The translations under genes were made by a program, and so were the position numbers. A stretch of 64,000 nucleotides of DNA from contig CANJJE010000012.1 of assembly GCA_947474755.1 (NCBI GenBank), positions 1 to 64,000 of the forward strand, in the 5' to 3' direction. The notes under the pieces are model-generated. The model was given only the letters and a program-made list of their open reading frames with translations, did no database searches and was not told the origin of the DNA. Below are positions 1 to 64,000 of the stretch, one piece after another (position 1 is the first letter of the stretch; every line of letters begins with the position of its first letter). Source of the stretch: Burkholderiales bacterium. Its GTDB lineage: Bacteria > Pseudomonadota > Gammaproteobacteria > Burkholderiales > Burkholderiaceae_C.

Positions 1-1919
<1,919 letters not shown>

Positions 1920-1923
<4 letters not shown>

Positions 1924-2387
1924 CGCACCACCGTAGAAGCGATCTGCCGCTCGACATAGGTGTTGCCGGGGTTGGCGGTGGTGTTCGGGCAGGCGCCGCT
2001 GCTCGGGGCGTTGCAGGCGTTGGCCTTGAGTTGATAGAAGCCCAGTGCCGTGCTGCCGTCGCTGCCTGCGGTCTGGGTGCAGCTCACGGTGATGGTGTAG
2101 GCGCCGAGCCCGGGGGCCGTGAAGCTGGTGGTGCCGAAGCACGCAGGTGCTGCTGCCGGAGGAGCGGGGTTGCGCAGCACCTGGAAGGCTGCCCATTCGA
2201 GCCCGGCTCGCGCTGCCTGCAGTGCGCGGGCCGACTCGACCTCGGCGGCCGAGCCCAGATGCTGGCGCGTGCTGACCTTGGTGATCGCCGCGCCCAGGGC
2301 GGCGAGCACCACGATGATGAACAGCACCGAGACCAGCGTGAAGCCGGCGGCTCGGCGCTCAGGGCTGGTTGCTGACGTAGACCGCAT
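1920..2387 (-). CDS. mshP: MSHA minor pilin MshP
   Basis: This 155-residue protein has a short basic leader and a prepilin-type cleavage site AAG|FTLVSVLFII followed by a hydrophobic helix. Position +5 after cleavage is Ser instead of the usual Glu, as in GspK/PilX-type tip subunits and MshP relatives that cap the pilus. The body contains four cysteines (ACFG, VSCT, NACN, GACP) that could form disulfides. It overlaps mshO by about 29 bases upstream and mshQ by 4 bases downstream, so translation is probably coupled. Assignment is by position between mshO and mshQ and by the leader. Confidence 0.8.
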
Positions 2388-3225
2388 GCTGCAGGCTCAC
2401 GCTTTCGGTGCCGGTGGAGGTATCGCCCGACAGCGTCAGCTGCAGGTTGACGAGCGCGGCGCGCGCGGCCACCAGCGTGCCCTCGACGCTGAAGCGGCAG
2501 GCGGTGACGCCGGTGGCCAGCACCGCACTGCTGCCGGCGCCGGGCGGGTCTGGCTGTGTGGCCGCGAAGCCGTAGCCCTGGTAGCGCCTCAGGGTGCCGG
2601 CGGCCAGGTCGCAGCGGTAGGTGACCGGCGTGGTCACCGCCATCACGCGATAGGGCGCGGCGTAGTCGCCCACCGGCAGGCCGGCCAGAGAGTTCAGGGT
2701 GATCGAGGTGGCCGATCCTGCGGCGTTGGTGGCGGTGCGGCGGTTCGAGCTGGCCTGCGCACCGGCGCTGCTGTTGTCGGCGTAGGCGTTCGAGCCGGTG
2801 ACGTTCGGGCCGAGGTTGTAGAAGACAAGCTCCTGCGAGGCCGTCACGATCAGCGGCGGGCCGACGATGTCGAAGCTGGTGTCGAGCGTGCCGAAGCTGA
2901 GCGGGTCGCCGCTTTCGGTGGCGTAGCGCGCCGCGCCCGTTGTCGGGATCAGCTCCAGTCCCAGGCCGGATGCGGTGACGCGCACGCTGTTGGGCAAGGC
3001 GATGGCGAGGTCGCGGCCGATGCGGCGCAGCGACAGATCGGCGGTGTCGACCAGTTCGGCGCGTGCCACGGTGGCGAGGTAGCCCTGGATCGGTTGCACG
3101 ATGAAGCGGCCGACCACCGCGAACAGCACGCCCGTGACGGCGATCACCATGACCACTTCGACCAGCGTGAAGCCCCGCGACGGGAGGGTGGTGCGCGACG
3201 GCTCAGAGCGAGGCATTGGGCGCAT
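2359..3225 (-). CDS. mshO: MSHA minor pilin MshO
   Basis: This is a 288-residue type IV prepilin with cleavage site SRG|FTLVEVVMVIAVTGVL near residue 18, Glu at +5 and a long hydrophobic N-terminal helix. The size and the body rich in beta-strand-like Ser/Thr stretches match MshO/PilW-like minor pilins, which help start pilus assembly. The start is the ATG at 3225; a second ATG at 3216 is equally possible, and both overlap the end of mshD. It lies between mshD and mshP, the canonical order of MSHA loci. Confidence 0.85.
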   Translation of the reverse strand: MRPMPRSEPSRTTLPSRGFTLVEVVMVIAVTGVLFAVVGRFIVQPIQGYLATVARAELVDTADLSLRRIGRDLAIALPNSVRVTASGLGLELIPTTGAARYATESGDPLSFGTLDTSFDIVGPPLIVTASQELVFYNLGPNVTGSNAYADNSSAGAQASSNRRTATNAAGSATSITLNSLAGLPVGDYAAPYRVMAVTTPVTYRCDLAAGTLRRYQGYGFAATQPDPPGAGSSAVLATGVTACRFSVEGTLVAARAALVNLQLTLSGDTSTGTESVSLQHAVYVSNQP

Positions 3226-3787
3226 GGCGGGTTCGGTAGCCGTCCAGCGTCAGCGTGCCGCCCCGCGGGTCGGTCACGGTCACGCTGATGCGCAGCACAT
3301 CGCCGCTGGCCGCTGTCATGGTGTTCAGTGTGACGGGGGTCACGGCCACGCTGGCGCTGTAGCCCGACAGGCCGGCCACGGCGGTGTTGGTGATGTCGAC
3401 GATGCCGTTCATCGAGTAGCCGCCATAGTCATTGGCGTTGTCGAACTGTGGCGTGGCGAAGCGGTTCTCCCCCGATTCCGGGCCGATCGCGTCGGCGCTG
3501 CTGGCGCAGTCGGCGGTGCTGGTGGCGGTGGTCACGTTGGCGTCGTCACCGTCGCAGTAGGTGAAGGGCATCAAGCTCACTTCTTCCAGCAGCGATTCGG
3601 CGACGGCCAGCGCCTGGCGGCGCAGCATCGGGTCGGCACTCGTGCTCGTCGATTGGATGAACACGGCGAGCACCCCGGCCAGCGCAGCGCTGACCACGGC
3701 GATGAAGATCACCAGTTCAATGAGGGAGAGGCCGCGAACGCGCTGCGTCAAAACCGGGTGGCGGCCATGTGTGGATAACGGGTACAT
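3203..3787 (-). CDS. mshD: MSHA minor pilin MshD
   Basis: This prepilin of 194 residues has cleavage motif RVRG|LSLIELVIFIAVV: Leu replaces the usual Phe at +1 while Glu +5 is kept. The ATG at 3787 is preferred because GAGG lies 5 bases upstream; an upstream in-frame TTG at 3847 would overlap mshC and has no advantage. Two cysteines (TYCDG, ADCAS) could close a disulfide loop. It sits between mshC and mshO and overlaps the latter by 23 bases. MshD-family minor pilins take part in priming MSHA pilus assembly. Confidence 0.82.
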   Translation of the reverse strand: MYPLSTHGRHPVLTQRVRGLSLIELVIFIAVVSAALAGVLAVFIQSTSTSADPMLRRQALAVAESLLEEVSLMPFTYCDGDDANVTTATSTADCASSADAIGPESGENRFATPQFDNANDYGGYSMNGIVDITNTAVAGLSGYSASVAVTPVTLNTMTAASGDVLRISVTVTDPRGGTLTLDGYRTRHAPNASL

Positions 3788-3843
3788 CGAAGCCTCGGGG
3801 AGATCCAGATCCGATCCTAGAGACGCCTCTCGGCGCCGATGCG

Positions 3844-4365
3844 TCAAGGAACGGCGCGAAACAAGCCTGTTTCTGTCTCGATCTGGTAGGCCATCGAAGT
3901 CGAGCCGTAGCTGACCGTGACCGGCAAGGCGCTGCCGGTCGAGGTGACCGTGCTGCCGCTGTTGTCGGCATTGAAGGTGACTGTGCGGGTGCCGCTTTCG
4001 GCCAGGCAGGGGGAGGTGGCGCTCGGGCAGGGCACGCTGGCGATGGCGTCTCCGGACACATAGGCGAAGGTGGCGCCGGTGGTCGTGAAGGTCGCCACCA
4101 CCGGGCGCCGCTGTGTCAGTGCCAGGCGCTGCATCGCGGCGCTCTGTGCTTTCAGCTCGTCGGCGAAGCCGCGCAGGCGGAAGGTGCCCAGCTCGAGTGC
4201 CGGCAGCGCGAACACCGCCAGCACACCGATGATGATGATGACCGTCACCAGCTCCACCAGCGTGAAACCGGCTTCACCATGGGGAACGCCGCAGCTCGGT
4301 GCGGACGCTGCGGCGTGAATCGGAGGCATCGTGAGGTGGGATGGCGACTGCCACCCCGCGAGCAT
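3844..4365 (-). CDS. mshC: MSHA minor pilin MshC
   Basis: This 173-residue prepilin has cleavage site GEAG|FTLVELVTVIIIIGVLAVFALPAL, a GspH/MshC-like hydrophobic helix and two cysteines in a PCPSATSPC loop. The start ATG at 4365 shares one base with the stop of the preceding pilin (TGATG), suggesting translational coupling. A later ATG at 4329 would give a shorter leader; neither start has a clear Shine-Dalgarno sequence. Position directly after mshA and before mshD matches MSHA loci. Confidence 0.8.
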   Translation of the reverse strand: MLAGWQSPSHLTMPPIHAAASAPSCGVPHGEAGFTLVELVTVIIIIGVLAVFALPALELGTFRLRGFADELKAQSAAMQRLALTQRRPVVATFTTTGATFAYVSGDAIASVPCPSATSPCLAESGTRTVTFNADNSGSTVTSTGSALPVTVSYGSTSMAYQIETETGLFRAVP

Positions 4366-4778
4366 CAGCTGATGCCCATGCCGACGAAGGTGGCCGTGAC
4401 AGCCGTGCCGGCGCTCGGGGTGAACGTCAGCGTGCAGGAGGTTGTCGCGCCGTTGGCGATCGCCAGGGTGCCGATGGTGTAGGTGCCGCCTTGTGTCGGC
4501 ATCGCCGTCGTGTAGGCGCCCGACGTGTAGGTGCTCAGCGCCTTGGCGGTGTCCTGGCAGTCGACCACAGCCACGCCTTTGGAGCCGTTGGCGGTGCGGG
4601 TCGCGAAATTGATCGCGGCAGCAGACGCCAGCGCGCCCGCCACGCCATTGACGGCGGCCTGGTTTGCATCGGACCTCAGGTCCAGATACTTGGGAATGGC
4701 CACGGCGGACAAGACGCCGAGGATCACGATGACCATGATCAGCTCGATCAGGGTGAAACCGGCTTGGCGGGGCTTCAT
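4365..4778 (-). CDS. mshA: MSHA major pilin MshA, downstream copy
   Basis: This 137-residue type IVa-like pilin has a short leader MKPRQAG cleaved before FTLIELIMVIVILGVLSAVA, followed by the MshA-typical IPKYLDLRSDANQAAVNGVAG segment and two cysteines (VDCQD, TSCTL) that probably form the C-terminal disulfide. GGAGA lies 6 bases before the ATG. It is nearly identical to the copy at 4896-5309, with only about five residue differences. Major pilins polymerise into the surface fibre used for attachment. The start was set at 4778, not at the in-frame upstream codon at 4874, because the leader and Shine-Dalgarno are both right here. Confidence 0.9.
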   Translation of the reverse strand: MKPRQAGFTLIELIMVIVILGVLSAVAIPKYLDLRSDANQAAVNGVAGALASAAAINFATRTANGSKGVAVVDCQDTAKALSTYTSGAYTTAMPTQGGTYTIGTLAIANGATTSCTLTFTPSAGTAVTATFVGMGIS

Positions 4779-4895
4779 GACTAGTCTCCAGTGTGAATAA
4801 GGGTTTGGAAGGTCGGTGTTGGGAAGACTGCTTGCGCGTGTGATCCAGCTATCGGCGTCCGTGCTCACTTTCATAGTCCTGGCTGAGAATGAACA

Positions 4896-5309
4896 TCAGC
4901 TGATGCCCATGCCGACGAAGGTGGCCGTGACGGCCGTGCCGGCGCTCGGGGTGAACGTCAGCGTGCAGGAGGTTGTCGCGCCGTTGGCGATCGCCAGGGT
5001 GCCGATGGTGTAGGCGCCGCCTTGTGTCGGCATGGCCGTCGTGTAGGCGCCCGACGTGTAGGTGCTCAGCGCCATGGCGGTGTCCTGGCAGTTGGTCACA
5101 GCCACGCCTTTGGAGCCGTTGGCAGTGCGGGTCGCGAAATTGATCGCGGCAGCAGAAGCCAGCGCGCCCGCCACGCCATTGACGGCGGCCTGGTTCGCAT
5201 CGGACCTCAGGTCCAGATACTTGGGAATGGCCACGGCGGACAGGACACCGAGAATCACGATGACCATGATCAACTCGATCAGGGTGAAACCGGCTTGGCG
5301 GGACTTCAT
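4896..5309 (-). CDS. mshA: MSHA major pilin MshA, upstream copy
   Basis: This 137-residue pilin starts MKSRQAG|FTLIELIMV and is the tandem twin of the next gene. The differences seen are Ser for Pro at residue 3, TN for VD and Met for Lys around the first cysteine, and Ala for Thr in the PTQGG loop. GGAGAG precedes the ATG by about 7 bases. It follows mshG by about 100 bases, a spacing that leaves room for a promoter or processing site favouring high pilin expression. Function as major fibre subunit is from family knowledge; whether both copies are expressed cannot be told. Confidence 0.9.
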   Translation of the reverse strand: MKSRQAGFTLIELIMVIVILGVLSAVAIPKYLDLRSDANQAAVNGVAGALASAAAINFATRTANGSKGVAVTNCQDTAMALSTYTSGAYTTAMPTQGGAYTIGTLAIANGATTSCTLTFTPSAGTAVTATFVGMGIS

Positions 5310-5410
5310 GACTACTCTCCAGTGTGAATTTGGGGTCGAAAGGCCTGCGTCGGGCAGCCTGTTCGCACCTGTGTTGCAGTTATCGGTACTTCTGCTCATT
5401 TCTTGAGTCA

Positions 5411-6655
5411 TCAGCCGCCACCCCGTCCCTGTGCCGCGCCGCCGAGGTTCCACAGCGGCAGGAAGATGCCCAGGGCGAGTACCAGCACCATCGCGCCAAT
5501 CACCGCGAGCAGCAGCGGCTCGATGCTGGCGGCCAGGCCCTTGATCGCGTAATCGGTCTCGCGCTCGTACATGTCGGCGACCTCCATCATCAGGCTGTCG
5601 AGGTCGCCGGTTTCCTCGCCGATCGCGATCATCTGCAGCACGACCGGCGTGAAGATGCCGGTGGCGGCGGCGCAGCGCGAGACGGTTTCGCCGCGCTCGA
5701 TGCTTTCGCGCATCTGCTCGATGCGCTGCGCGATGTAGGCGTTGTCGACCGTCTGCGCCACCACCGACATCGCGCGGCTGATCGGCACGCCGCTGCGGCT
5801 CGCGATGGCGAAGCTGCGTGCAAAGCGCGACAGCGTGCCCTTCAGCACGATCGGCCCGGCGATTGGCAGCTTGAGCTTCAGGCCGTCCCAGATCAGACGG
5901 CCGGGCGCGGTCGCCAGCCAGGCGCGCGCGCTCCACCACAGCCCGACACCGCCCGCCAGCAGCAGCGGCCAGGCCTCGACCGTGAACTTCGAGATGGCCA
6001 TCAGCAGCCGGGTGACCGGTGGCAGTTCGGCCTTGAACTGGGCAAAGACGGTGGCAAAGGTCGGGATCACGAACAGGTTGATCACCAGCATCGCGATGGC
6101 GATCGCGAACAGCACCATCGTCGGGTAGCGCAAGGCCTGCTTGATGCGCGAGCGCACGTCGAGTTCGAACTCGATATGCCTGGCCAGACGGTCGAAGACC
6201 TCGGTCAGCCGGCCGCTCATCTCGCCGACGCGCACCATCGCCACATAGAAGCCGTTGAAGGCGTGGGTGTGGCGCTTCATCGCGGTGCCGAGTTCGTGGC
6301 CTTGCTCGAGGTTCGCACGCAGGTCGGCCAGCATGGCGCTCAGCGATGCCTTCGTTGCCGAGGCCTGCAGGCTGGACAGCGCCCGCAGGATCGGCACGCC
6401 GGCGCGCTGCAGGGTGTGCATCTGGCGCGAGAAGGTCAGGATGTCCTCGCCCTTGATCGGCGCGCTGCCCAGACCGGGCCACAGGCTGATGCTCGCGCCC
6501 GCACTGGCCGCCAGCGACTGCTTCTCGGTCAAGGACACCAGGATCGTGCCCTTGGCCTGCAGCAGCGCGGCCGCAGCGCCGGCGTTGTCGGCATCGACTT
6601 CGCCACGCAGCGGTTCGCCGACCTGGTTCCGCCCTTGCCAGGTGAAAGTCGTCAC
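5411..6655 (-). CDS. mshG: MSHA inner-membrane platform protein MshG (PilC/GspF family)
   Basis: The 414-residue protein has two GspF repeats. The first contains FSRQMHTLQRAGVPILRAL, and the second contains ARSFAIASRSGVPISRAM and the AIGEETGDLD motif. Hydrophobic helices lie at about residues 155-180, 205-225 and 380-405. Platform proteins of this family sit in the inner membrane and couple the cytoplasmic ATPase to pilin assembly. The GTG at 6655 is chosen because AGGAGG lies 7 bases upstream; the frame itself is open further. It is downstream of mshE and upstream of the two mshA copies, as in MSHA loci. Confidence 0.9.
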   Translation of the reverse strand: MTTFTWQGRNQVGEPLRGEVDADNAGAAAALLQAKGTILVSLTEKQSLAASAGASISLWPGLGSAPIKGEDILTFSRQMHTLQRAGVPILRALSSLQASATKASLSAMLADLRANLEQGHELGTAMKRHTHAFNGFYVAMVRVGEMSGRLTEVFDRLARHIEFELDVRSRIKQALRYPTMVLFAIAIAMLVINLFVIPTFATVFAQFKAELPPVTRLLMAISKFTVEAWPLLLAGGVGLWWSARAWLATAPGRLIWDGLKLKLPIAGPIVLKGTLSRFARSFAIASRSGVPISRAMSVVAQTVDNAYIAQRIEQMRESIERGETVSRCAAATGIFTPVVLQMIAIGEETGDLDSLMMEVADMYERETDYAIKGLAASIEPLLLAVIGAMVLVLALGIFLPLWNLGGAAQGRGGG

Positions 6656-6739
6656 GTCAGCACCTCCTGGCCGCCCGAAGGGACTGACGCGCACCCTCGG
6701 GGGGCCGCGAATGGAATGAGCTTGGGGGGCGCCATCACG

Positions 6740-8551
6740 TCAATCGCATTCCGCGCCCAGCCGCATCGCCTCGGCGACCGAGGTGGCGCCGCCACGCACC
6801 AGGCTCAGCGCGCGGTACGCCATCGTGCGGCCCTGCATCTGCTCGCGGGCCAGCTTCGAGAACCCGACCAGGTCGGCGCGTGTCGCCGCCTGCGCGAGCT
6901 CAGTGTTCATCTCCAGCATTTCGTAGACGCCGATGCGGCCGACATAGCCCGTACCGTTGCAGGCCGCACAGCCGCGCCCGCGCAGCGTGCGTTCGCTCGC
7001 CGCACTTTCACCGGCGAGAGCGGTCAGCCAGCCGGCTTCCTGCGGCGTGGGGATGTGGGTCTCGGCGCAGTTGCTGCAGTTGGCGCGCACCAGGCGCTGC
7101 GCGATCACCGCTTGCAGCGAGCTGGCCACCATGAAGGCCGGCGCACCCATGTCGAGAAGCCGGAACGGTGCGCTGATCGCGTCGCGGGTGTGCAGCGAGG
7201 ACAGCACCAGGTGGCCGGTGATGGCCGCGCGCAGGCCGATGTCGGCGGTTTCGGGATCCCGGATCTCGCCGACCAGGATCACGTCCGGGTCCTGCCGCAG
7301 GGTGGAGCGCAGCACGCGGGCGAAGCTCAGTTCGATCTTGTCGTTGACCTGTACCTGGGTCAGGCCGGGCAGGCGGTATTCGATCGGGTCCTCGACGGTG
7401 ATCACTTTCAGGCGCTCGGCGTCGATCTCGGCCAGGGCGGCATACAAGGTGGTCGTCTTGCCGACGCCGGTCGGGCCGGTGACCAGCACCATGCCCGAGG
7501 AGCGGCCGAGGATTTCCTGGAAGCGGATCAGCAGGTCCTGCGGCATGCCGATCTCGTCGAGTCGACGCATGCCCTTGCCGTGAGCCAGCAGCCGCAGCAC
7601 CACCGATTCGCCGTGGTGCGAGGGCATGGTCGAGATCCGTACATCGATGCCGTCATCGCGCACCCGCACGGTGAAACGGCCGTCCTGCGGCAGCCGCTTT
7701 TCAGAAATGTCGAGCCCTGCCATCAGCTTCAGGCGCTGCGCCAGCGCTCCGGCAATGCGCTTGTCGGCCTGGGTTTGCGTCTGCAGCACGCCATCGACCC
7801 GGCTGCGGATCACCAGCCCGCCGTCCTGCGGTTCGATGTGGATGTCGGAGGCGCCCATCTGCACGGCATCTTCGAAGACGCTTTGCAGCAGCCGCACCAC
7901 TGGCGCGCTTTCGGCAGTGGCACTGGCGTCGAATGCGCCGTTGTCGGCGGCGGCGCTGACGTCGATTTCGAGCGCCTTGGCGAGGCCGGTGATCTCGTCG
8001 GTGCGTCGGTAGTGGCGGTCCAGCGCCGGCACCAGCTGGCTCTCCGGCACGACGGCGATTCGCACCTGGCGCTTGAGCAGCCGGCTCAGCTCATCGTAGG
8101 CGACCAGATCGAGCGGATCGACGAAGCCCACCAGCAGGTGCTCGCGCTGGTCTTCCAGCACGATGACGCGCAGGCGGCGTGCGGGTGATTCGGGCAGCAG
8201 CCGCACGGTGCTGCTGTTGAGCGTGTAATTCTTGAGATTGACCGCCGGCACGCGCAACTGGCGCGCGAGGCCATGGGCCACCGCTTCTTCGGTGACGAAG
8301 CCGGCGTCGATCAGCAGCCGACCCAGCCGCTTGCCGGTGCCGCGCTGCATTTCCAGGGCCGTCTGCAGCTGCTCCTCGGTGATCAGCATCTGCTTGACCA
8401 GCACGTCGCCCAGACGCAGCCTCTCGCGCCGCGCAGGCGCGGGAGGCGGCATCGGCGCCGGGGTCGCGGTGGGCGCGCCCGCCGCGGCGATGGCCGCTGC
8501 GGTGAGCTCCTCGGTCGCAGCCCATTGCAGTGGGGTCAGCATGTCGGCCAT
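6740..8551 (-). CDS. mshE: MSHA assembly ATPase MshE
   Basis: The 603-residue protein has an N-terminal MshEN domain with two 24-residue nucleotide-binding motifs (RLGDVLVKQMLITEEQLQ at about 46-69 and RLGRLLIDAGFVTEEAV at about 75-98, separated by five residues). This module binds cyclic di-GMP in MshE. A GspE-type hexameric ATPase core follows: Walker A GPTGVGKT (359-366), Walker B DPDVILVGEIRD, and CSNC/CAAC metal-binding pairs. It should power pilus extension under c-di-GMP control. The ATG at 8551 (MADMLTPLQW) is chosen because the same decapeptide starts the neighbouring ATPase. The upstream 187 bases (8552-8738) show no gene. Confidence 0.9.
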   Translation of the reverse strand: MADMLTPLQWAATEELTAAAIAAAGAPTATPAPMPPPAPARRERLRLGDVLVKQMLITEEQLQTALEMQRGTGKRLGRLLIDAGFVTEEAVAHGLARQLRVPAVNLKNYTLNSSTVRLLPESPARRLRVIVLEDQREHLLVGFVDPLDLVAYDELSRLLKRQVRIAVVPESQLVPALDRHYRRTDEITGLAKALEIDVSAAADNGAFDASATAESAPVVRLLQSVFEDAVQMGASDIHIEPQDGGLVIRSRVDGVLQTQTQADKRIAGALAQRLKLMAGLDISEKRLPQDGRFTVRVRDDGIDVRISTMPSHHGESVVLRLLAHGKGMRRLDEIGMPQDLLIRFQEILGRSSGMVLVTGPTGVGKTTTLYAALAEIDAERLKVITVEDPIEYRLPGLTQVQVNDKIELSFARVLRSTLRQDPDVILVGEIRDPETADIGLRAAITGHLVLSSLHTRDAISAPFRLLDMGAPAFMVASSLQAVIAQRLVRANCSNCAETHIPTPQEAGWLTALAGESAASERTLRGRGCAACNGTGYVGRIGVYEMLEMNTELAQAATRADLVGFSKLAREQMQGRTMAYRALSLVRGGATSVAEAMRLGAECD

Positions 8552-8738
8552 GGCGGTACTCGGTGATCTCAGTGGTGCGTGCGTTCCCGTGGACGGCGCT
8601 GCGGTGCCCGCGTACAGGCGCAAGCGGCGCAAATCCTCGTTTGCTCAATGATGGTGTGGACAGCGCCGGCGCAAGGCCCGATATCCGCCCGACTGAGCCC
8701 CCAATTCCTGCGATCGGTCATGTCGAGCTGCCACCGGA

Positions 8739-11255
8739 TCAGTGGTTGCTGGTGGCGTGCACATCCTCGATGGAGGTGATGCCGGCGAGCACCTTGGTGA
8801 TGCCATCCTGGCGCAGCGTGCGCATGCCTTCGCGCAGCGCGAGCTGCTGCAGCGCTTCGGCGCGCTCGCCGGTCTGCACCATGCGGCGCAGACCCCGCGA
8901 GATGATCATCAGCTCGTGCAAGCCGGCACGGCCCTTGTAGCCGGTGTGGTCGCAGCGGGCGCAACCGGGGCTGTGGTACTTCAACAAGTGGCCGTCGCTG
9001 CCGTGGTGTTCGATCCATTCGGCGCGAAGCGCGAGTCGGTCCGGGGTACCTTCGGGATCGCCCATGAAGGCGTGCAGGTAGTTGTCGAGCCACTCATCGA
9101 CCTCGGCCTCGGTGGCCGGCCGGCTCTGGCGGCAGCCGATGCACAGGCGGCGCACCAGCCGCTGCGCCAGCACCGCCAGCAGCGAGTCGGCGAAGTTGAA
9201 CGGGTCCATGCCCATGTCGAGCAGGCGGGTCACGGTTTCCGGTGCACTGTTGGTGTGCAGTGTGCTGAGCACCAGGTGGCCGGTCAGCGAGGCCTCGATC
9301 GCCATGTGCGCGGTCTCTTCGTCGCGGATCTCGCCGACCATGATCACGTCAGGGTCCGCGCGCAGGAAGGCGCGCAGCGCCTTCGCAAACGTCCAGTCGA
9401 TACGGGGGTTCACCTGCACCTGGCGCAGGCCGGCCTGGGTGATTTCGACCGGGTCTTCGGCCGTCCAGATCTTGCGCTCGGGCACGTTGATCGAGGCCAG
9501 TGCCGAATGCAGCGTGGTCGTCTTGCCGGAGCCGGTGGGGCCCACGCAAAGCACCATGCCATAGGGCCGGTTGATCGCCGTCTTCAGCTGGGCGAGGTTG
9601 TGTGGCGACATGCCGATCTGTTCCAGCGGAATCGGCTTGGCTGAGGCCAGGATCCGCATCACCACGTCTTCGAGGCCGTTGTTGGTCGGAATCGTGGCCA
9701 CGCGCAGCTCCAGCTTGTGCTGGGCCGAGAAGCGGGCGAAGTTGATCTTGCCGTCCTGCGGCTTGCGACGCTCGGAGATGTCGAGGTCGCACATGATCTT
9801 GATGCGTGCGATCAGCGACGAGCGGTAATTCGGTGGCAGCTCGAGGTAGGTGCGCAGCACCCCGTCCTTGCGGAAGCGGATGCGGATCTTTTCGCGCCTC
9901 GGATAGCTTTCGATGTGGATGTCGGAGACACCGTCCTTGTGCGCCTCGATGATCATGTTGTTGATCAGGCGCACCAGCGAGTTGTCCGACTGCTCGATCG
10001 GGCGGTCGTCGGGCGTGCTGGCGTCGTTTTCACGCTCCAGCGTCTCGACCAGCTGCTCGGTGCCGATCAGATCGGGTGGGAGCGCGCTGTCGGTCTCGTC
10101 GCTGCGCGCCTGGGTGATGTCCACCGCACCGATCTGTTCGTAGACCGCATGCATGCGCAGCTCCATCGAGCGGCTTTGCGCCAGCACGGACAGTACCTTC
10201 ATCTGCGCCGAGAACTCGACCTCCTCGGTGACCGCGCGCCGGCGTTCCGGGTCTTCAAGCGCGATGACCAGCCGCCCGTCGCGCACCATCAGCGGCAGCA
10301 CTCGCAGCCGCGAGGCGATCGCGAACGGCAGTTTGCGCAGCGCCTGCGCATCGACCGGGAAGGTGTCGACGTCGACCAGTGGGTAGCCCATCTTGCGGGC
10401 CATCGCCACCTGCAGCTCGGGACGGGTGATGACGCCATCGCGCACCAGGATTTCGCCCAGTGGCACGCTGCGGTCATGTTGCTGCTGCTGCAGCGCAGCT
10501 TGCAGCTCGGCGTCGGTGATCAGCGCCAGCGACAGGAGTGCCTCGCCGATGCGCACCAGCGGCATCCGGGACTGATGGTCCAGCGCAGCGAGCAACTGCT
10601 CGGGTGTGACGATGTTGCGCGTGACGAGGATGTCGCCCAGCTTCTGCTGGCGCATCTGCGCCTGCTGCGCTGCAGCCTGCTCGACTTGCCGAGGCGTGGC
10701 CGCGTGCTGCTCGATCAGCACGTCGCCGATGCGCGGGCCGATGTCGAATGCGCTGTAGGCCGTCGCAGGAACGAACACCCGGGTCACGGCACCCTTTGCC
10801 GAGTCTGCAACCGGTGGAAACAGGAACAGGCCGAAGGGTGTGGTCACGTGGCCTTGCGTCAGCCCGCGCCACTCGCTGCCTGTCGTCCAGCTCAGGCAGA
10901 AGGGTGTCGGTGCAGCGCTCGGAGCGGGTGGTGTGGTGTCGTCGCCATCGATCGGCAAGGCCTGGATCGGTGCAGTCAGCTCGATCGACCGGAACTGGTC
11001 GAAGCGCAGCTGCATGCCACGGCGCGAGGGCGGCAGCTGGACCAGTGCGATCCCCGGATCCGGCTTCAGCACGAGCAACTGCGCGGGCATCAGCTTGTCG
11101 TTCAGGCTGGTGATCTCGCAGTCGAGAGGGGCAGTCTGTGGCAGCGCCTGCGGGTAGACGGCGAACGGGGGTGTTGGCCAGCAGAAAGCGGGCGCAGTGC
11201 TGCCATCGGGGCGTTCGTCGCTGCCCCATTGCAGCGGTGTCAGCATGTCGGCCAT
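8739..11255 (-). CDS. Large PilB/GspE-type ATPase with four MshEN-like motifs
   Basis: This 838-residue protein starts MADMLTPLQW, identical to the start of MshE. Residues 1-170 resemble nothing I recognise. Four 24-residue motifs of the MshEN c-di-GMP type follow at about 175-198, 205-228, 235-258 and 265-288 (RIGDVL, KLGDIL, RIGEAL, PLGEIL), with an exact 30-residue period. The ATPase core follows: GPTGSGKT (572-579), DPDVIMVGEIRD (634-645) and CIGC/CARC zinc pairs (705-708, 765-768). It heads the msh cluster. It may be a second extension ATPase or a c-di-GMP-dependent regulator of pilus assembly; family membership is sure, role is inferred. Confidence 0.85.
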   Translation of the reverse strand: MADMLTPLQWGSDERPDGSTAPAFCWPTPPFAVYPQALPQTAPLDCEITSLNDKLMPAQLLVLKPDPGIALVQLPPSRRGMQLRFDQFRSIELTAPIQALPIDGDDTTPPAPSAAPTPFCLSWTTGSEWRGLTQGHVTTPFGLFLFPPVADSAKGAVTRVFVPATAYSAFDIGPRIGDVLIEQHAATPRQVEQAAAQQAQMRQQKLGDILVTRNIVTPEQLLAALDHQSRMPLVRIGEALLSLALITDAELQAALQQQQHDRSVPLGEILVRDGVITRPELQVAMARKMGYPLVDVDTFPVDAQALRKLPFAIASRLRVLPLMVRDGRLVIALEDPERRRAVTEEVEFSAQMKVLSVLAQSRSMELRMHAVYEQIGAVDITQARSDETDSALPPDLIGTEQLVETLERENDASTPDDRPIEQSDNSLVRLINNMIIEAHKDGVSDIHIESYPRREKIRIRFRKDGVLRTYLELPPNYRSSLIARIKIMCDLDISERRKPQDGKINFARFSAQHKLELRVATIPTNNGLEDVVMRILASAKPIPLEQIGMSPHNLAQLKTAINRPYGMVLCVGPTGSGKTTTLHSALASINVPERKIWTAEDPVEITQAGLRQVQVNPRIDWTFAKALRAFLRADPDVIMVGEIRDEETAHMAIEASLTGHLVLSTLHTNSAPETVTRLLDMGMDPFNFADSLLAVLAQRLVRRLCIGCRQSRPATEAEVDEWLDNYLHAFMGDPEGTPDRLALRAEWIEHHGSDGHLLKYHSPGCARCDHTGYKGRAGLHELMIISRGLRRMVQTGERAEALQQLALREGMRTLRQDGITKVLAGITSIEDVHATSNH

Positions 11256-11387
11256 GGAGTTGTCGAAAAGTGAGATCGGTCGCGGTGCAGTCGGACACGC
11301 AGTCCTCACGATCGACCCCTGCGGGCAGGGCGGCGGGGGCGAACAGGGAGCCTGCGCTCGGATAGTGCACGTCCGGGCTGGTCGCGA

Positions 11388-11407
11388 AGCCCCGAGAAGC
11401 CGGGGCT
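11388..11407 (-). terminator. Possible hairpin downstream of tolA
   Basis: A perfect 7-bp stem (AGCCCCG/CGGGGCT) with a 6-base loop lies about 40 bases after the tolA stop and 130 bases before the first msh gene. There is no T-run after it on the minus strand, so intrinsic termination is uncertain. It may separate the tol and msh transcription units. Confidence 0.3.
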
Positions 11408-11444
11408 GATGCCCGCAGTTCCGCAGCTCAGTGCTCGGTCAGAT

Positions 11445-12314
11445 TCACTCGCGCAGCTGGTACCCGATGATCAGTGCGGGCGGCACCTTGCCGTACTCGT
11501 CGCGCGGCAGCACCTCGGTTCGCTCGATGGCGCGCAGCACCGCGTTGTCCCATTCGGGCACGCCGCTGCCCTTGACGATGCGGCTGGACATGATGCGGCC
11601 GTCGGGGGCCAGCCGGACGTCGACCTCGACCTTCGGGTTGCCCGGAATCGTGTCGGGGAAGGACACATTGGGTCGGATGCGGCCCTTGATGCGGCCGATG
11701 TAGCTGGCACTGGGGCCCGCGTTGTGCAAGGCGGTGCCTGTGGCGTTGGCGTCGCCGGTGGCCCCGGCCAGGCTGGCAATGCGCTGCATCTGCGCTTCGC
11801 GTGCCTTGGCCAGAGCAGCCTCCTGCTTCCTGGCGGCCAGCGCGGCCTTGGCCTTGTCGGCCTCGTCCTTGCGCTTTTGCTCGGCGAGCTTCTCGGCCCT
11901 GGCCTGGTCCGCTTCTTCCTTGCGTTGCCTGGCGAGCTTGTCGGCGGCGGTTTTCTCGGCCAGCTCCTTCTTGCGCTTGTCTTCCAGGCGCCTGGCCTTT
12001 TCGATCGCGATCTGGGCGTCGGGAACGGGCTCTTCCTTGACCACCGGCTTCACCGGTTCCGGTGTCGGGGCGGGTTTCACGGGTGGGGGCGGGGGCGGTG
12101 CTTCTGGCTCGGCAGCGGGCGGTGCCGCGATCTGCGGCACCGCAGCCCACAGCTCGGCCTGGATGCCCTCGGGCGGGCTGGCATGCCAGCTGACGCCCAG
12201 CGACAGCGCCGCGATCAACAGCCCATGCGCCAACAGCGCGAGCAACAGCCCGCGACCCATCCCGGCCGGGGTGCGCGGCAGGAAGATATCGCGTTCCAGG
12301 GCGGCAGCGGCCAT
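11445..12314 (-). CDS. tolA: Cell envelope integrity protein TolA
   Basis: The protein has the three-part TolA layout. An N-terminal transmembrane helix (GRGLLLALLAHGLLIAALSL) is followed by a Pro-rich stretch and a long charged Ala/Lys/Glu helix (KARRLEDKRKKELAEKTAAD and onward). A C-terminal TonB/TolA-like domain contains SYIGRIKGRIRPN and VRLAPDGRIMSSRIVKGSG. TolA spans the periplasm and links the TolQR motor to TolB-Pal during division and outer-membrane maintenance. The ATG at 12314 has GGAG 9 bases upstream; an ATG at 12320 is too close to it. It follows tolR by 22 bases, but tolB and pal are not downstream as usual. Confidence 0.9.
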   Translation of the reverse strand: MAAAALERDIFLPRTPAGMGRGLLLALLAHGLLIAALSLGVSWHASPPEGIQAELWAAVPQIAAPPAAEPEAPPPPPPVKPAPTPEPVKPVVKEEPVPDAQIAIEKARRLEDKRKKELAEKTAADKLARQRKEEADQARAEKLAEQKRKDEADKAKAALAARKQEAALAKAREAQMQRIASLAGATGDANATGTALHNAGPSASYIGRIKGRIRPNVSFPDTIPGNPKVEVDVRLAPDGRIMSSRIVKGSGVPEWDNAVLRAIERTEVLPRDEYGKVPPALIIGYQLRE

Positions 12315-12336
12315 CAGCATCGACTCCGCGGCCGGG

Positions 12337-12765
<429 letters not shown>

Positions 12766-12955
12766 CTCAGTTGTCCTTCATGCTCAGCACGACCCACGAC
12801 GCATGAAACGACAGGGGGCGAGAGACGCTCTGCTTGCGTTCCATGGTGGTCGTTCGAAAGTAATGCGCACCATGCGTTGGCCTGCGTGCGCTGAGGCTAC
12901 CGGGTGACCGCCTCCGCTCATGCCTGGGGACAGAGCCCCAGACGCTCGCCAGGCA

Positions 12956-12978
12956 CAAACAGTCCTCAGGACTGTTTG
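12956..12978. repeat. Perfect palindrome inside the tolQ-tolR insert
   Basis: Two 11-base arms (CAAACAGTCCT and AGGACTGTTTG) around a single central C make an uninterrupted palindrome. It could fold as a hairpin in RNA or be a binding site; no role is known. Confidence 0.6.
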
Positions 12979-13004
12979 CGTCCGGGCTTGCTCCCCCCGG
13001 CTTC

Positions 13005-13141
13005 GCCTCCTCCTTTATTTCGCTGCGTGAGATACCCAGCGTCCCCGGCACGGGTGACGCTGTCGCCAGGCTGCCGAGCAACCACAGTGCCGATGGATCA
13101 CGTCGACGGTGTGCGCTGCACAGCGAAATAAAGGAGGAGGC
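13005..13141. repeat. Long inverted repeat inside the tolQ-tolR insert
   Basis: A 21-base arm at 13005-13025 is matched perfectly in inverted orientation at 13121-13141. The similarity continues outward through a CCCCCGG block on each side, with a mismatched GC-rich stretch between. The arms enclose about 95 bases. The layout resembles a REP/BIME-like or MITE-like dispersed palindromic element. Confidence 0.65.
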
Positions 13142-13238
13142 CGCAGGCCGGGGGACATTCGCGGAGCAGTGCACGCCGTTGGCGTGATCACACGCTTCAC
13201 TAACCAGCAGGCAAGGAATCAAAGAGCCAAGTTTCATC

Positions 13239-13946
13239 TCAGCGGCCTCCGGCCACCGTGGACGCTTGCGCGGGTTGCCCCAGATTGCGCTGCAGGATGT
13301 TCGAGAACTCCTCGATGAAGGTCTCGAGCTGGATCGCGATGCGGTCGATGTCGCGGGCGAAGCGGTTGTAGGCGATCACTGCCGGGATTGCCGCGAACAG
13401 GCCGATGGCGGTGGCAACCAGTGCCTCGGCGATGCCGGGCGCGACGGTGGCCAGCGTCACCTGCGTCAGGTTCGCCAGGCCGATGAAGGCGTGCATGATT
13501 CCCCACACCGTGCCGAACAGGCCCACGTAGGGCGACACCGAGCCGACCGACGCCAGAAATGAGAGGTTCGATTCGATCGTGTCGAGCTCGCGCTGGAAGC
13601 TTGCGCGCATGGCGCGGCGCGAGCCGTCGAGCAGCGCGCCCGAGTCAGTGACCCGGCGCTCGCGCAGCTTCATGAATTCGCGCATGCCGGAGGCGAAGAT
13701 CCGTTCCATGGGCGCTGACGAGGTGCTGCGCCTGGTGGCCTCGGCATACAGATCGTTCAGGTTCTTGCCAGCCCAGAACTCACGCTCGAAGACTTCGTTT
13801 TCGGCGCGCACCCTGCGCAGGCCGAACAGCTTGCCGAAGATCACCGTCCAGCTCGCCAGCGAGGTGATCAGCAGGCCTGCCATCACCAGCTGAACCACCA
13901 GGCTGGCCTGCAATACGAGGCTGAAGATCGAGAGGTCTTGGTTCAT
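13239..13946 (-). CDS. tolQ: TolQ, MotA/TolQ/ExbB proton-channel protein
   Basis: The 235-residue protein has three membrane helices: SLVLQASLVVQLVMAGLLI at the N-terminus, and FLASVGSVSPYVGLFGTVWG plus TVAPGIAEALVATAIGLFAA in the C-terminal MotA_ExbB domain. It forms the proton-driven stator that energises TolA. The start at 13946 (MNQDLSIF) fits the family; an in-frame codon at 14072 would add an Arg/Ser-rich extension overlapping ybgC. It follows ybgC by 13 bases, the normal ybgC-tolQ order. Confidence 0.93.
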   Translation of the reverse strand: MNQDLSIFSLVLQASLVVQLVMAGLLITSLASWTVIFGKLFGLRRVRAENEVFEREFWAGKNLNDLYAEATRRSTSSAPMERIFASGMREFMKLRERRVTDSGALLDGSRRAMRASFQRELDTIESNLSFLASVGSVSPYVGLFGTVWGIMHAFIGLANLTQVTLATVAPGIAEALVATAIGLFAAIPAVIAYNRFARDIDRIAIQLETFIEEFSNILQRNLGQPAQASTVAGGR

Positions 13947-13959
13947 GGCGTCGCGTCGA

Positions 13960-14370
13960 TTATTTCTGTGGAAGTGCGGTGGTGATGGCGTTCGGAATGC
14001 TGCGCGGCTGGAAGGTTCCGGCATCGACGCACACGATGCGGATCGTGCCTTCGGTGAGCAGCTCGTCACCACGCCATGCCTGCTGAGCGAGCGTCATCGA
14101 CGCGCGCCGGACCTCGGCGAGCTTCACCGTGATTCTGAGCAGATCATCCAGCCGTGCTGGACGGCGGTAGCGCATGGTGGTGTCGCTGACGACGAACATT
14201 GCGCTCTCGCTCAGGCGAAGCTGTTCCTGGCCGTGGCCGAGCGCGCGCAGCCATTCGGTGCGGGCACGCTCGAAGAACTTCAGGTAGTTGGCGTAGAAGA
14301 CGACGCCGCCAGCGTCGGTGTCTTCCCAGTAGATGCGCAGCGTGATCTCGAAGTCGGGCGAGTCGGTCAT
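13960..14370 (-). CDS. ybgC: Tol-Pal-associated acyl-CoA thioesterase YbgC
   Basis: This 136-residue hot-dog-fold protein has the YbgC signature EDTDAGGVVFYANYLKFFE, with the catalytic Asp in the DTDAGG loop. Members hydrolyse acyl-CoA or acyl-ACP thioesters and are tied to phospholipid synthesis at the membrane. It overlaps the preceding aminotransferase gene by 4 bases and precedes tolQ by 13, so it belongs to the tol transcription unit. Confidence 0.93.
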   Translation of the reverse strand: MTDSPDFEITLRIYWEDTDAGGVVFYANYLKFFERARTEWLRALGHGQEQLRLSESAMFVVSDTTMRYRRPARLDDLLRITVKLAEVRRASMTLAQQAWRGDELLTEGTIRIVCVDAGTFQPRSIPNAITTALPQK

Positions 14371-15572
14371 GACAGGAGCTGACTGAAGCGATGCATGGCC
14401 TGCTGCAGCTGCTCCATCGAGCTGGCGTAGGACAGGCGCAGGTAGCGCTGCGGTTCGTGGCGGCCGAAGTCGCGTCCGGGCGTCAGCCCCACCTGCGCGC
14501 GCTGCATCAGCTCGAACGCGAAATCCCAGCTGCCTCCGGGCAGGTGCGCGCTGTGCGCCGAACAGTCCGCCCAGACGTAGAACGCGCCATCGGGCTCGAC
14601 CGGCACGGTCAGGCCGAGCGCGTTCAGCGCAGGCACCAGGAAATCGCGGCGCGCGCGAAACGCCAGCCGGCGACGTTCGTACTCGGCCAGCGAGTCGGGT
14701 TCGAAGCAGGCCAGTGCCGCATGCTGCGCGATCGACGAGGGGCAGATGAACAGGTTCTGCGACAGCTTCTCGATGGCCGGCACCAGGGTCTCGGGCACGA
14801 CGAGCCAGCCGAGCCGCCAGCCCGTCATGCTGAAGTACTTCGAGAAGCTGTTGATCGAGATCACGTCGTCGCCGTGGCGCAGCGCGGAATCGCTGAAGCG
14901 CTCGTCGTGGCTCAGGCCGAGGTAGATCTCGTCGACGATGGTGAATCCGCCGCGTTCGCGCACCACCTCCACGATGCGGCCCATCTCGGCCGGGGCGATC
15001 GAGGTGCCGGTCGGGTTCGACGGCGAGGCCAGCAGCACGCCGCGGGTCTTGTCGTTCCAGGCCTGCGCGACGGCGTCGGCATTGAGCTGGAATCGATCGG
15101 CGGCGCTGGTTGGCAGCAGCACCGCAACGCCGTCGGCGGCGGCCACGAAATGCCGGTTGCAGGGGTAGCCGGGGTCGGGCAGCAGCACCTCGTCACCGGG
15201 ATCGATCAAGGCCAGGCAGGCCAGTTGCAGCGCAGCCGAGGCGCCGGCAGTGATGACGATGCGCTCGGGTGCGATGTCGAGCGCGAACCGCTGCGCGTAC
15301 CAGCTGCTGATGCGTTCGCGCAAGGCCATCAGCCCGCAGGCATCGGTGTACTGCGTGCTGCCGTCGCGGATGGCGCGCTGCGCGGCTTCCTGGACCAGTG
15401 GCGGTGCGGTGAAGTCGGGCTCGCCGATGTTCAGGAAGATCATCGGCCGGCCGCCTTGCTTCGGGTCGCACAGCGGGCTGCGAGCCAGCGCAGCCGCAGC
15501 CTTGGCGCACTCCATCACGTAGAACGGCTCGATGAAGCTCAGACGGCGCGACAGGCGTGGCGACGACCTCAT
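14367..15572 (-). CDS. PLP-dependent aminotransferase (class I/II)
   Basis: This 401-residue fold-type I aminotransferase has the substrate-binding segment FLNIGEPDFTAPP and the conserved SPSNPTGT. The cofactor Asp lies in FTIVDEIYLGLS, the Schiff-base Lys in SFSKYFSMTGWRLGW, and the carboxylate-binding Arg in YLRLSYASS. Substrate cannot be read from sequence; aspartate/alanine/aromatic-type enzymes look alike. It starts 16 bases after nusB and overlaps ybgC by 4 bases. The start could also be internal (MECAKAAAAL), as the first 19 residues are not conserved in the family. Confidence 0.85.
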   Translation of the reverse strand: MRSSPRLSRRLSFIEPFYVMECAKAAAALARSPLCDPKQGGRPMIFLNIGEPDFTAPPLVQEAAQRAIRDGSTQYTDACGLMALRERISSWYAQRFALDIAPERIVITAGASAALQLACLALIDPGDEVLLPDPGYPCNRHFVAAADGVAVLLPTSAADRFQLNADAVAQAWNDKTRGVLLASPSNPTGTSIAPAEMGRIVEVVRERGGFTIVDEIYLGLSHDERFSDSALRHGDDVISINSFSKYFSMTGWRLGWLVVPETLVPAIEKLSQNLFICPSSIAQHAALACFEPDSLAEYERRRLAFRARRDFLVPALNALGLTVPVEPDGAFYVWADCSAHSAHLPGGSWDFAFELMQRAQVGLTPGRDFGRHEPQRYLRLSYASSMEQLQQAMHRFSQLLS

Positions 15573-15588
15573 GTCGGCTGGTGTCGCG

Positions 15589-16104
15589 TCAGCGTCGGGC
15601 CGCCCGCGCCGCCTCGACTTCGGCGGGCCGCAGGTCGGCCGCGGCCTTGTCGATCACGCCGTTGACGTATTTGTGACCGTCGGTGCCACCGAAGACCTTC
15701 GCCAGTTCGACCGCCTCGTTGATGACCACGCGGTAGGGAATGTCGATGCAGTGCGTCAGCTCGTAGGCGCCGATCATCAGCACACCGTGCTCGACCGGCG
15801 ACAGCTGGCTGGTCTGCCGATCGACATGGCGTGCCAGCGCCTTGTCGATCGCCGCCGACTCGCTGATGCAGCCGTGCAGCAGCATCTCGAAATGGGCGGC
15901 GTCGCAGCGCTCGAAGCCCTCATGTTCGCGCACGTGCGCATCGATCACGCCGGCCTGCTCGCCGGACAGCAGCCATTCATACAGGCCCTGCAAGGCGAGT
16001 TCGCGCGAGCGACGACGGGTGGATTTCTGCGAGCCCTTCTTCGGTGCCTGGCGTCCTGCCGGACCTGGCGACACGGGGTCCGTCTTCGGGTGGGCTTCGG
16101 TCAC
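15589..16104 (-). CDS. nusB: Transcription antitermination factor NusB
   Basis: This 171-residue protein has a basic Ala/Pro/Lys-rich N-terminal tail and then the all-helical NusB domain, recognised by [17 protein letters not shown] and [21 protein letters not shown]. NusB binds boxA RNA with NusE/S10 during rRNA antitermination. It overlaps ribH by 4 bases, the classic ribH-nusB pairing. Confidence 0.95.
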
Positions 16105-16571
16105 GACAGGTCTTCCAGCAACCGCGCCATCTCGATGGCCACACGGGCAGCATCGCGAGCCTTGTCTTCGGCGCGTTCCCAGGCCTGGGCTTCGTCCTCG
16201 ACCGTGAGGATCGCATTGGCCACGGGCAACTGGTGGTCGAGCGAGACGCGGGTGACGCCCGCGCCGCTTTCGTTGGCCACCAGTTCGAAGTGGTAGGTCT
16301 CGCCGCGGATGATGCAGCCGATGGCGATCAGCGCATCGAAGTCATCGCTGTCGGCCATGGCCATCAGCGCGACCGGGATTTCCAGCGCGCCGGGCACGCT
16401 GACGTGATCGATCAGTTCGGCGTCGACGCCGAGGCGGCGCAACTCGGCGATGCACACCACCGCCATGCGCTGCGTGATGTCGGCGTTGAATCGTGCCTGC
16501 ACGATCCCGATGCGCAGATCGCTGCCGTCGAGTTCGTCATCGGCGGCTTGCCCCTGGTCAGCGAGTTGCAT
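16101..16571 (-). CDS. ribH: 6,7-dimethyl-8-ribityllumazine synthase
   Basis: This 156-residue enzyme condenses the pyrimidine and dihydroxybutanone phosphate precursors to lumazine, the penultimate step of riboflavin synthesis. Family motifs are [40 protein letters not shown] (catalytic His in the last) and [16 protein letters not shown]. It lies 30 bases after ribBX and overlaps nusB. Confidence 0.95.
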
Positions 16572-16601
16572 GGATCACCTGGGTCGAATAAGCGGGGTTC
16601 A

Positions 16602-17708
16602 TCAGCGGCAGGCCGTGTCTGCGGCGACGAAGCCGGTGACCTCGAGGCCGTAGCCGACCATGCTGGGCATGCGGCGCGGGCTGCCGAGCAATTTCATTTT
16701 CGACACACCCAGCTCGCGCAGGATCTGCGCTCCGATGCCGTAGGTGCGCAGATCCATCTGGGCCTGGGGCCTCGTGCCGGGCTCGGCGTGTGGCGTCAGC
16801 TTGCCCGCGAGTGCGGCGCTTGCCTCGCCGCAGTTCAGCAGCACCGCGACACCCCGCTCGCTGGCCTGCAGCATCGCCAGCGCGCGCGGCAGCGGCCACG
16901 AATGGACGCTCGGCCCCACGTCGAGCAGGTCCATCACCGACAGCGGTTCGTGAACCCGAACCAGCACTTCGTCACGGTGGGTCCAGTGGCCGTGGGTCAG
17001 CGCCATGTGCAGGCCACCGGTGCGGTCCACGAACGAGGTGCACTGGAAGCTGCCCTGCTCGGTCACCAGCACGCGCTGGCCGACGCGTTCGATCAATGTC
17101 TCGTTGCGGCTGCGGTACTCGATCAGGTCGGCGATGGTGCCGATCTTCAGGCCATGCTGCTTGGCAAAGACTTCGAGATCAGGCAGGCGGGCCATCGTGC
17201 CGTCGTCGTTCATGATCTCGCAGATCACGGCGGCGGGCGTGAGCCCGGCCATCGCCGACAGGTCGCAGCCTGCTTCGGTATGGCCGGCGCGCATCAGCAC
17301 GCCGCCATCCTGCGCCTGCAGCGGGAAGATGTGGCCGGGCTGCACCAGGTCAGCGGGTTTGGCGTCTCGCGAGACCGCAGCCTGCACGGTGCGCGCACGG
17401 TCAGCGGCCGAGATGCCGGTGGTGACGCCCTCGGCGGCTTCGATTGACACGGTGAAGGCGGTGCCGTGCTTGGTGCCATTGCGGCTGGCCATGGGCGGCA
17501 GTTGCAGCCGCTCGCAGCGATCGCGGGTCAAGGTCAGGCAGATCAGGCCGCGCCCGAAGCGCGCCATGAAATTGACCGACTCGGCCGTCACGTGCTCGGC
17601 GGCCATCACCAGATCGCCTTCGTTTTCGCGGTCTTCCTCATCGACGAGGATGACCATTCGGCCTGCGGCCAGCTCGGTGAGGAGCTCGGGAATCGGGGAT
17701 ATCGACAT
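16602..17708 (-). CDS. ribBX: 3,4-dihydroxy-2-butanone 4-phosphate synthase with degenerate GTP cyclohydrolase II domain (RibBX)
   Basis: The N-terminal about 200 residues are RibB: acidic metal site [17 protein letters not shown] and catalytic [11 protein letters not shown]. The C-terminal half has the GTP cyclohydrolase II fold, but where active enzymes have a zinc-binding Cys-x10-Cys-x-Cys after RVHSE this one reads [20 protein letters not shown]. The three metal cysteines are absent, so it should not open GTP. This matches the RibBX class known from proteobacteria, in which a separate RibA supplies that step. ATG 17708 is chosen over a TTG just upstream. Confidence 0.9.
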
Positions 17709-17768
17709 CAAGGCATTGTAGGTCGCGGACCCCTCGACTCTGCGTGCAGCCTGGGCGCCACCCTGCGC

Positions 17769-18416
17769 TCAGGCGGGCCGAACGGCGGGCGCCACCGATT
17801 GCATGCGTTCCACGTAGCGGGCGATCAGGTCGACCTCCAGATTGACCGCGGCGCCGACCGTCAGGTGACCCAGCGCGGTGTTCTCGATGGTGTGCGGGAT
17901 CAGGTTGATGCTGATCTCGCATCCAGGGGTGTCGCCGGCGATGTGATCGACCACGCGGTTGACCGTCAGGCTCACGCCGTTGACGGTGATCGAGCCCTTG
18001 TAGGCGAGGAATCTCGCCAGCGCTGGCGGCGCCTCGATGCGCAGGGTCCAGGATTCGCCGACGGCTGCGAAATGGGTCACCTGGCCGACGCCGTCGACGT
18101 GCCCGCTGACCAGGTGGCCGCCCAGCCGGTCGTTGGCACGCAGGGCCTTTTCGAGGTTGACAGGTCCGGTCGAGGCCAGCCCGGCGGTCTTGTCCAGGCT
18201 TTCGGCCGACACATCGACGGTGAAGACGTCGCGGGCGGGATCGAACGAGGTGACGGTCATGCACGCGCCGTTGATGGCGATGCTGTCGCCCAGGCCGACG
18301 TCTGCCAGATAGTGCGGCGGCGTGGCGATGGTCAGCTGCTTGCCGTGGGAGGCGTCTGCGCCCAGGGAGCGCACGTCGGAAATCCGGCCGACGCCGGTGA
18401 TGATGCCGGTGAACAT
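17769..18416 (-). CDS. ribE: Riboflavin synthase alpha chain
   Basis: This 215-residue protein is built of two lumazine-binding barrels. It has the diagnostic N-terminus MFTGIITGVG, AINGACMTVT in repeat one and SITVNGVSLTVNRV in repeat two, and a C-terminal trimerisation helix. It dismutates two lumazines to riboflavin. It lies 12 bases after ribD and about 60 before ribBX. Confidence 0.95.
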   Translation of the reverse strand: MFTGIITGVGRISDVRSLGADASHGKQLTIATPPHYLADVGLGDSIAINGACMTVTSFDPARDVFTVDVSAESLDKTAGLASTGPVNLEKALRANDRLGGHLVSGHVDGVGQVTHFAAVGESWTLRIEAPPALARFLAYKGSITVNGVSLTVNRVVDHIAGDTPGCEISINLIPHTIENTALGHLTVGAAVNLEVDLIARYVERMQSVAPAVRPA

Positions 18417-18428
18417 GGGCTGATTGTC

Positions 18429-19562
18429 TCAGCCGCGGTCTTCGCTGGCCTGCGGACGCGCGAGCACGCGCAGATCGTCGCCGACGCGGTCGACCTGATC
18501 GAAGCGCAGCGCCACCGCGCTCGCCAGATCGTCCAGTGGACCGAACGAGGCGATGTCGAGGCCGATGCCCAGCAGCTTGGGCGCGATGTACAGCAGGTAC
18601 TCGTCGACCAGGCGCTCGCGCACGAACGATCCGTTGAGCTTGCGTCCGGCTTCGACATGCAGTTCGTTGACACCGCGTGCGGCCAGATCGGTCAGCATGT
18701 CCGCGAGATCGACCTTGTCGTCGGCGCCGGGCATCAGGGCGATTTCAATGCCGCGTTCCGCGAAGGCGGCCATGCGCTCGGCGGTCGGATTGCCTGCATA
18801 GACCAGCACCTGCCCGGGCGCCTCGAAGATGCGTGCATCGAGTGGCGCCTCGAGCCGTGAGTCGACGACCACCCGCAGCGGCTGTCGGGGTGTGGACACC
18901 AGGCGCACGTCGAGCCGCGGGTTGTCTTCGCGCACGGTGCCAACGCCTGTCAGCACCGCGCTGGCGCGGCGTCGCCAGACATGTCCATCGGTGCGGGCCG
19001 CGTCGCCGGTGATCCACTGGCTGATGCCATTGGGCAGCGCGGTGCGCCCATCGAGCGAAGCCGCGACCTTCAGCCGCACCCACGGACGATGACGCTCCAT
19101 CCGCGAAAAGAACCCGATGTTGAGTTCTCGGGATGCCTGCGCACCCACGCCACTCGTCACCTCGATGCCGACGGCTCGCAAGCGCGCTGAGCCTTGCCCT
19201 GCGACCAGCGGATTCGGATCCTCGATCGCCATCACGACGCGCCCGACACCGGCCTGCACCAGGGCATCGCAGCACGGCGGTGTGCGGCCGTGGTGTGCGC
19301 ACGGTTCGAGCGTGACGACGACGGTGGCGCCTCGCACCGGATGGCCGTGGTCGGTCGCATCGCGCAGTGCCATCACCTCGGCATGCGGGCCGCCGGCCTG
19401 CTGGGTGTGACCGCGGCCGATCACCTGACCGTCGGCCGACACGATCACGCAGCCGACGCGCGGGTTCGGTTCGCTCAGGGCAATGGACCTTTGCGCAAGT
19501 GCCAACGCCTCGGTCATCCAGCGCTGATGCTGGCCGGTGATGTCTGCAGGTGTCGAATTCAT
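18429..19562 (-). CDS. ribD: Bifunctional diaminohydroxyphosphoribosylaminopyrimidine deaminase / reductase
   Basis: The 377-residue protein has an N-terminal zinc deaminase with HAEVMAL and PCAHHGRTPPC (about residues 60-100) and a C-terminal NADPH-dependent reductase (VRLKVAASLDGRTA, GVGTVREDNPRL, GRKLNGSF). It carries out the second and third steps of riboflavin synthesis. Only 18 bases separate it from the pilV-like gene, so there is no room for an FMN riboswitch in front of this rib set. Confidence 0.95.
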   Translation of the reverse strand: MNSTPADITGQHQRWMTEALALAQRSIALSEPNPRVGCVIVSADGQVIGRGHTQQAGGPHAEVMALRDATDHGHPVRGATVVVTLEPCAHHGRTPPCCDALVQAGVGRVVMAIEDPNPLVAGQGSARLRAVGIEVTSGVGAQASRELNIGFFSRMERHRPWVRLKVAASLDGRTALPNGISQWITGDAARTDGHVWRRRASAVLTGVGTVREDNPRLDVRLVSTPRQPLRVVVDSRLEAPLDARIFEAPGQVLVYAGNPTAERMAAFAERGIEIALMPGADDKVDLADMLTDLAARGVNELHVEAGRKLNGSFVRERLVDEYLLYIAPKLLGIGLDIASFGPLDDLASAVALRFDQVDRVGDDLRVLARPQASEDRG

Positions 19563-19580
19563 CGGCAGCGGTGGGTCATG

Positions 19581-20894
19581 TCAGGGTTGGTGCTGGACGG
19601 TGGTGCTCTGTGTGGCGTCGGCCACGTCGCGGGTGTCGATTCTCACGGCACTGCCTGTCGGGCAGGCTTGATCGCCAGGGATCACCAGGAAGTTCTGCTG
19701 CATCAAGGTCCCGTCGACGGCGGTGTACGCGGCGGGATGCTCCTCGTTGCGGTCGATCGCGCCACTGCGGTCGAGGTCCGTCACGTAGCGGCACACCTTG
19801 CGGTCTCGGGCCGCCGTGCCGAGCGTCCAACCCAGCGGCACGAGGCTGCTGCGCCCGGACCAGCGCCCCTCGGTACCGGTGATCGGCACCACGCACTGGT
19901 AGACCAGATAGCGCTCGCCAAGCTCGTTCCATTCGGCCACGCCGACGCTGGCCGGTACCGCGGCCAGTGGCACTGCCTCGCGGCGGACGCCGTCAGCAAA
20001 GAGGTACTGCACGGTCTTCAGCGCCTCGGTGCTGCATGACGGCGATGCGGCATCGGCGACACCGGTCACAGCCAGCGAGATGGCCACGTCGAGCGGGATG
20101 TCATTGGCCGCTTCCGGGTTCGGCGGGCTGGCGTTCGAGAAGCGCACGGTGCCACTGACCCACCGGCCACGCAGCTCGCGGCACTGGGTTAGATCGGAAA
20201 CGCTCAGCTGTCGCGTCGTCAGGCTGCCGGGCAGCTCGGTGCAGCGTTGCGTCACCTGCGCGCTCAGGTTGTCGAACACCCAGGCGGTGGTGCCGGCGAC
20301 GCCAGGTTTCAGGGCGCTGCGACCGTCACCGAGGCTCTTCGCGCTTGCCGGAATGCCGGGCGACCGCGCGTAGCCGCTGGCCGGCGTGAGCAGGCTCGGT
20401 GCCAAGGTCAGCGCGCCTGCCAGCCCAGGGTTCTCGCCTGCGACCACAGAGTCCAGCACCGCTCGCTGCGGGCTGCCGTCGCGCGCAGCCCAGGCCACGC
20501 TGACGGTGGCCGTCTTCAGGCGAGCCGAGTGGCTGTCGTTGATCTCCCGGGTCAGCTGAAACACGGTGTTCATGGCAGCGCCGTTCAGGTGCTCGACCGA
20601 CGAGGTGACGGCCGCGATGCGTTCGTACGACGTTGCGCCGGAAGCCGCCGCAGGGGCTTGCAGGAACGCGAAGGCACGCATCGACTCGATGTCCTCCTGT
20701 GCGATGCGCATGGCTTCGGAACGCTGGCGCGACAGATCGGCATGCGCCTGCAGATGAAGCTGAAGGCTTGCCATCGACAGCATGCCCCCTGCGAGCACCA
20801 GGAAGGCGAGCAAGGCTTCGATCAGGGTGACGCCACGCTGCCTGTGTGTGCCGCGGCGCGGGAGGCTCAGAGGTGAAGCGCATGGCGTCCTCAT
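19581..20894 (-). CDS. Oversized PilV-like minor pilin with EF-hand-like loop
   Basis: The prepilin leader RQRG|VTLIEALLAFLVLAGGMLS and following helix are typical of PilV. At 437 residues the protein is more than twice the usual PilV length, with the extra part C-terminal. Residues 373-384 read DLDRSGAIDRNE, a canonical 12-position EF-hand calcium loop (acidic at 1, 3, 9 and 12, Gly at 6, Ile at 8). Several cysteine pairs occur nearby. The start ATG overlaps the pilX stop by one base. A calcium-binding tip function is an inference; PilY1, which usually binds calcium in such operons, is not present. Confidence 0.75.
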   Translation of the reverse strand: MRTPCASPLSLPRRGTHRQRGVTLIEALLAFLVLAGGMLSMASLQLHLQAHADLSRQRSEAMRIAQEDIESMRAFAFLQAPAAASGATSYERIAAVTSSVEHLNGAAMNTVFQLTREINDSHSARLKTATVSVAWAARDGSPQRAVLDSVVAGENPGLAGALTLAPSLLTPASGYARSPGIPASAKSLGDGRSALKPGVAGTTAWVFDNLSAQVTQRCTELPGSLTTRQLSVSDLTQCRELRGRWVSGTVRFSNASPPNPEAANDIPLDVAISLAVTGVADAASPSCSTEALKTVQYLFADGVRREAVPLAAVPASVGVAEWNELGERYLVYQCVVPITGTEGRWSGRSSLVPLGWTLGTAARDRKVCRYVTDLDRSGAIDRNEEHPAAYTAVDGTLMQQNFLVIPGDQACPTGSAVRIDTRDVADATQSTTVQHQP

Positions 20895-22189
20895 CAGAAG
20901 TCCCTCCAGCTGCCGGGCACGCGGGTAAAGCTGCCGCTGTGCAGTCGCAGCGCGCGCAGCACGGTGGCGTCGTAATGCAGGTCAGGCGAGCCGTTGCCGC
21001 GATAGGCCGATGCCGAGATCAGCGCACCGCGCACCTGCGCCTGCGGGCTGCTGCCGTCGTCCCAGCGGATGTCGCTGGCGTACGCCAATCCGTGCAGCTT
21101 CACATCGCCACTCAGCGTCAGCGTGCCATCGACGACCAGCAGCACCGGCTGCGCGGCCGAGCCCAGCGTCACCGGGCCGCTCAGTCGGGCGTCGCCGATG
21201 ATCGAGACCATGCGGTTGGCCGCTGCGCCATCGATCGCTGCGGCCACCCGAGCTGCGCACTCGCTGCGGCAGTCGATCGACAGCACGGCGGCGTGGGTGT
21301 TCCAGCTGGCCATGTCGACCCCGAAGTGGGTGGCGAACAGGCGGTCGCTGTCGATCGAGGACAGCGCTGCGTCCTGGGTCGACATCGAAGCACCGGCGGC
21401 GGCGCCGGGCGCCGTGCTCAGCCGCAGCGCCGAGCCGATCAGATGGCCGCCCGCACGCACGGTGATCCCTCCCGACGCGACATCGGGGTTGTGCACGCCG
21501 AGCGCGGCAGCGCCGACGTCGACCGAGTCCCTGACCGTCAGCGCCGCTGTCGGCACTGCCCGCAATCCTGGCAGCAGACCGAGTACCACCTGCAGCTGCG
21601 CAGACGCGTCAGGGCGCCCCGCAGATCCGGGTCGGCAAGGTCCATCGGCGCTGGAACATCCGGTCGAGGTGATCCGGATCAGGCCCGGCTGTGCTTCGGC
21701 ACTGAACTGGACCGCGAAAGCAGGGTGTGGCACGCCGTCGCCCGGATGCACGGCATCGAGTGAAGGCAACCCGTTCGACGGGCAACTGCACGCCCAGCCC
21801 GCAACTCCGCGCACGCAGGCCGGCTGCAGCGCGATGGGTGCGGTGCCCGACGTCCAGGTAATCGCTTCCAGCCTGCCGGTGTCGGCGTCGGTTCGGACGA
21901 AGCGCTCGCGAAAGGAAGTGTCGCTGGCGTTGGCACTCGCCAGGCACTGCCCATCGATGCGCCGTGGCTGGTTCAGCTGTGCAATCGCCCACTCGATCCC
22001 GGCTTCGGCCGCTTCGAATGCCTGCGCCGCACGGTACTGGTTGGCCGATGCTCGCTGCTCGAACAGCAGCCCCCGGTGGGCGTAGGCAGCCATCAGGCAC
22101 ATCGCGAAGAACAGCACCAGGGTGACGGCCAGCGCCGCGACGCCCCGCTGGCGATTCGCCCCTCGGCTTGTGATGGTGGACGACGCCAC
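20894..22189 (-). CDS. pilX: PilX-like pilus assembly protein
   Basis: The N-terminus RQRGVAALAVTLVLFFAMCLMAAY and the following AAQAFEAAEAGIEWAIAQLN are the PilX N-domain signature. The 431-residue length is long for PilX, the additional part being a beta-rich C-terminal region. The GTG at 22189 is chosen because it lies just after the pilW stop and gives a short basic leader. A further 60 in-frame codons upstream overlap pilW and are Arg/His-rich shadow sequence. It acts with PilV, PilW and FimT as minor pilin complex. Confidence 0.78.
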   Translation of the reverse strand: MASSTITSRGANRQRGVAALAVTLVLFFAMCLMAAYAHRGLLFEQRASANQYRAAQAFEAAEAGIEWAIAQLNQPRRIDGQCLASANASDTSFRERFVRTDADTGRLEAITWTSGTAPIALQPACVRGVAGWACSCPSNGLPSLDAVHPGDGVPHPAFAVQFSAEAQPGLIRITSTGCSSADGPCRPGSAGRPDASAQLQVVLGLLPGLRAVPTAALTVRDSVDVGAAALGVHNPDVASGGITVRAGGHLIGSALRLSTAPGAAAGASMSTQDAALSSIDSDRLFATHFGVDMASWNTHAAVLSIDCRSECAARVAAAIDGAAANRMVSIIGDARLSGPVTLGSAAQPVLLVVDGTLTLSGDVKLHGLAYASDIRWDDGSSPQAQVRGALISASAYRGNGSPDLHYDATVLRALRLHSGSFTRVPGSWRDF

Positions 22190-22197
22190 GTCAGGTC

Positions 22198-22899
22198 TCA
22201 CGCCGGGCAGCGGCCGGTGATGGAATCGTTTCGCAAGCGCACGCTGGTGCGCGCGCTGCGCTCGACGAGGGAGTTGCCGACGCCTTGAGCTGTCAGCGTC
22301 AGCATCAGGCTGCGCACACGCAGTTGCGGCGGACAGTTCGCGTCGCTGATCGGGCAGGGCGCGGTGCACGAGCCCGCGAGGCTGCGCAGCTCTTCGGTCG
22401 GCGTGATGTCAAAGCGTGTGACCTTCATCGACGTGATGTCGGTCATCGCCTGCCATGGTGAGTTTCCCAATTGCAGCTCGAGTACCCCATTGCGCAACCG
22501 GTAGCCGAACTGCTCGTTGTCGTCGACGAGATCGTTTTCCACCGTGTCACGGGAATAGCGGAAAGTGACGGTGGAAACCGGTGAGGCCGATGTCGCCAGT
22601 GTGGTGTAAGGGTTGACGGCCGGACCGGGCGCGCTTGTCGACTCCTGCTGCCACACACCACGGTCGGCGGCACTCCAGTAGCCGACGCGTCGCAGGTCGC
22701 GAGCCATCAGGTCGGTGGTGGCGCGCAGGTCCTGCATCAGGCGGCCTTGGGCGAGCAGAGAGTGGCTCTCGCGCGAATGAAGCAGCAGTGCCGTCAAGCT
22801 GGCGCCCACGATGAAGAGCCCGATCGTGATGCCGATCAGCAGCTCGACCAGCGACACGCCAGCCTGCTGACCTGCACGAGAGTTCGCCACAGGCTTCAT
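22198..22899 (-). CDS. pilW: Minor pilin PilW
   Basis: This 233-residue prepilin has cleavage QQAG|VSLVELLIGITIGLFIVGA and the PilW hallmark DLMARDLRRVGYWSA. Three cysteines occur near SCTAPCPISDANC. It lies 1-2 bases after the pilE-like gene and just ahead of pilX. Minor pilin for initiating type IV pilus assembly, by family. Confidence 0.85.
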   Translation of the reverse strand: MKPVANSRAGQQAGVSLVELLIGITIGLFIVGASLTALLLHSRESHSLLAQGRLMQDLRATTDLMARDLRRVGYWSAADRGVWQQESTSAPGPAVNPYTTLATSASPVSTVTFRYSRDTVENDLVDDNEQFGYRLRNGVLELQLGNSPWQAMTDITSMKVTRFDITPTEELRSLAGSCTAPCPISDANCPPQLRVRSLMLTLTAQGVGNSLVERSARTSVRLRNDSITGRCPA

Positions 22900-22900
22900 C

Positions 22901-23371
22901 TCACAGCCTCCAGCAGCGGCTGTTCACGCTTGCCTCGTTGTCGGTCGCTTCGGTCGCCCCGGAGGCATAGACGACATTGAGGCCGTCGACGGTGAGCCGC
23001 AGGTGTCGGCAGCCCGTGTCCTGCCGCTGGCTGCCGATGGCGGAGGCATGCACCGCATAGCCATCAGCGGAGGGGTCCAGCACGGCGATCTCGTAATGCC
23101 GCGATGGCGAGGTGCTGTCCAGACCGAGCTGCGACAGTTCGCCATAGCTCGGATATTCGGATCGGAAACGCTCCTGCAGCAGTTGCACCTTCATCAGCGC
23201 AAGCAACGCGTCGCCGCGCCGGGTGCTGGTCATCGTGCTGCTGAACGCGGGGTAGGCGATCGACGACAGCACGCCGACGACGGCGACGCAGATCATCAGC
23301 TCGATCAGCGTGAAGCCGCCCGCTCTGCGGCGTCGGGGTGCTGGCCGGGCCATCAATTCGGACAGTGACAT
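22901..23371 (-). CDS. pilE: PilE-like type IV pilin
   Basis: This 156-residue prepilin has leader RRAGG|FTLIELMICVAVVGVLSSIAYPAF and the PilE-type body ending with a C-terminal disulfide pair (TGCRHLR ... NSRCWRL). PilE-like minor pilins of this type follow fimT in Burkholderiales. It overlaps nothing and is tightly followed by pilW. Confidence 0.8.
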   Translation of the reverse strand: MSLSELMARPAPRRRRAGGFTLIELMICVAVVGVLSSIAYPAFSSTMTSTRRGDALLALMKVQLLQERFRSEYPSYGELSQLGLDSTSPSRHYEIAVLDPSADGYAVHASAIGSQRQDTGCRHLRLTVDGLNVVYASGATEATDNEASVNSRCWRL

Positions 23372-23396
23372 GGAGGGCTCCTCGGTGAGTGAAGGA

Positions 23397-23960
23397 TCAG
23401 CAGCTGCGGTATCCCGGCAGGGCAGGGCTGCCGCCGGGTGTGCAGGTGCGCACGCGCCCCAGCACGTTGACGACGTGATGGATCGAACCCGCCGTCGCCG
23501 ACACGACCCGCAGCGTGCCGGTCGGTGTGCTGGTGCCGTGCAGTGGATCGAACAGGATCGATGCGACGTTCACCCGCACGCTGAGGCCGCCCGATGCGGG
23601 CACGCTCACCGTCTTCAGCTGCACTGCATCGCCTGTGCACACGGCAGCGGGCGCATTGGCAACGCACGAACACTGGCTGGGTGCGCCGCTGTGCACCACG
23701 TAGCAGCTGCCCCAGGCGGTGCTGTAGAAGCTCAGGCGCAGCGGCTCGTGGCGCCACACGGATGCGCTTCGCACGAATTGCACGTCGCTCGCCAGCTGAG
23801 CGGCCAGACCGCGCAGACGCTGGCGGTCGATCAGGCCGCTGAAGCTCGGCGCCGCACCACAGACCAGCGTGGCGAGGATGGCCAGCGTGACGGTTGCCTC
23901 GACCAGCGTGATGCCGCGCTGCTGCTTCGTTGGTCGGGGTGTGTCACGCAGTGAGTCCAT
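23397..23960 (-). CDS. fimT: FimT/GspH-like minor pseudopilin
   Basis: This 187-residue prepilin has leader QQRG|ITLVEATVTLAILATL and the GspH/FimT-typical continuation FSGLIDRQRLRGLAAQLASDVQFVRSASV. It is the first gene of the minor-pilin set; the 121 bases before it up to nrdR must hold the promoter, although I see no clear -35/-10 pair. Two cysteine pairs (GSCYV, SQCSC) may form disulfides. Confidence 0.85.
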   Translation of the reverse strand: MDSLRDTPRPTKQQRGITLVEATVTLAILATLVCGAAPSFSGLIDRQRLRGLAAQLASDVQFVRSASVWRHEPLRLSFYSTAWGSCYVVHSGAPSQCSCVANAPAAVCTGDAVQLKTVSVPASGGLSVRVNVASILFDPLHGTSTPTGTLRVVSATAGSIHHVVNVLGRVRTCTPGGSPALPGYRSC

Positions 23961-24081
23961 GGGCTCACTGTAGAAATCACGTTCGGGCTGTGCGACCCCT
24001 GGAGGTGGGGCCGGGTCGTCCCCGCTGGAGGGCCCTCACTCGGGGGGCTACCCGAAGAATGCCGAGCTTGATGTCGCGTGC

Positions 24082-24525
24082 TCAGATGTCGCGGATCAAC
24101 TGCCGGAATTCGTCGACGTCTTCGAAGCTGCGGTAGACCGAGGCGAAGCGTACATAGGCCACCTTGTCGATGCGCTTGAGCTCACGCATCACCAGTTCGC
24201 CCAACCGCGTCGAGGGCACTTCCTTGGCGCCGCTGTTGAGGATCTTTTCCTGCATTCGCTCCAGCGCCGCATCGATCTGCTCGACGCTGACCGGCCGCTT
24301 GCGCAGCGCCAGCGTCATCGACGCGCGCAGTTTGGACAGATCGAATTCGGCGCGCGTGCCGTCCTTCTTGACGACGGCTGGCAGCGCGATCTCGGCGCGC
24401 TCGTAGGTGGTGAAGCGTTTGTCGCAGCTTTGGCAGCGTCGACGACGGCGCACCACGTCGCCTTCGTCGGACTCCCGCGTCTCGACGACCTGCGTGTCTT
24501 CGTGGCTGCAGTAGGGGCAACGCAT
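24082..24525 (-). CDS. nrdR: Transcriptional repressor NrdR
   Basis: This 147-residue protein has an N-terminal zinc ribbon (MRCPYC ... RCQSC) and the ATP-cone domain ([16 protein letters not shown]). NrdR senses dATP/ATP and represses ribonucleotide reductase genes by binding NrdR boxes. It follows glyA across an intrinsic terminator, the usual glyA-nrdR order of Burkholderiales. Confidence 0.95.
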
Positions 24526-24528
24526 GTG

Positions 24529-24564
24529 AAAAGGCCCGTCGCTGAGTGCTCAACAGGACGGGCC
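24529..24564 (-). terminator. Rho-independent terminator after glyA
   Basis: An 8-bp GC-rich stem (GGCCCGTC at 24533-24540 pairing with GACGGGCC at 24557-24564), with a further small inner stem in the loop, is followed on the minus strand by TTTT. It lies 32 bases after the glyA stop and just before the nrdR ATG, so read-through would be needed to reach nrdR from the glyA promoter. Confidence 0.7.
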
Positions 24565-24595
24565 GGTACCGATCAACACACCGAAGCAGCGGGCT

Positions 24596-25846
24596 TCAGC
24601 GGTACACCGGGAAGTCCCGCGTCAAGGCCGCCACCTTGCCGCGCACCGCGGCCAGGTTCGCTTCGTCGTGCGGGTTGTCCAGCACATCGGCGATCAGGTG
24701 GGCAGTGATGCGCGTCTGATCTTCCTTGAAGCCGCGTGTGGTCAGCGCCGGGGTGCCCAGGCGGATGCCGCTGGTGACCATCGGCTTTTGCGGGTCGTTC
24801 GGAATGCCGTTCTTGTTGCAGGTCATGTGGGCAAGACCGAGCACCACCTCGGCTTCCTTGCCGGTCAGATTCTTCGGCCGCAGATCGACCAGCATCACAT
24901 GGCTTTCGGTGCGACCGCTGACGATGCGCAGGCCGCGCGAAATCAAGGTGTCCGCCAGCACCCTGGCGTTGGTGAGCACCTGCTGCTGGTAGACCTTGAA
25001 TTGCGGCGACAGCGCCTCCTTGAAGGCCACCGCCTTGGCTGCAATCACATGCATCAGCGGGCCGCCCTGGATGCCGGGGAAGATGGCGCTGTTGACCTTC
25101 TTGGCAATTTCCTCGTGGTTGGTCACCACGATCCCCCCGCGCGGGCCGCGCAGGCTCTTGTGGGTGGTGGAGGTCGCCACGTCGGCAAACGGCACCGGGT
25201 TCGGGTAGACGCCGGCTGCGATCAGCCCGGAGTAGTGCGCCATGTCGACCATGAAGTAGGCGCCGATGGCCTTGGCCACCTTGGCAAAGCGCTCCCAGTC
25301 GATGCGCAGGCTGTAGGCCGAGGCCCCGGCGATGATCAGCTTGGGCCTGTGTTCGTGGGCCAGTCGCTCCATCGCGTCGTAGTCGATTTCTTCCTGGGCG
25401 TTCAGGCCGTAGCTGACGACCTTGAACCACTTGCCGCTCATGTTCAGCGGCATGCCGTGCGTCAGGTGGCCACCCTCGGCGAGGCTCATGCCCATGATGG
25501 TGTCGCCAGGTTGCAGCAGCGCGAAGAACACCGCCTGGTTGGCCTGCGAACCAGAGTTGGCCTGCACGTTGGCGTAACCGGCGCCAAACAGGTCCTTCAG
25601 CCGATCGATGGCCAGTTGTTCGGCAATGTCGACGTATTCACAGCCGCCGTAGTAGCGCTTGCCGGGGTAGCCCTCGGCGTACTTGTTCGTCAACTGGCTG
25701 CCCTGGGCCTGCATCACTGCGGGCGAGGTGTAGTTCTCGGAGGCGATCAGCTCGATGTGGTCTTCCTGACGCTGGTTCTCGCGCTGCACGACCGACCACA
25801 GCTCAGGGTCGATGTGGGCGAGGGTGGACTGACTGCGGTCGAACAT
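24596..25846 (-). CDS. glyA: Serine hydroxymethyltransferase
   Basis: This 416-residue PLP enzyme converts serine and tetrahydrofolate to glycine and methylene-THF. It has the N-terminal [14 protein letters not shown] and the PLP-lysine region [18 protein letters not shown] is about 8 bases before the ATG. Full length for the family. Confidence 0.97.
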
Positions 25847-25971
25847 GGAACGGTCCTCTACAACGGAAATTCAGGGGGGGCAGGGAGCGACGGAATATCG
25901 CACGACCGATGGCGTGCTGTGCGTCGGCAGGACATTGCACGCCGACACTCGGGAGCCGCATTTTCGCGGGT

Positions 25972-26871
25972 TCAGTGCAACGAGGCCAGACGCTCGTCGA
26001 CTTTTCGATCGGCTGGGTCGTCCGCCGGCGGGGTTGCGGCGTCCGATTCCGCCGCCGAGCGAGGCACCGACGGGGTCACGTTCGGAGCGTTGACCGCCAC
26101 CAGTTTGCCGCCTGCGACTGCCAGCAGGTGCGATTGCTCGCTCAGCACCTTGGAGGTGTACCCACCATCGTCGTTCAGGTTTGCCGCGCCGACGTACGAG
26201 CGCAAACCGGCTTCGACGCTGCCCGCGCGGGCGATGCATTCCTTGAGAACCTGCACCCCGACGCGCAGGTTGGTGACCGGATCGAAGGCCGCGAGGTTGC
26301 CACCGAAGGCCTCGTACTTGTCGTCATGCACGCGGGTCATGACCTGCATCAGCCCTTGTGCACCGACCGAGCTCTGGGCGAACGGGTTGAAACTGGATTC
26401 AATGGCCATGATCGCCAGGATCAGCGTCGGCTCGAGCCCGACGCGTGCGCCGACCTGCCAGGCCTCGGTGACCAGTCGGCTGATCGGCTCGGGAGCCACC
26501 TTGTAACGGCGGGCCAGCCATTGCGCAACGGCCGCCTGCTGGCGAGTCAGCTCTTTCGGGTCGGTGGCGGTGGCGCGTGCGATGGCGTCGGGCTCTCTCA
26601 GGTCGATCGCCAATTGCTCGACCGGATCGGTGCGCGCCACCTGGCGCGCCTGAAGCCAGCCCAGGGCCTGCAATTCGACCGTGTGGCGCAGTTCGGAGTG
26701 GCCGGCCACGAACACCACCAGCGCCACCGCGATCAGGCCCAGCAGGGCCAGCGTGTTGTGACTGACTTCCAGAAGGCCGTGTCCGACGTCTTGCAGAAAC
26801 ACGGCGGTGGAGCGTGCCGAAGCGCGACCCCACTGCAGCACTGTCGAAGAAAACTTGTGAACGACGGACAT
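25972..26871 (-). CDS. Membrane-anchored lytic transglycosylase (SLT domain)
   Basis: The protein has one N-terminal membrane helix (LALLGLIAVALVVFVAG) that anchors it to the inner membrane with the rest periplasmic. The SLT/Slt70-like domain shows the catalytic Glu in LILAIMAIESSFNPFAQSSV and the GAQGLMQVM motif. It cleaves glycan strands to 1,6-anhydromuramic products. The ATG at 26871 is preferred to an in-frame upstream codon at 26895 because of the purine-rich GAGAG just before it. The C-terminal tail is Pro/Ala/Asp-rich and probably disordered. Confidence 0.88.
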   Translation of the reverse strand: MSVVHKFSSTVLQWGRASARSTAVFLQDVGHGLLEVSHNTLALLGLIAVALVVFVAGHSELRHTVELQALGWLQARQVARTDPVEQLAIDLREPDAIARATATDPKELTRQQAAVAQWLARRYKVAPEPISRLVTEAWQVGARVGLEPTLILAIMAIESSFNPFAQSSVGAQGLMQVMTRVHDDKYEAFGGNLAAFDPVTNLRVGVQVLKECIARAGSVEAGLRSYVGAANLNDDGGYTSKVLSEQSHLLAVAGGKLVAVNAPNVTPSVPRSAAESDAATPPADDPADRKVDERLASLH

Positions 26872-26902
26872 GACTCTCTTGCCTCTTGGCCTCATTCAGA
26901 CG

Positions 26903-26919
26903 CAAGCCCGTGGGGCTTG
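26903..26919. other. Small perfect hairpin in the leader of the transglycosylase gene
   Basis: A 7-bp stem (CAAGCCC/GGGCTTG) with a 3-base loop lies about 32 bases upstream of the start codon. There is no T-run on either strand. It could affect mRNA stability or translation. The rest of the 26872-27133 divergent region is AT-richer toward the ubiD start and must contain promoters for both genes; no consensus pair is obvious. Confidence 0.4.
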
Positions 26920-27133
26920 TCCGAGCGGTACGCCGAACATAATCGGCCGCGCTGACTGCTCAGGTCGGTCTTCATGGCAGACACATTGCCCGACACGAAT
27001 TTTCCCGAGACCTGTCTGATGATCAGTGGCGAAACCTAGGGTAAACGCTCATTAAGCACCAGTGAGCGGAATTCTAGAAAGCAAAAACATAACTGGTCAA
27101 CCATTAGGCTCTATTCTCTAACTACTAATTGAT

Positions 27134-28708
27134 ATGAAATACAGCGACCTCCGAGAGTTTTGTGCCGGTCTGGAAGCAGCCGGTGAACTCCGACGCGTCG
27201 CTGAGCCCCTGTCGGCGCGGCTTGAGATGACAGCGCTCAGCGATCGGGTGCTGCGCGCCGGCGGGCCCGCCTTGTGGTTCGAGCACCCCCTCGGTTCGGG
27301 GGGGCAGCACAAAATTCCGGCCTTGACAAATCTGTTCGGAACGACGAAGCGTGTCGCGATGGGCATGGGCGCAGCCGATGTCGGCGAGTTGCGCGACATC
27401 GGGCGCGTGCTCGCCAGCCTGAAGGAACCCGAGCCGCCCAAGGACCTGAAAGACACAGGTCGGCTGCTGCACCTGGTCAAATCGCTGTGGGACATGAAGC
27501 CGGCGACGGTGCGCCAGGCGGCCTGCCAGCAGGTCGTCATCGAAGGTGCGGACATCGATCTGCTGGGCCTGCTGCCAGTACAGACCTGCTGGCCGGGTGA
27601 TGTGGGGCCGCTGATCACCTGGGGTCTGGTCGTCACGCGCGGGCCGCAAGGCGGGCCGAATCCGCGCCGCAGGCAGAACCTGGGCATCTATCGCCAGCAG
27701 GTCGTCGCCCGCCACCAGGTCATCATGCGCTGGCTTGCGCATCGTGGCGGGGCGCTTGATTTCCGCGACTTCGCCCGTGCCAACCCTGGCCAGCCATTCC
27801 CGATCGTCGTGGCCTTGGGTGCCGATCCCGCGACCATCCTGGGCGCGGTCACCCCGGTGCCTGACACCCTTGGGGAGTACCAGTTCGCCGGCTTGCTGCG
27901 GGGCAGCCGCACCGAAGTTGTCGACTCGGGCGTCGGCGATGCGGGGGTGATGCTGCAGGTGCCAGCCAGCGCCGAGATCGTGCTCGAAGGCCACATCCCG
28001 ATTGCCGCGCCGGGCTACACCGGCCACAGCGAACACGGCATTGCGCTGAAGGAGATCGGTGGCTATCTGCATGCGCTGGAAGGCCCGTTCGGCGACCACA
28101 CCGGCTATTACAACGAGCAGGACTGGTTCCCGGTGTTCGAAATCAGTCGCCTGACGCATCGGCGCGATCCGATCTACCACTCCACCTACACCGGCAAGCC
28201 GCCCGACGAGCCTGCCATCCTGGGCGTGGCGCTGAACGAGGTGTTCGTGCCCATCCTGCAGAAGCAGTTTCCGGAGATCACCGACTTCTACCTGCCGCCC
28301 GAAGGCTGCAGCTACCGGATGGCGATCATCAGCATCAAGAAAGCCTACCCCGGCCACGCCAAGCGGCTGATGTTCGGGCTGTGGAGCTTCCTGCGGCAGT
28401 TCATGTACACCAAGTTCATCGTGGTGACCGACGATGACGTGGACATCCGCTGCTGGCCCGACGTGATCTGGGCGATCACCACCCGCATGGACCCGGTGCG
28501 CGATGTGACGCTGGTCGAGAACACGCCGATCGACTACCTCGACTTCGCTTCGCCGGTGAGCGGCCTGGGCGGCAAGATGGGGCTGGACGCCACGAACAAG
28601 TGGCCCGGTGAGACGTCGCGTGAATGGGGCCGCACGATCGCGATGGACGCCGCAGTGGAAGACAAGGTGGCGGCGGTGTTCGACCAGATCATGCGGGCGC
28701 AACGCTGA
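27134..28708 (+). CDS. ubiD: 4-hydroxy-3-polyprenylbenzoate decarboxylase UbiD
   Basis: This 524-residue prenyl-FMN-dependent decarboxylase of ubiquinone synthesis has N-terminal [19 protein letters not shown] and the family blocks [19 protein letters not shown] and [10 protein letters not shown]-terminal [20 protein letters not shown] and DPVRD are also present. The E-x3-D-R style acidic residues around the active site are conserved in this region. Upstream is AT-rich without a clear Shine-Dalgarno, so the ATG rests on homology to the usual N-terminus. Confidence 0.95.
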
Positions 28709-28816
28709 CCGACGCGAGAATCCGAAACAGCGCTTGCGCTTCGCTCGTCCTGGGGGTGCTGCGGTCGGGAGCGGTTCTTGTTTGTGGAGTGGAATTCGAG
28801 GCTTGCCCCTCGTGAG

Positions 28817-28836
28817 TACTGTATAAAAAAACAGTA
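28817..28836 (+). promoter_or_regulatory. LexA (SOS) box upstream of imuA
   Basis: The 20-base TACTGTATAAAAAAACAGTA is an almost perfect CTGT-N8-ACAG LexA operator. It ends 12 bases before the imuA start and overlaps a TATATT -10-like hexamer (28835-28840). This predicts LexA repression and DNA-damage induction of imuA-imuB. Confidence 0.92.
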
Positions 28837-28848
28837 TATTGGGGCGCC

Positions 28849-29709
28849 ATGTCTGCGCCTTCTCCTCCACTTCCACCCTCTGCTGTCTGCACTGCTTCTG
28901 CATTCGGCGCCATTCCTGAACATCTGCGTCCGGTGCTGTGGCGCGGCGACCAGATGGATGGCGCGTTCGACCGAGTCTTGCCCAGTGGCTTCGCCACGCT
29001 CGACGCGCAGCTGCCTGGGGGGGGTTGGCCGCGTCGCGCATTGACCGAGTTGCTGCTGCCGCACCCCGGTGTCGGCGAGATCCGCCTGCTCGGCCCCTGT
29101 CTGACCGCCATTCAGCAACAAGGCCGACTGGTGATGCTGTTCGATCCACCCGCCAGGCTGTCAGCTCAGGCGCTCACGCAGTTGGGTTTCGATGCAGGCC
29201 AGTTGCTGGTCGTGCACACCCGCGCCCGTGTCATCCCGGGATCCGACAGCCTGTGGGCTTTCGAGCAGGCCTTGAAGAGCGGCCACGTTGGCGCGACGCT
29301 GGCCTGGCTGCCACCCCGTTTGCGCGCCGATCGGTTGCGCCGCCTGCAAGTGGCGGCACAAGCGCACGACGGGCCAGCCTTCGTGCTGCGGGAGTGGGCG
29401 GCGCAGCAGCGCCCCACGGCCGCGCCGCTGCGGCTGGCGCTGCGCGCAGGAGGCGCCGACAGGCTGGAGCTGAAGATGCTGAAACGTCGCGGGCCACCAC
29501 TGGGATCGCCCATCATGTTGGACTTGTCGCCGGTGTTGTCGGATGCCTTGCACGAGCAGGCCTGGCGGCGCCAACGAGACATGGCACAGCCAGCCCCGCA
29601 GCTTGTCGAGCCGCATGTTCACGAATCCAGCCAGGCCGGCGGTCAGGTCTGCTCGAGCCGTGTCGAAGCCATGCCGCTGCCGGCTGCCACCTTCGTCAGC
29701 CTCGTCTGA
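28849..29709 (+). CDS. imuA: SOS mutagenesis protein ImuA (RecA-like)
   Basis: This 286-residue protein resembles SulA/RecA-like ImuA. It has the family start VLPSGFATLDAQLPGGGWPRRALTELL and the GEIRLLGPCL and WLPPRLRADRLRRLQVAAQ blocks. The usual Walker-A Lys-Thr of RecA is not seen, as in other ImuA proteins. It acts with ImuB and ImuC (DnaE2) in SOS translesion synthesis. The LexA box immediately upstream supports the call. Because the -10 lies so close, the mRNA leader would be very short. Confidence 0.9.
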   Translation: MSAPSPPLPPSAVCTASAFGAIPEHLRPVLWRGDQMDGAFDRVLPSGFATLDAQLPGGGWPRRALTELLLPHPGVGEIRLLGPCLTAIQQQGRLVMLFDPPARLSAQALTQLGFDAGQLLVVHTRARVIPGSDSLWAFEQALKSGHVGATLAWLPPRLRADRLRRLQVAAQAHDGPAFVLREWAAQQRPTAAPLRLALRAGGADRLELKMLKRRGPPLGSPIMLDLSPVLSDALHEQAWRRQRDMAQPAPQLVEPHVHESSQAGGQVCSSRVEAMPLPAATFVSLV

Positions 29710-29730
29710 TCTCGTCGCGCGGCGTTGGTC

Positions 29731-31302
29731 ATGCTGTGGATCGCGCTGCACCTGCCGCGCCTGTCATTCGAATCGTGGCTGGCCGTGCTGCCGCCTGATC
29801 AGCGCGAGCAGCCCGCGGCGTTGATGGGTGCCCGCGAGGTGCTGATGTGCAACCCCGCGGCGCAGCGGCTGGGCGTGCGGCCTGGGCTGCAGCGCGTCAC
29901 CGCACTGGCGCTGGCACCTCAGTTGCATCTCGGTCAGGCTGATGCTGCGCGCGACCAGCAGGCACTCACCAGCGTGGCGCATGTGGCACTGGCGTTCACA
30001 CCTGCGGTCTGCTGGGCGGACGCATCCGAGTCTGCTGCTGCGCACACTGTGCTGCTGCAGGTGCAGGCCAGCCTGCGCTACTTCGGTGGGCTGGCTGCGT
30101 TGCTGCAGCGTCTGCGCGCTGCGCTGGCGCCACTGAACTGCACGGTGCGATTCGCCAGTGCGCCCACAGCCAAGGGCGCCGCGGTGCTGGCATGTTGCGC
30201 CGACAACGGCAGCAACGAACTTCATGCGGCCGATCTGTCGCAGCTCGAACGGCTGCTTGATGCGGCCCCGCTGTGGCTGATCGGTACCGGTCGCCCGCAG
30301 TGGGACCAGCTCGACAGCATGGGTCTGGGCACGTTCGGCGCCTTGCGCCGTCTGCCGCGTCAGGCCCTGCTGCGCCGTTTCGGCCCGGCCTTGCTCGATG
30401 AGATCGACACGGTGCTGGGCGCACGCTGCGAGTCTCCGCCAGCCTGGATCACCCTGCCCGAGACTTTCGAGGCACGCATCGAATTGCAGACTCGCGCCGA
30501 CACCACCGACCAGTTGCTCCATGGCGCCCAGTTGCTGATCGAGCCCTTGCTCGCCTGGGCGCGCGCGCAGCAGGCGCGGGTGCGGCGTTGCACACTGTTC
30601 ATGCACCACGAGCGGCATCGTCGGCAGGGAGGTGATGTGCCGGCCACCACAGAACTGTCCATCGCGCTGGCTGAAGCATCGTGCGATGCGACCCATCTGT
30701 CGGTGCTGCTGCGTGAGCGGCTGGCCCACCTGTCGCTGCCCGCCCCGACGCTGGAGTTGCGGCTGCACTGCGCCGACGTGGTTCGCGGTTCGCTGCACAG
30801 CGCCGAGTTGTTCGCGTCGGCGCGCGGTGAACGCGAAGGCTTGATCCGGCTGATCGAGCGCCTGCAGGCCCGCCTGGGCGCGCAGCAGGTGCAGCGCCTG
30901 CTGCCGGTGGCCGACCACCGTCCCGAGTGCGACGGGGCGCTCCATGCGGTGTCGGCCGATGCGGTGGGGCCGGCTGCATCCACCGCGCGGCGCTCGTCAC
31001 CTGCCCGACATGCGATGCCCGAACATGGACGCAGCACCGCTCCGCGCCCGCTCTGGTTGCTGAACGAGCCGCAGCGCCTGCCCGAACGACAATCACGGCC
31101 TTGGCTCGACGGGCAGCCGCTGCAGCTGTTGTGCGGCCCGGAGCGCATCGAGGCGGGCTGGTGGGATGCGCCGCTCGCCGGGCGGGATTACTTCATTGCA
31201 CAGACACCCGATGGCGCGCTGGTGTGGCTGTATCGGGCGCGCCTGCCGCTGTCGGTGGCCGAGGATGCGCAAGGCTGGTTTGTGCACGGCCGCTTCGGCT
31301 GA
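29731..31302 (+). CDS. imuB: Inactive Y-family DNA polymerase ImuB
   Basis: The 523-residue protein has a Y-family polymerase fold, but its N-terminus reads MLWIALHLPRLSFES where active enzymes have a DxDxFFASVE catalytic start, so it is a non-catalytic adaptor as known for ImuB. The thumb/finger elements [20 protein letters not shown] and the ImuB C-terminal domain (GPERIEAGWWD, RDYFIAQT) are present. It bridges ImuA, ImuC and the beta clamp. The ATG at 29731 was chosen over a TTG at 29725. No dnaE2/imuC follows; greB is next. Confidence 0.92.
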   Translation: MLWIALHLPRLSFESWLAVLPPDQREQPAALMGAREVLMCNPAAQRLGVRPGLQRVTALALAPQLHLGQADAARDQQALTSVAHVALAFTPAVCWADASESAAAHTVLLQVQASLRYFGGLAALLQRLRAALAPLNCTVRFASAPTAKGAAVLACCADNGSNELHAADLSQLERLLDAAPLWLIGTGRPQWDQLDSMGLGTFGALRRLPRQALLRRFGPALLDEIDTVLGARCESPPAWITLPETFEARIELQTRADTTDQLLHGAQLLIEPLLAWARAQQARVRRCTLFMHHERHRRQGGDVPATTELSIALAEASCDATHLSVLLRERLAHLSLPAPTLELRLHCADVVRGSLHSAELFASARGEREGLIRLIERLQARLGAQQVQRLLPVADHRPECDGALHAVSADAVGPAASTARRSSPARHAMPEHGRSTAPRPLWLLNEPQRLPERQSRPWLDGQPLQLLCGPERIEAGWWDAPLAGRDYFIAQTPDGALVWLYRARLPLSVAEDAQGWFVHGRFG

Positions 31303-31339
31303 CCCGCATCGGTGATATTCAAGCCTTCAGGCACTGCCC

Positions 31340-31906
31340 ATGAACAAAGCCTTCACCAAGGAACCCGACGACGCCGATGACGATGATGCCGAATCGTCCG
31401 CGCCAGCGATGCCGGCGGGCGTCAAGAACTACATCACGCCGGCCGGCTACGCCCGGTTGCGTGCCGAGTTGCTGAGCCTGCTGGACGTGGAGCGCCCGAA
31501 AGTGGTCGAGATCGTGTCGTGGGCGGCGAAGAACGGCGACCGATCCGAGAACGGTGATTACCTCTACGGCAAGAAGCGGCTGCGTGAAATCGACCGCCGC
31601 ATCCGTTTCCTCACCAAGCGGCTGGACATCGCCGAGGTGGTCGATCCGTCAGTGCACTGTGGCGCCGATCAGGTGTTCTTCGGCGCCACGGTGCGCTACG
31701 TCAATGCCCGAGACGAGCAGCGCACGATCACGATCAAGGGTGTCGATGAGTCCGACAGCGCGGCTGGTGAAATCAGCTGGATCGCGCCGATGGCGCGTGC
31801 ACTGCTCGGTGCCCGCGTCGGCGATGAAGTCCGTGTGCAGACGCCCGCGGGTGTGGATCTGGTCGAGGTGCTGGCAGTGAGCTACCCGCGCGCTGGCGTC
31901 AGCTGA
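31340..31906 (+). CDS. greB: Transcription elongation factor GreB
   Basis: This 188-residue factor has an acidic N-terminal tail, then the GreA/GreB coiled-coil NTD with tip acidic residues in AKNGDRSENGDYLYGKKRL, and the FKBP-like C-terminal domain ending in VDLVEVLAVSYP. It stimulates RNA cleavage in backtracked RNA polymerase. It converges with the (p)ppGpp synthetase gene with 17 bases between stops. Confidence 0.93.
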   Translation: MNKAFTKEPDDADDDDAESSAPAMPAGVKNYITPAGYARLRAELLSLLDVERPKVVEIVSWAAKNGDRSENGDYLYGKKRLREIDRRIRFLTKRLDIAEVVDPSVHCGADQVFFGATVRYVNARDEQRTITIKGVDESDSAAGEISWIAPMARALLGARVGDEVRVQTPAGVDLVEVLAVSYPRAGVS

Positions 31907-31923
31907 ACATCGCGCGCGCAGGC

Positions 31924-34200
31924 TCAGGGTTTGGTGCGGCTGATGCGCAGCACCGCTGCCGATCGTTTCAGCGTGCGCATCACCTCGGCCAGGTGCAGCC
32001 GGTCGCGTACCGCCAGCAGCAGCTTCAGTTCCGCCGTCTCCGCTGCTGCCTGGTCGCCCATGTCGATGTGGGTGATGTCGGCCTCGGCAGCCGCGATGGC
32101 GGTAGCCACTTCGGCCAGTACGCCCTTGCCGTTTTTCAGCAGCACCGCGATGCCGGTTTCGAACGCGCGTATTGGCTGCTCGGCCCAGTCCACGCTCAGT
32201 CCGTCTTCGCTGCCACGTCCGAGCAATCGCTTGCCGACGGCGCAGTCGCTGGTGTGGATCTGCAGGCCTTCACCGCGGCCGAGATGGCCCATGATCGAAT
32301 CGCCCGGGATCGGCCGACAGCAGGTGGCCAACTGGATCGATGCGCCTTCGCTGCCGTCGATCAGGACCATGCCTTGCGACGGCGTGGCTTCGTCAGCTCC
32401 ATAGCGGCCCAGTGTCAGAGTCACCGCATCGGGTCGCACACCTCGCTCGGTCAGCAGCCGCGCCATGCGCTTGGCGACCATGGACGCTATCTTGCGCCCG
32501 ACGCCGATGTCGGTCAGCAGCTCTTCGCGACTGCGGTTTCCGCTCCAGCGCAGCAGCGCCGGCCAGGCGGACGACGGCCCGCCGGGGCCATCATCCTGCG
32601 GCATCGTCATGCCTTCGGCCCTCAGCGCCTGTGCCAGCATCTTGGCGCCGAGGTCCTGCGACTCCTCCTGCTCCATCGTCTTCAGGTGGTGCCTGATCTT
32701 CGAGCGCGCGCGGCCGGTGCGTACGAAATTCAGCCAGCCCGGGTTTGGCCGCGCGCCAGGCGCAATCACGATGTCGACCACATCGCCGCTGCGCAGCTCA
32801 GTACGCAGCGCCACGGGCTCACCGTTGACCTTGGCGGCCACGCAGTGGTCGCCGACATCGGAGTGGATCGCATATGCAAAATCGACCGGCGTGGCCCCGC
32901 GCGGCAGCGCGAGGATCTTCGACTTCGGCGTGAACACATACACCGCGTCAGGGAACAGATCGATCTTGACGTGTTCAAGGAACTCGCTCGCGTCGCGGGT
33001 CTCGTCCTGGATGTCGATCAGCGACTGCAGCCACATGGCACCGAGCCGCTGAGCTTCCTGCGTGTGCTGCGGACCGTTGCCCTTGGATTTGTACATCCAG
33101 TGCGCGGCAATCCCTTTTTCGGCCACCGCGTGCATCGGCTCGGTGCGGATCTGGAATTCGACTGCGGTGCCCAGCGGGCTGACCAGCGTGGTGTGCAATG
33201 ACTGGTAACCGTTGGCTTTCGGGATCGCGATGTAGTCCTTGAAGCGTCCCGGCAGCGGTTTGTAAAGCTGGTGCAACACCCCCAATGCCAGGTAGCACTC
33301 GGGCAGCGTGGCGACGACGATGCGAAAGCCGAAGATGTCGCTGACCTGGGCAAAGCTCAGGTGCTTGGATCGCATCTTTCCGTAAATGGAAAACAGCGTC
33401 TTCTCCCGGCCGTAGACCTGCACTTGCAGCTTGGCCTGAGAGAACGACTTCTCGACGTCGCGCTGGATGCGGTCGACCAGGTCGCGCCGGTTGCCTCGGG
33501 CCTTGAAGACCGCTTTCGACAAGGCGCTGTAGCGCCAGGGCCGCAGATGCTGAAACGACAGCTCCTGCAACTGGCGGTAGGTCTGGTTCAGTCCCAGCCG
33601 GTGCGCGATCGGCGCGTAGATGTCCAGTGTTTCGCGGGCGATGCGCGCGCGCTTGTCTGTCGCCACAGACTCCATCGTGCGCATGTTGTGCAGCCGATCA
33701 GCGAGCTTGATCAGGATCACACGCACATCACGCGCCATTGCCAGAAGCATCTTGCGAAATGACTCAGCCTGCGATTCCTCGCGGGTTGAAAACTGCAGCT
33801 TGTCGAGCTTGGTCAGTCCGTCGACGAGTTCGGCGGTCGGTGCGCCGAAGCGCTCGATCAACTCGGCCTTCGTGATGCCGCAGTCTTCCATCGCGTCGTG
33901 CATCAACGCCGCCATGATGGCCTGCGCGTCGAGCTTCCATTCGGCACACAGGCCTGCGACTGCGATGGGGTGGGTGATGTAGGGCTCGCCACTCGCGCGG
34001 TACTGGCCCAGATGCGCTTCGTCGGCGAATCGGTAGGCGTCGCGGACCCGACGGATGTCGGCTGGGTCGAGGTAGTCGAGCTTGCTGGTCAGGGCGTCGA
34101 ACGATGCGGCCGCAGCATCGGTGGGCGCAGTCGCGGTGCTCGGTCGACGCCGCACCGCGTTGATCGCTTCCTTGACGGTGTCACCGATCAGATTGCCCAT
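31924..34200 (-). CDS. spoT: Bifunctional (p)ppGpp synthetase/hydrolase SpoT/RelA
   Basis: This 758-residue protein is in Rel-family order. The HD hydrolase domain has HD...ED at about 101-106, ALMHDAMEDCG. The synthetase domain contains FGFRIVV and KANGYQSLHTT. A TGS domain (VYVFTPKSKILALPRGATPVDFAYAIHSD) and a C-terminal ACT domain (GIAVLLKNGKGVLAEVATAI) follow. An intact HD motif indicates that hydrolase activity is retained. It is downstream of rpoZ but separated by a terminator, so it must also have its own promoter in 34201-34265. Confidence 0.93.
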   Translation of the reverse strand: MGNLIGDTVKEAINAVRRRPSTATAPTDAAAASFDALTSKLDYLDPADIRRVRDAYRFADEAHLGQYRASGEPYITHPIAVAGLCAEWKLDAQAIMAALMHDAMEDCGITKAELIERFGAPTAELVDGLTKLDKLQFSTREESQAESFRKMLLAMARDVRVILIKLADRLHNMRTMESVATDKRARIARETLDIYAPIAHRLGLNQTYRQLQELSFQHLRPWRYSALSKAVFKARGNRRDLVDRIQRDVEKSFSQAKLQVQVYGREKTLFSIYGKMRSKHLSFAQVSDIFGFRIVVATLPECYLALGVLHQLYKPLPGRFKDYIAIPKANGYQSLHTTLVSPLGTAVEFQIRTEPMHAVAEKGIAAHWMYKSKGNGPQHTQEAQRLGAMWLQSLIDIQDETRDASEFLEHVKIDLFPDAVYVFTPKSKILALPRGATPVDFAYAIHSDVGDHCVAAKVNGEPVALRTELRSGDVVDIVIAPGARPNPGWLNFVRTGRARSKIRHHLKTMEQEESQDLGAKMLAQALRAEGMTMPQDDGPGGPSSAWPALLRWSGNRSREELLTDIGVGRKIASMVAKRMARLLTERGVRPDAVTLTLGRYGADEATPSQGMVLIDGSEGASIQLATCCRPIPGDSIMGHLGRGEGLQIHTSDCAVGKRLLGRGSEDGLSVDWAEQPIRAFETGIAVLLKNGKGVLAEVATAIAAAEADITHIDMGDQAAAETAELKLLLAVRDRLHLAEVMRTLKRSAAVLRISRTKP

Positions 34201-34267
34201 CTGGCTAATTTATCCCGTATTGAATGGGCCAGACTTCGGGCTGTCATCCAGGGCGGTTGCTGACCAT

Positions 34268-34295
34268 GAAAAACGGCCCCAGAGGGCCGTTTTTT
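34268..34295. terminator. Intrinsic terminator after rpoZ
   Basis: A 7-bp stem (ACGGCCC/GGGCCGT, 34273-34290, loop CAGA) is flanked by A5 on one side and T6 on the other, so it can act in both directions. On the minus strand it lies directly after the rpoZ stop and before spoT. Confidence 0.85.
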
Positions 34296-34318
34296 CATCA
34301 AGTGCAGCAAGTTGTCGA

Positions 34319-34522
34319 TCAGACAGGTACCTTGCGCAGCATTTCGATGCCGACTTCGCCGGCGGCAATCTCGCGCAGCGCGGTCACGCCGGGCTTGTTC
34401 TTGGTTTCGATCTTCGGGGCGTGGCCTTGGCTGAGCATGCGGGCACGGTAGGTGGCCGCCAGCACCAGCTGGAATCGGTTGGGAATCTGAACGAGACAAT
34501 CTTCCACGGTGATGCGGGCCAT
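34319..34522 (-). CDS. rpoZ: RNA polymerase omega subunit
   Basis: The 67-residue subunit starts [20 protein letters not shown] with the family helix [13 protein letters not shown] and ends in [18 protein letters not shown]. Omega assists beta-prime folding and contributes to ppGpp binding. The conserved start at 34522 was preferred over the longer frame from 34621. Between gmk and spoT, the standard gmk-rpoZ-spoT order. Confidence 0.95.
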
Positions 34523-34565
34523 GCGGTGCTCCAGAGGTGTGACGGTGGCTGTCTCGACCGCAGGT

Positions 34566-35186
34566 TCAGTCGAGATTGAGTGCCTGAAATACGGCGGGCT
34601 TGTTCTTGGACAACACCGCATAACGCAGCCGTTGCGAATGAACGATGGTTTTCAGATCGAAAACCGCCGTTTCGAATAAGCCGTTGATGATAACAAAGTC
34701 GAAGTGCCTGGCCTGGGCTACTTCATGCCGCGCATTGACCAGTCGCTGAGCGATCACGTCGGGATGATCTTCCCCCCGCCGATTCAGTCGCTGCGCCAAC
34801 TCTTCCCAGCTCGGCGGCAGGATGAACACCAGAACCGTATCCGGGAAAAGCTGCTTGATCTGCAGCGCACCTTGCCAGTCGATCTCCAGCACCACGTCGT
34901 GACCTTGCGAGATGCGGCTGTCGATGGCAGCGTGTGATGTGCCGTAAAGGTTGCCATGGACCTCGGCCCATTCAATGAATTTCCCGGCGGCAACCATTGC
35001 GCGGAATTCGGGCTCGCTGACGAAGTGATATTCACGCCCCTCCTGTTCCTGGCCTCTGGGTGGCCGTGTGGTGTGCGATACCGACACGCCGAGGTGGGAA
35101 TCCATCTCCAGCAACGCCTTGACAAGACTTGATTTGCCTGCACCACTGGGCGCTGCGACCACGAAAAGGCTGCCTGCTTGCTGCAT
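34566..35186 (-). CDS. gmk: Guanylate kinase
   Basis: This 206-residue enzyme phosphorylates GMP to GDP. It has P-loop [11 protein letters not shown] (residues 12-20), GMP-binding [20 protein letters not shown] and the lid [15 protein letters not shown]. It is divergent from prsR, with 160 bases between them that contain two short inverted repeats. Confidence 0.96.
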
Positions 35187-35220
35187 GGTGAGTCACTCCG
35201 GAGGGCGAGCGGATGATTCG

Positions 35221-35258
35221 GTCGCAGATGGCGACATCGACATTGGCACGCATTGCCA
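35221..35258. promoter_or_regulatory. Two inverted repeats between gmk and prsR
   Basis: GTCGC-N5-GCGAC (35221-35235) and TGGCA-N5-TGCCA (35244-35258) lie side by side in the divergent region. Both have the same 5-base spacer, as dimeric regulator sites often do. No regulator can be named. Confidence 0.35.
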
Positions 35259-35346
35259 CATATTCATCAATAAACGCGCCAGTGTCGGCGGGTACGAGTG
35301 TGAGAATTCAGGCGGGATCACGGGAGTCCCGACGCCTTATCTTCGG

Positions 35347-36756
35347 ATGATCATGACCTCGGACACGCGACCACCATTGCTGATTGTGGAGGATGACTTC
35401 GCACTCCAGAAACAGATCAAATGGTCTCTGGACCGCTTCGAGTCTGTCACCGCGGATGACCGTGTCACAGCGCTGGCCCAGTTTCGGCGTCATGCACCCG
35501 CCGTGGTCACGATGGATCTTGGCCTGCCACCGAATCCCGATTCGGTGCAGGAGGGCTTCAAGCTGCTTGAGCAGATGATCGAGCTCAATCCTGATGTCAA
35601 GGTGATCGTGCTGACGGGGCAGAACGACCAGGCCAATGCGCTGCGGGCCATCGACCTCGGCGCCTACGACTTCCTGCCCAAGCCCTTCGATCCCGATATG
35701 CTGGGCCTGATCATCGGGCGGGCGTTTCGACTTTTCGATCTGCAAAGCGAGAACCGGCGACTACGCGACACGCAGTTTCCCGATGCGACTGGGGGGCTCA
35801 TCACACGCGATCAACAGATGCTGCGCATCGGACGCACGATCGAAAAAGTGGCGCCGAGCAACGCCACAGTCCTGCTGCTGGGTGAAAGCGGCACCGGCAA
35901 GGAGGTGCTGGCCACTGCGCTGCACCAGGCCTCCAAGCGCAGTGGCAAGTTCGTCGCCATCAATTGCGCGGCCATTCCCGAAAACCTGCTCGAAAGCGAA
36001 TTGTTCGGTTATGAGAAGGGCGCCTTCACTGGCGCAGCGAAAACCACTATCGGGCGCATCGAAACTGCCCACGGTGGAACGCTGATGCTCGATGAAATCG
36101 GCGATCTGCCGATGGCGCTACAGGCCAAGCTGTTGCGCTTTCTGCAGGAACGCACCATCGAGCGCATCGGCGGTCGGCAGGAGATTGCGGTCGATGTCCG
36201 TGTCGTCTGCGCCACCCATCAGGATCTGGGCGAGTTCATCAAGACGAACCGTTTCCGTCAGGATCTGTACTACCGGTTGGCCGAAATCGTCGTCGAGATT
36301 CCGCCGTTGCGTGCCCGCCAGGGCGATGCGGTCCTGCTGGCTCAAGCTTTTTTGCGGCGCTTCGCCCGCGAGCAAAGCCGCAGCGCGATGAGCTTCTCCG
36401 ATGATGCGTTGTCGGCCATCGATGCCTACGGCTGGCCAGGCAATGTGCGGGAATTGCTCAACGCCATCAAGCGCGTGTCCATCATGGCCGAGGGCAACCG
36501 GGTGACCAGCGACGATCTCAACCTGCCTCGATCTGCTGAGGCCGAGGCGGCTGCAGACCCGGTGCTCGATCTGCGCACCGTGCGAGATCAGGCCGAGCGC
36601 GGCGCGATCGTGATGGCCCTGGCGCGCGCCAACGGCAACATCGTCAAGGCCTCGGAACTGCTGGGGGTGACCCGTCCGACGCTTTACGATCTGATGCGCC
36701 GTCTGGGTATCCACTGGAAAGATTCTGACGCATCAGCGACCGCGTCGACCGACTGA
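35347..36756 (+). CDS. prsR: PEP-CTERM-box response regulator PrsR (sigma-54 activator)
   Basis: This 469-residue protein has a receiver domain (phospho-acceptor Asp in VVTMDLGLPP, about residue 56; KPFDPD), a sigma-54 AAA+ domain with Walker A GESGTGKE (about 179-186) and the GAFTGA loop (about 226), and a Fis-type HTH at the C-terminus (KASELLGVTRPTLYDLMRRLG). This matches the PrsR regulator of XrtA/PEP-CTERM gene sets. Its partner kinase PrsK is about 5.6 kb downstream, on the far side of an unrelated operon. Start 35347 or 35353; longer upstream frames run into gmk's promoter region. Confidence 0.9.
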   Translation: MIMTSDTRPPLLIVEDDFALQKQIKWSLDRFESVTADDRVTALAQFRRHAPAVVTMDLGLPPNPDSVQEGFKLLEQMIELNPDVKVIVLTGQNDQANALRAIDLGAYDFLPKPFDPDMLGLIIGRAFRLFDLQSENRRLRDTQFPDATGGLITRDQQMLRIGRTIEKVAPSNATVLLLGESGTGKEVLATALHQASKRSGKFVAINCAAIPENLLESELFGYEKGAFTGAAKTTIGRIETAHGGTLMLDEIGDLPMALQAKLLRFLQERTIERIGGRQEIAVDVRVVCATHQDLGEFIKTNRFRQDLYYRLAEIVVEIPPLRARQGDAVLLAQAFLRRFAREQSRSAMSFSDDALSAIDAYGWPGNVRELLNAIKRVSIMAEGNRVTSDDLNLPRSAEAEAAADPVLDLRTVRDQAERGAIVMALARANGNIVKASELLGVTRPTLYDLMRRLGIHWKDSDASATASTD

Positions 36757-36777
36757 AGCGATCGATCTGCAGCCTGG

Positions 36778-37572
36778 CTATTTGCGTTCGTTGCGCGCCA
36801 GCAGGCGCTTCACGTGTTCCACCGGAATGGCGTAGCTGATGCCCGATGGATGAGTGAGGGCGGACTCGCGAGTGCCCTTCAGTGCAACCATGTTCACCAC
36901 ACCGACTACGGCGCCAGATTCCGCATCGAACAAGGGGCCGCCACTGTTGCCGGGGTAGGCGGTCGCATCGAGCTGTAGCAAGTCGAAGGCGCCTTCCTTC
37001 AAAGCCTTGATGGCGCGGCCGTCGAGTTGTCGCGCGCTCGGGCTTGGAAGTGCCACCGAAGTGATCGCTGCCACGATGCCGCGGTGGGTGACCGGAGACA
37101 GGCCCAAGTTGCTCCCCATCGGGAAACCGATGAAGGCAACCGTCTGGCCTTCGCGCACAGGCTGCTCCAGACCCAGGGCAAGCGCCGGCACAGCGGCTCC
37201 CTCGAAGCGCAGCAGGGCCAGGTCATGGGCTTTGTCGACCTCGATGATCTCGAGGCGCCGCACGCTGTCCTGTCCCGATGCGCCTGGGGTGTAAACAACC
37301 AGGCTGATGTTGCTGGCGTCATCTTCTGTGGCGCGCGTAATCACATGCGCGTTGGTGACCAGCAGATTCCCGTCGCCGACAACGAAACCCGTGCCGCTGA
37401 AGCCGAAGCGTGGGCTCTGTGATTCCTTGTAGAAGCCGACGGCGAGCACCGACGGCTTCACCCGAGCTATCAGTCCCGGCAGCGCATCTGCAGCGCTGAC
37501 GGCCACGCAGAGACACATCAGTGCACCAGTCATCAGGGCCTTGCACATGATTCTGCGAGCCGCATTCATCAT
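36778..37572 (-). CDS. Secreted trypsin-like serine protease (S1C)
   Basis: This 264-residue protein has a signal peptide or anchor (ALMTGALMCLCVAVSAADA). The catalytic residues are His in NLLVTNAHVI, Asp in KAHDLALLRF and Ser in AYPGNSGGPLF. There is no PDZ domain as in DegP/DegS. The ATG at 37572 follows the nucleotidyltransferase stop by two bases with GAGG 8 bases upstream, so it is the last gene of the HprK-related operon. It converges with prsR, 21 bases between stops. It might process the secreted partner of the operon; that is inference. Confidence 0.85.
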   Translation of the reverse strand: MMNAARRIMCKALMTGALMCLCVAVSAADALPGLIARVKPSVLAVGFYKESQSPRFGFSGTGFVVGDGNLLVTNAHVITRATEDDASNISLVVYTPGASGQDSVRRLEIIEVDKAHDLALLRFEGAAVPALALGLEQPVREGQTVAFIGFPMGSNLGLSPVTHRGIVAAITSVALPSPSARQLDGRAIKALKEGAFDLLQLDATAYPGNSGGPLFDAESGAVVGVVNMVALKGTRESALTHPSGISYAIPVEHVKRLLARNERK

Positions 37573-37574
37573 GT

Positions 37575-38666
37575 TCAGCGCGCCTCTTCCGGCTGCTTCT
37601 TCTTCAGCCGCATGAATGCCTTGCGCACCAGGTGTGGCACCGCCAGGTACATCGGCATGCGCAGGTGATGCGATCGTACGTACAGGAGCCATCGGGCCAA
37701 TCCTGTGTAAGGTCCATCGCAATGCGGATGATCGGGGCGCAGCGCAAGGCCCAGCAATGAAGACATCACGTGTCTCGACATGGTGCTGCGATCCAGCGAT
37801 TGAACCTGCTGCTCGAGGCGTTGCGGCGGAGCCGTCGAAAACAACCGGTTCAGATGAGTCAGCGCATGCGAGAGCGGAATCTGCAAGCCCAGGTGTGTGG
37901 CGCGATCGAGCAGTTCGTCCCAGAAGCCAGGCGCCCGGGAGAAGTGAATGACCAGGTCATTCAGGTCGAGCAGGTCTCGCAAACCCCGGCCGAAATCGCC
38001 CTCCATGAACAGATGCGCTGCGCTGTGCAGAACCATGTCGACAGGGTGCAGGGTGTATAGCCCGGGCTGTCCCGGAATGGGCTGAATTCGGCTCAGCAAC
38101 TCGGCGCCATCGACCTTGAAGCGTGAAGTCGGTGGCGTGATGGTGTGGTGGAGATCGATGGTGGTGCCGCGATGGACATGGCGTATCGGTGGAATCTCGT
38201 GCATCCACTCGCGGTAATAACGGACGTTGTACGGGTCGCGCTCTTCGCTGATCCAGCCCGCTGCGAACAGTGCATCCTCGACCGCGTCGATGGCCTGACG
38301 GCTTACCATCAGATCGATGTCGCTGAATATTCGTCCACGCGCCGCTGGCAAGTTTGCAAGCAGATACGCCGCGCCCTTGAGCACGACGACCGGTGTATCG
38401 ATGGCAGAAAGGGCTCGCCGGATGCACCGAGCCTCCCAGGTCACTTCGTGCCACTGCCTCTCGGCCAGTCTGAGCGCGCTTTGCAGATGCATCTGGGGCC
38501 CGGAAGGAACTTGATCCAGCCAGCCGTTGGCCAGGAAATGGTGCGCCAGGCGACCTTGCAAGCCTGCCTGACGTGCTTGCCCGAGCAGAGACTCCCACTC
38601 TCGCAGACTGGGTGAAGGCTGATGAGTCGGATCAGCCCATATGCTGGAAAGCAGTGCTTCGTTCAA
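37575..38666 (-). CDS. Nucleotidyltransferase family protein of the HprK-related system
   Basis: This 363-residue protein of the NTP_transf_5 type has VVLKGAAYLLANLP (about 94-107) and the metal-binding pair GRIFSDIDLMVS (Asp116, Asp118). A third acidic/His element lies in TTIDLHHTI. Relatives occur beside HprK-like kinases in exosortase-bearing genomes and beside kinases in lasso-peptide clusters. The TTG start overlaps the kinase stop (TTGA). Substrate unknown; it may transfer a nucleotide to a peptide or small molecule. Confidence 0.8.
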   Translation of the reverse strand: MNEALLSSIWADPTHQPSPSLREWESLLGQARQAGLQGRLAHHFLANGWLDQVPSGPQMHLQSALRLAERQWHEVTWEARCIRRALSAIDTPVVVLKGAAYLLANLPAARGRIFSDIDLMVSRQAIDAVEDALFAAGWISEERDPYNVRYYREWMHEIPPIRHVHRGTTIDLHHTITPPTSRFKVDGAELLSRIQPIPGQPGLYTLHPVDMVLHSAAHLFMEGDFGRGLRDLLDLNDLVIHFSRAPGFWDELLDRATHLGLQIPLSHALTHLNRLFSTAPPQRLEQQVQSLDRSTMSRHVMSSLLGLALRPDHPHCDGPYTGLARWLLYVRSHHLRMPMYLAVPHLVRKAFMRLKKKQPEEAR

Positions 38667-39583
38667 AGCCGACGTGACGTCACCAGGGAGTCGAAAAGCC
38701 GCTCGGCTTCGCCTAATGAGCTGTACTCGAAGTCATGGCAGCTGCTGCGATCGACGAGCCCGCCCAGCGTCTGAAAGCCGAGCAATCCGAGCGCGCCGTA
38801 GTTGAACGCGTTCCGGCCCAACTCCAGCATGCTGTCGGCACGTGACCTTGCCGTAAGGCGGGCGCCAGCGCCAGCGACATATCTTGGAAAAATTACCCAC
38901 CCTGGCTCGGCCATCGAATCGATCTGGTCAAGATGCCTGCGTTCGACTTTCAGGTGACCCACCGAGCCCTTCGACGTGCCATGGACCACGTCACCGAAGA
39001 CCGCATCCGGTGCATGTGCGCGGATGACATCGAGCGACTCATTCTTCAAGCTCACCGGGCGACACAAGGGGGCGATCGCGCCATCCGTGGTTGAGATCAA
39101 GGCCAATTCATCCGACAGCAAGCGCCAGCCACGGCATATCAATCCTGCGCAAAGCGTGCTTTTCCCTGACCCGGGTGGCGCGGCAAGGACGGCGGCAAGC
39201 CCGTCGCGTTCAATGACCGCAGCGTGAAGAATGAGGTACTGATGCGCCTGGGTTGAGATACACCAGTTCATCGCCCACTCCAGCAGCGGGAAAGCATGGC
39301 TTTGGGGCAGAGGTTCAAACGGGAAGCCGCCGTCAAACACGAACCGCACCTGAGGCCGAATCCAGCGGTGCAAACCCGCTCCGCGATCCATCAGCACTTC
39401 AAAATCAAAAAATTCTGTGTTTGCGGCCAGACCATAGTCTGCATAGAGCAAGTGGATGCCCTTTTGTATCGCCGGAATGTCAGATCTGATTCGAAAGTTG
39501 AAGGGCCCGGTTCTGATGCCAAGACCAGCACCTGCCAGTCGCTGACCGATCTCGAACGTACTCAGCGAGGACACCACCGTCAT
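38663..39583 (-). CDS. HprK-related kinase A
   Basis: This 306-residue protein is related to the kinase domain of HPr kinase/phosphorylase. It has LILHAAVIERDGLAAVL, then Walker A APPGSGKSTL (138-143 GSGKST) and the SDEL acidic pair. The N-terminal 100 residues are specific to this family (HprK_rel_A, as I recall it). It lacks the full HprK loop for HPr. Its target is unknown. It overlaps the PqqD-like gene by 4 bases upstream and the nucleotidyltransferase by 4 bases downstream. Confidence 0.87.
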   Translation of the reverse strand: MTVVSSLSTFEIGQRLAGAGLGIRTGPFNFRIRSDIPAIQKGIHLLYADYGLAANTEFFDFEVLMDRGAGLHRWIRPQVRFVFDGGFPFEPLPQSHAFPLLEWAMNWCISTQAHQYLILHAAVIERDGLAAVLAAPPGSGKSTLCAGLICRGWRLLSDELALISTTDGAIAPLCRPVSLKNESLDVIRAHAPDAVFGDVVHGTSKGSVGHLKVERRHLDQIDSMAEPGWVIFPRYVAGAGARLTARSRADSMLELGRNAFNYGALGLLGFQTLGGLVDRSSCHDFEYSSLGEAERLFDSLVTSRRL

Positions 39584-39852
39584 TCGCGCGACACGTCGAT
39601 CAGATTTGCGCCAGCCAATTGCTCCAGGATGAAGGGGAGGGCTGCAAGCACAACGTCTACCTCAGACCCGCTCGCGCCCCACCTCTCGACCAGCAAGTCC
39701 ATGTCCGTCGCACCTTCCTCCACGCACATGAGAGCACGAGCTGTCGGGATATCGAGATGGTGTGTCAGTCCAGAGGCTTCGTTGAAGACGACGTACTCGT
39801 TGTCCCACTCCAGCCAGTGAAATGACCCGGTCTGGTTTAGTCGCAGTTGCAC
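39580..39852 (-). CDS. PqqD-like peptide chaperone of the HPr-rel-A system
   Basis: This 90-residue protein has the winged-helix PqqD layout: YVVFNEASGLTHHLDIPTARALM, then a helix pair ending in FILEQLAGANLIDVSRE. PqqD-type domains bind leader peptides and deliver them to modifying enzymes. The start is a GTG with a weak Shine-Dalgarno. It lies 33 bases after the Tat-signal protein gene and overlaps the kinase by 4 bases. Confidence 0.8.
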   Translation of the reverse strand: MQLRLNQTGSFHWLEWDNEYVVFNEASGLTHHLDIPTARALMCVEEGATDMDLLVERWGASGSEVDVVLAALPFILEQLAGANLIDVSRE

Positions 39853-39885
39853 TGGCGTGTGAATAAAGTAGTCTCGCCCCGTATT

Positions 39886-40473
39886 TCAATATGAATTGAT
39901 GATTCTGAAAAGAGTCGTCGCGCTGCTTGACTGGGGGCTTGAATACAACGCCAATACTTCGGATGGTGTGTAGGGGAACACGGCGGTACCGAGCGGCATG
40001 ATCGAGTTTAGAAGCGCGGCAATCCAAAACGCTTCATCGCTGCTCGTCTGGGCGGTCAAGATGCTGATCAAAGAAGATGTTGAACCAGCTCCAAAGACAG
40101 CACCAAAGGTCGAATTTTGAGTGAAGGTAAACGTGCCGACTACGCAAGTTGCAGTTGCGTCTGTGGCCGAGTAGCCAGGCCAGTTGGACAAGGTCTTGAA
40201 ATAGCCGGGCGGTCTACCCCTGCACGTCGGGAGACCAGTCGCTTTGGAGTGCGCCATTGATTGGACACCGGAGGCGGAGCAAATTTGTCCACCAGCCGTT
40301 ACTGCAGAGGTGAAAGCCAACGTCTTGATTGGCACGGCGCTAGCCGCTACCGCAGAGCCCTTGACCATGCCGTTGAGCAAGAGGCGACGGCGAGAAGCCT
40401 GAATCGATTCATTGTTCGCGTGCTGAGGCATTGATGGCTTGTCCGAATTGTCGACGTCAGTAATTTTAACCAT
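39886..40473 (-). CDS. Twin-arginine-signal protein of unknown function, first gene of the HprK-related operon
   Basis: This 195-residue protein has an N-terminal SRRRLLLNG twin-arginine motif (about residues 28-36) and a following hydrophobic stretch VKGSAVAASAVPIKTLAF, so export by Tat is likely. The mature part has three cysteines (GGQICSAS, LPTCRGRP, TATCVVGTF) and is rich in Ser/Thr/Ala. I recognise no domain. GAGG lies 6 bases before the ATG (preceded by an in-frame GTG). Codons are visibly less GC-rich than in neighbouring genes. It may be the substrate or product carrier of the PqqD/kinase/nucleotidyltransferase genes; that is inference. Confidence 0.65.
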   Translation of the reverse strand: MVKITDVDNSDKPSMPQHANNESIQASRRRLLLNGMVKGSAVAASAVPIKTLAFTSAVTAGGQICSASGVQSMAHSKATGLPTCRGRPPGYFKTLSNWPGYSATDATATCVVGTFTFTQNSTFGAVFGAGSTSSLISILTAQTSSDEAFWIAALLNSIMPLGTAVFPYTPSEVLALYSSPQSSSATTLFRIINSY

Positions 40474-40498
40474 CACTTGCCTCGCGAATGCTATAAAT

Positions 40499-40516
40499 AT
40501 AGTTATAAGTAACTAT
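40499..40516. promoter_or_regulatory. AT-rich palindrome upstream of the Tat-signal gene
   Basis: ATAGTTA-TAAG-TAACTAT is a perfect 7-bp inverted repeat with a 4-base spacer, 26 bases upstream of the start codon, overlapping several -10-like hexamers (TATATT, TATAAC). It looks like an operator within the operon promoter. Confidence 0.5.
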
Positions 40517-40525
40517 GGGTGCTGG

Positions 40526-40540
40526 CATTGAAGTTCAATG
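40526..40540. promoter_or_regulatory. Second palindrome upstream of the Tat-signal gene
   Basis: CATTGAA-G-TTCAATG is a perfect 15-base palindrome, 10 bases from the previous one and 20 bases beyond the sugar transferase stop. It could be a second operator or a weak terminator stem without T-run. Confidence 0.4.
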
Positions 40541-40561
40541 AGTTTTGCATGATGCGCGCGC

Positions 40562-41953
40562 TCATTGTCCTTCTCGGAAAATCACAACACTGACTGTTTC
40601 TATCAGGACGAGAATATCAAGGAGCAACGAATTGTTCTTGACATAGTAGAGATCAAACTGATGCTTTTTTCGAGCGTCGTCAAGAGAGTCGCCGTAGTGG
40701 TAGCGAACCTGAGCCCAACCGGTGATGCCGGGTTTGACGGAGTGGCGCAATTCATAAAATGGAATTTCCGCTTTCAGTTTATCTACAAACGTCGGACGTT
40801 CCGGGCGCGGACCGACGAGACTCATTTCGCCAAAAAGCACACTGAAAAGTTGCGGTAGCTCGTCGATGCGGGTTTTCCGCATGAAAGAACCAACGCGAGT
40901 GATGCGCGGGTCATTTTTTGAAGCCCAGCGAGCCACACCGTCTCGTTCGGCATCGGCACGCATGCTTCGGAACTTCATGCACATGAAGACGCGGCCGCCC
41001 AAGCCTACGCGAGCCTGACGATAAATGACTGGGCCTGGACTGTCCAGCCAAATGGCCAAAGCTGCAAGTGCCATGATAGGCGCTGTGAGTATCAACAACA
41101 CGCTTGAACTGACAATATCAAAGGCGCGCTTCATGAACTGCCGCATCTGTCCCTGGACAAAGCCATCACCGTAAACCAGCCAGCTTCCTTTGAGGCTATC
41201 GATGCGAACTTCGCGTTTATTTTTCTCGCTGAACCCTGCCAGATTCAAAACCGATACTCCACGAATTCGGCACTCCAGCAGCTGGTCCATCGGGATGGTG
41301 CCTCCGCGTTGTTCTCGTACGGCGATCACAATCTCTTTGACTGAATATCGAGAAACCAAATCAATCAAGGAAGATTTGCTAGGAAACACGGGGATGCCGT
41401 TCTTCTTGGTTTCTGAATCCTCTGACGTGGCGAAGAAACCGACCACGTTACGCGCCGATCGTCCTGGTGACTGCAATTCTGCCGCTATGGATTGAGCTTC
41501 TTCTCCCGTGCCGACTATCAATACCGAAGGCAAGGTTGTCACCCGTTGCATAACGTAGAAGCATCCGCGAGATAAAACCAAACCCAGAGCAAGGTAAGAA
41601 ATTGCGGCTGGTATCAATTGCTCGATATAGCCGCGATCTGCCACGAACCTCAACACCAGACTTGTAACGTAGCCACCAATGCAAATTGCACCCACGGTGC
41701 GGAGAGCCTTGGCACCGAGTGAGATGGTTTTTGGGCGATACAGTCCGACTAGCGCATACATCAGTGCCATGACGAGCGCGAAGAAAGTGGCTCCAAACAG
41801 AACGAGAGGAATCTCCGGGACTGCGTCGGGGATGGTCATGTACCTGCTGGTCAAGGTCGACGCAGCCAACAGCATGGCTACAAAGCACAAAGACAGGTCG
41901 ACCACCATGCCGGCCGGGGCACTGGGCAGAACATCTTGTCGGTAGAGCCTCAT
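40562..41953 (-). CDS. XrtA-system polyprenyl-phosphate sugar transferase (EpsB_2 type)
   Basis: This 463-residue initiating glycosyltransferase has four to five N-terminal membrane helices and a CoA-binding-like domain (VLIVGTGEEAQSIAAEL). The C-terminal bacterial sugar transferase domain follows: MKRAFDIVSSSVLLILTAPIM, SPGPVIYRQARVGLGG, MKFRSMR, RKTRIDELPQLF, MSLVGPRPERP, KPGITGWAQVRY. It moves a sugar-1-phosphate to undecaprenyl phosphate to begin the repeat unit of the exopolysaccharide. It is divergent from prsK. GC content is lower than in most of the window. Confidence 0.92.
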   Translation of the reverse strand: MRLYRQDVLPSAPAGMVVDLSLCFVAMLLAASTLTSRYMTIPDAVPEIPLVLFGATFFALVMALMYALVGLYRPKTISLGAKALRTVGAICIGGYVTSLVLRFVADRGYIEQLIPAAISYLALGLVLSRGCFYVMQRVTTLPSVLIVGTGEEAQSIAAELQSPGRSARNVVGFFATSEDSETKKNGIPVFPSKSSLIDLVSRYSVKEIVIAVREQRGGTIPMDQLLECRIRGVSVLNLAGFSEKNKREVRIDSLKGSWLVYGDGFVQGQMRQFMKRAFDIVSSSVLLILTAPIMALAALAIWLDSPGPVIYRQARVGLGGRVFMCMKFRSMRADAERDGVARWASKNDPRITRVGSFMRKTRIDELPQLFSVLFGEMSLVGPRPERPTFVDKLKAEIPFYELRHSVKPGITGWAQVRYHYGDSLDDARKKHQFDLYYVKNNSLLLDILVLIETVSVVIFREGQ

Positions 41954-42037
41954 GGTGGACTGCCTCTCATCGATCAGAACAGTTTCGAACTTGTCAAGTC
42001 CTCGCTAGCTGCGACCAGACGCTGCTGTCAAGGGGGA

Positions 42038-42107
42038 GGTCGCGACAACGAATTATTCTTGGGCGTCCTTGCCGTAGCATCCCCTGACTAGGGGGTCTGT
42101 CGCGACC
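42038..42107. promoter_or_regulatory. Paired GTCGCGAC palindromes between epsB-type gene and prsK
   Basis: The 381-base divergent region (41954-42334) has no gene. It holds GGTCGCGACA at 42038-42047 and its inverted copy TGTCGCGACC at 42098-42107; the two 8-bp palindromic centres are exactly 60 bases apart. This is a likely regulator-binding arrangement controlling one or both divergent genes. The rest of the region shows no clear promoter consensus. Confidence 0.5.
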
Positions 42108-42334
42108 TTTCGCACGAGAGTTCGAGTTTTGCGGCCTTGTCACGATTGATTACTGCGAGCGTTGCCGTAAACATCCTCCTTGACCGGACGCTGTTTGACC
42201 CGCCGCGTCGCACATTCCGGCTTTGATTCGGCCTCAGCAGTCATTCATGACGCTCCTGCGTTGCCCATCTGATCGATCAATTCGCCAGGCGCGTTGACAG
42301 CAGCCACGCTGATCTTGGCGCCAATGCAAGCTGA

Positions 42335-44446
42335 ATGAACCCTCACGACAACACATTCATGGCCTGGGGCTTCGGGCTGGTAGGGGTGACCTATCTGGCC
42401 TTTGCGTTGACGCTTCTTCGAATCGGAGAGTGGCGTTTGCCCGTCAGTCGATCGGGCCGGGCGCTTTTCGGTGCCGTCTGTTGCAGTTCCATCTGGGGAT
42501 GGTTGACCCTGGCCGGCGTGTTGCGTGACGACGCGCTGCTCGGGTTCATCGCGTCCTTGTTTGACGCTGGCCGCTATGGCTTGTGGTTGGCATTCCTGCT
42601 CCAGCTGAGACCGGAGAAGTCAGAGAGTGCATCAGGGTGGGGATCGTCGCTGAGCAAACTGTCACTGTTCCTGGTGACCTTGGTCGTGATCGGGCAGGTG
42701 CTTCGCTACCACGAACCCGGGGACTCCTTCCTGCAAGCTCGCGGGCAGCCGATGATGTCGATGGCGCTGTCGATTTTTGGTCTGGTGCTGATCGAGCAGG
42801 TTTTCCGCAATGTGGATCCCGACTCACGCTGGAGCGTCAAGCCCGTCAGTGCGGCGTTGGCGGGCTCATTCGCGTTCGACCTGTACATGTATTCGCAGGC
42901 CGTGATCTTTGGCAGCGTCGACGCTGACGCTCAAAGTATCCGTGGTGCGGTCCATGCGCTGATGGCGCCCCTGCTGTTTGTCTCGACTTCGCGGCTGGGC
43001 ATCGACTGGACCTCGAAGCTGCGAGTGTCGCGCAGCGCCGCATTCCATTCCGCCACCTTGTTGATTTGTGGCCTCTACCTGCTGTTGATATCGGCGGTGG
43101 GTTACTACGTCAAATATTTTGGCGGAGATTGGGGCCGCGCATTGCAGCTTTGCGTGGTGTTTGCCTCATTGATATTTCTGGTTTTACTCACAGTATCTGG
43201 AGCCGCCCGGGCCAAACTACGAATATTCCTCAGCAAGAATTTTTTCAGATACCGGTATGACTACCGCGATGAATGGCTCAAATTCACTGAGGCGCTTTGC
43301 GCGCAGGGCACACCTCAGGAAATGGGCCAACAGGTGATCCGAGGTTTGGCAGACCTGGTGGAGAGCCCTGGAGGTGGGCTGTGGATGAAGAGTCCGGAAG
43401 CGAGTGGCTTTCGGCAAACGGTGCGGCTGAACATCGATTTCACTTCGGTGAGCGAGGAGGAAGACTCCGAACTGAGCATGGCCCTCAAGCGCGAGAAGGT
43501 GGTTGTCAACCTGGAGGAGTACCGATCTTTCCCCGGGCGATACGGGTCGATCGCCTTGCCGCCGTGGCTGCAATCCATGCCGCAGGCTTGGTTGATTGTT
43601 CCGCTGATCGTTGGGGACAAGCTGATCGGATTTGTCGTGCTGTTGCGGTCACGGACTCCTCTGGATGCCAACTGGGAAGTTCATGACCTGCTGAAGACAG
43701 CGAGCCGTCAGGCCGCGAGCTTTCTCGCGCAGATGGTGGCCACGGAGTCCTTGCTGGAAGTGCGCAAGTTCGATGCCTTCAATCGAATGTCGGCGTTCGT
43801 GGTTCACGATCTGAAGAACATCGTGACGCAGCTGTCGCTGATGATGAAGAACGCCAAGCGGTTGCACGCCAACCCCGAATTCCAGCAGGACATGCTGGAC
43901 ACCGTCGACAACTCACTGGAGAAAATGCGCCAGCTGATGGCGCAGTTGCGTGAAGGCACGACACCTGCAGGCACTGCCTTTGGTGTCGATCTGGTCGCGG
44001 TGGCGCGTCGAATCGAAGCGCACACGACCAGCCGCGGCAGGAGCCTTGAACTGCGCCGCTTGCAGCCAGCGACCGCGCGCGGGCACGAAGAACGGATCGA
44101 GCGCGTGATCGGGCACCTGGTCCTCAATGCACTGGAAGCCACCGATCCGCAGGGGCAGGTCTGGCTGGAGCTCGATACCCAGGGCGATCGCGCACGCATC
44201 GTGGTTGGCGACACCGGCCATGGCATGTCGGCCGAATTCATTCGCGACCGGCTGTTCAAGCCCTTTCAGTCGACCAAGTCAACCGGCATGGGCATTGGCG
44301 CCTACGAGAGTTCGCAATACATCCACGAGCTCGGAGGCAAGATCTCGGTGGTGAGCGAGCTGCAGCGAGGCACGCAAGTGACCTTGCTGATCCCGCTTTT
44401 TCACGCGTCGGTTGAATCTGACCTCGACATGCTCAAGTCCCAGTGA
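42335..44446 (+). CDS. prsK: PEP-CTERM/XrtA system histidine kinase PrsK
   Basis: This 703-residue protein has about eight N-terminal membrane helices (MASE-like, residues about 8-290) and a GAF-like middle domain (about 330-470). A HisKA region follows with the phospho-acceptor His in AFVVHDLKN (about 490), and an HATPase core with HLVLNALEATD, GDTGHGMS (about 624) and STGMGIGAYES. It should phosphorylate PrsR and so control exopolysaccharide/PEP-CTERM genes. No strong Shine-Dalgarno precedes the ATG. Confidence 0.92.
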   Translation: MNPHDNTFMAWGFGLVGVTYLAFALTLLRIGEWRLPVSRSGRALFGAVCCSSIWGWLTLAGVLRDDALLGFIASLFDAGRYGLWLAFLLQLRPEKSESASGWGSSLSKLSLFLVTLVVIGQVLRYHEPGDSFLQARGQPMMSMALSIFGLVLIEQVFRNVDPDSRWSVKPVSAALAGSFAFDLYMYSQAVIFGSVDADAQSIRGAVHALMAPLLFVSTSRLGIDWTSKLRVSRSAAFHSATLLICGLYLLLISAVGYYVKYFGGDWGRALQLCVVFASLIFLVLLTVSGAARAKLRIFLSKNFFRYRYDYRDEWLKFTEALCAQGTPQEMGQQVIRGLADLVESPGGGLWMKSPEASGFRQTVRLNIDFTSVSEEEDSELSMALKREKVVVNLEEYRSFPGRYGSIALPPWLQSMPQAWLIVPLIVGDKLIGFVVLLRSRTPLDANWEVHDLLKTASRQAASFLAQMVATESLLEVRKFDAFNRMSAFVVHDLKNIVTQLSLMMKNAKRLHANPEFQQDMLDTVDNSLEKMRQLMAQLREGTTPAGTAFGVDLVAVARRIEAHTTSRGRSLELRRLQPATARGHEERIERVIGHLVLNALEATDPQGQVWLELDTQGDRARIVVGDTGHGMSAEFIRDRLFKPFQSTKSTGMGIGAYESSQYIHELGGKISVVSELQRGTQVTLLIPLFHASVESDLDMLKSQ

Positions 44447-44576
44447 GGCTGGAGCAGCCGCGCTCAGCGATCGGCGGTGGGCTGCCCAAAATTCACGATC
44501 GACAAGGGGTTTTGGTCACGGCCACCCGAGCAAACGTTGTAACAGCCGCTTTCATCATGCCATCATCGTCACTTGA

Positions 44577-44598
44577 GGTAATGAGCGTTTTCATTACC
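44577..44598. promoter_or_regulatory. Inverted repeat upstream of the export lipoprotein gene
   Basis: GGTAATGA-GCGTTT-TCATTACC is a perfect 8-bp inverted repeat 80 bases before the first gene of the polysaccharide operon, within a 231-base intergenic region. It is a good candidate operator for the whole 20-kb operon. I could not see a convincing sigma-54 -24/-12 pair here. Confidence 0.5.
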
Positions 44599-44677
44599 GG
44601 TAGATAACAGTCGTGTGCGAAATCCGGGGGGCGCTCCTATCGCCCAGCCGAGTCATTCTGAAAAAAGGGGATAAACC

Positions 44678-45313
44678 ATGAATATGTTCACGACGCCCAA
44701 GGGACAAGGAATTCGACTTGCGTTGGTCCTGATCGGGTCGTTGCTGTTGTCCGCCTGTGGCATTTTCCCTGGCAATCTTCCGCCAGCGCCACCTAGTGCG
44801 TCGACCCAGGACTACAGCTACGTGGTCGGGCCGGGTGACAACCTCAACATCATCGTATGGCGCAACCCAGAGCTGTCGTTGTCGGTGCCGGTGCGGCCAG
44901 ATGGCAAGTTTTCAACACCGCTGATCGACGAGATGGTGGTCCAGGGCAAGAATTCGGTCGAAATTGCTCGTGATATCGAAAAACTGCTGGGCAAATACGT
45001 CAGGGATCCGGTGGTGACAGTGATCGTCACTGGTTTCGTCGGCCCTTATGACCAGCAGATTCGCGTCGTTGGAGAGGCCGCAAAGCCTCAGGTGCTTGCC
45101 TACAAGCAGAAGATGACCGTCCTCGACGTGATGATTGCCGTTGGAGGCCTCACTGATTTCGCGGCGGGCAACGATGCAACCATCTTGCGCACTGCCGATG
45201 GGAACAAGCAATACGCGGTTCGATTGAAAGATCTGGTCAAGCGCGGCGACATCTCCGCTAATGTTGAGATGAAGCCGGGCGATATCCTGATCATCCCGCA
45301 AAGCTTCTTCTGA
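44678..45313 (+). CDS. XrtA-system polysaccharide export lipoprotein (Wza/EpsA-like)
   Basis: This 211-residue protein has a lipoprotein signal with lipobox LLLSAC near residue 26. A Poly_export domain follows (YVVGPGDNLNIIVWRNPELS) with two SLBB-type beta-grasp repeats (IRVVGEAAKPQVLAYKQKMTVLDVMIAVGGL, KPGDILIIPQSFF). It forms the outer-membrane secretion channel. It is the first gene of the plus-strand polysaccharide operon. Confidence 0.93.
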   Translation: MNMFTTPKGQGIRLALVLIGSLLLSACGIFPGNLPPAPPSASTQDYSYVVGPGDNLNIIVWRNPELSLSVPVRPDGKFSTPLIDEMVVQGKNSVEIARDIEKLLGKYVRDPVVTVIVTGFVGPYDQQIRVVGEAAKPQVLAYKQKMTVLDVMIAVGGLTDFAAGNDATILRTADGNKQYAVRLKDLVKRGDISANVEMKPGDILIIPQSFF

Positions 45314-45408
45314 ACGTCGCACCTGAATCCGGCTTGCTTTCCAAGCGTGCTCTGACGCCCTGACGCGTCTCCGTTTCACGTTCCATCCATCCAAGATCGA
45401 TCACCCGA

Positions 45409-46992
45409 ATGGAAGAGTTGCTTGCCCAGTTGTCCACCCTCGCCAGGAGCATGTGGCGATTCCGCTGGCCGTCGATCCTTGTGGCATGGTCGGTGGCCAT
45501 CGTCGGTGCGGTGGGTGTCTTTCTGATCCCGGATCAGTACGAAGCGTCATCGCGCATCTACGTGGATACCGAATCGATCCTGAAGCCGCTGATGTCCGGT
45601 CTTGCAGTGCAGCCCAACGTGGATCAGCAAGTCATGATGCTGAGCCGGACACTGATCAGCCGTCCGAACGTCGAAAAACTGGTTCGCATGGCCGACCTCG
45701 ATTTGAAAAGCCAATCCAAGGCGGAGCAGGAGGCCTTGGTAGCCGGGCTGATGGACAAGCTGCACATCCAGTCGGTCGGCCGGGACAACCTCTACACATT
45801 GTCCTTCCGTGACTCGGACTCCGCCAAGGCTCAGCGCGTCATCCAATCCTTTGTGTCGATCTTCATCGAGTCGAGCCTGGGGGCCAGCCGCAAGGACTCT
45901 GATGCCGCCAAGGTTTTCATCAACGAACAGATCAAGGCCTATGAAAACAAATTGCTGGAAGCTGAAACGCGTTTGAAGGAATTCCGCTTGCGCAATATCG
46001 AAAGCCTGAATGCCGAAGGCGTCGATTCCGTCGTGCGCATCGGTCAACTGTCCGATGCGCTTGCGGCGGCGCAACTTCAGTTGCGTGAAGCGGAGCAATC
46101 GCGCGATTCGGTCAGGCAGCAACTGATCGACGCGAAATCGCAGCCGGGCAACACGGCCTCCATGAACTCATTGCTCGAAGAGTCTGCGCTTTCCGTCGCC
46201 ACGCCGGAAATCGACGCACGGATCGCGACACAAAGACAGAACCTGGACGCGATGCTGCAGAGATTTACTGAACAGCACCCCGACGTGATCACCACCCGAA
46301 AGTTGTTGCGGGACCTTGAAGAACAGAAGAAAAAGGAAGTCAGGGAATTGCGCAAGGCAGCCATGGCGGCTCCGGCGGTGGCCGCGGCCAATGGCACCAG
46401 CCTCGTGTCTCAGGAACTCAACAGGCTGATGGCTACGTCCGAGGTTCAAGTCGCGGCGCTGAGGGCCAGAGTGGCCGAGTATTCAGCCCGCTTCAACAAC
46501 GCGCGCGAAGCTGCGAAGTCGGCCCCTCAGCTGGAAGCTGAAGCCTCGCAACTCAACCGTGATTACGCCGTCCACAAGGCAAACTACGAGGATCTTGTCA
46601 AGCGACGCGAGTCGGCGTCAATGTCCGGCGAACTCGACTCGACGGCTGGCGTAGCCGACTTCCGCTTGATCGATCCACCGCGGGTCTCTCCAACGCCGGT
46701 GTCGCCGAATCGCTTCATCCTGCTGCCTGTGGCGATGTTGGCTGCCCTGGCGGCTGGGTTCCTCACAGCGTTCATCGCCAGTCAATTGCGCCCCGTGTTC
46801 CACAGCGCGGCGCAACTACGAACAAAGCTTGACCTGCCCTTGCTGGGCACGGTGTCCCTGGTGACCAACCCAGCAGATGCCCGGCTCGAAAAAGTCAGAC
46901 TGATCAAGTTTGCAGTCTCTTCGGGCGGCCTGGTGGGCTTCTTCGGTTTGACGATGCTGGGCCTGGCACTGATGGCCGCCAGAAAGGGCTGA
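45409..46992 (+). CDS. XrtA-system polysaccharide chain-length determinant (Wzz/GumC-like)
   Basis: This 527-residue protein has a membrane helix near the N-terminus (WPSILVAWSVAIVGAVGVFLI) and a long periplasmic coiled-coil region. The conserved Pro-rich motif IDPPRVSPTPVSPNRF lies before a second membrane helix (about 440), and a final hydrophobic helix ends the protein. The tyrosine kinase is encoded by the next gene. It controls polymer length and connects to the export lipoprotein. Confidence 0.92.
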   Translation: MEELLAQLSTLARSMWRFRWPSILVAWSVAIVGAVGVFLIPDQYEASSRIYVDTESILKPLMSGLAVQPNVDQQVMMLSRTLISRPNVEKLVRMADLDLKSQSKAEQEALVAGLMDKLHIQSVGRDNLYTLSFRDSDSAKAQRVIQSFVSIFIESSLGASRKDSDAAKVFINEQIKAYENKLLEAETRLKEFRLRNIESLNAEGVDSVVRIGQLSDALAAAQLQLREAEQSRDSVRQQLIDAKSQPGNTASMNSLLEESALSVATPEIDARIATQRQNLDAMLQRFTEQHPDVITTRKLLRDLEEQKKKEVRELRKAAMAAPAVAAANGTSLVSQELNRLMATSEVQVAALRARVAEYSARFNNAREAAKSAPQLEAEASQLNRDYAVHKANYEDLVKRRESASMSGELDSTAGVADFRLIDPPRVSPTPVSPNRFILLPVAMLAALAAGFLTAFIASQLRPVFHSAAQLRTKLDLPLLGTVSLVTNPADARLEKVRLIKFAVSSGGLVGFFGLTMLGLALMAARKG

Positions 46993-46997
46993 ACCAC

Positions 46998-47933
46998 ATG
47001 ACCAGCCTGATCGAACAAGCTGCTCGACGACTCGAGCAACTGCGCAACGCAGGAGCGCAGATTCCCGATCGGATCCCGACTTCGCAGGCGCCCCCATCGC
47101 TCTCGCAAGCGGCGGTTGCGGTCGCTGCGCCGCTGATATCCACACCTCCGGTGAAGCACGCGGTGGCGCCGAGCCAGACCTCGCGCCAGGTGACGCTCGA
47201 CCTCGATATGTTGAGCGCGGCGGGTGTGGTGACGCCGAATGCGCCGCGTTCGTACTCTGCCGATCAGTTTCGATTGATCAAGCGGCCGCTGTTGGCGAAT
47301 GCGAAAGCCAAGGGCGATCAAGCCCTGAAGCACGGCAACCTGATCATGGTGACCAGTTCATTGTCGGGTGAGGGAAAGAGTTTCACCTCCCTCAATCTTG
47401 CGATGAGCATCGCGATGGAGCTGGACAACACGGTGATGCTGGTGGACGCTGATGTGGCGCGGCCTTCGATCTTGCGCATGCTGGGTTTGCAGACCATGCC
47501 GGGTCTGCTTGATGTGCTCGAAGGCGGCAAGGACCTGCACAGCGTGCTGCTGAAGACAAACATAGACAAGCTGACCATCTTGCCCAGCGGGACGAGCCGC
47601 CCCAAGGCAACCGAGCTGCTGGCCAGCGACGCAATGCGCCGTTTGCTGGACGACATGGCGGCGCGTTACCCGGACCGCATCATCATTTTCGACTCGCCGC
47701 CGCTGCTGTTGACCACCGAATCAAGGGTGCTAGCGACGCAAATGGGGCAGGTGGTGATGGTGGTGCAGGCCGACCGAACGCTGCAGTCCGATGTCGACCA
47801 TGCGCTGTCGACCATCAAGAACTGCGCGAACATCAATCTGGTCCTCAACAAAGTCCGTGGCAGCGGTTCAGATGGGTACAGCTACGGCTACGGCTACGGC
47901 TACGGGGAACCCAGTGGCAATGCAACGGCCTGA
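46998..47933 (+). CDS. XrtA-associated tyrosine autokinase (BY-kinase)
   Basis: The 311-residue protein has Walker A SLSGEGKS (121-128), Walker A-prime TVMLVDADVARPS and Walker B RIIIFDSPPLLL. Its C-terminal tail GYSYGYGYGYGE has five tyrosines, the autophosphorylation cluster. Cycles of phosphorylation regulate polymer length. The tail is encoded by tandem GGCTAC repeats. It starts 5 bases after the chain-length gene and overlaps the next gene by 14 bases. Confidence 0.93.
   Translation: MTSLIEQAARRLEQLRNAGAQIPDRIPTSQAPPSLSQAAVAVAAPLISTPPVKHAVAPSQTSRQVTLDLDMLSAAGVVTPNAPRSYSADQFRLIKRPLLANAKAKGDQALKHGNLIMVTSSLSGEGKSFTSLNLAMSIAMELDNTVMLVDADVARPSILRMLGLQTMPGLLDVLEGGKDLHSVLLKTNIDKLTILPSGTSRPKATELLASDAMRRLLDDMAARYPDRIIIFDSPPLLLTTESRVLATQMGQVVMVVQADRTLQSDVDHALSTIKNCANINLVLNKVRGSGSDGYSYGYGYGYGEPSGNATA
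47876..47905 (+). repeat. Hexanucleotide repeat encoding the tyrosine tail
   Basis: About four tandem GGCTAC-like units encode Tyr-Gly pairs. Gain or loss of units would stay in frame and change the number of phosphorylatable tyrosines. Confidence 0.7.
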
Positions 47934-49503
47934 GTCCTGGCGTCCCTCGCTGGTGCCACGCCCTGGCTTCACGTGGCACCACTGGCTCGGGCGGCAGGTC
48001 TTGTCGCCGGTGGTTGGTGTGATCGGTTTGGCCAGCCTTGCCGCCCACGCTCAGGACCAGGCCTCGCCATCGGGGTTGTTCCTGCAGCCGTCGCTGAGCG
48101 TCAGCGAGACCTTTACCAGCAATGCGGGTCTCGACCGCGGCAGCGATGCGCGCGCGGATTTGATCACCGATATCAGTCCCGAGCTGCGGCTGAGCCGCCG
48201 CTCCGGGCGCATCGTTGGCGACGTCGACTACGCGCTGCACGGCCTGTTGCACGCGCGACGATCGTCTCTTGACGAGGTGCGACAGGCGCTGAGTGCCAAA
48301 GGTACCGCAGAGGCGATCGACAACTGGGCCTATGTCGACGGCCGCGCCAGCATCTCTCAGCAGAGCATCTCGGCGCTCGGGACCCGATCGGTGGATCGCA
48401 ACCTCGCCAACTCCAATCGTGCCGAAGTGTTGACGTACCAGCTCGCGCCCTATGTGCGGGGCCCCCTGGGCGGCTTCGCCAACTATCTCGCGCGGTGGGA
48501 CTGGACCAGCAGCAACAGCAGTGGCTCCAGCGCCAAATCGGCATCGAATGACGCGTCATTCGTCATCAGCTCCAGCGAGGCGCTGTTTTCGCGCCTGGGC
48601 TGGTCGCTGAATGCTTCGCGGCAAAGCTCGAAGTTTGCAAACCAGAACAGCCAGGACGCCACGCGCTTCAGTGGTCAGCTGACGTTCGCCGTGACACCGG
48701 AGTTCCAGTTGTCGGCAGGCGCCGGCCGCGAACGCAACGACTACCAGTTTCCGGGCCAGCAAAGTAGCACCACCTGGAGCGGCGGCTTCATCTGGAGGCC
48801 GAATGAACGCACGCGGCTGGAGGTGACGCGTGAACACCGATTCTTCGGCAACGCCTACAACATCCGTTTCGAGCACCGCACCCCGCGTACCGTCTGGAGC
48901 TTTGTCGATTCGCAGGACGTCAACACGACAGCAGGCGCAAACGGCGCCAATTCACCGAGCACCGCGTTCGATCTGCTGTATGCACAGTTTGCCTCCATCG
49001 CGCCCGATCCGGTGCAGCGCACCGCGTTGGTCGATGCCTTTCTGCGTAGCAATGGTCTGTCGCGCGAGTCCCTCGTCAATGGCGGGTTCCTGACCAACGC
49101 CGCCTCCATCCAGCGCCGGCAGAACCTGTCGCTGGCGCTGATCGGCCTGCGCAGCACCTTGCTGCTGTCGACCTCGCGCAACGACGCGCGTGCAACCAGT
49201 TCGACGGCGACCGATGTTGGCGATTTGTCGAATGGCCGCAATCTCCATTCGACGGGTTTCGGCATCAACCTGTCGCATCGCCTGACGCCTTTGTCTGCCC
49301 TCAGCGCGGATTTCTCGCTGTCCAGGAATAGTTCCACCGGAGATAACCGCAGGACCCGTCTGACGTCATTGGCAACCACCTACACCACGCGTCTGAGCCA
49401 GCAGATCGACCTGTCGATATCGGCGCGCCGAACCTTGTTCAACAGCGACGCAAATCCCTACAACGAGAGCGCCGTCGTGGCCAACCTGAAGGTGCGGTTC
49501 TAA
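47920..49503 (+). CDS. PEP-CTERM system-associated outer-membrane beta-barrel protein
   Basis: This 527-residue protein has a signal peptide (VVGVIGLASLAAHA|QDQ). Many alternating hydrophobic strands end in a C-terminal Phe (VVANLKVRF*), the usual outer-membrane barrel signature. It belongs to the TIGR03016-type family always found between the kinase and the ATPase in XrtA loci. Possibly the outer-membrane part of polymer export or a structural porin. The ATG at 47920 overlaps the kinase gene; further upstream in-frame codons are shadows. Confidence 0.88.
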   Translation: MQRPESWRPSLVPRPGFTWHHWLGRQVLSPVVGVIGLASLAAHAQDQASPSGLFLQPSLSVSETFTSNAGLDRGSDARADLITDISPELRLSRRSGRIVGDVDYALHGLLHARRSSLDEVRQALSAKGTAEAIDNWAYVDGRASISQQSISALGTRSVDRNLANSNRAEVLTYQLAPYVRGPLGGFANYLARWDWTSSNSSGSSAKSASNDASFVISSSEALFSRLGWSLNASRQSSKFANQNSQDATRFSGQLTFAVTPEFQLSAGAGRERNDYQFPGQQSSTTWSGGFIWRPNERTRLEVTREHRFFGNAYNIRFEHRTPRTVWSFVDSQDVNTTAGANGANSPSTAFDLLYAQFASIAPDPVQRTALVDAFLRSNGLSRESLVNGGFLTNAASIQRRQNLSLALIGLRSTLLLSTSRNDARATSSTATDVGDLSNGRNLHSTGFGINLSHRLTPLSALSADFSLSRNSSTGDNRRTRLTSLATTYTTRLSQQIDLSISARRTLFNSDANPYNESAVVANLKVRF

Positions 49504-49505
49504 CC

Positions 49506-50597
49506 ATGTACGAATCGTTCTATGGGCTGACCAGCAAACCGTTCCAGCTCAATCCCGATCCCAGCTTCTATTTCGGCAGCAAGCAGCACAGCCGCGCCAA
49601 GGCCTATCTCGAATATGGCGTGTCTCGGCACGAGGGCTTCGTGGTCATCACCGGCGAGATCGGCGCTGGCAAGACGACGCTTCTGCGCGCCCTGATCGAT
49701 AGCCTGCACGGCAGCGATGTGGTCATCGGTCACCTTGTGACCACTCAACTTGGTGCGGAAGACACGCTGCGCATGGTCGGGGCCGCGTTTGGCTTCCACG
49801 TCAAGGATGTGTCGAAGGCCCAGTTGCTGATCACGCTGGAAGCGTTTCTGGTCAATCAGACGAGCCAGGGCAAGCGCTGTCTGCTGATCGTCGATGAGGC
49901 ACAGAATCTCACGGCGCAGGCGGTGGAAGAGTTGCGCATGCTGTCGAACTTCCAGTTCGGCAATCAGGCCTTGCTGCAAAGCTTCATGGTCGGCCAACCA
50001 GAGTTTCGCGAGATTCTTCAGCGCCCGGAGATGGAACAGTTCCGTCAACGCGTTGCCGCCACCTGCCACATCGGGCCACTGGATGCCGAGGAGACGCAGC
50101 GATACATCGAACACCGCCTGACGTGTGCCGGATCCAACGGCCAACCCAGCTTCGAGCCCGCTGCTTTCGACGCCATCTTCAAGGCCACGCGCGGTATCCC
50201 TCGGCGTATCAATTCGGTCTGTGACCGACTGCTGCTGCTTGGTTTCCTGGCCGATAAAACCTACCTTACCCGCGCTGACGTCGATGAAGTGGTCCAGGAG
50301 ACCACCGAAGAGTCGGCTATTCCGTCCAAGCCTTTCGAGCCGGTGGGTTCGGCGTTGCATGCATCGAGTTCGCAACTGGTGCCTGACATCGACCTGTCCC
50401 AGATCAACCTGGCACCGGAATCAGCGCACGAGATGAGCGGTCAACTGGCGAACCTGATGGCCGAGCAGCGCCTGGATCAGTTGCAGCGTCTCGAGCGCAG
50501 CGTCCTCAGGCTCGAACGTCAAAACGTCCAGTTGATCAGCTTGCTGCAGAAGCTAGTCAGTGCGATCAAGACGACATCGGATGAAGGCATCCGATGA
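49506..50597 (+). CDS. XrtA-associated AAA ATPase (ExeA-like)
   Basis: This 363-residue ATPase has N-terminal MYESFYGLTSKPFQLNPDP, Walker A GEIGAGKT (50-57), Walker B CLLIVDEAQNL and RRINSVCDRLLLLGF sensor helices. A C-terminal coiled coil (QLANLMAEQRLDQLQRLERS) follows. It probably energises or assembles the export apparatus; it belongs to the TIGR03015-type family. It starts 2 bases after the barrel gene stop and overlaps the deacetylase by 4 bases. Confidence 0.92.
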   Translation: MYESFYGLTSKPFQLNPDPSFYFGSKQHSRAKAYLEYGVSRHEGFVVITGEIGAGKTTLLRALIDSLHGSDVVIGHLVTTQLGAEDTLRMVGAAFGFHVKDVSKAQLLITLEAFLVNQTSQGKRCLLIVDEAQNLTAQAVEELRMLSNFQFGNQALLQSFMVGQPEFREILQRPEMEQFRQRVAATCHIGPLDAEETQRYIEHRLTCAGSNGQPSFEPAAFDAIFKATRGIPRRINSVCDRLLLLGFLADKTYLTRADVDEVVQETTEESAIPSKPFEPVGSALHASSSQLVPDIDLSQINLAPESAHEMSGQLANLMAEQRLDQLQRLERSVLRLERQNVQLISLLQKLVSAIKTTSDEGIR

Positions 50598-51502
50598 GCC
50601 TGTCAACCGTGAACCAGGGCGCACCCCTGCGCAACGCCCTGACGATCGATGTCGAAGACTACTTTCAGGTGTCCGCTTTCGCGCCCTACATCGCGCGCAG
50701 CGACTGGGACCAACGCGAATGCCGTGTCGAGCGCAATGTCGATCGCATCCTGGCGCTGCTGGCGCGTCATGACACCCGCGCGACCTTCTTCACCCTCGGC
50801 TGGATCGCACAGCGCTATCCGCAAATGGTTCGCCGCATTGCTGAGGCTGGGCACGAGGTCGCCAGCCACGGATACGGCCACCAGCGCGCCAGCGACCTGA
50901 CCGAAGCCGAGTTCACCGCCGATATTCAAAGCGCTAAGCACATCCTCGAAGACCTGTGCGGTGTACCCGTCACGGGCTATCGAGCACCGAGCTTTTCGAT
51001 CGGCACGGGCAATCTGTGGGCCTTCGACTGTCTGGCGCGTGCCGGCTACCGCTACAGCTCCAGCATCTACCCCATCGCACACGATCACTACGGCATGCCC
51101 GATGCGCCGCGCTTCGCGCACCGCGTCAACGACAGCCTGATCGAAGTACCGATCACTACTTTGCGACTGTTTGGGCGCAACCTCCCGTCCAGCGGTGGTG
51201 GCTATTTCCGGTTGCTGCCGTATGCGCTGTCTCGGTGGATGCTGCGCCAGGTGCAGGCACGCGACAAGCAATCGGCGATCTTCTATTTCCATCCGTGGGA
51301 AATCGATGCCGATCAACCCCGCGTCGCCGGGATCGACGGCAAGACACGATTCCGCCATTACGTGAACATTGAACGGATGGAGCATCGGCTCGAGTGCCTG
51401 CTGCGCGATTTTCAGTGGGGTCGGATGGATCATCTCTTTCTTGATCGCCAGCCCCCATTGACCCCGCATCACGCCTCATCTGCCTTGCCGTGCCCCGCGT
51501 AG
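50594..51502 (+). CDS. XrtA-system polysaccharide deacetylase
   Basis: This 302-residue NodB-type deacetylase has metal site ALTIDVEDYFQV (Asp19/Asp22) and SHGYGHQ, catalytic-base region TGYRAPSFSIG, and the FYFHPWEID motif with the DUF3473 C-terminal region typical of the XrtA-linked group. It removes acetyl groups from the exopolysaccharide. It overlaps the FemAB-like gene by 13 bases. Confidence 0.92.
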   Translation: MSLSTVNQGAPLRNALTIDVEDYFQVSAFAPYIARSDWDQRECRVERNVDRILALLARHDTRATFFTLGWIAQRYPQMVRRIAEAGHEVASHGYGHQRASDLTEAEFTADIQSAKHILEDLCGVPVTGYRAPSFSIGTGNLWAFDCLARAGYRYSSSIYPIAHDHYGMPDAPRFAHRVNDSLIEVPITTLRLFGRNLPSSGGGYFRLLPYALSRWMLRQVQARDKQSAIFYFHPWEIDADQPRVAGIDGKTRFRHYVNIERMEHRLECLLRDFQWGRMDHLFLDRQPPLTPHHASSALPCPA

Positions 51503-52527
51503 ACACCCTCGTACTGAACGACGCCGCCACCGCACAACGCTGGGATGCGTTTGTGCTGGCGTGCCCCAGCGCGACGTTCTTCCATCGTGCCGGGTGGCAA
51601 GTCATCATGAGTCGCGTGTTTCGTCATGACACCTACTTCCTGTACGCCGAGACCGATGGCCGCATCGAAGGTGTGCTGCCGCTGGCACACGTGAAGTCGA
51701 TGCTGTTCGGCAACTCCCTGGTCAGCTTGCCCTTCGCGGTATACGGCGGGGTGGCAGCAATGACTGCCGAAGCGGCCAGCGCGCTGGAAGCCGAGGCGCA
51801 ACGCATCGCGCAGCGGCTGGGCGTCGATCACCTGGAATTGCGCCATGTCGAGGCTCGGCACGACGACTGGCCGCGGCAGGATCTTTACGTCACATTCCGC
51901 AAGCCCATCCTGCCCGAGGAAGAGGCCAATATGCTCGCCATCCCGCGCAAGCAGCGTGCGATGGTGCGCAAGGGCATCAAGAACGGTCTGCGCAGCGAGA
52001 TCGATCCGGATGTCGACCGCTTCTTCGCGCTGTATGCCGACAACGTCCATCGCCACGGCACGCCAGCGCTGCCCAAGCGCTATTTCGAGGCTTTGCAAAC
52101 GCAGTTCGGCGATGACTGCGAGGTGCTGATCGTCAGCGCGCCCGATGGCCGGGCCTTGAGCGGCGTGCTGAGTTTTTACTTCCGGGATGAGGTGCTGCCC
52201 TACTACGCCGGTGACGACGAAGCGGCGCGCGATCTCGCGGCCAACGATTTCAAGTATTGGGAACTGATGCGCCTGTCATGCGCGCGCGGGTTGAAGGTTT
52301 TCGACTACGGTCGCAGCAAGCAGGGCACCGGTTCTTTTGCGTTCAAGAAGAACTGGGGCTTCGAACCCGCACCGCTTCACTACGAGTACTGCCTGTACAA
52401 GCGCGATGCGGTGCCGCAGAACAACCCCACGAATGCGAAGTTCCGCCTGATGATCGAGGCGTGGCGGCGCATGCCGATCGGCATGGCGAACTGGCTCGGC
52501 CCCTACGTCGTTCGCAACCTGGGCTGA
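51490..52527 (+). CDS. FemAB-like XrtA/PEP-CTERM system protein
   Basis: This 345-residue GNAT-fold protein has the FemAB-type hallmark PSATFFHRAGWQVIM and two GNAT halves, ending in FDYGRSKQGTGSFAFKKNWGF. Members are tied to XrtA loci and probably transfer an aminoacyl or acyl group to the saccharide. GTG start at 51490; an overlap with the deacetylase gene indicates coupling. Confidence 0.9.
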   Translation: MPRVDTLVLNDAATAQRWDAFVLACPSATFFHRAGWQVIMSRVFRHDTYFLYAETDGRIEGVLPLAHVKSMLFGNSLVSLPFAVYGGVAAMTAEAASALEAEAQRIAQRLGVDHLELRHVEARHDDWPRQDLYVTFRKPILPEEEANMLAIPRKQRAMVRKGIKNGLRSEIDPDVDRFFALYADNVHRHGTPALPKRYFEALQTQFGDDCEVLIVSAPDGRALSGVLSFYFRDEVLPYYAGDDEAARDLAANDFKYWELMRLSCARGLKVFDYGRSKQGTGSFAFKKNWGFEPAPLHYEYCLYKRDAVPQNNPTNAKFRLMIEAWRRMPIGMANWLGPYVVRNLG

Positions 52528-52530
52528 GGC

Positions 52531-53751
52531 GTGGCGGATCTGCTGTATCTGGTGCACCGCATGCCTTACCCGCCCAACAAGGGCGACAAGGTGCGCTCGT
52601 ATCACCTGCTGAAGCATCTGGTCTCCAAGCACCGGGTGTTCCTCGGCACTTTCATCGATGACCCGTCCGATGAGCCCTACATCGACACGCTGCGCGCCAT
52701 GTGCGCCGGTCTGCATGTCGCCCGGCTCGATCCGCGCAGCGCCAAGCTGCGCAGCCTGCGTGGTTTGCTGCGGGGCGAGGCACTCACGCTGGGCTATTAC
52801 CGGGACGCCGGTTTGTCGCAATGGGTGACACGCACGCTCAGGTCTAACGACATCCGCACTGCGGTCGTTTTTTCGTCGTCGATGGCGCAGTACGTCGAGC
52901 ACCTGTCCGACCTCCGCGTGCTGGTCGATTTTGTCGATGTTGATTCTGCGAAGTGGACCGATTACGCCAAGGCCCGCCGCTGGCCGGCGAACTGGTTGTA
53001 CCGGCGGGAAGGCGCGATGCTGCTGGCCTACGAGCGCGCAGTGGCGATTGCCGCCGATCGGTCCTTCTTCGTCACCGACAAGGAAGTCGAGTTGTTCAAC
53101 CGCCTCGCTCCGGAGTGTGCTGCCCACGTGCAGGCGATGGGCAATGGCGTCGACACTGCCTTCTTCGCGACCGACGCGGCGCGCATCAGTCCCTTCGATG
53201 CCGGCGAGATTCCGATCGTCTTCACCGGCGCCATGGACTACTGGCCGAATGTCGATGCAGTGATCTGGTTTGCTCAAGAGGTGCTGCCGGCGCTGCGCAC
53301 CCAGTGGCCGGCTGTGCGCTTCTCGGTGGTCGGACGCAACCCTTCGCCGGAGGTGCGTGCGCTGGCTGGCGATGCGGTGCGTGTCACCGGCACGGTGCCC
53401 GACGTGCGACCGTGGTTGCAGCATGCCGCCGTGGTGGTTGCGCCACTTCGCCTGGCGCGAGGTGTGCAGAACAAGGTGCTCGAAGCGATGGCCATGTCGT
53501 GCCCCGTGGTGGCAGCAACCCGATGCGCGGAAACCATCAATGCGCAAGTGGGTGTTCATCTGTTGGCTGCCAGCACTCAGGCTGACTACGTGCGCGAGAT
53601 CAACGCGCTCGTGAGTGATCGCGAGCGTGCTGCCCGCCTCGGCGGCGCGGCGCGCTCTTGTGTCGTGGCTCGTTACGGTTGGGCGGCGCAGCTGTCGTCG
53701 ATGGATGCCCACCTGACTGCGTCTGCGACCCCCAGACCGCAGCTGTGTTGA
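52531..53751 (+). CDS. XrtA-system glycosyltransferase (TIGR03087-type)
   Basis: This 406-residue GT-B/GT4 glycosyltransferase has the subfamily start DLLYLVHRMPYPPNKGDKVRSYHLL and the nucleotide-sugar site VFTGAMDYWPNVDA. The C-terminal VVAPLRLARGVQNKVLEAMAMS is also present. GTG start 4 bases after the FemAB-like gene; its stop overlaps the xrtA start by one base. Confidence 0.92.
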   Translation: MADLLYLVHRMPYPPNKGDKVRSYHLLKHLVSKHRVFLGTFIDDPSDEPYIDTLRAMCAGLHVARLDPRSAKLRSLRGLLRGEALTLGYYRDAGLSQWVTRTLRSNDIRTAVVFSSSMAQYVEHLSDLRVLVDFVDVDSAKWTDYAKARRWPANWLYRREGAMLLAYERAVAIAADRSFFVTDKEVELFNRLAPECAAHVQAMGNGVDTAFFATDAARISPFDAGEIPIVFTGAMDYWPNVDAVIWFAQEVLPALRTQWPAVRFSVVGRNPSPEVRALAGDAVRVTGTVPDVRPWLQHAAVVVAPLRLARGVQNKVLEAMAMSCPVVAATRCAETINAQVGVHLLAASTQADYVREINALVSDRERAARLGGAARSCVVARYGWAAQLSSMDAHLTASATPRPQLC

Positions 53752-55292
53752 TGAACAGCCTTCTCGCCGCGCCAGCCGCGCGAACCTGGCGCAGCGTCGG
53801 TCCGGCGCTCCTGCTCTGCATTGCATTGCTGTTGCTGTTTCGGGAGACGGTGGCTGACATGGTGTCGATCTGGATTCGTTCCGACACCTTCAATCACGCC
53901 TTCCTGGTGCCACCGATCGCCGCGTGGTTGGCGTGGCGCCGGCGGGCTCAGCTCGCGGTCCAGCCACATCAACCTGTCGCCTGGGTTCTGTTGCCCCTGA
54001 CGCTGGCCTGCCTTCTGTGGCTGCTCGGGCACCTCGGCAGCGTGGCACCCGCCTCTCAGTTGGCCCTGGTCACGTTGCTTGTGCTGACAGTGCCGGCCCT
54101 TTACGGCTGGTCGGTCACCCGTGTCCTGCTCTTCCCGCTGCTGTTCTTGTACTTCGCCGTGCCGATCGGCGAGTTCGTGGTGCCGCAGCTTCAAGAGTGG
54201 ACAGCCGATGTGACCGTCATGGCGCTGCGTATCTCCGGTATTCCGGTTTACCGCGAGGGCAATCAGTTCATCATCCCCTCCGGTTCGTGGTCGGTTGTCG
54301 AGGCGTGCAGCGGCATTCGCTATCTGATGGCCTGTTTTGTCGTCGGCACCTTGTTCGCCTATTTGAACTACAGAAGCACACGGCGACGTCTTGCCTTCCT
54401 GCTGGTTTTGCTGGCGTTCCCCGTCATGGCGAACTGGATCCGGGCCTACACCATCGTCATGATCGGGCACCTCACCGGCAGTCCGATGATTCTCGGCGTC
54501 TCGCACATGACCTATGGCTGGGTACTGTTTGGCGCCCTGATCGTGTTGCTCTTCCTCGTGGCTGCAAGGTGGGCCGAGCAGGAAGTACCCGCGATGTTGC
54601 CGACGTCCGTTGGCGCTGCGCAAGCAGTTCCTGGGGCCGGACTCTGGTGGATCGTCTGTGCCATCCTCGCGCTTTCAGCGGGCACGCAGGCGTTGGCCTG
54701 GCGTCTGGATCACGGATCGCCCTTGACCAGCCCCAACGTGCAGCTTTCGCAGGGAGCAGGAGGGTGGCGCGTCGATAGCAGCGTGACTGCTCTACCTTGG
54801 GCCCCCGGCTTCGTCAATCCAAGCGACGAAGCTTTCAAGGGGTACGAAAAGGCTGACCGGCGGGTCGCCGTCTGGATTGGCTATTACCGATCAGAACAGG
54901 AGAGTCGAAAACTCGTTTCTTCCGTCAACGGCGTGGTTGCATCGGACGACGTGTCCTGGCGCCAGCAAAAGACGCACAAACGACCCGCCACCACGCAACT
55001 ACCTGCGTTTCAGACATCCACGGTGAGCCGTGGATCCTTTCTGGGGTTTGCCGAAGCCGAGCGGATGCAGGTTTGGCAGGTCTACTGGGTCAACGGTCGC
55101 TGGACCCACAGCGACGCCGAAACCAAGCTCTGGCAGGTCTGGGATCGGCTGCTTGGCCGTGGCGACGAAGGTGCCGTGGTGGTGCTGGTTTCCTCTCGAG
55201 CTGACGACTCGGATTCAGTCTTGAGCGATTTTGCGAACGCGAACCTGCCTGCGATCAATGCGGCACTGGCTGCTGTGCGAGATTCGCGTTGA
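53751..55292 (+). CDS. xrtA: Exosortase A with fused EpsI domain
   Basis: The 513-residue protein has eight or so membrane helices in residues 15-280. The exosortase active site is visible: Cys186 in VVEACSGIRYL, Arg231 in NWIRAY and His252 in VSHMTYGW. Residues about 295-513 form the soluble EpsI/DUF3485 domain, with AWRLDH at the start and WYRSEQES-like and YWVNGRW segments (here YYRSEQES and VYWVNGRWTHSD). Exosortase A is a transpeptidase-like membrane enzyme that cleaves the C-terminal PEP-CTERM tail. EpsI fusion is usual for the A class. Confidence 0.95.
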   Translation: MNSLLAAPAARTWRSVGPALLLCIALLLLFRETVADMVSIWIRSDTFNHAFLVPPIAAWLAWRRRAQLAVQPHQPVAWVLLPLTLACLLWLLGHLGSVAPASQLALVTLLVLTVPALYGWSVTRVLLFPLLFLYFAVPIGEFVVPQLQEWTADVTVMALRISGIPVYREGNQFIIPSGSWSVVEACSGIRYLMACFVVGTLFAYLNYRSTRRRLAFLLVLLAFPVMANWIRAYTIVMIGHLTGSPMILGVSHMTYGWVLFGALIVLLFLVAARWAEQEVPAMLPTSVGAAQAVPGAGLWWIVCAILALSAGTQALAWRLDHGSPLTSPNVQLSQGAGGWRVDSSVTALPWAPGFVNPSDEAFKGYEKADRRVAVWIGYYRSEQESRKLVSSVNGVVASDDVSWRQQKTHKRPATTQLPAFQTSTVSRGSFLGFAEAERMQVWQVYWVNGRWTHSDAETKLWQVWDRLLGRGDEGAVVVLVSSRADDSDSVLSDFANANLPAINAALAAVRDSR

Positions 55293-56491
55293 CCAAGGAA
55301 GACAGACTGTTGGGCGCGGCAATTGATCCAGCGCCTCCGCTGATCGCGCATGTGCTCTATCGCTTTGACGTTGGTGGATTGGAGAACGGCGTCGTCAATC
55401 TGATCAACCACATGGCGCCAAATGCCTATCGCCACATGGTGGTGGCTCTGACCGAGGTGACTGACTTCCGCCAACGCCTGCAGCGTCCCGACGTTGAGTG
55501 CGTGGCTCTGCATAAGAAACCGGGACATGGCGCACGCGTGTACCCGAGCCTCTGGCGACTGCTGAAGGCGCGCCGCCCGGCCATCGTTCATACCCGCAAT
55601 CTGGCCGCGCTGGAAATGCAGGCAGCCGCCTGGGCAGCCGGTGTTCCGGCGCGCATTCATGGCGAGCATGGGCGTGACATCGACGACCTGGACGGGTCGA
55701 GTCGCCGCCACCAGCGCTTGCGACAGCTGTATTCGCCGTTCGTCCACCGGTATGTCGCGCTCTCGCGTGACCTGGAGACCTACCTGTCAGGTTCGGTCGG
55801 CATCGCGCCGCGGCGGATTGCACAGATCTACAACGGTGTGAATGCCGAGAAATTCGCGCCGGCGCAAGCACCTGGGCTGCGTTCCATCGCTGGCGGCCCC
55901 TTTCAGGGCCCGGGGCTGTGGTTGGCGGGCACGGTCGGTCGCATGGCGGCCGTCAAGAATCAGACGCTGCTGGCGCGGGCCTTCTTGATCGCGCGTGAAG
56001 CCAACCCGGAATTCGCCGCGGTAGCCCGCCTGGTGATGATCGGCGACGGCCCGCTGCGGGCCCAGGCGCAGACGCTCCTTGACAACGGCGGGGCGCATGA
56101 CGCCGCCTGGCTACCAGGCGAACGCAGCGATGTGGCAGATGTCATGCGCAGCCTGGATTGTTTCGTGTTGCCCTCACTTGCAGAGGGCATTTCCAATACC
56201 ATTCTTGAAGCCATGGCGTGCGGGCTGCCGGTGATCGCCACGGCAGTCGGCGGCAACGTGGAATTGGTGGACGCCGGGCGTAACGGGCTGCTCGTACCCA
56301 ACGACGATCCGCTGGCGATGGCGCAAAGCCTGCTGCATCTGTGGCGGAACGCCGAGGTGAGCAAGCGCATGGGCTGTGCCGGACGGGCCGACGTGGAACA
56401 GCGCTTCAGCATGCAGGCGATGGTGAGCGCGTACCAGCATCTGTACGACCAGCAGATTTCTGCGGCCGGAATTTCACTGCGAGATCATTGA
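55289..56491 (+). CDS. XrtA-system glycosyltransferase (TIGR03088-type)
   Basis: This 400-residue GT4 enzyme has the subfamily opening IAHVLYRFDVGGLENGVVNLI, the GEHGRD element and VGRMAAVKNQTLL. The donor-binding SLAEGISNTILEAMACGLPV follows. The TTG start overlaps the xrtA stop (TTGA). It adds a sugar during assembly of the polysaccharide repeat unit. Confidence 0.92.
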   Translation: MTKEDRLLGAAIDPAPPLIAHVLYRFDVGGLENGVVNLINHMAPNAYRHMVVALTEVTDFRQRLQRPDVECVALHKKPGHGARVYPSLWRLLKARRPAIVHTRNLAALEMQAAAWAAGVPARIHGEHGRDIDDLDGSSRRHQRLRQLYSPFVHRYVALSRDLETYLSGSVGIAPRRIAQIYNGVNAEKFAPAQAPGLRSIAGGPFQGPGLWLAGTVGRMAAVKNQTLLARAFLIAREANPEFAAVARLVMIGDGPLRAQAQTLLDNGGAHDAAWLPGERSDVADVMRSLDCFVLPSLAEGISNTILEAMACGLPVIATAVGGNVELVDAGRNGLLVPNDDPLAMAQSLLHLWRNAEVSKRMGCAGRADVEQRFSMQAMVSAYQHLYDQQISAAGISLRDH

Positions 56492-56492
56492 C

Positions 56493-58409
56493 ATGTGCGG
56501 CATCACAGGCATTTTCGACACCCGAACTCGCAGGCCCGTGGCACCCGATGTGCTGCAGCGCATGAACGATTCGCAGCTTCATCGTGGTCCTGACGAAGGC
56601 AGTCTGCACATCGAGCCAGGCCTCGGCCTGGGCCACCGGCGCCTGTCGATCATTGACCTCGCCACGGGACAGCAACCGCTGTTCAACGAGGATGGCTCGG
56701 TGGTGGTGGTATTCAACGGCGAGATCTACAACTATCAGGAACTGATCCTCGAACTGCAGTCGCTGGGCCATGTGTTCCATACGCGCAGCGATACCGAGGT
56801 GATCGTGCATGCCTGGGAATCGTGGGGCGAAGAATGCGTTCTTCGCTTTCGCGGCATGTTTGCCTTCGCGCTCTGGGATCGCAACCGGCAGACCTTCTTC
56901 ATGGCCCGCGATCGGCTGGGCGTGAAGCCGCTGTATTACGCGCTGCTCGATGACGGCACGCTGATCTTCGGCTCCGAGTTGAAACCCCTGCTCGCACACG
57001 GCGGCCTTCGGCGAGACATCGACCCTATGGCCGTCGAGCAGTACTTCGCGCTCGGTTATGTGGCCGAACCGCACACGATCTTCAGTCACGCCAAGAAGTT
57101 GTCGCCGGGTCACACCCTGGCCATCCGTCGCGGTGAGCCCTTGCGCGAGCCTCGGCGCTACTGGGACCTCAAGTTCACCAACGATTCCAGGATCGGTGTC
57201 GAAGAGGCCTCTTCCGAACTGATGCGTCGGCTGAAGGAATCGGTCAAGCTGCGCATGATCTCCGAGGTCCCGCTGGGCGCGTTCCTGTCTGGCGGTGTGG
57301 ATTCGAGCGCGGTGGTGGCGGTGATGGCCGGGCTGTCCGATGAGCCGGTCAATACCTGCTCGATCGGATTCGCCGACCCGCAGTACAACGAAAGCGAGTT
57401 TGCCCAGATGGTGGCCGACCGCTACCAGACCCGCCATCGGCTGGAGCAGGTCGGCAGTGAGGATTTCGATCTGATCGACACGCTCGCGCGCTTGTATGAC
57501 GAGCCCTATGCCGACAGTTCGGCAATTCCGACCTACCGCGTCTGCCAATTGGCGCGCAAGCATGTCACTGTTGCCTTGTCGGGTGATGGTGGCGATGAAA
57601 CCTTCGGCGGCTACCGCCGCTACCGCCTGCACATGATGGAGGAGCGCATGCGCTCCAGCCTGCCGGCGGCGCTTCGACAGCCGCTGTTCGGTCTGCTGGG
57701 CAAGGTCTATCCGAAGGCGGACTGGGCGCCGCGGATGTTCCGCGCGAAGACCACGTTTGAAGGCATGGCGCGTACCTCGGTTGAAGCGTATTTCCACAGC
57801 ATGTCGCAGATCCGCGAGCCGATGCGCAGCCAGCTCTACAGCCCGCGTTTCAAGGCGCTCCTGGGTGGTTACAGTGCGCGGGAAGTGTTCGACCGCCATG
57901 CCCGTAACGCCAATACCGACGACCCACTGGCGCTGATTCAGTACATCGACTGCAACACCTACCTGGTGGGCGACATCAACACCAAGGTCGACCGTGCCAG
58001 CATGGCGCATTCACTCGAAGTGCGCGAGCCGCTGATGGACCACGAATTGGTGGAATGGGTGGCGACCTTGCCCTCGTCGCTGAAGTTGCAGGGCAGCAAT
58101 GGCAAGGCGTTCTTCAAGAAGGCCCTGGAGCCACATCTCCCCCACGACGTTCTGTACCGTCCGAAGATGGGCTTTGCCGTGCCGCTGTCGCGCTGGTTCC
58201 GAGGCCCCTTGCGTCAACGAGTTCGCGATGCCTTGCTGGACGGACCGATGCTGGAAAGCGGATGGTTCGATCCGACCACGATCCGGAAGATCGTCGAGCA
58301 GCATGAGTCCGGCGCCCATGACCACAGCACCCCGATCTGGTCGTTGCTGATGTACGACGCCTTCCTGCGCTGCTCGCTGGGCGAATCCAGGATGCCGAGG
58401 GCCGCCTGA
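56493..58409 (+). CDS. XrtA/PEP-CTERM system amidotransferase (asparagine synthase-like)
   Basis: This 638-residue protein has an N-terminal class II glutaminase domain with nucleophile Cys2 (MCGITGIFD) and an ATP-pyrophosphatase domain with LSGGVDSSAVV (about 264-274) and SGDGGDETFGGYRRYR. It resembles the family found in all XrtA loci and is thought to amidate a sugar or uronic acid of the polymer. It follows the previous gene by one base. Confidence 0.93.
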   Translation: MCGITGIFDTRTRRPVAPDVLQRMNDSQLHRGPDEGSLHIEPGLGLGHRRLSIIDLATGQQPLFNEDGSVVVVFNGEIYNYQELILELQSLGHVFHTRSDTEVIVHAWESWGEECVLRFRGMFAFALWDRNRQTFFMARDRLGVKPLYYALLDDGTLIFGSELKPLLAHGGLRRDIDPMAVEQYFALGYVAEPHTIFSHAKKLSPGHTLAIRRGEPLREPRRYWDLKFTNDSRIGVEEASSELMRRLKESVKLRMISEVPLGAFLSGGVDSSAVVAVMAGLSDEPVNTCSIGFADPQYNESEFAQMVADRYQTRHRLEQVGSEDFDLIDTLARLYDEPYADSSAIPTYRVCQLARKHVTVALSGDGGDETFGGYRRYRLHMMEERMRSSLPAALRQPLFGLLGKVYPKADWAPRMFRAKTTFEGMARTSVEAYFHSMSQIREPMRSQLYSPRFKALLGGYSAREVFDRHARNANTDDPLALIQYIDCNTYLVGDINTKVDRASMAHSLEVREPLMDHELVEWVATLPSSLKLQGSNGKAFFKKALEPHLPHDVLYRPKMGFAVPLSRWFRGPLRQRVRDALLDGPMLESGWFDPTTIRKIVEQHESGAHDHSTPIWSLLMYDAFLRCSLGESRMPRAA

Positions 58410-58433
58410 CATGCAGGTGGCGCCATCTCCGCC

Positions 58434-59651
58434 ATGAAGATCCTCTACCACCATCGCACGGCGTCGAAAGATGGGCAGGCGGTGCATATTGAAGAGATGG
58501 TCCATGCGCTGCGTGAGCTCGGGCATGAGGTCCTGGTGGTCGGCCCGTCCGGTGCCGACGATGCGGCCGATGGCGGCGGCATGGGCGGCGGCATCGGCGA
58601 TGGAAAAGGTTGGGTAAGCCGGCTGCGCAGTGCGCTTCCTGCGGCTGCCTACGAGTTGCTGGAACTCGGGTACTCCCTTGTCGCCTATCGGCGGTTGGCT
58701 TCTGCCGCCAGGCGCTTCCAGCCAGATGTGCTGTACGAGAGGTACAACCTTTTTCTGCTGGCGGGTGTGATGTTGCGGCGCCGAATGGGCATCCCCTTGC
58801 TGCTCGAAGTCAACGCACCGCTGGTGGAAGAGCGCGGCCGCTTTGGTGGCCTCGGTCTGCCGCGTCTGGCCGCCTGGGCGGAGAGCACCGCCTGGCGTGG
58901 TGCCGATGCGGTGTTGCCGGTGACACAGGTTCTTGGTGGCCATGTCATTGCGCGTGGCGTGCCCGCGCACCGCATCACGGTCATTCCCAACGGCATCAAC
59001 GAAGCCCAGTTCGCCACTGCGCCCCAGCCCGAGGAGGCCAAGCGTGCGCTGGGCTGGGACGGCTCGCTGGTGCTCGGGTTCACCGGCTTCGTGCGCGAGT
59101 GGCACGGCGTGGATCGGGTGCTGCGATGGATGGCGTCTGCGCAGGCGCCGGCGTCGGCCAGGTTGCTGATGGTGGGAGATGGCCCGGCCCGCCCGGGTCT
59201 CGAAGCCTTGGCACGCGAGCTGTCGTTGGGCGACCAGGTTCGCTTCACCGGCGTGATCGACCGCCACCAGATTCCCGCCTATGTCGCTGCCTTCGACATC
59301 GCGTTGCAGCCGGCGGTGGTGTCTTATGCGTCACCGCTGAAGTTGTTCGAGTACCTTGCACTTGGCAAGGCCATCGTGGCGCCGCGTGTGCCCAATCTGG
59401 AAGAAGTTCTGCGGGATGGTGAAAACGCCTTGCTGTTTGCCGCCGATCAGCCTGGCGCGTTTGAACAGGCGCTGAGCCGCCTGTGCGCTGATCCGGCGCT
59501 TCGCGCTCAGGTGGCCGCCGGCGCCCGGGCTTCGATCACGCTCCAGGGGCTGACATGGCGAACCAATGCCCAGCGCGTGGTGGCGCTGGCTCAATTGCTG
59601 CTGCCAGGCAAAGGTCTGCCGGCGGCGCTGGCGCCGGAGCAGATCGGATGA
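58434..59651 (+). CDS. Glycosyltransferase family 4
   Basis: This 405-residue GT-B enzyme has N-terminal MKILYHHRTASKDGQAVHIEEM and VLYERYNLFLLAGV. NGIN and the donor-site block YASPLKLFEYLALGKAIVAP follow. Residues about 40-60 form a Gly/Asp/Ala-rich insertion. Acceptor and sugar are not readable. It overlaps the next gene by 4 bases. Confidence 0.9.
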   Translation: MKILYHHRTASKDGQAVHIEEMVHALRELGHEVLVVGPSGADDAADGGGMGGGIGDGKGWVSRLRSALPAAAYELLELGYSLVAYRRLASAARRFQPDVLYERYNLFLLAGVMLRRRMGIPLLLEVNAPLVEERGRFGGLGLPRLAAWAESTAWRGADAVLPVTQVLGGHVIARGVPAHRITVIPNGINEAQFATAPQPEEAKRALGWDGSLVLGFTGFVREWHGVDRVLRWMASAQAPASARLLMVGDGPARPGLEALARELSLGDQVRFTGVIDRHQIPAYVAAFDIALQPAVVSYASPLKLFEYLALGKAIVAPRVPNLEEVLRDGENALLFAADQPGAFEQALSRLCADPALRAQVAAGARASITLQGLTWRTNAQRVVALAQLLLPGKGLPAALAPEQIG

Positions 59652-60859
59652 GCCGGCCGGTGCGCACATTGCTGTTTTCCACGCTCTATCCCAGCGCGTC
59701 GCGGCCGACGCACGGCATCTTTGTCGAGACGCGATTGCGCGAGCTGCTGAAGAGTGGTGCGGTCGAGACCCGTGTCGTGGCCCCTGTGCCCTGGTTCTGG
59801 TCGACCGACGAGCGATGGGGCGACCACGCTGCCATGGCCCGCACACCGGAGCGCGAAACGCGTCACGGAATCGAGGTGTTGCACCCCCGCTATCCGCTGT
59901 TGCCCAAGGTGGGGATGAGCACCGCGCCCTTGCTGTTGGCGATCGCGTCGCTGAGCGCCTTGCGGCAGGTGATCAGCGACGGCTTCGACTTCGACGTCAT
60001 CGATGCCCACTACTACTACCCCGATGGGGTCGCAGCCGCACTGCTGGCCAGCTGGTTGGGCAAGCCGCTGACGATCACGGCGCGGGGCACCGATCTCAAT
60101 CTCATTCCCCAATATGCACTGCCTCGCCAGATGATTCGTTGGGCAGCTCGCCGAGCGGAGGCTTCCATCGGGGTGTGCGCTGCACTCACCGACGTGCTGC
60201 GCGAGTGGGGTGTCGACCCGGCGCGCTTGCACGTGATGCGAAATGGCGTCGATCTGGAGCGATTCACGCCGCTGCCGCAGGCTCAGGCCCGGCAGACGCT
60301 GGGCCTGAGCGAGGCGGGACAACTACTGTTGTCCGTGGGTCACCTCATTGACCGCAAAGGACACGATCTGGTCATCCGTGCATTGGCTGCGCTGGCGCCC
60401 GGCCATCCGCAAGCCAGGCTCGTGGTGATTGGCGAGGGTCCTGAACGTGCCGCCCTGCAGGCCCTGGTCAGCGAACTGGGCCTTCAGGACAAGGTCCGCT
60501 TCACTGGAGCACTCCCGCAGGCCAGCCTCCCTGCCTGGTACAGCGCTGCGGACGCGCTGGTGCTGGCTTCCAGCCGCGAAGGCTGGGCCAATGTGCTGCT
60601 GGAAGCCATGGCCTGCGGCACGCCCGTGGTGGCCAGCCGCATCTGGGGTACGCCCGAGGTGGTGACTGCGCCGGAGGCCGGGTTGCTGGTCGACGATCGC
60701 ACAGGAAACGCCTTTGCGGGTGCGCTACACGAGTTGCTGAGCGCGCCGCCGGACCGCCGCGGCACGCGCGCCTACGCCGAAGGCTTCAGCTGGGAGGCGA
60801 CCAGTGGCGCGCAGGTCGATCTGTTTCGCACGCTTGCAACGGTGGCCGCGCATGCGTGA
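59648..60859 (+). CDS. Glycosyltransferase family 4
   Basis: This 403-residue GT-B enzyme has N-terminal LLFSTLYPSASRPTHGIFVE, ITARGTDLN and MRNGVDLERF. The donor-site SSREGWANVLLEAMACGTPV follows. The start at 59648 (ATGA overlap with the previous gene) is preferred to a frame open upstream. It overlaps the O-ligase-like gene by 8 bases. Confidence 0.9.
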   Translation: MSRPVRTLLFSTLYPSASRPTHGIFVETRLRELLKSGAVETRVVAPVPWFWSTDERWGDHAAMARTPERETRHGIEVLHPRYPLLPKVGMSTAPLLLAIASLSALRQVISDGFDFDVIDAHYYYPDGVAAALLASWLGKPLTITARGTDLNLIPQYALPRQMIRWAARRAEASIGVCAALTDVLREWGVDPARLHVMRNGVDLERFTPLPQAQARQTLGLSEAGQLLLSVGHLIDRKGHDLVIRALAALAPGHPQARLVVIGEGPERAALQALVSELGLQDKVRFTGALPQASLPAWYSAADALVLASSREGWANVLLEAMACGTPVVASRIWGTPEVVTAPEAGLLVDDRTGNAFAGALHELLSAPPDRRGTRAYAEGFSWEATSGAQVDLFRTLATVAAHA

Positions 60860-62198
60860 TCTCCTGCTGCTGCTGCTGGTGCTGGGATGCTGCATCTGGA
60901 CGCTTCGACGGCCCTGGGTCGGAGCGATCACCTGGACCGTGGTCAGCCTGGGCAGCCCGCACGCGGCATTCGGATATGCAGCGGCGGGATGGCCCATAGC
61001 TACGGCCGTGGCTGTGTGCACCTTGGTCGGCATCCTGTGCACCAGCGATCGCGAGAATCCCTTCGCCGGTCCTGCGCCAGTGGCCGCATTGGCGTTGATG
61101 ATCTGGTTTTGCTTCACCCTCCCGTTTTCATTCGATATCGACCGCAGCCTGCCTTTGTGGGAGCGTTCGATGAAGATCTTCCTGATGCTGTTCGTCACCA
61201 TGGCACTGCTGAACACGCGCAAGAAGCTCGATGTCTTCATTTGGGCCATGGCCCTCTCCATCGGCTACTTTGGCGTCAAGGGCGGTCTGTTCACGCTGAT
61301 GACCGGCGGAAACTACCGCATCTGGGGTCCCGGGGGCTTCATCGGGGGGAACAACGAGCTCGCATTGGCGATGGTCATGACGATCCCGATGATGCGATAC
61401 CTGCAACTGCAAAGCCCCAGCAAGCGGGTACGCCGTGGGCTTGTGTGTGCCATGGCTCTGACTGCCATCGCAGCCATCGGAACCTACTCCCGGGGTGCGC
61501 TGCTGGGCATCATGAGCATGCTGCTGTTCTTTGTCTGGCGCAGCGACCGCAAGTTCGTCTGGGGCACTGCGATCGTTCTGTTCGCAGTGCTGATGCTGCC
61601 ATTGATGCCCGACACATGGTGGAGCCGCATGGACACGCTTCGCACCTACGGCGAGGATGAATCGGCCCAGGGCCGCCTGACGGCCTGGGCCATGGCGTGG
61701 AATCTGGCGCAGGATCGACCGACGGGCGGTGGTTTCATGGTGGCACTGCCATCGGTGTATGCGATCTACGCTCCGGAAGCCACGAAGTCACTCGTCGCGC
61801 ACAGCATCTACTTTCAGATCATGGGAGAACATGGGTTCATCGGCCTGTTCCTGTTCCTGGCGGTGGGCGTTCTGACCTGGATGGATGCGGCCAAACTGCG
61901 CCGCACTTACGCACGCAATGCAGATCTGAAATGGGCTGCTGACCTGGGTTCGATGGTGCAGGTGAGCATGATCGGGTTTGCGGTCACCGGCGCCTTTCTC
62001 AGCATGGCTTATTTCGACCTGCCCTACAACGTGATGGCCGTTGCCGCGCTGGCCGTGCGCATTGCGCGACGGGAAGCTGCCAAGGCTTCAGCCGCCCGAC
62101 AAGGAGAACCGGTGCCGAACCCGCGACTCGAGGCGTCGCTTGATCGCGCCGGATACAAGCGCGTCGCGACGCGTGAACCCGTATCGGTGCGGATTTGA
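60852..62198 (+). CDS. XrtA-associated O-antigen ligase/polymerase-like membrane protein
   Basis: This 448-residue protein has ten or more membrane helices and the Wzy_C core, with YSRGALLGIMSMLLFF and a long periplasmic loop before VAHSIYFQIMGEHGFIGLFLFL. The N-terminus MRDLLLLLLVLGC and the RRPWVGAI segment match the exosortase A-associated putative O-glycosylation ligase group. It probably polymerises or transfers the glycan. Start at 60852 by the conserved N-terminus. Confidence 0.9.
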   Translation: MRDLLLLLLVLGCCIWTLRRPWVGAITWTVVSLGSPHAAFGYAAAGWPIATAVAVCTLVGILCTSDRENPFAGPAPVAALALMIWFCFTLPFSFDIDRSLPLWERSMKIFLMLFVTMALLNTRKKLDVFIWAMALSIGYFGVKGGLFTLMTGGNYRIWGPGGFIGGNNELALAMVMTIPMMRYLQLQSPSKRVRRGLVCAMALTAIAAIGTYSRGALLGIMSMLLFFVWRSDRKFVWGTAIVLFAVLMLPLMPDTWWSRMDTLRTYGEDESAQGRLTAWAMAWNLAQDRPTGGGFMVALPSVYAIYAPEATKSLVAHSIYFQIMGEHGFIGLFLFLAVGVLTWMDAAKLRRTYARNADLKWAADLGSMVQVSMIGFAVTGAFLSMAYFDLPYNVMAVAALAVRIARREAAKASAARQGEPVPNPRLEASLDRAGYKRVATREPVSVRI

Positions 62199-62232
62199 GC
62201 CATGCCGCACTGTATGAACGGGCAATGAGCGC

Positions 62233-63216
62233 ATGCCCTTGATCTCGCCGTTTCGGATGCTGTCGCCAGCAGGCGCGCGCGCTCGTCTGTCCATCTTCAT
62301 CTTCCACCGTGTGCTGCCGTCGCCCGACCCACTGCAGCCTGGCGAACCGGACGCCGCCCGCTTCGAACGGATCGTGCGCTTCGTGGCGCGCCAATTCCAT
62401 GTTCTGCCCTTGGGAGAGGCCGCACGGCTGCTGCGCGCAGGACAGTTGCCGGCTGCAGCCGCTTGCATCACCTTTGACGATGGCTATGCCGACAACCTGG
62501 ACGTGGCTGCCCCCATCCTTGCGCGCCACGGCGTGCGCGCCACTTTCTTCGTCTCTACCGGCTTTGTCGACGGCGGCCGCATGTGGAACGACACAGTGAT
62601 CGAAGCCCTTCGCCGTGCACCTCGTGGGGATCTGGACTGGTCGTCGTACGGTGCAGGACGCTGGTGCATCGACGACACGTCATCTCGGATCGCCGCCTGC
62701 CGAGCCACGCTCACACACCTCAAGCCGATGGAGCCCGGCGAGCGCCTGCAGATCACGACCGACATCGGCCGCGCGGCCGGACTGACGGCACACAGCGAAC
62801 TGATGCTGACACGTCCTGGTGTCTTGAAACTGCGCGACATGGGCATGGAAATCGGCGCGCACACCATGAACCACCCGATCTTGCGCAGCGTCTCTGATCG
62901 GGTTGCTGCGGATGAAATCGGCGGCTCGCGCGAGACGCTGGCGCAGTGGCTGGGTGAAGCGCCCCGGGTCTTCGCCTACCCCAACGGCGTGCCGGGCCGC
63001 GACTACACCGGCCGCGATGTGCGGCTCGTCCGTCAGGCAGGCTTCGACGTTGCCGCTTCCACGGCCCAGGGCGTGGCGACGTCGGGCAGCCACATGCTTC
63101 AGCTGCCGCGATTCACGCCCTGGGATCGTCACATTGGTCGGTTTGCCTTGCGCTGCGCGGCCAACATCGTGCAGGGTGTCGGAACGGCCGTTCAAACCGT
63201 GAAGGAGATCGATTAA
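62233..63216 (+). CDS. Polysaccharide deacetylase family protein
   Basis: This 327-residue NodB-fold protein has FHRVLP, metal-binding CITFDDGYADNLD, MEIGAHTMNHPIL and the FAYPNG motif. It is different from the DUF3473 deacetylase earlier in the operon, so two deacetylases act on the locus product. The stop TAA shares one base with the ATG of the next gene. Confidence 0.9.
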   Translation: MPLISPFRMLSPAGARARLSIFIFHRVLPSPDPLQPGEPDAARFERIVRFVARQFHVLPLGEAARLLRAGQLPAAAACITFDDGYADNLDVAAPILARHGVRATFFVSTGFVDGGRMWNDTVIEALRRAPRGDLDWSSYGAGRWCIDDTSSRIAACRATLTHLKPMEPGERLQITTDIGRAAGLTAHSELMLTRPGVLKLRDMGMEIGAHTMNHPILRSVSDRVAADEIGGSRETLAQWLGEAPRVFAYPNGVPGRDYTGRDVRLVRQAGFDVAASTAQGVATSGSHMLQLPRFTPWDRHIGRFALRCAANIVQGVGTAVQTVKEID

Positions 63217-64000
63217 TGCGCATGCCTACCCGGCTGAGCCAACTGCCGCGCTTTGTGCAGCAGGTCGCGCAGCGAACTGCGATCCTTCGGCGCAAGGTGG
63301 GTCGCCGCCCCACCTTCCGCCTCTGCTACTTCAGTTGCAGGTCGCATTTCCGCTTTCTGTACTGCGCGTTGCACAGCCTGAAGCAGTCAGCCCGCAATAT
63401 CCGTTTCGAGGTCATCGTCTTCAGCGACACCGACCAGCCGCTCAGCGCTGATCAGATCGCTGCACTCGACGAACTGATCCCCGGCATTCGTGTGATCAAT
63501 TGGCCCAAGAGCATCGGCTGGGGTCCGACGCAGATCGGCTGGATATGGAAAGCCTATGCGCTGGCCGCTGAAGGCGCTGCGGACGATGACGTCATCGCCA
63601 AGGTGGACTCTGATGTCTACTTCTTCAATGACCGCATCTTTCGGGCTGTTGAGCGCAGTCCGGCCGATCTGATCGGCGACGGGCATTTCGTCGGCTTCAA
63701 TTACTGTCAAGGGGGGTGCTATTTCTTTCGCGCCAGTGCCATCCGGGAGGTCAGTGCTTTCCTGGAACAGCGCTCGCTGGCCGATGAACTCGATGTGGCG
63801 GGCATCCATGGCGAGGACGTCGCTGCCCATCACTTGGCCAAGTCGATCGGCCAACGCGTGTGGCTGACCTGGTTCATGATGTTCCCTGACGAACTCCGTA
63901 ACGCAGGGGGCCTGAGCAGGTGGCAGCGCTGGAAGTTCTCCTGCCTTCACTTCGTGATGAAGAACAAGGATGCAATGATCGAGTCGTATCTCCAAGAGAT
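63216..64000 (+). CDS. Putative GT-A type glycosyltransferase (partial, 3' end beyond the window)
   Basis: An open frame of 261 codons starts at ATG 63216 (MRMPTRLSQLPRF) and runs off the right edge. It has RLCYFSCRSHFRFLYCALHSLKQS at its start, then VIAKVDSDVYFF, a D-x-D metal/nucleotide-sugar motif of GT-A enzymes. GIHGEDVAAHHLAKSIG, with an acidic catalytic-like segment, follows. I do not recognise the exact family. It is translationally coupled to the deacetylase and so belongs to the polysaccharide operon. Confidence 0.7.
   Translation, partial: MRMPTRLSQLPRFVQQVAQRTAILRRKVGRRPTFRLCYFSCRSHFRFLYCALHSLKQSARNIRFEVIVFSDTDQPLSADQIAALDELIPGIRVINWPKSIGWGPTQIGWIWKAYALAAEGAADDDVIAKVDSDVYFFNDRIFRAVERSPADLIGDGHFVGFNYCQGGCYFFRASAIREVSAFLEQRSLADELDVAGIHGEDVAAHHLAKSIGQRVWLTWFMMFPDELRNAGGLSRWQRWKFSCLHFVMKNKDAMIESYLQE

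Follow-up and report, generated by a model that had tools for sequence, protein, structure and literature searches.

By analogy of gene families, the closest known system to the cassette described here is that of the linear polyphosphorylated peptides (LPP) of Bacillota. In the lpp cluster of Paenibacillus alginolyticus, as set out in the sections of the LPP report cited here, three proteins, an RRE, an HprK-like kinase, and an NTP transferase, work together on a single core Ser, and a role for the products in exopolysaccharide matrices is called a tempting idea (PMC13381572). A second group of relatives tailors lasso peptides: for paeninodin, pseudomycoidin, and SyanK of Sphingobium, the cited passages of a review describe an HprK-like kinase that acts on a conserved C-terminal Ser, SyanK being such a kinase already in a proteobacterium, and credit a nucleotidyltransferase homologue with adding hexoses to the phospho-Ser while leaving nucleotidylation open (PMC9266682). 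The cassette that we analyzed lies in a 64,000-nucleotide stretch of a Burkholderiales bacterium genome (the window); it probably phosphorylates one conserved Ser on a small exported protein, here called X, and perhaps glycosylates it as well.

Genes and setting of the cassette

The features of the window on which the argument draws are as follows.

39886-40476, minus strand: X, the proposed target protein, 196 aa, with a GTG start or an ATG at 40473 and a leader with RRR at residues 29-31
40387-40392, minus strand: twin arginine R29-R30 of X, start of the Tat-type leader, invariant in 38/38 aligned type-A X
40255-40278, minus strand: N-type Ser motif SASGVQSM, residues 67-74 of X, from an unsupervised motif search, with S69 and S73 invariant; Ser73 codon at 40258-40260
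39580-39852, minus strand: PqqD-family (RRE-type) chaperone (TIGR04353, 38.9 bits, cut-off 35)
38663-39583, minus strand: HprK-related kinase A with His120, P-loop Lys141, and Asp158-Glu159 (TIGR04352, 376 bits, cut-off 200)
37575-38666, minus strand: NTP_transf_5 nucleotidyltransferase, TTG start, with Lys97, Asp116, Asp118, and Asp171 (PF14907, 193.9 bits, cut-off 31.2)
36778-37572, minus strand: secreted trypsin-like protease, a neighbor outside the core (Trypsin_2, 102.2 bits, cut-off 27.6)
40562-62198: XrtA exopolysaccharide locus around the cassette (NCBIfam matches)
35185-36756: PrsR, on the other side of the cassette (NCBIfam matches)

The closely spaced, one-strand operon of five genes recognized in the preliminary description is borne out by the coordinates, the 4-bp overlaps, and the family matches, and we regard it as real. 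X and the PqqD gene are 33 bp apart, the PqqD and kinase genes and the kinase and transferase genes each overlap by 4 bp, and the transferase and protease genes are separated by 2 bp; the stretch first noted as the operon ends at 40540, 64 bp upstream of the first start codon, that of X. This gene order recurs across the phylum sample more than expected by chance. The transferase gene is the sole PF14907 match in the window's genome, and a promoter and terminator scan of 36700-42400 gave chance-level results only.

The surrounding locus comprises EpsB_2, PrsK, export, chain length, TyrK, deacetylase, FemAB, XrtA, glycosyltransferase, amidotransferase, and O-ligase-like genes. A profile check for XrtA does not support exosortase as a necessary partner: exosortase A was over the cut-off in 29 of 32 order-sample genomes that have the kinase but in only 25 of 61 such genomes of the phylum sample, and we therefore reject it as an obligate partner. 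The cassette is found mostly in exopolysaccharide loci, where exosortase A is frequent and not required.

The conserved unit and protein X

The conserved unit consists of four genes, encoding X, the PqqD/RRE protein, the HprK-related kinase A, and the NTP_transf_5 enzyme. The check proposed for the operon, whether a Tat-signal ORF also accompanies other HprK_rel_A genes, did not refute the idea: X, as a homologous or analogous ORF, was found at 101 of 108 non-duplicate kinase loci, in a search that relied partly on its RR and in which several X were chosen by hand, and was not found at the remaining 7. A PqqD gene adjoins the kinase gene at 95/108 loci (none was recognized there at 13/108), an NTP_transf_5 gene lies within the fetched stretch at 96/108 (none at 12/108), and all three accompany the kinase at 85/108. 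TIGR04353 was matched at E<=0.01 by 50 of the 51 PqqD proteins scanned among the 95 found. Residues that are catalytic in relatives are conserved as well, the His, Lys, Asp, and Glu of the kinase being invariant in all 108 aligned sequences and the three Asp of the transferase in 95/95 sequences having those columns (96 aligned). Loci L139-L141, which fall below the family cut-off, enter none of the counts, and G366, whose kinase is in two fragments, is not among the loci fetched; L085, which duplicates L034, was set aside, and L001-L030 are short copies of the window or of loci refetched with longer flanks. The secreted protease, which had been described as a member of the operon unit, is the next gene after the transferase, in the same orientation, at only 9 of 47 loci (the 53 loci L031-L083, less 6 lacking a called kinase); it is thus a variable neighbor, and we reject it as a core member.

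No credible known family was found for X. Neither Pfam nor NCBIfam gave a match to the window X at E<=1, and scans of 38 type-A proteins against Pfam and of 30 type-B proteins against NCBIfam and Pfam returned matches confined to one member each, or two for TIGR02811. The X proteins fall into 16 sequence clusters, and 92 of the 101 have relatives of their mature part at other loci, which indicates that these ORFs are real genes. Type-A X proteins share an invariant RR, S69, S73, W99, and N157 (38 aligned, of 43 in the cluster), and 30 type-B proteins share an invariant RR, K, P, T, two Cys, and the motif Ser; since X was chosen partly by RR, the invariance of RR is partly by construction. A type-A profile gave 20 near-complete matches in 200 genomes of the order, all of them in genomes that have the kinase and no more than ~2 kb from its gene, with 18 of the 20 belonging to the training set; four further matches were to the C-terminal domain alone within large ORFs, two of them in kinase-less genomes.

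The leaders of 96 of the 101 X proteins carry RRx[FLIMV], partly by selection. With its twin arginine and hydrophobic stretch, and with TatC in the same genome (215.5 bits), the window X is a putative Tat substrate. A PEP-CTERM tail was sought in the window X by Pfam and NCBIfam and gave no match, and the C terminus, TTLFRIINSY, lacks a PEP motif. In the predicted structure of the window X, a low-pLDDT segment bearing the Ser motif precedes a confidently predicted folded domain; the type-B prediction was unusably poor (mean pLDDT, 61.7).

The serine motif and readings of the cassette

Despite their division into 16 clusters, most X proteins have a short Ser motif, placed at one or the other end of the mature part. 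The N-type motif lies after the leader, as does SASGVQSM in the window, and the C-type motif lies near the C terminus (SCWxSF, TCFASL). Conservation makes Ser73 the proposed modification site of the window X, with S69 invariant alongside it in all 38 aligned type-A proteins. A type-B profile finds the C-end motif in other clusters (9/9, 4/4, and 3/3 members, plus L108; p<=0.027). When motif learning left out one cluster at a time, just 12 of the 101 proteins reached p<=0.05. The N profile and the C profile failed to recognize each other (0/43 and 4/29), with no statistical link between the classes; the unity of the two motifs therefore depends on visual judgment and a single EM run, in which the real set of related sequences had 80 starts and 40 rounds vs 25 and 25 for eight shuffles, and a single universal motif is not established. 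Four proteins (L073, L060, L064, and L078) fail the motif tests, three more (L081, L083, and L125) give marginal results, and in L137 a different site was chosen. Two plasmid loci read later each encode an X whose leader contains RR and in which an end motif of one class or the other can be made out by eye.

The branch on which a kinase falls agrees with the motif position of its X. In the kinase tree, from which L073 was omitted, 51 N-motif and 49 C-motif rows lie on opposite sides of one branch, although concordant trees are expected of linked X and kinase genes even without substrate contact.

We think it rather likely that the cassette is a dedicated modification system for X, combining RRE-guided Ser phosphorylation, a second modification, and Tat export; the earlier idea that such a system modifies an exported protein stands as the likeliest reading. 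In the cytoplasm, the PqqD-like protein would bind the N-terminal leader of X, the dedicated substrate of the cassette enzymes, and hand X to the kinase, which would phosphorylate, perhaps several times, the conserved Ser in the flexible end segment (Ser73 in the window X). The NTP_transf_5 enzyme would then attach a hexose or a nucleotidyl group to the Ser phosphate. The leader would double as a Tat signal, so that modified and already folded X would be exported by Tat and cleaved, and mature X would work outside the inner membrane, often together with exopolysaccharide.

It is unlikely that the product is instead a small peptide, the motif-bearing segment alone, which a leader peptidase would release after modification as in LPP while the remainder of X served as a carrier. 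Locus L108, whose mature part is only ~20 residues long and ends TASCLDSFNGL, fits this view, as does the 45-aa phosphorylated core given for LPP in the portion of the report used here (PMC13381572). The median mature X, however, counted from 26 residues past RR, has 139 residues, the window X has its predicted folded domain, and no SipW-like (archaeal-type SpI) signal peptidase exceeded the TIGR02228 cut-off in the window's genome, which is 95.6% complete (best score, 21.7 bits vs a cut-off of 51.85, on another contig).

In a less likely reading, the substrate of both the kinase and the nucleotidyltransferase is a sugar or lipid intermediate in the making of the exopolysaccharide, and X is merely a coexpressed, exported matrix protein. 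The cassette does often sit among glycosyltransferase genes, and a TPR-sulfotransferase-family gene lies directly 3' of the kinase gene at 12 loci. The PqqD protein, however, has no obvious role in such chemistry, the kinase branch tracks the X motif, and the neighbors in the L128-L136 group are phosphate-transport and glmU/glmS genes rather than a polysaccharide locus. Equally improbable is a role of X as protein primer or anchor of the exopolysaccharide, in which the kinase and transferase would make a Ser-phosphate-sugar stub on X in the cytoplasm and, after Tat export of folded X, polysaccharide would be built on or ligated to that stub; a candidate ligase would then be encoded by the O-ligase-like gene (TIGR03097), and the matrix would be covalently tied to a ribosomally made protein.

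We give still less credence to a regulatory kinase whose phosphorylation near the leader would control the Tat export or stability of X and leave no lasting modification. HprK is a bifunctional kinase/phosphorylase, and in most type-A X the N-type motif is found ~1-22 residues after the assumed end of the leader; the C-type motif, however, is at the opposite end of X, and the transferase is left unexplained. Least likely of all is a structural Ser motif, such as a docking segment, with any modified residue elsewhere: W99 and N157 are also invariant in type-A X and the motif case is statistical, with its failed leave-one-cluster-out test, but the low prediction confidence of the segment in the window X suggests that it is probably flexible, and the lasso and LPP kinases, in the passages cited, modify a single conserved core Ser (PMC9266682, PMC13381572).

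Comparison with described systems

The kinase and PqqD-like protein, each over its cut-off, are the NCBIfam HPr-rel-A system pair (TIGR04352/TIGR04353). The models, that of HprK-related kinase A included, bear names that state no substrate; the present analysis adds X as a proposed substrate family, the Ser motif with its candidate Ser, and a proposed rule of two motif classes. Sequence searches for relatives of solved structure yielded no credible match for the transferase, and for the kinase the only matches, to HprK, were weak (E 0.19-0.2). We take the correspondence of kinase residues to PadeK positions from HprK. On this mapping, the kinases here have Asp then Glu in 108/108, whereas the cited review passages give Asp-Asp for lasso kinases (PMC9266682).

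The likeness to the kinase/nucleotidyltransferase/PqqD tailoring of paeninodin-type lasso clusters, drawn in the preliminary description, is upheld by the family matches, and so is the lack of a cyclase: among the neighbors scanned, no lasso cyclase exceeded the cut-off (257.5 bits vs 525), and the sole asparagine-synthase-like protein is TIGR03108 (1070.3 bits, cut-off 816.9). The Ser of C-type X lies near the C terminus, like that of the phosphorylated lasso peptides in the review passages cited (PMC9266682), but X is a protein of up to 244 mature residues and lasso peptides are threaded peptides.

With LPP, as described in the cited sections (PMC13381572), the cassette shares a discrete RRE, an HprK-like kinase, and an NTP transferase, as matched by family; a precursor with a variable C terminus and a core without a macrolactam cyclase; and a position within polysaccharide loci. 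Ser73 would be the candidate counterpart of the one core Ser phosphorylated in LPP (PMC13381572). The LPP clusters are described as having a leader peptidase of the SipW-like type, an MsbA-like exporter, and a precursor with a YxxP leader, and as restricted to Bacillota (PMC13381572), whereas the named hosts of the present cassette are Pseudomonadota. No MsbA-like exporter was named among the 5 operon and 17 neighboring proteins scanned. The leader of X has a twin arginine, unlike the YxxP leader of LPP, and the RRE-binding motif [Y/W]xxPx[hydrophobic] occurs in 0/101 X leaders.

If our preferred reading, of a dedicated modification system, is true, RRE-guided Ser phosphorylation extends from peptides to folded, Tat-exported proteins, an export signal doubles as a modification leader, and a role for such products in exopolysaccharide matrices is indicated. 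Bufferins, RiPPs made from Sec-signal precursors, likewise have a signal peptide that doubles as the leader of a modified, exported product, with a Sec rather than a Tat signal and with different enzymes and chemistry. The cassette is best read, by analogy, as a Tat-exported, Gram-negative counterpart of LPP.

The operon and its recurrence

All five genes of the operon lie on the minus strand of the window, with 33 bp between the first two, a 4-bp overlap at each of the next two junctions, and 2 bp before the last. The first encodes X, the proposed target protein, which gave no HMM match at E ≤ 1. An HMM scan identified the remaining products.

Operon products identified by HMM scan
PqqD-like protein, minus strand: TIGR04353, 38.9 bits (cut-off 35)
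HprK-related kinase A, minus strand: TIGR04352, 376 bits
Nucleotidyltransferase, minus strand: PF14907
Trypsin-like protease, minus strand

The kinase's closest named relatives are from Burkholderiales, and the window presumably comes from this order as well. Among 200 genomes of the same order, 32 have a TIGR04352 match above the family cut-off; in a phylum sample of 398 genomes the number is 61. Five genomes, that of the window included, belong to both samples. The stretches around these matches, together with 22 named loci and the window itself, yielded 108 loci after removal of one duplicate; one genome (G366), whose kinase is in two fragments, was left out. X was present at 101 of the 108, a PqqD-like ORF adjoining the kinase at 95, an NTP_transf_5 gene anywhere in the stretch at 96, and all three at 85. 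X was not found at seven of the 108 loci, at one of which (L119) the kinase reaches the contig end. X usually lies directly upstream of PqqD, but at L062, L069, and L071 it comes after the transferase, and at L098 it is encoded on the opposite strand.

A hydrophobic stretch and a basic pair were criteria of our search for X; these features are therefore partly present by construction, and several X were picked by hand. Because the mature parts of 92 of the 101 X have relatives at other loci (E ≤ 1e-4), we regard X as a real gene and not a product of the search criteria alone. A profile of 38 type-A X, from the largest cluster, gave 20 near-complete matches in the 200 order genomes. All of them lie within ~2 kb of a kinase gene, and kinase-free genomes had no such match; as 18 of the 20 belong to the training set, what counts here is the lack of matches elsewhere. 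The 12 of 32 kinase genomes of the order that carry other X types gave no near-complete match.

The serine motif of X and the kinase tree

In the AlphaFold model of the window's X, a domain predicted with high confidence starts near residue 81 (block means of 82 to 97); it is preceded by a low-confidence region (residues 1 to 80; 46 to 57) that comprises the leader and the motif. A profile search located C-terminal domain parts of type-A X, lacking leader and Ser motif, at four other places. At three of these (L143, L144, and L145) the domain (GYWKNH...LN) lies within ORFs of 1046, 1301, and at least 2827 residues, which by eye look like repeat-rich surface adhesins. A minimal X at L108 (6094-6339, minus strand) consists of 82 residues, a Tat-type leader plus ~20 residues ending in TASCLDSFNGL, a C-type motif.

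The mature parts of X fall into 16 BLAST clusters (43, 29, 9, 4, 3, 2, 2, and nine singletons). Only R29, R30, S69, S73, W99, and N157 are invariant in type A (alignment of 38 of 43), which bears its Ser motif at the N-terminal end of the mature part. The type-B alignment (29 members plus L108) keeps two Arg, one Lys, one Pro, one Thr, and two Cys without exception, together with the Ser of its C-terminal motif, which mostly reads SCWxSF. An unsupervised motif search scored 133.8 on the X set versus 53.5 to 60.1 on eight shuffled sets, a comparison involving related sequences and unequal effort (80 starts and 40 rounds for the real set, 25 and 25 for the shuffles). Leave-one-cluster-out motif learning, a stricter test, gave p ≤ 0.05 for just 12 of 101 X and was outperformed by a class test, in which a profile trained on one class was scored on the matching end of other clusters.

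Scoring with the type-B profile recovered the C-end motif in 9/9 of L128-L136 (p 0.003-0.009), 4/4 of L070, L074, L076, and L082 (p 0.0005), 3/3 of L077, L079, and L080 (p 0.008-0.027), and L108 (p 0.001); the result was marginal for L081 and L083 (0.08), and in L137 another site was chosen (0.039). With the type-A profile, the N-end motif was detected in L099, L120, L124, and L126 (p 0.003-0.010) and marginally in L125 (0.056), but not in L060, L064, or L078. The X of L073 matches neither profile; the mature part of this candidate (10682-11125, minus strand) is made up of GN repeats and a Ser-rich tail and lacks the motif. The profiles of the two classes do not recognize each other (0/43 and 4/29). 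We therefore claim two classes of end motif, in each of which a Ser is invariant or nearly so; the two may be one motif.

The kinase's His, P-loop Lys, and Asp with the next Glu are invariant in 108/108 sequences, and the transferase's DxD pair and third Asp in all 95 rows with those columns (of 96). In a tree of 100 kinases, which left out L073 and loci lacking X, a single branch (SH-aLRT 95) splits 51 N-motif from 49 C-motif rows, whereas shuffled labels require 33.6 changes on average; this quick tree was built with no mixture model and carries a long-branch warning, and we set the labels ourselves, several by eye (e.g., L060, L064, L078, and L125). The split holds although nine C-motif kinases belong to the window's own order. 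Linkage alone could produce this agreement. A kinase branch that predicts the Ser-bearing end of otherwise unlike X would nonetheless be expected if X were the kinase's substrate.

Two plasmid loci read later (of four records) fit the class pattern by eye. The X of the Vibrio alfacsensis plasmid has CSITSCMSGNAS past its leader, with a spacing that differs by one residue from the type-A pattern, at a locus with no annotated PqqD gene; that of the Sphingomonas parapaucimobilis plasmid ends in TCFLSVQNPRT and adjoins annotated PqqD, kinase, and transferase genes. Both are annotated "hypothetical protein."

At 12 loci a gene of another family, c6, directly follows the kinase, and at 7 of the 12 the transferase comes next. 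The two members scanned (L087 and L111) are both TPR-plus-sulfotransferase proteins, and c6 is possibly a third tailoring enzyme.

Loci with c6 after the kinase
L087, L095, L096, L097, L105, L109, L110, L111, L112, L114, L115, L116

Genomic surroundings of the cassette

An exosortase A exopolysaccharide locus surrounds the window's operon, with EpsB_2, PrsK, PrsR, export and chain-length proteins, a deacetylase, a FemAB protein, XrtA, glycosyltransferases, a TIGR03108 amidotransferase, and an O-ligase-like protein. Three further observations concern the same genome.

Window 4365-4778 and 4896-5309, minus strand: adjacent pilin-like genes whose N-termini are nearly identical, an apparent tandem duplication
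Window 6740-8551 and 8739-11255, minus strand: adjacent large genes both starting MADMLTPLQW, an apparent tandem duplication
G000:C6:111311-112093, plus strand: second exosortase-like gene, 143 bits, under the XrtA cut-off

Exosortase A exceeded its cut-off in 29 of the order's 32 kinase genomes versus 22 of its 168 others (Fisher p = 7e-18), and in 25 of the 61 kinase genomes of the phylum sample. Any EpsH-type exosortase occurs in 8 of the 39 exosortase-A-free genomes (36 of the phylum and three order exceptions), and the genomes of all 29 type-B X are among those 36. Many exosortase-A-free loci still lie among polysaccharide genes, typically in the order glycosyltransferase, glycosyltransferase, X, PqqD, kinase, transferase, amidotransferase. 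The cassettes of L128-L136 and L148 adjoin not a polysaccharide locus but phosphate-transport, sensor-kinase-like, and glmU/glmS genes. The named Sphingomonas locus has this phosphate-transport and glmU/glmS setting, and because of this match we take L128-L136 to be alphaproteobacterial. The many loci without exosortase A and those outside polysaccharide loci (L128-L136) therefore indicate that the cassette is a free-standing unit, often housed in exopolysaccharide loci. The V. alfacsensis cassette (L147) lies near 2-aminoethylphosphonate transport genes.

Comparison with known systems

Open-licence literature yielded nothing on TIGR04352, HprK-related kinase, exosortase with HprK, or exosortase with PqqD. 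Among the papers listed from a broader open-licence set, titles and abstract beginnings did not name the cassette, the nearest being a paper on linear polyphosphorylated peptides (LPP; PMC13381572); in the main text of two RRE papers the terms kinase, HPr, nucleotidyltransferase, and TIGR04353 are all absent. Passages of PMC9266682 describe an HprK-like kinase that phosphorylates a conserved C-terminal Ser of the paeninodin precursor, repeated phosphorylation of such a Ser by SyanK of Sphingobium, and, for pseudomycoidin, a nucleotidyltransferase homologue to which the addition of one or two hexoses to phospho-Ser is attributed, nucleotidylation being left open. In passages of PMC13381572, LPP clusters hold a discrete RRE, an HprK-like kinase, and an NTP transferase along with a SipW-like leader peptidase; LPPs are restricted to Bacillota according to the authors, and deletion of the transferase gene was without effect in their host.

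This cassette shares with LPP its three kinds of enzyme. It differs in that no LPP-type peptidase exceeded the cut-off in the window's genome, the [Y/W]xxPx leader motif occurs in 0/101 X leaders, and the leader of X resembles a Tat signal, TatC being present in the window's genome. Since Tat carries folded proteins, this route would fit a folded X that is modified in the cytoplasm. Because two of the defining LPP features tested are lacking here, we do not claim LPP membership; we take the system to be a putative Tat-exported, Gram-negative analogue of LPP.
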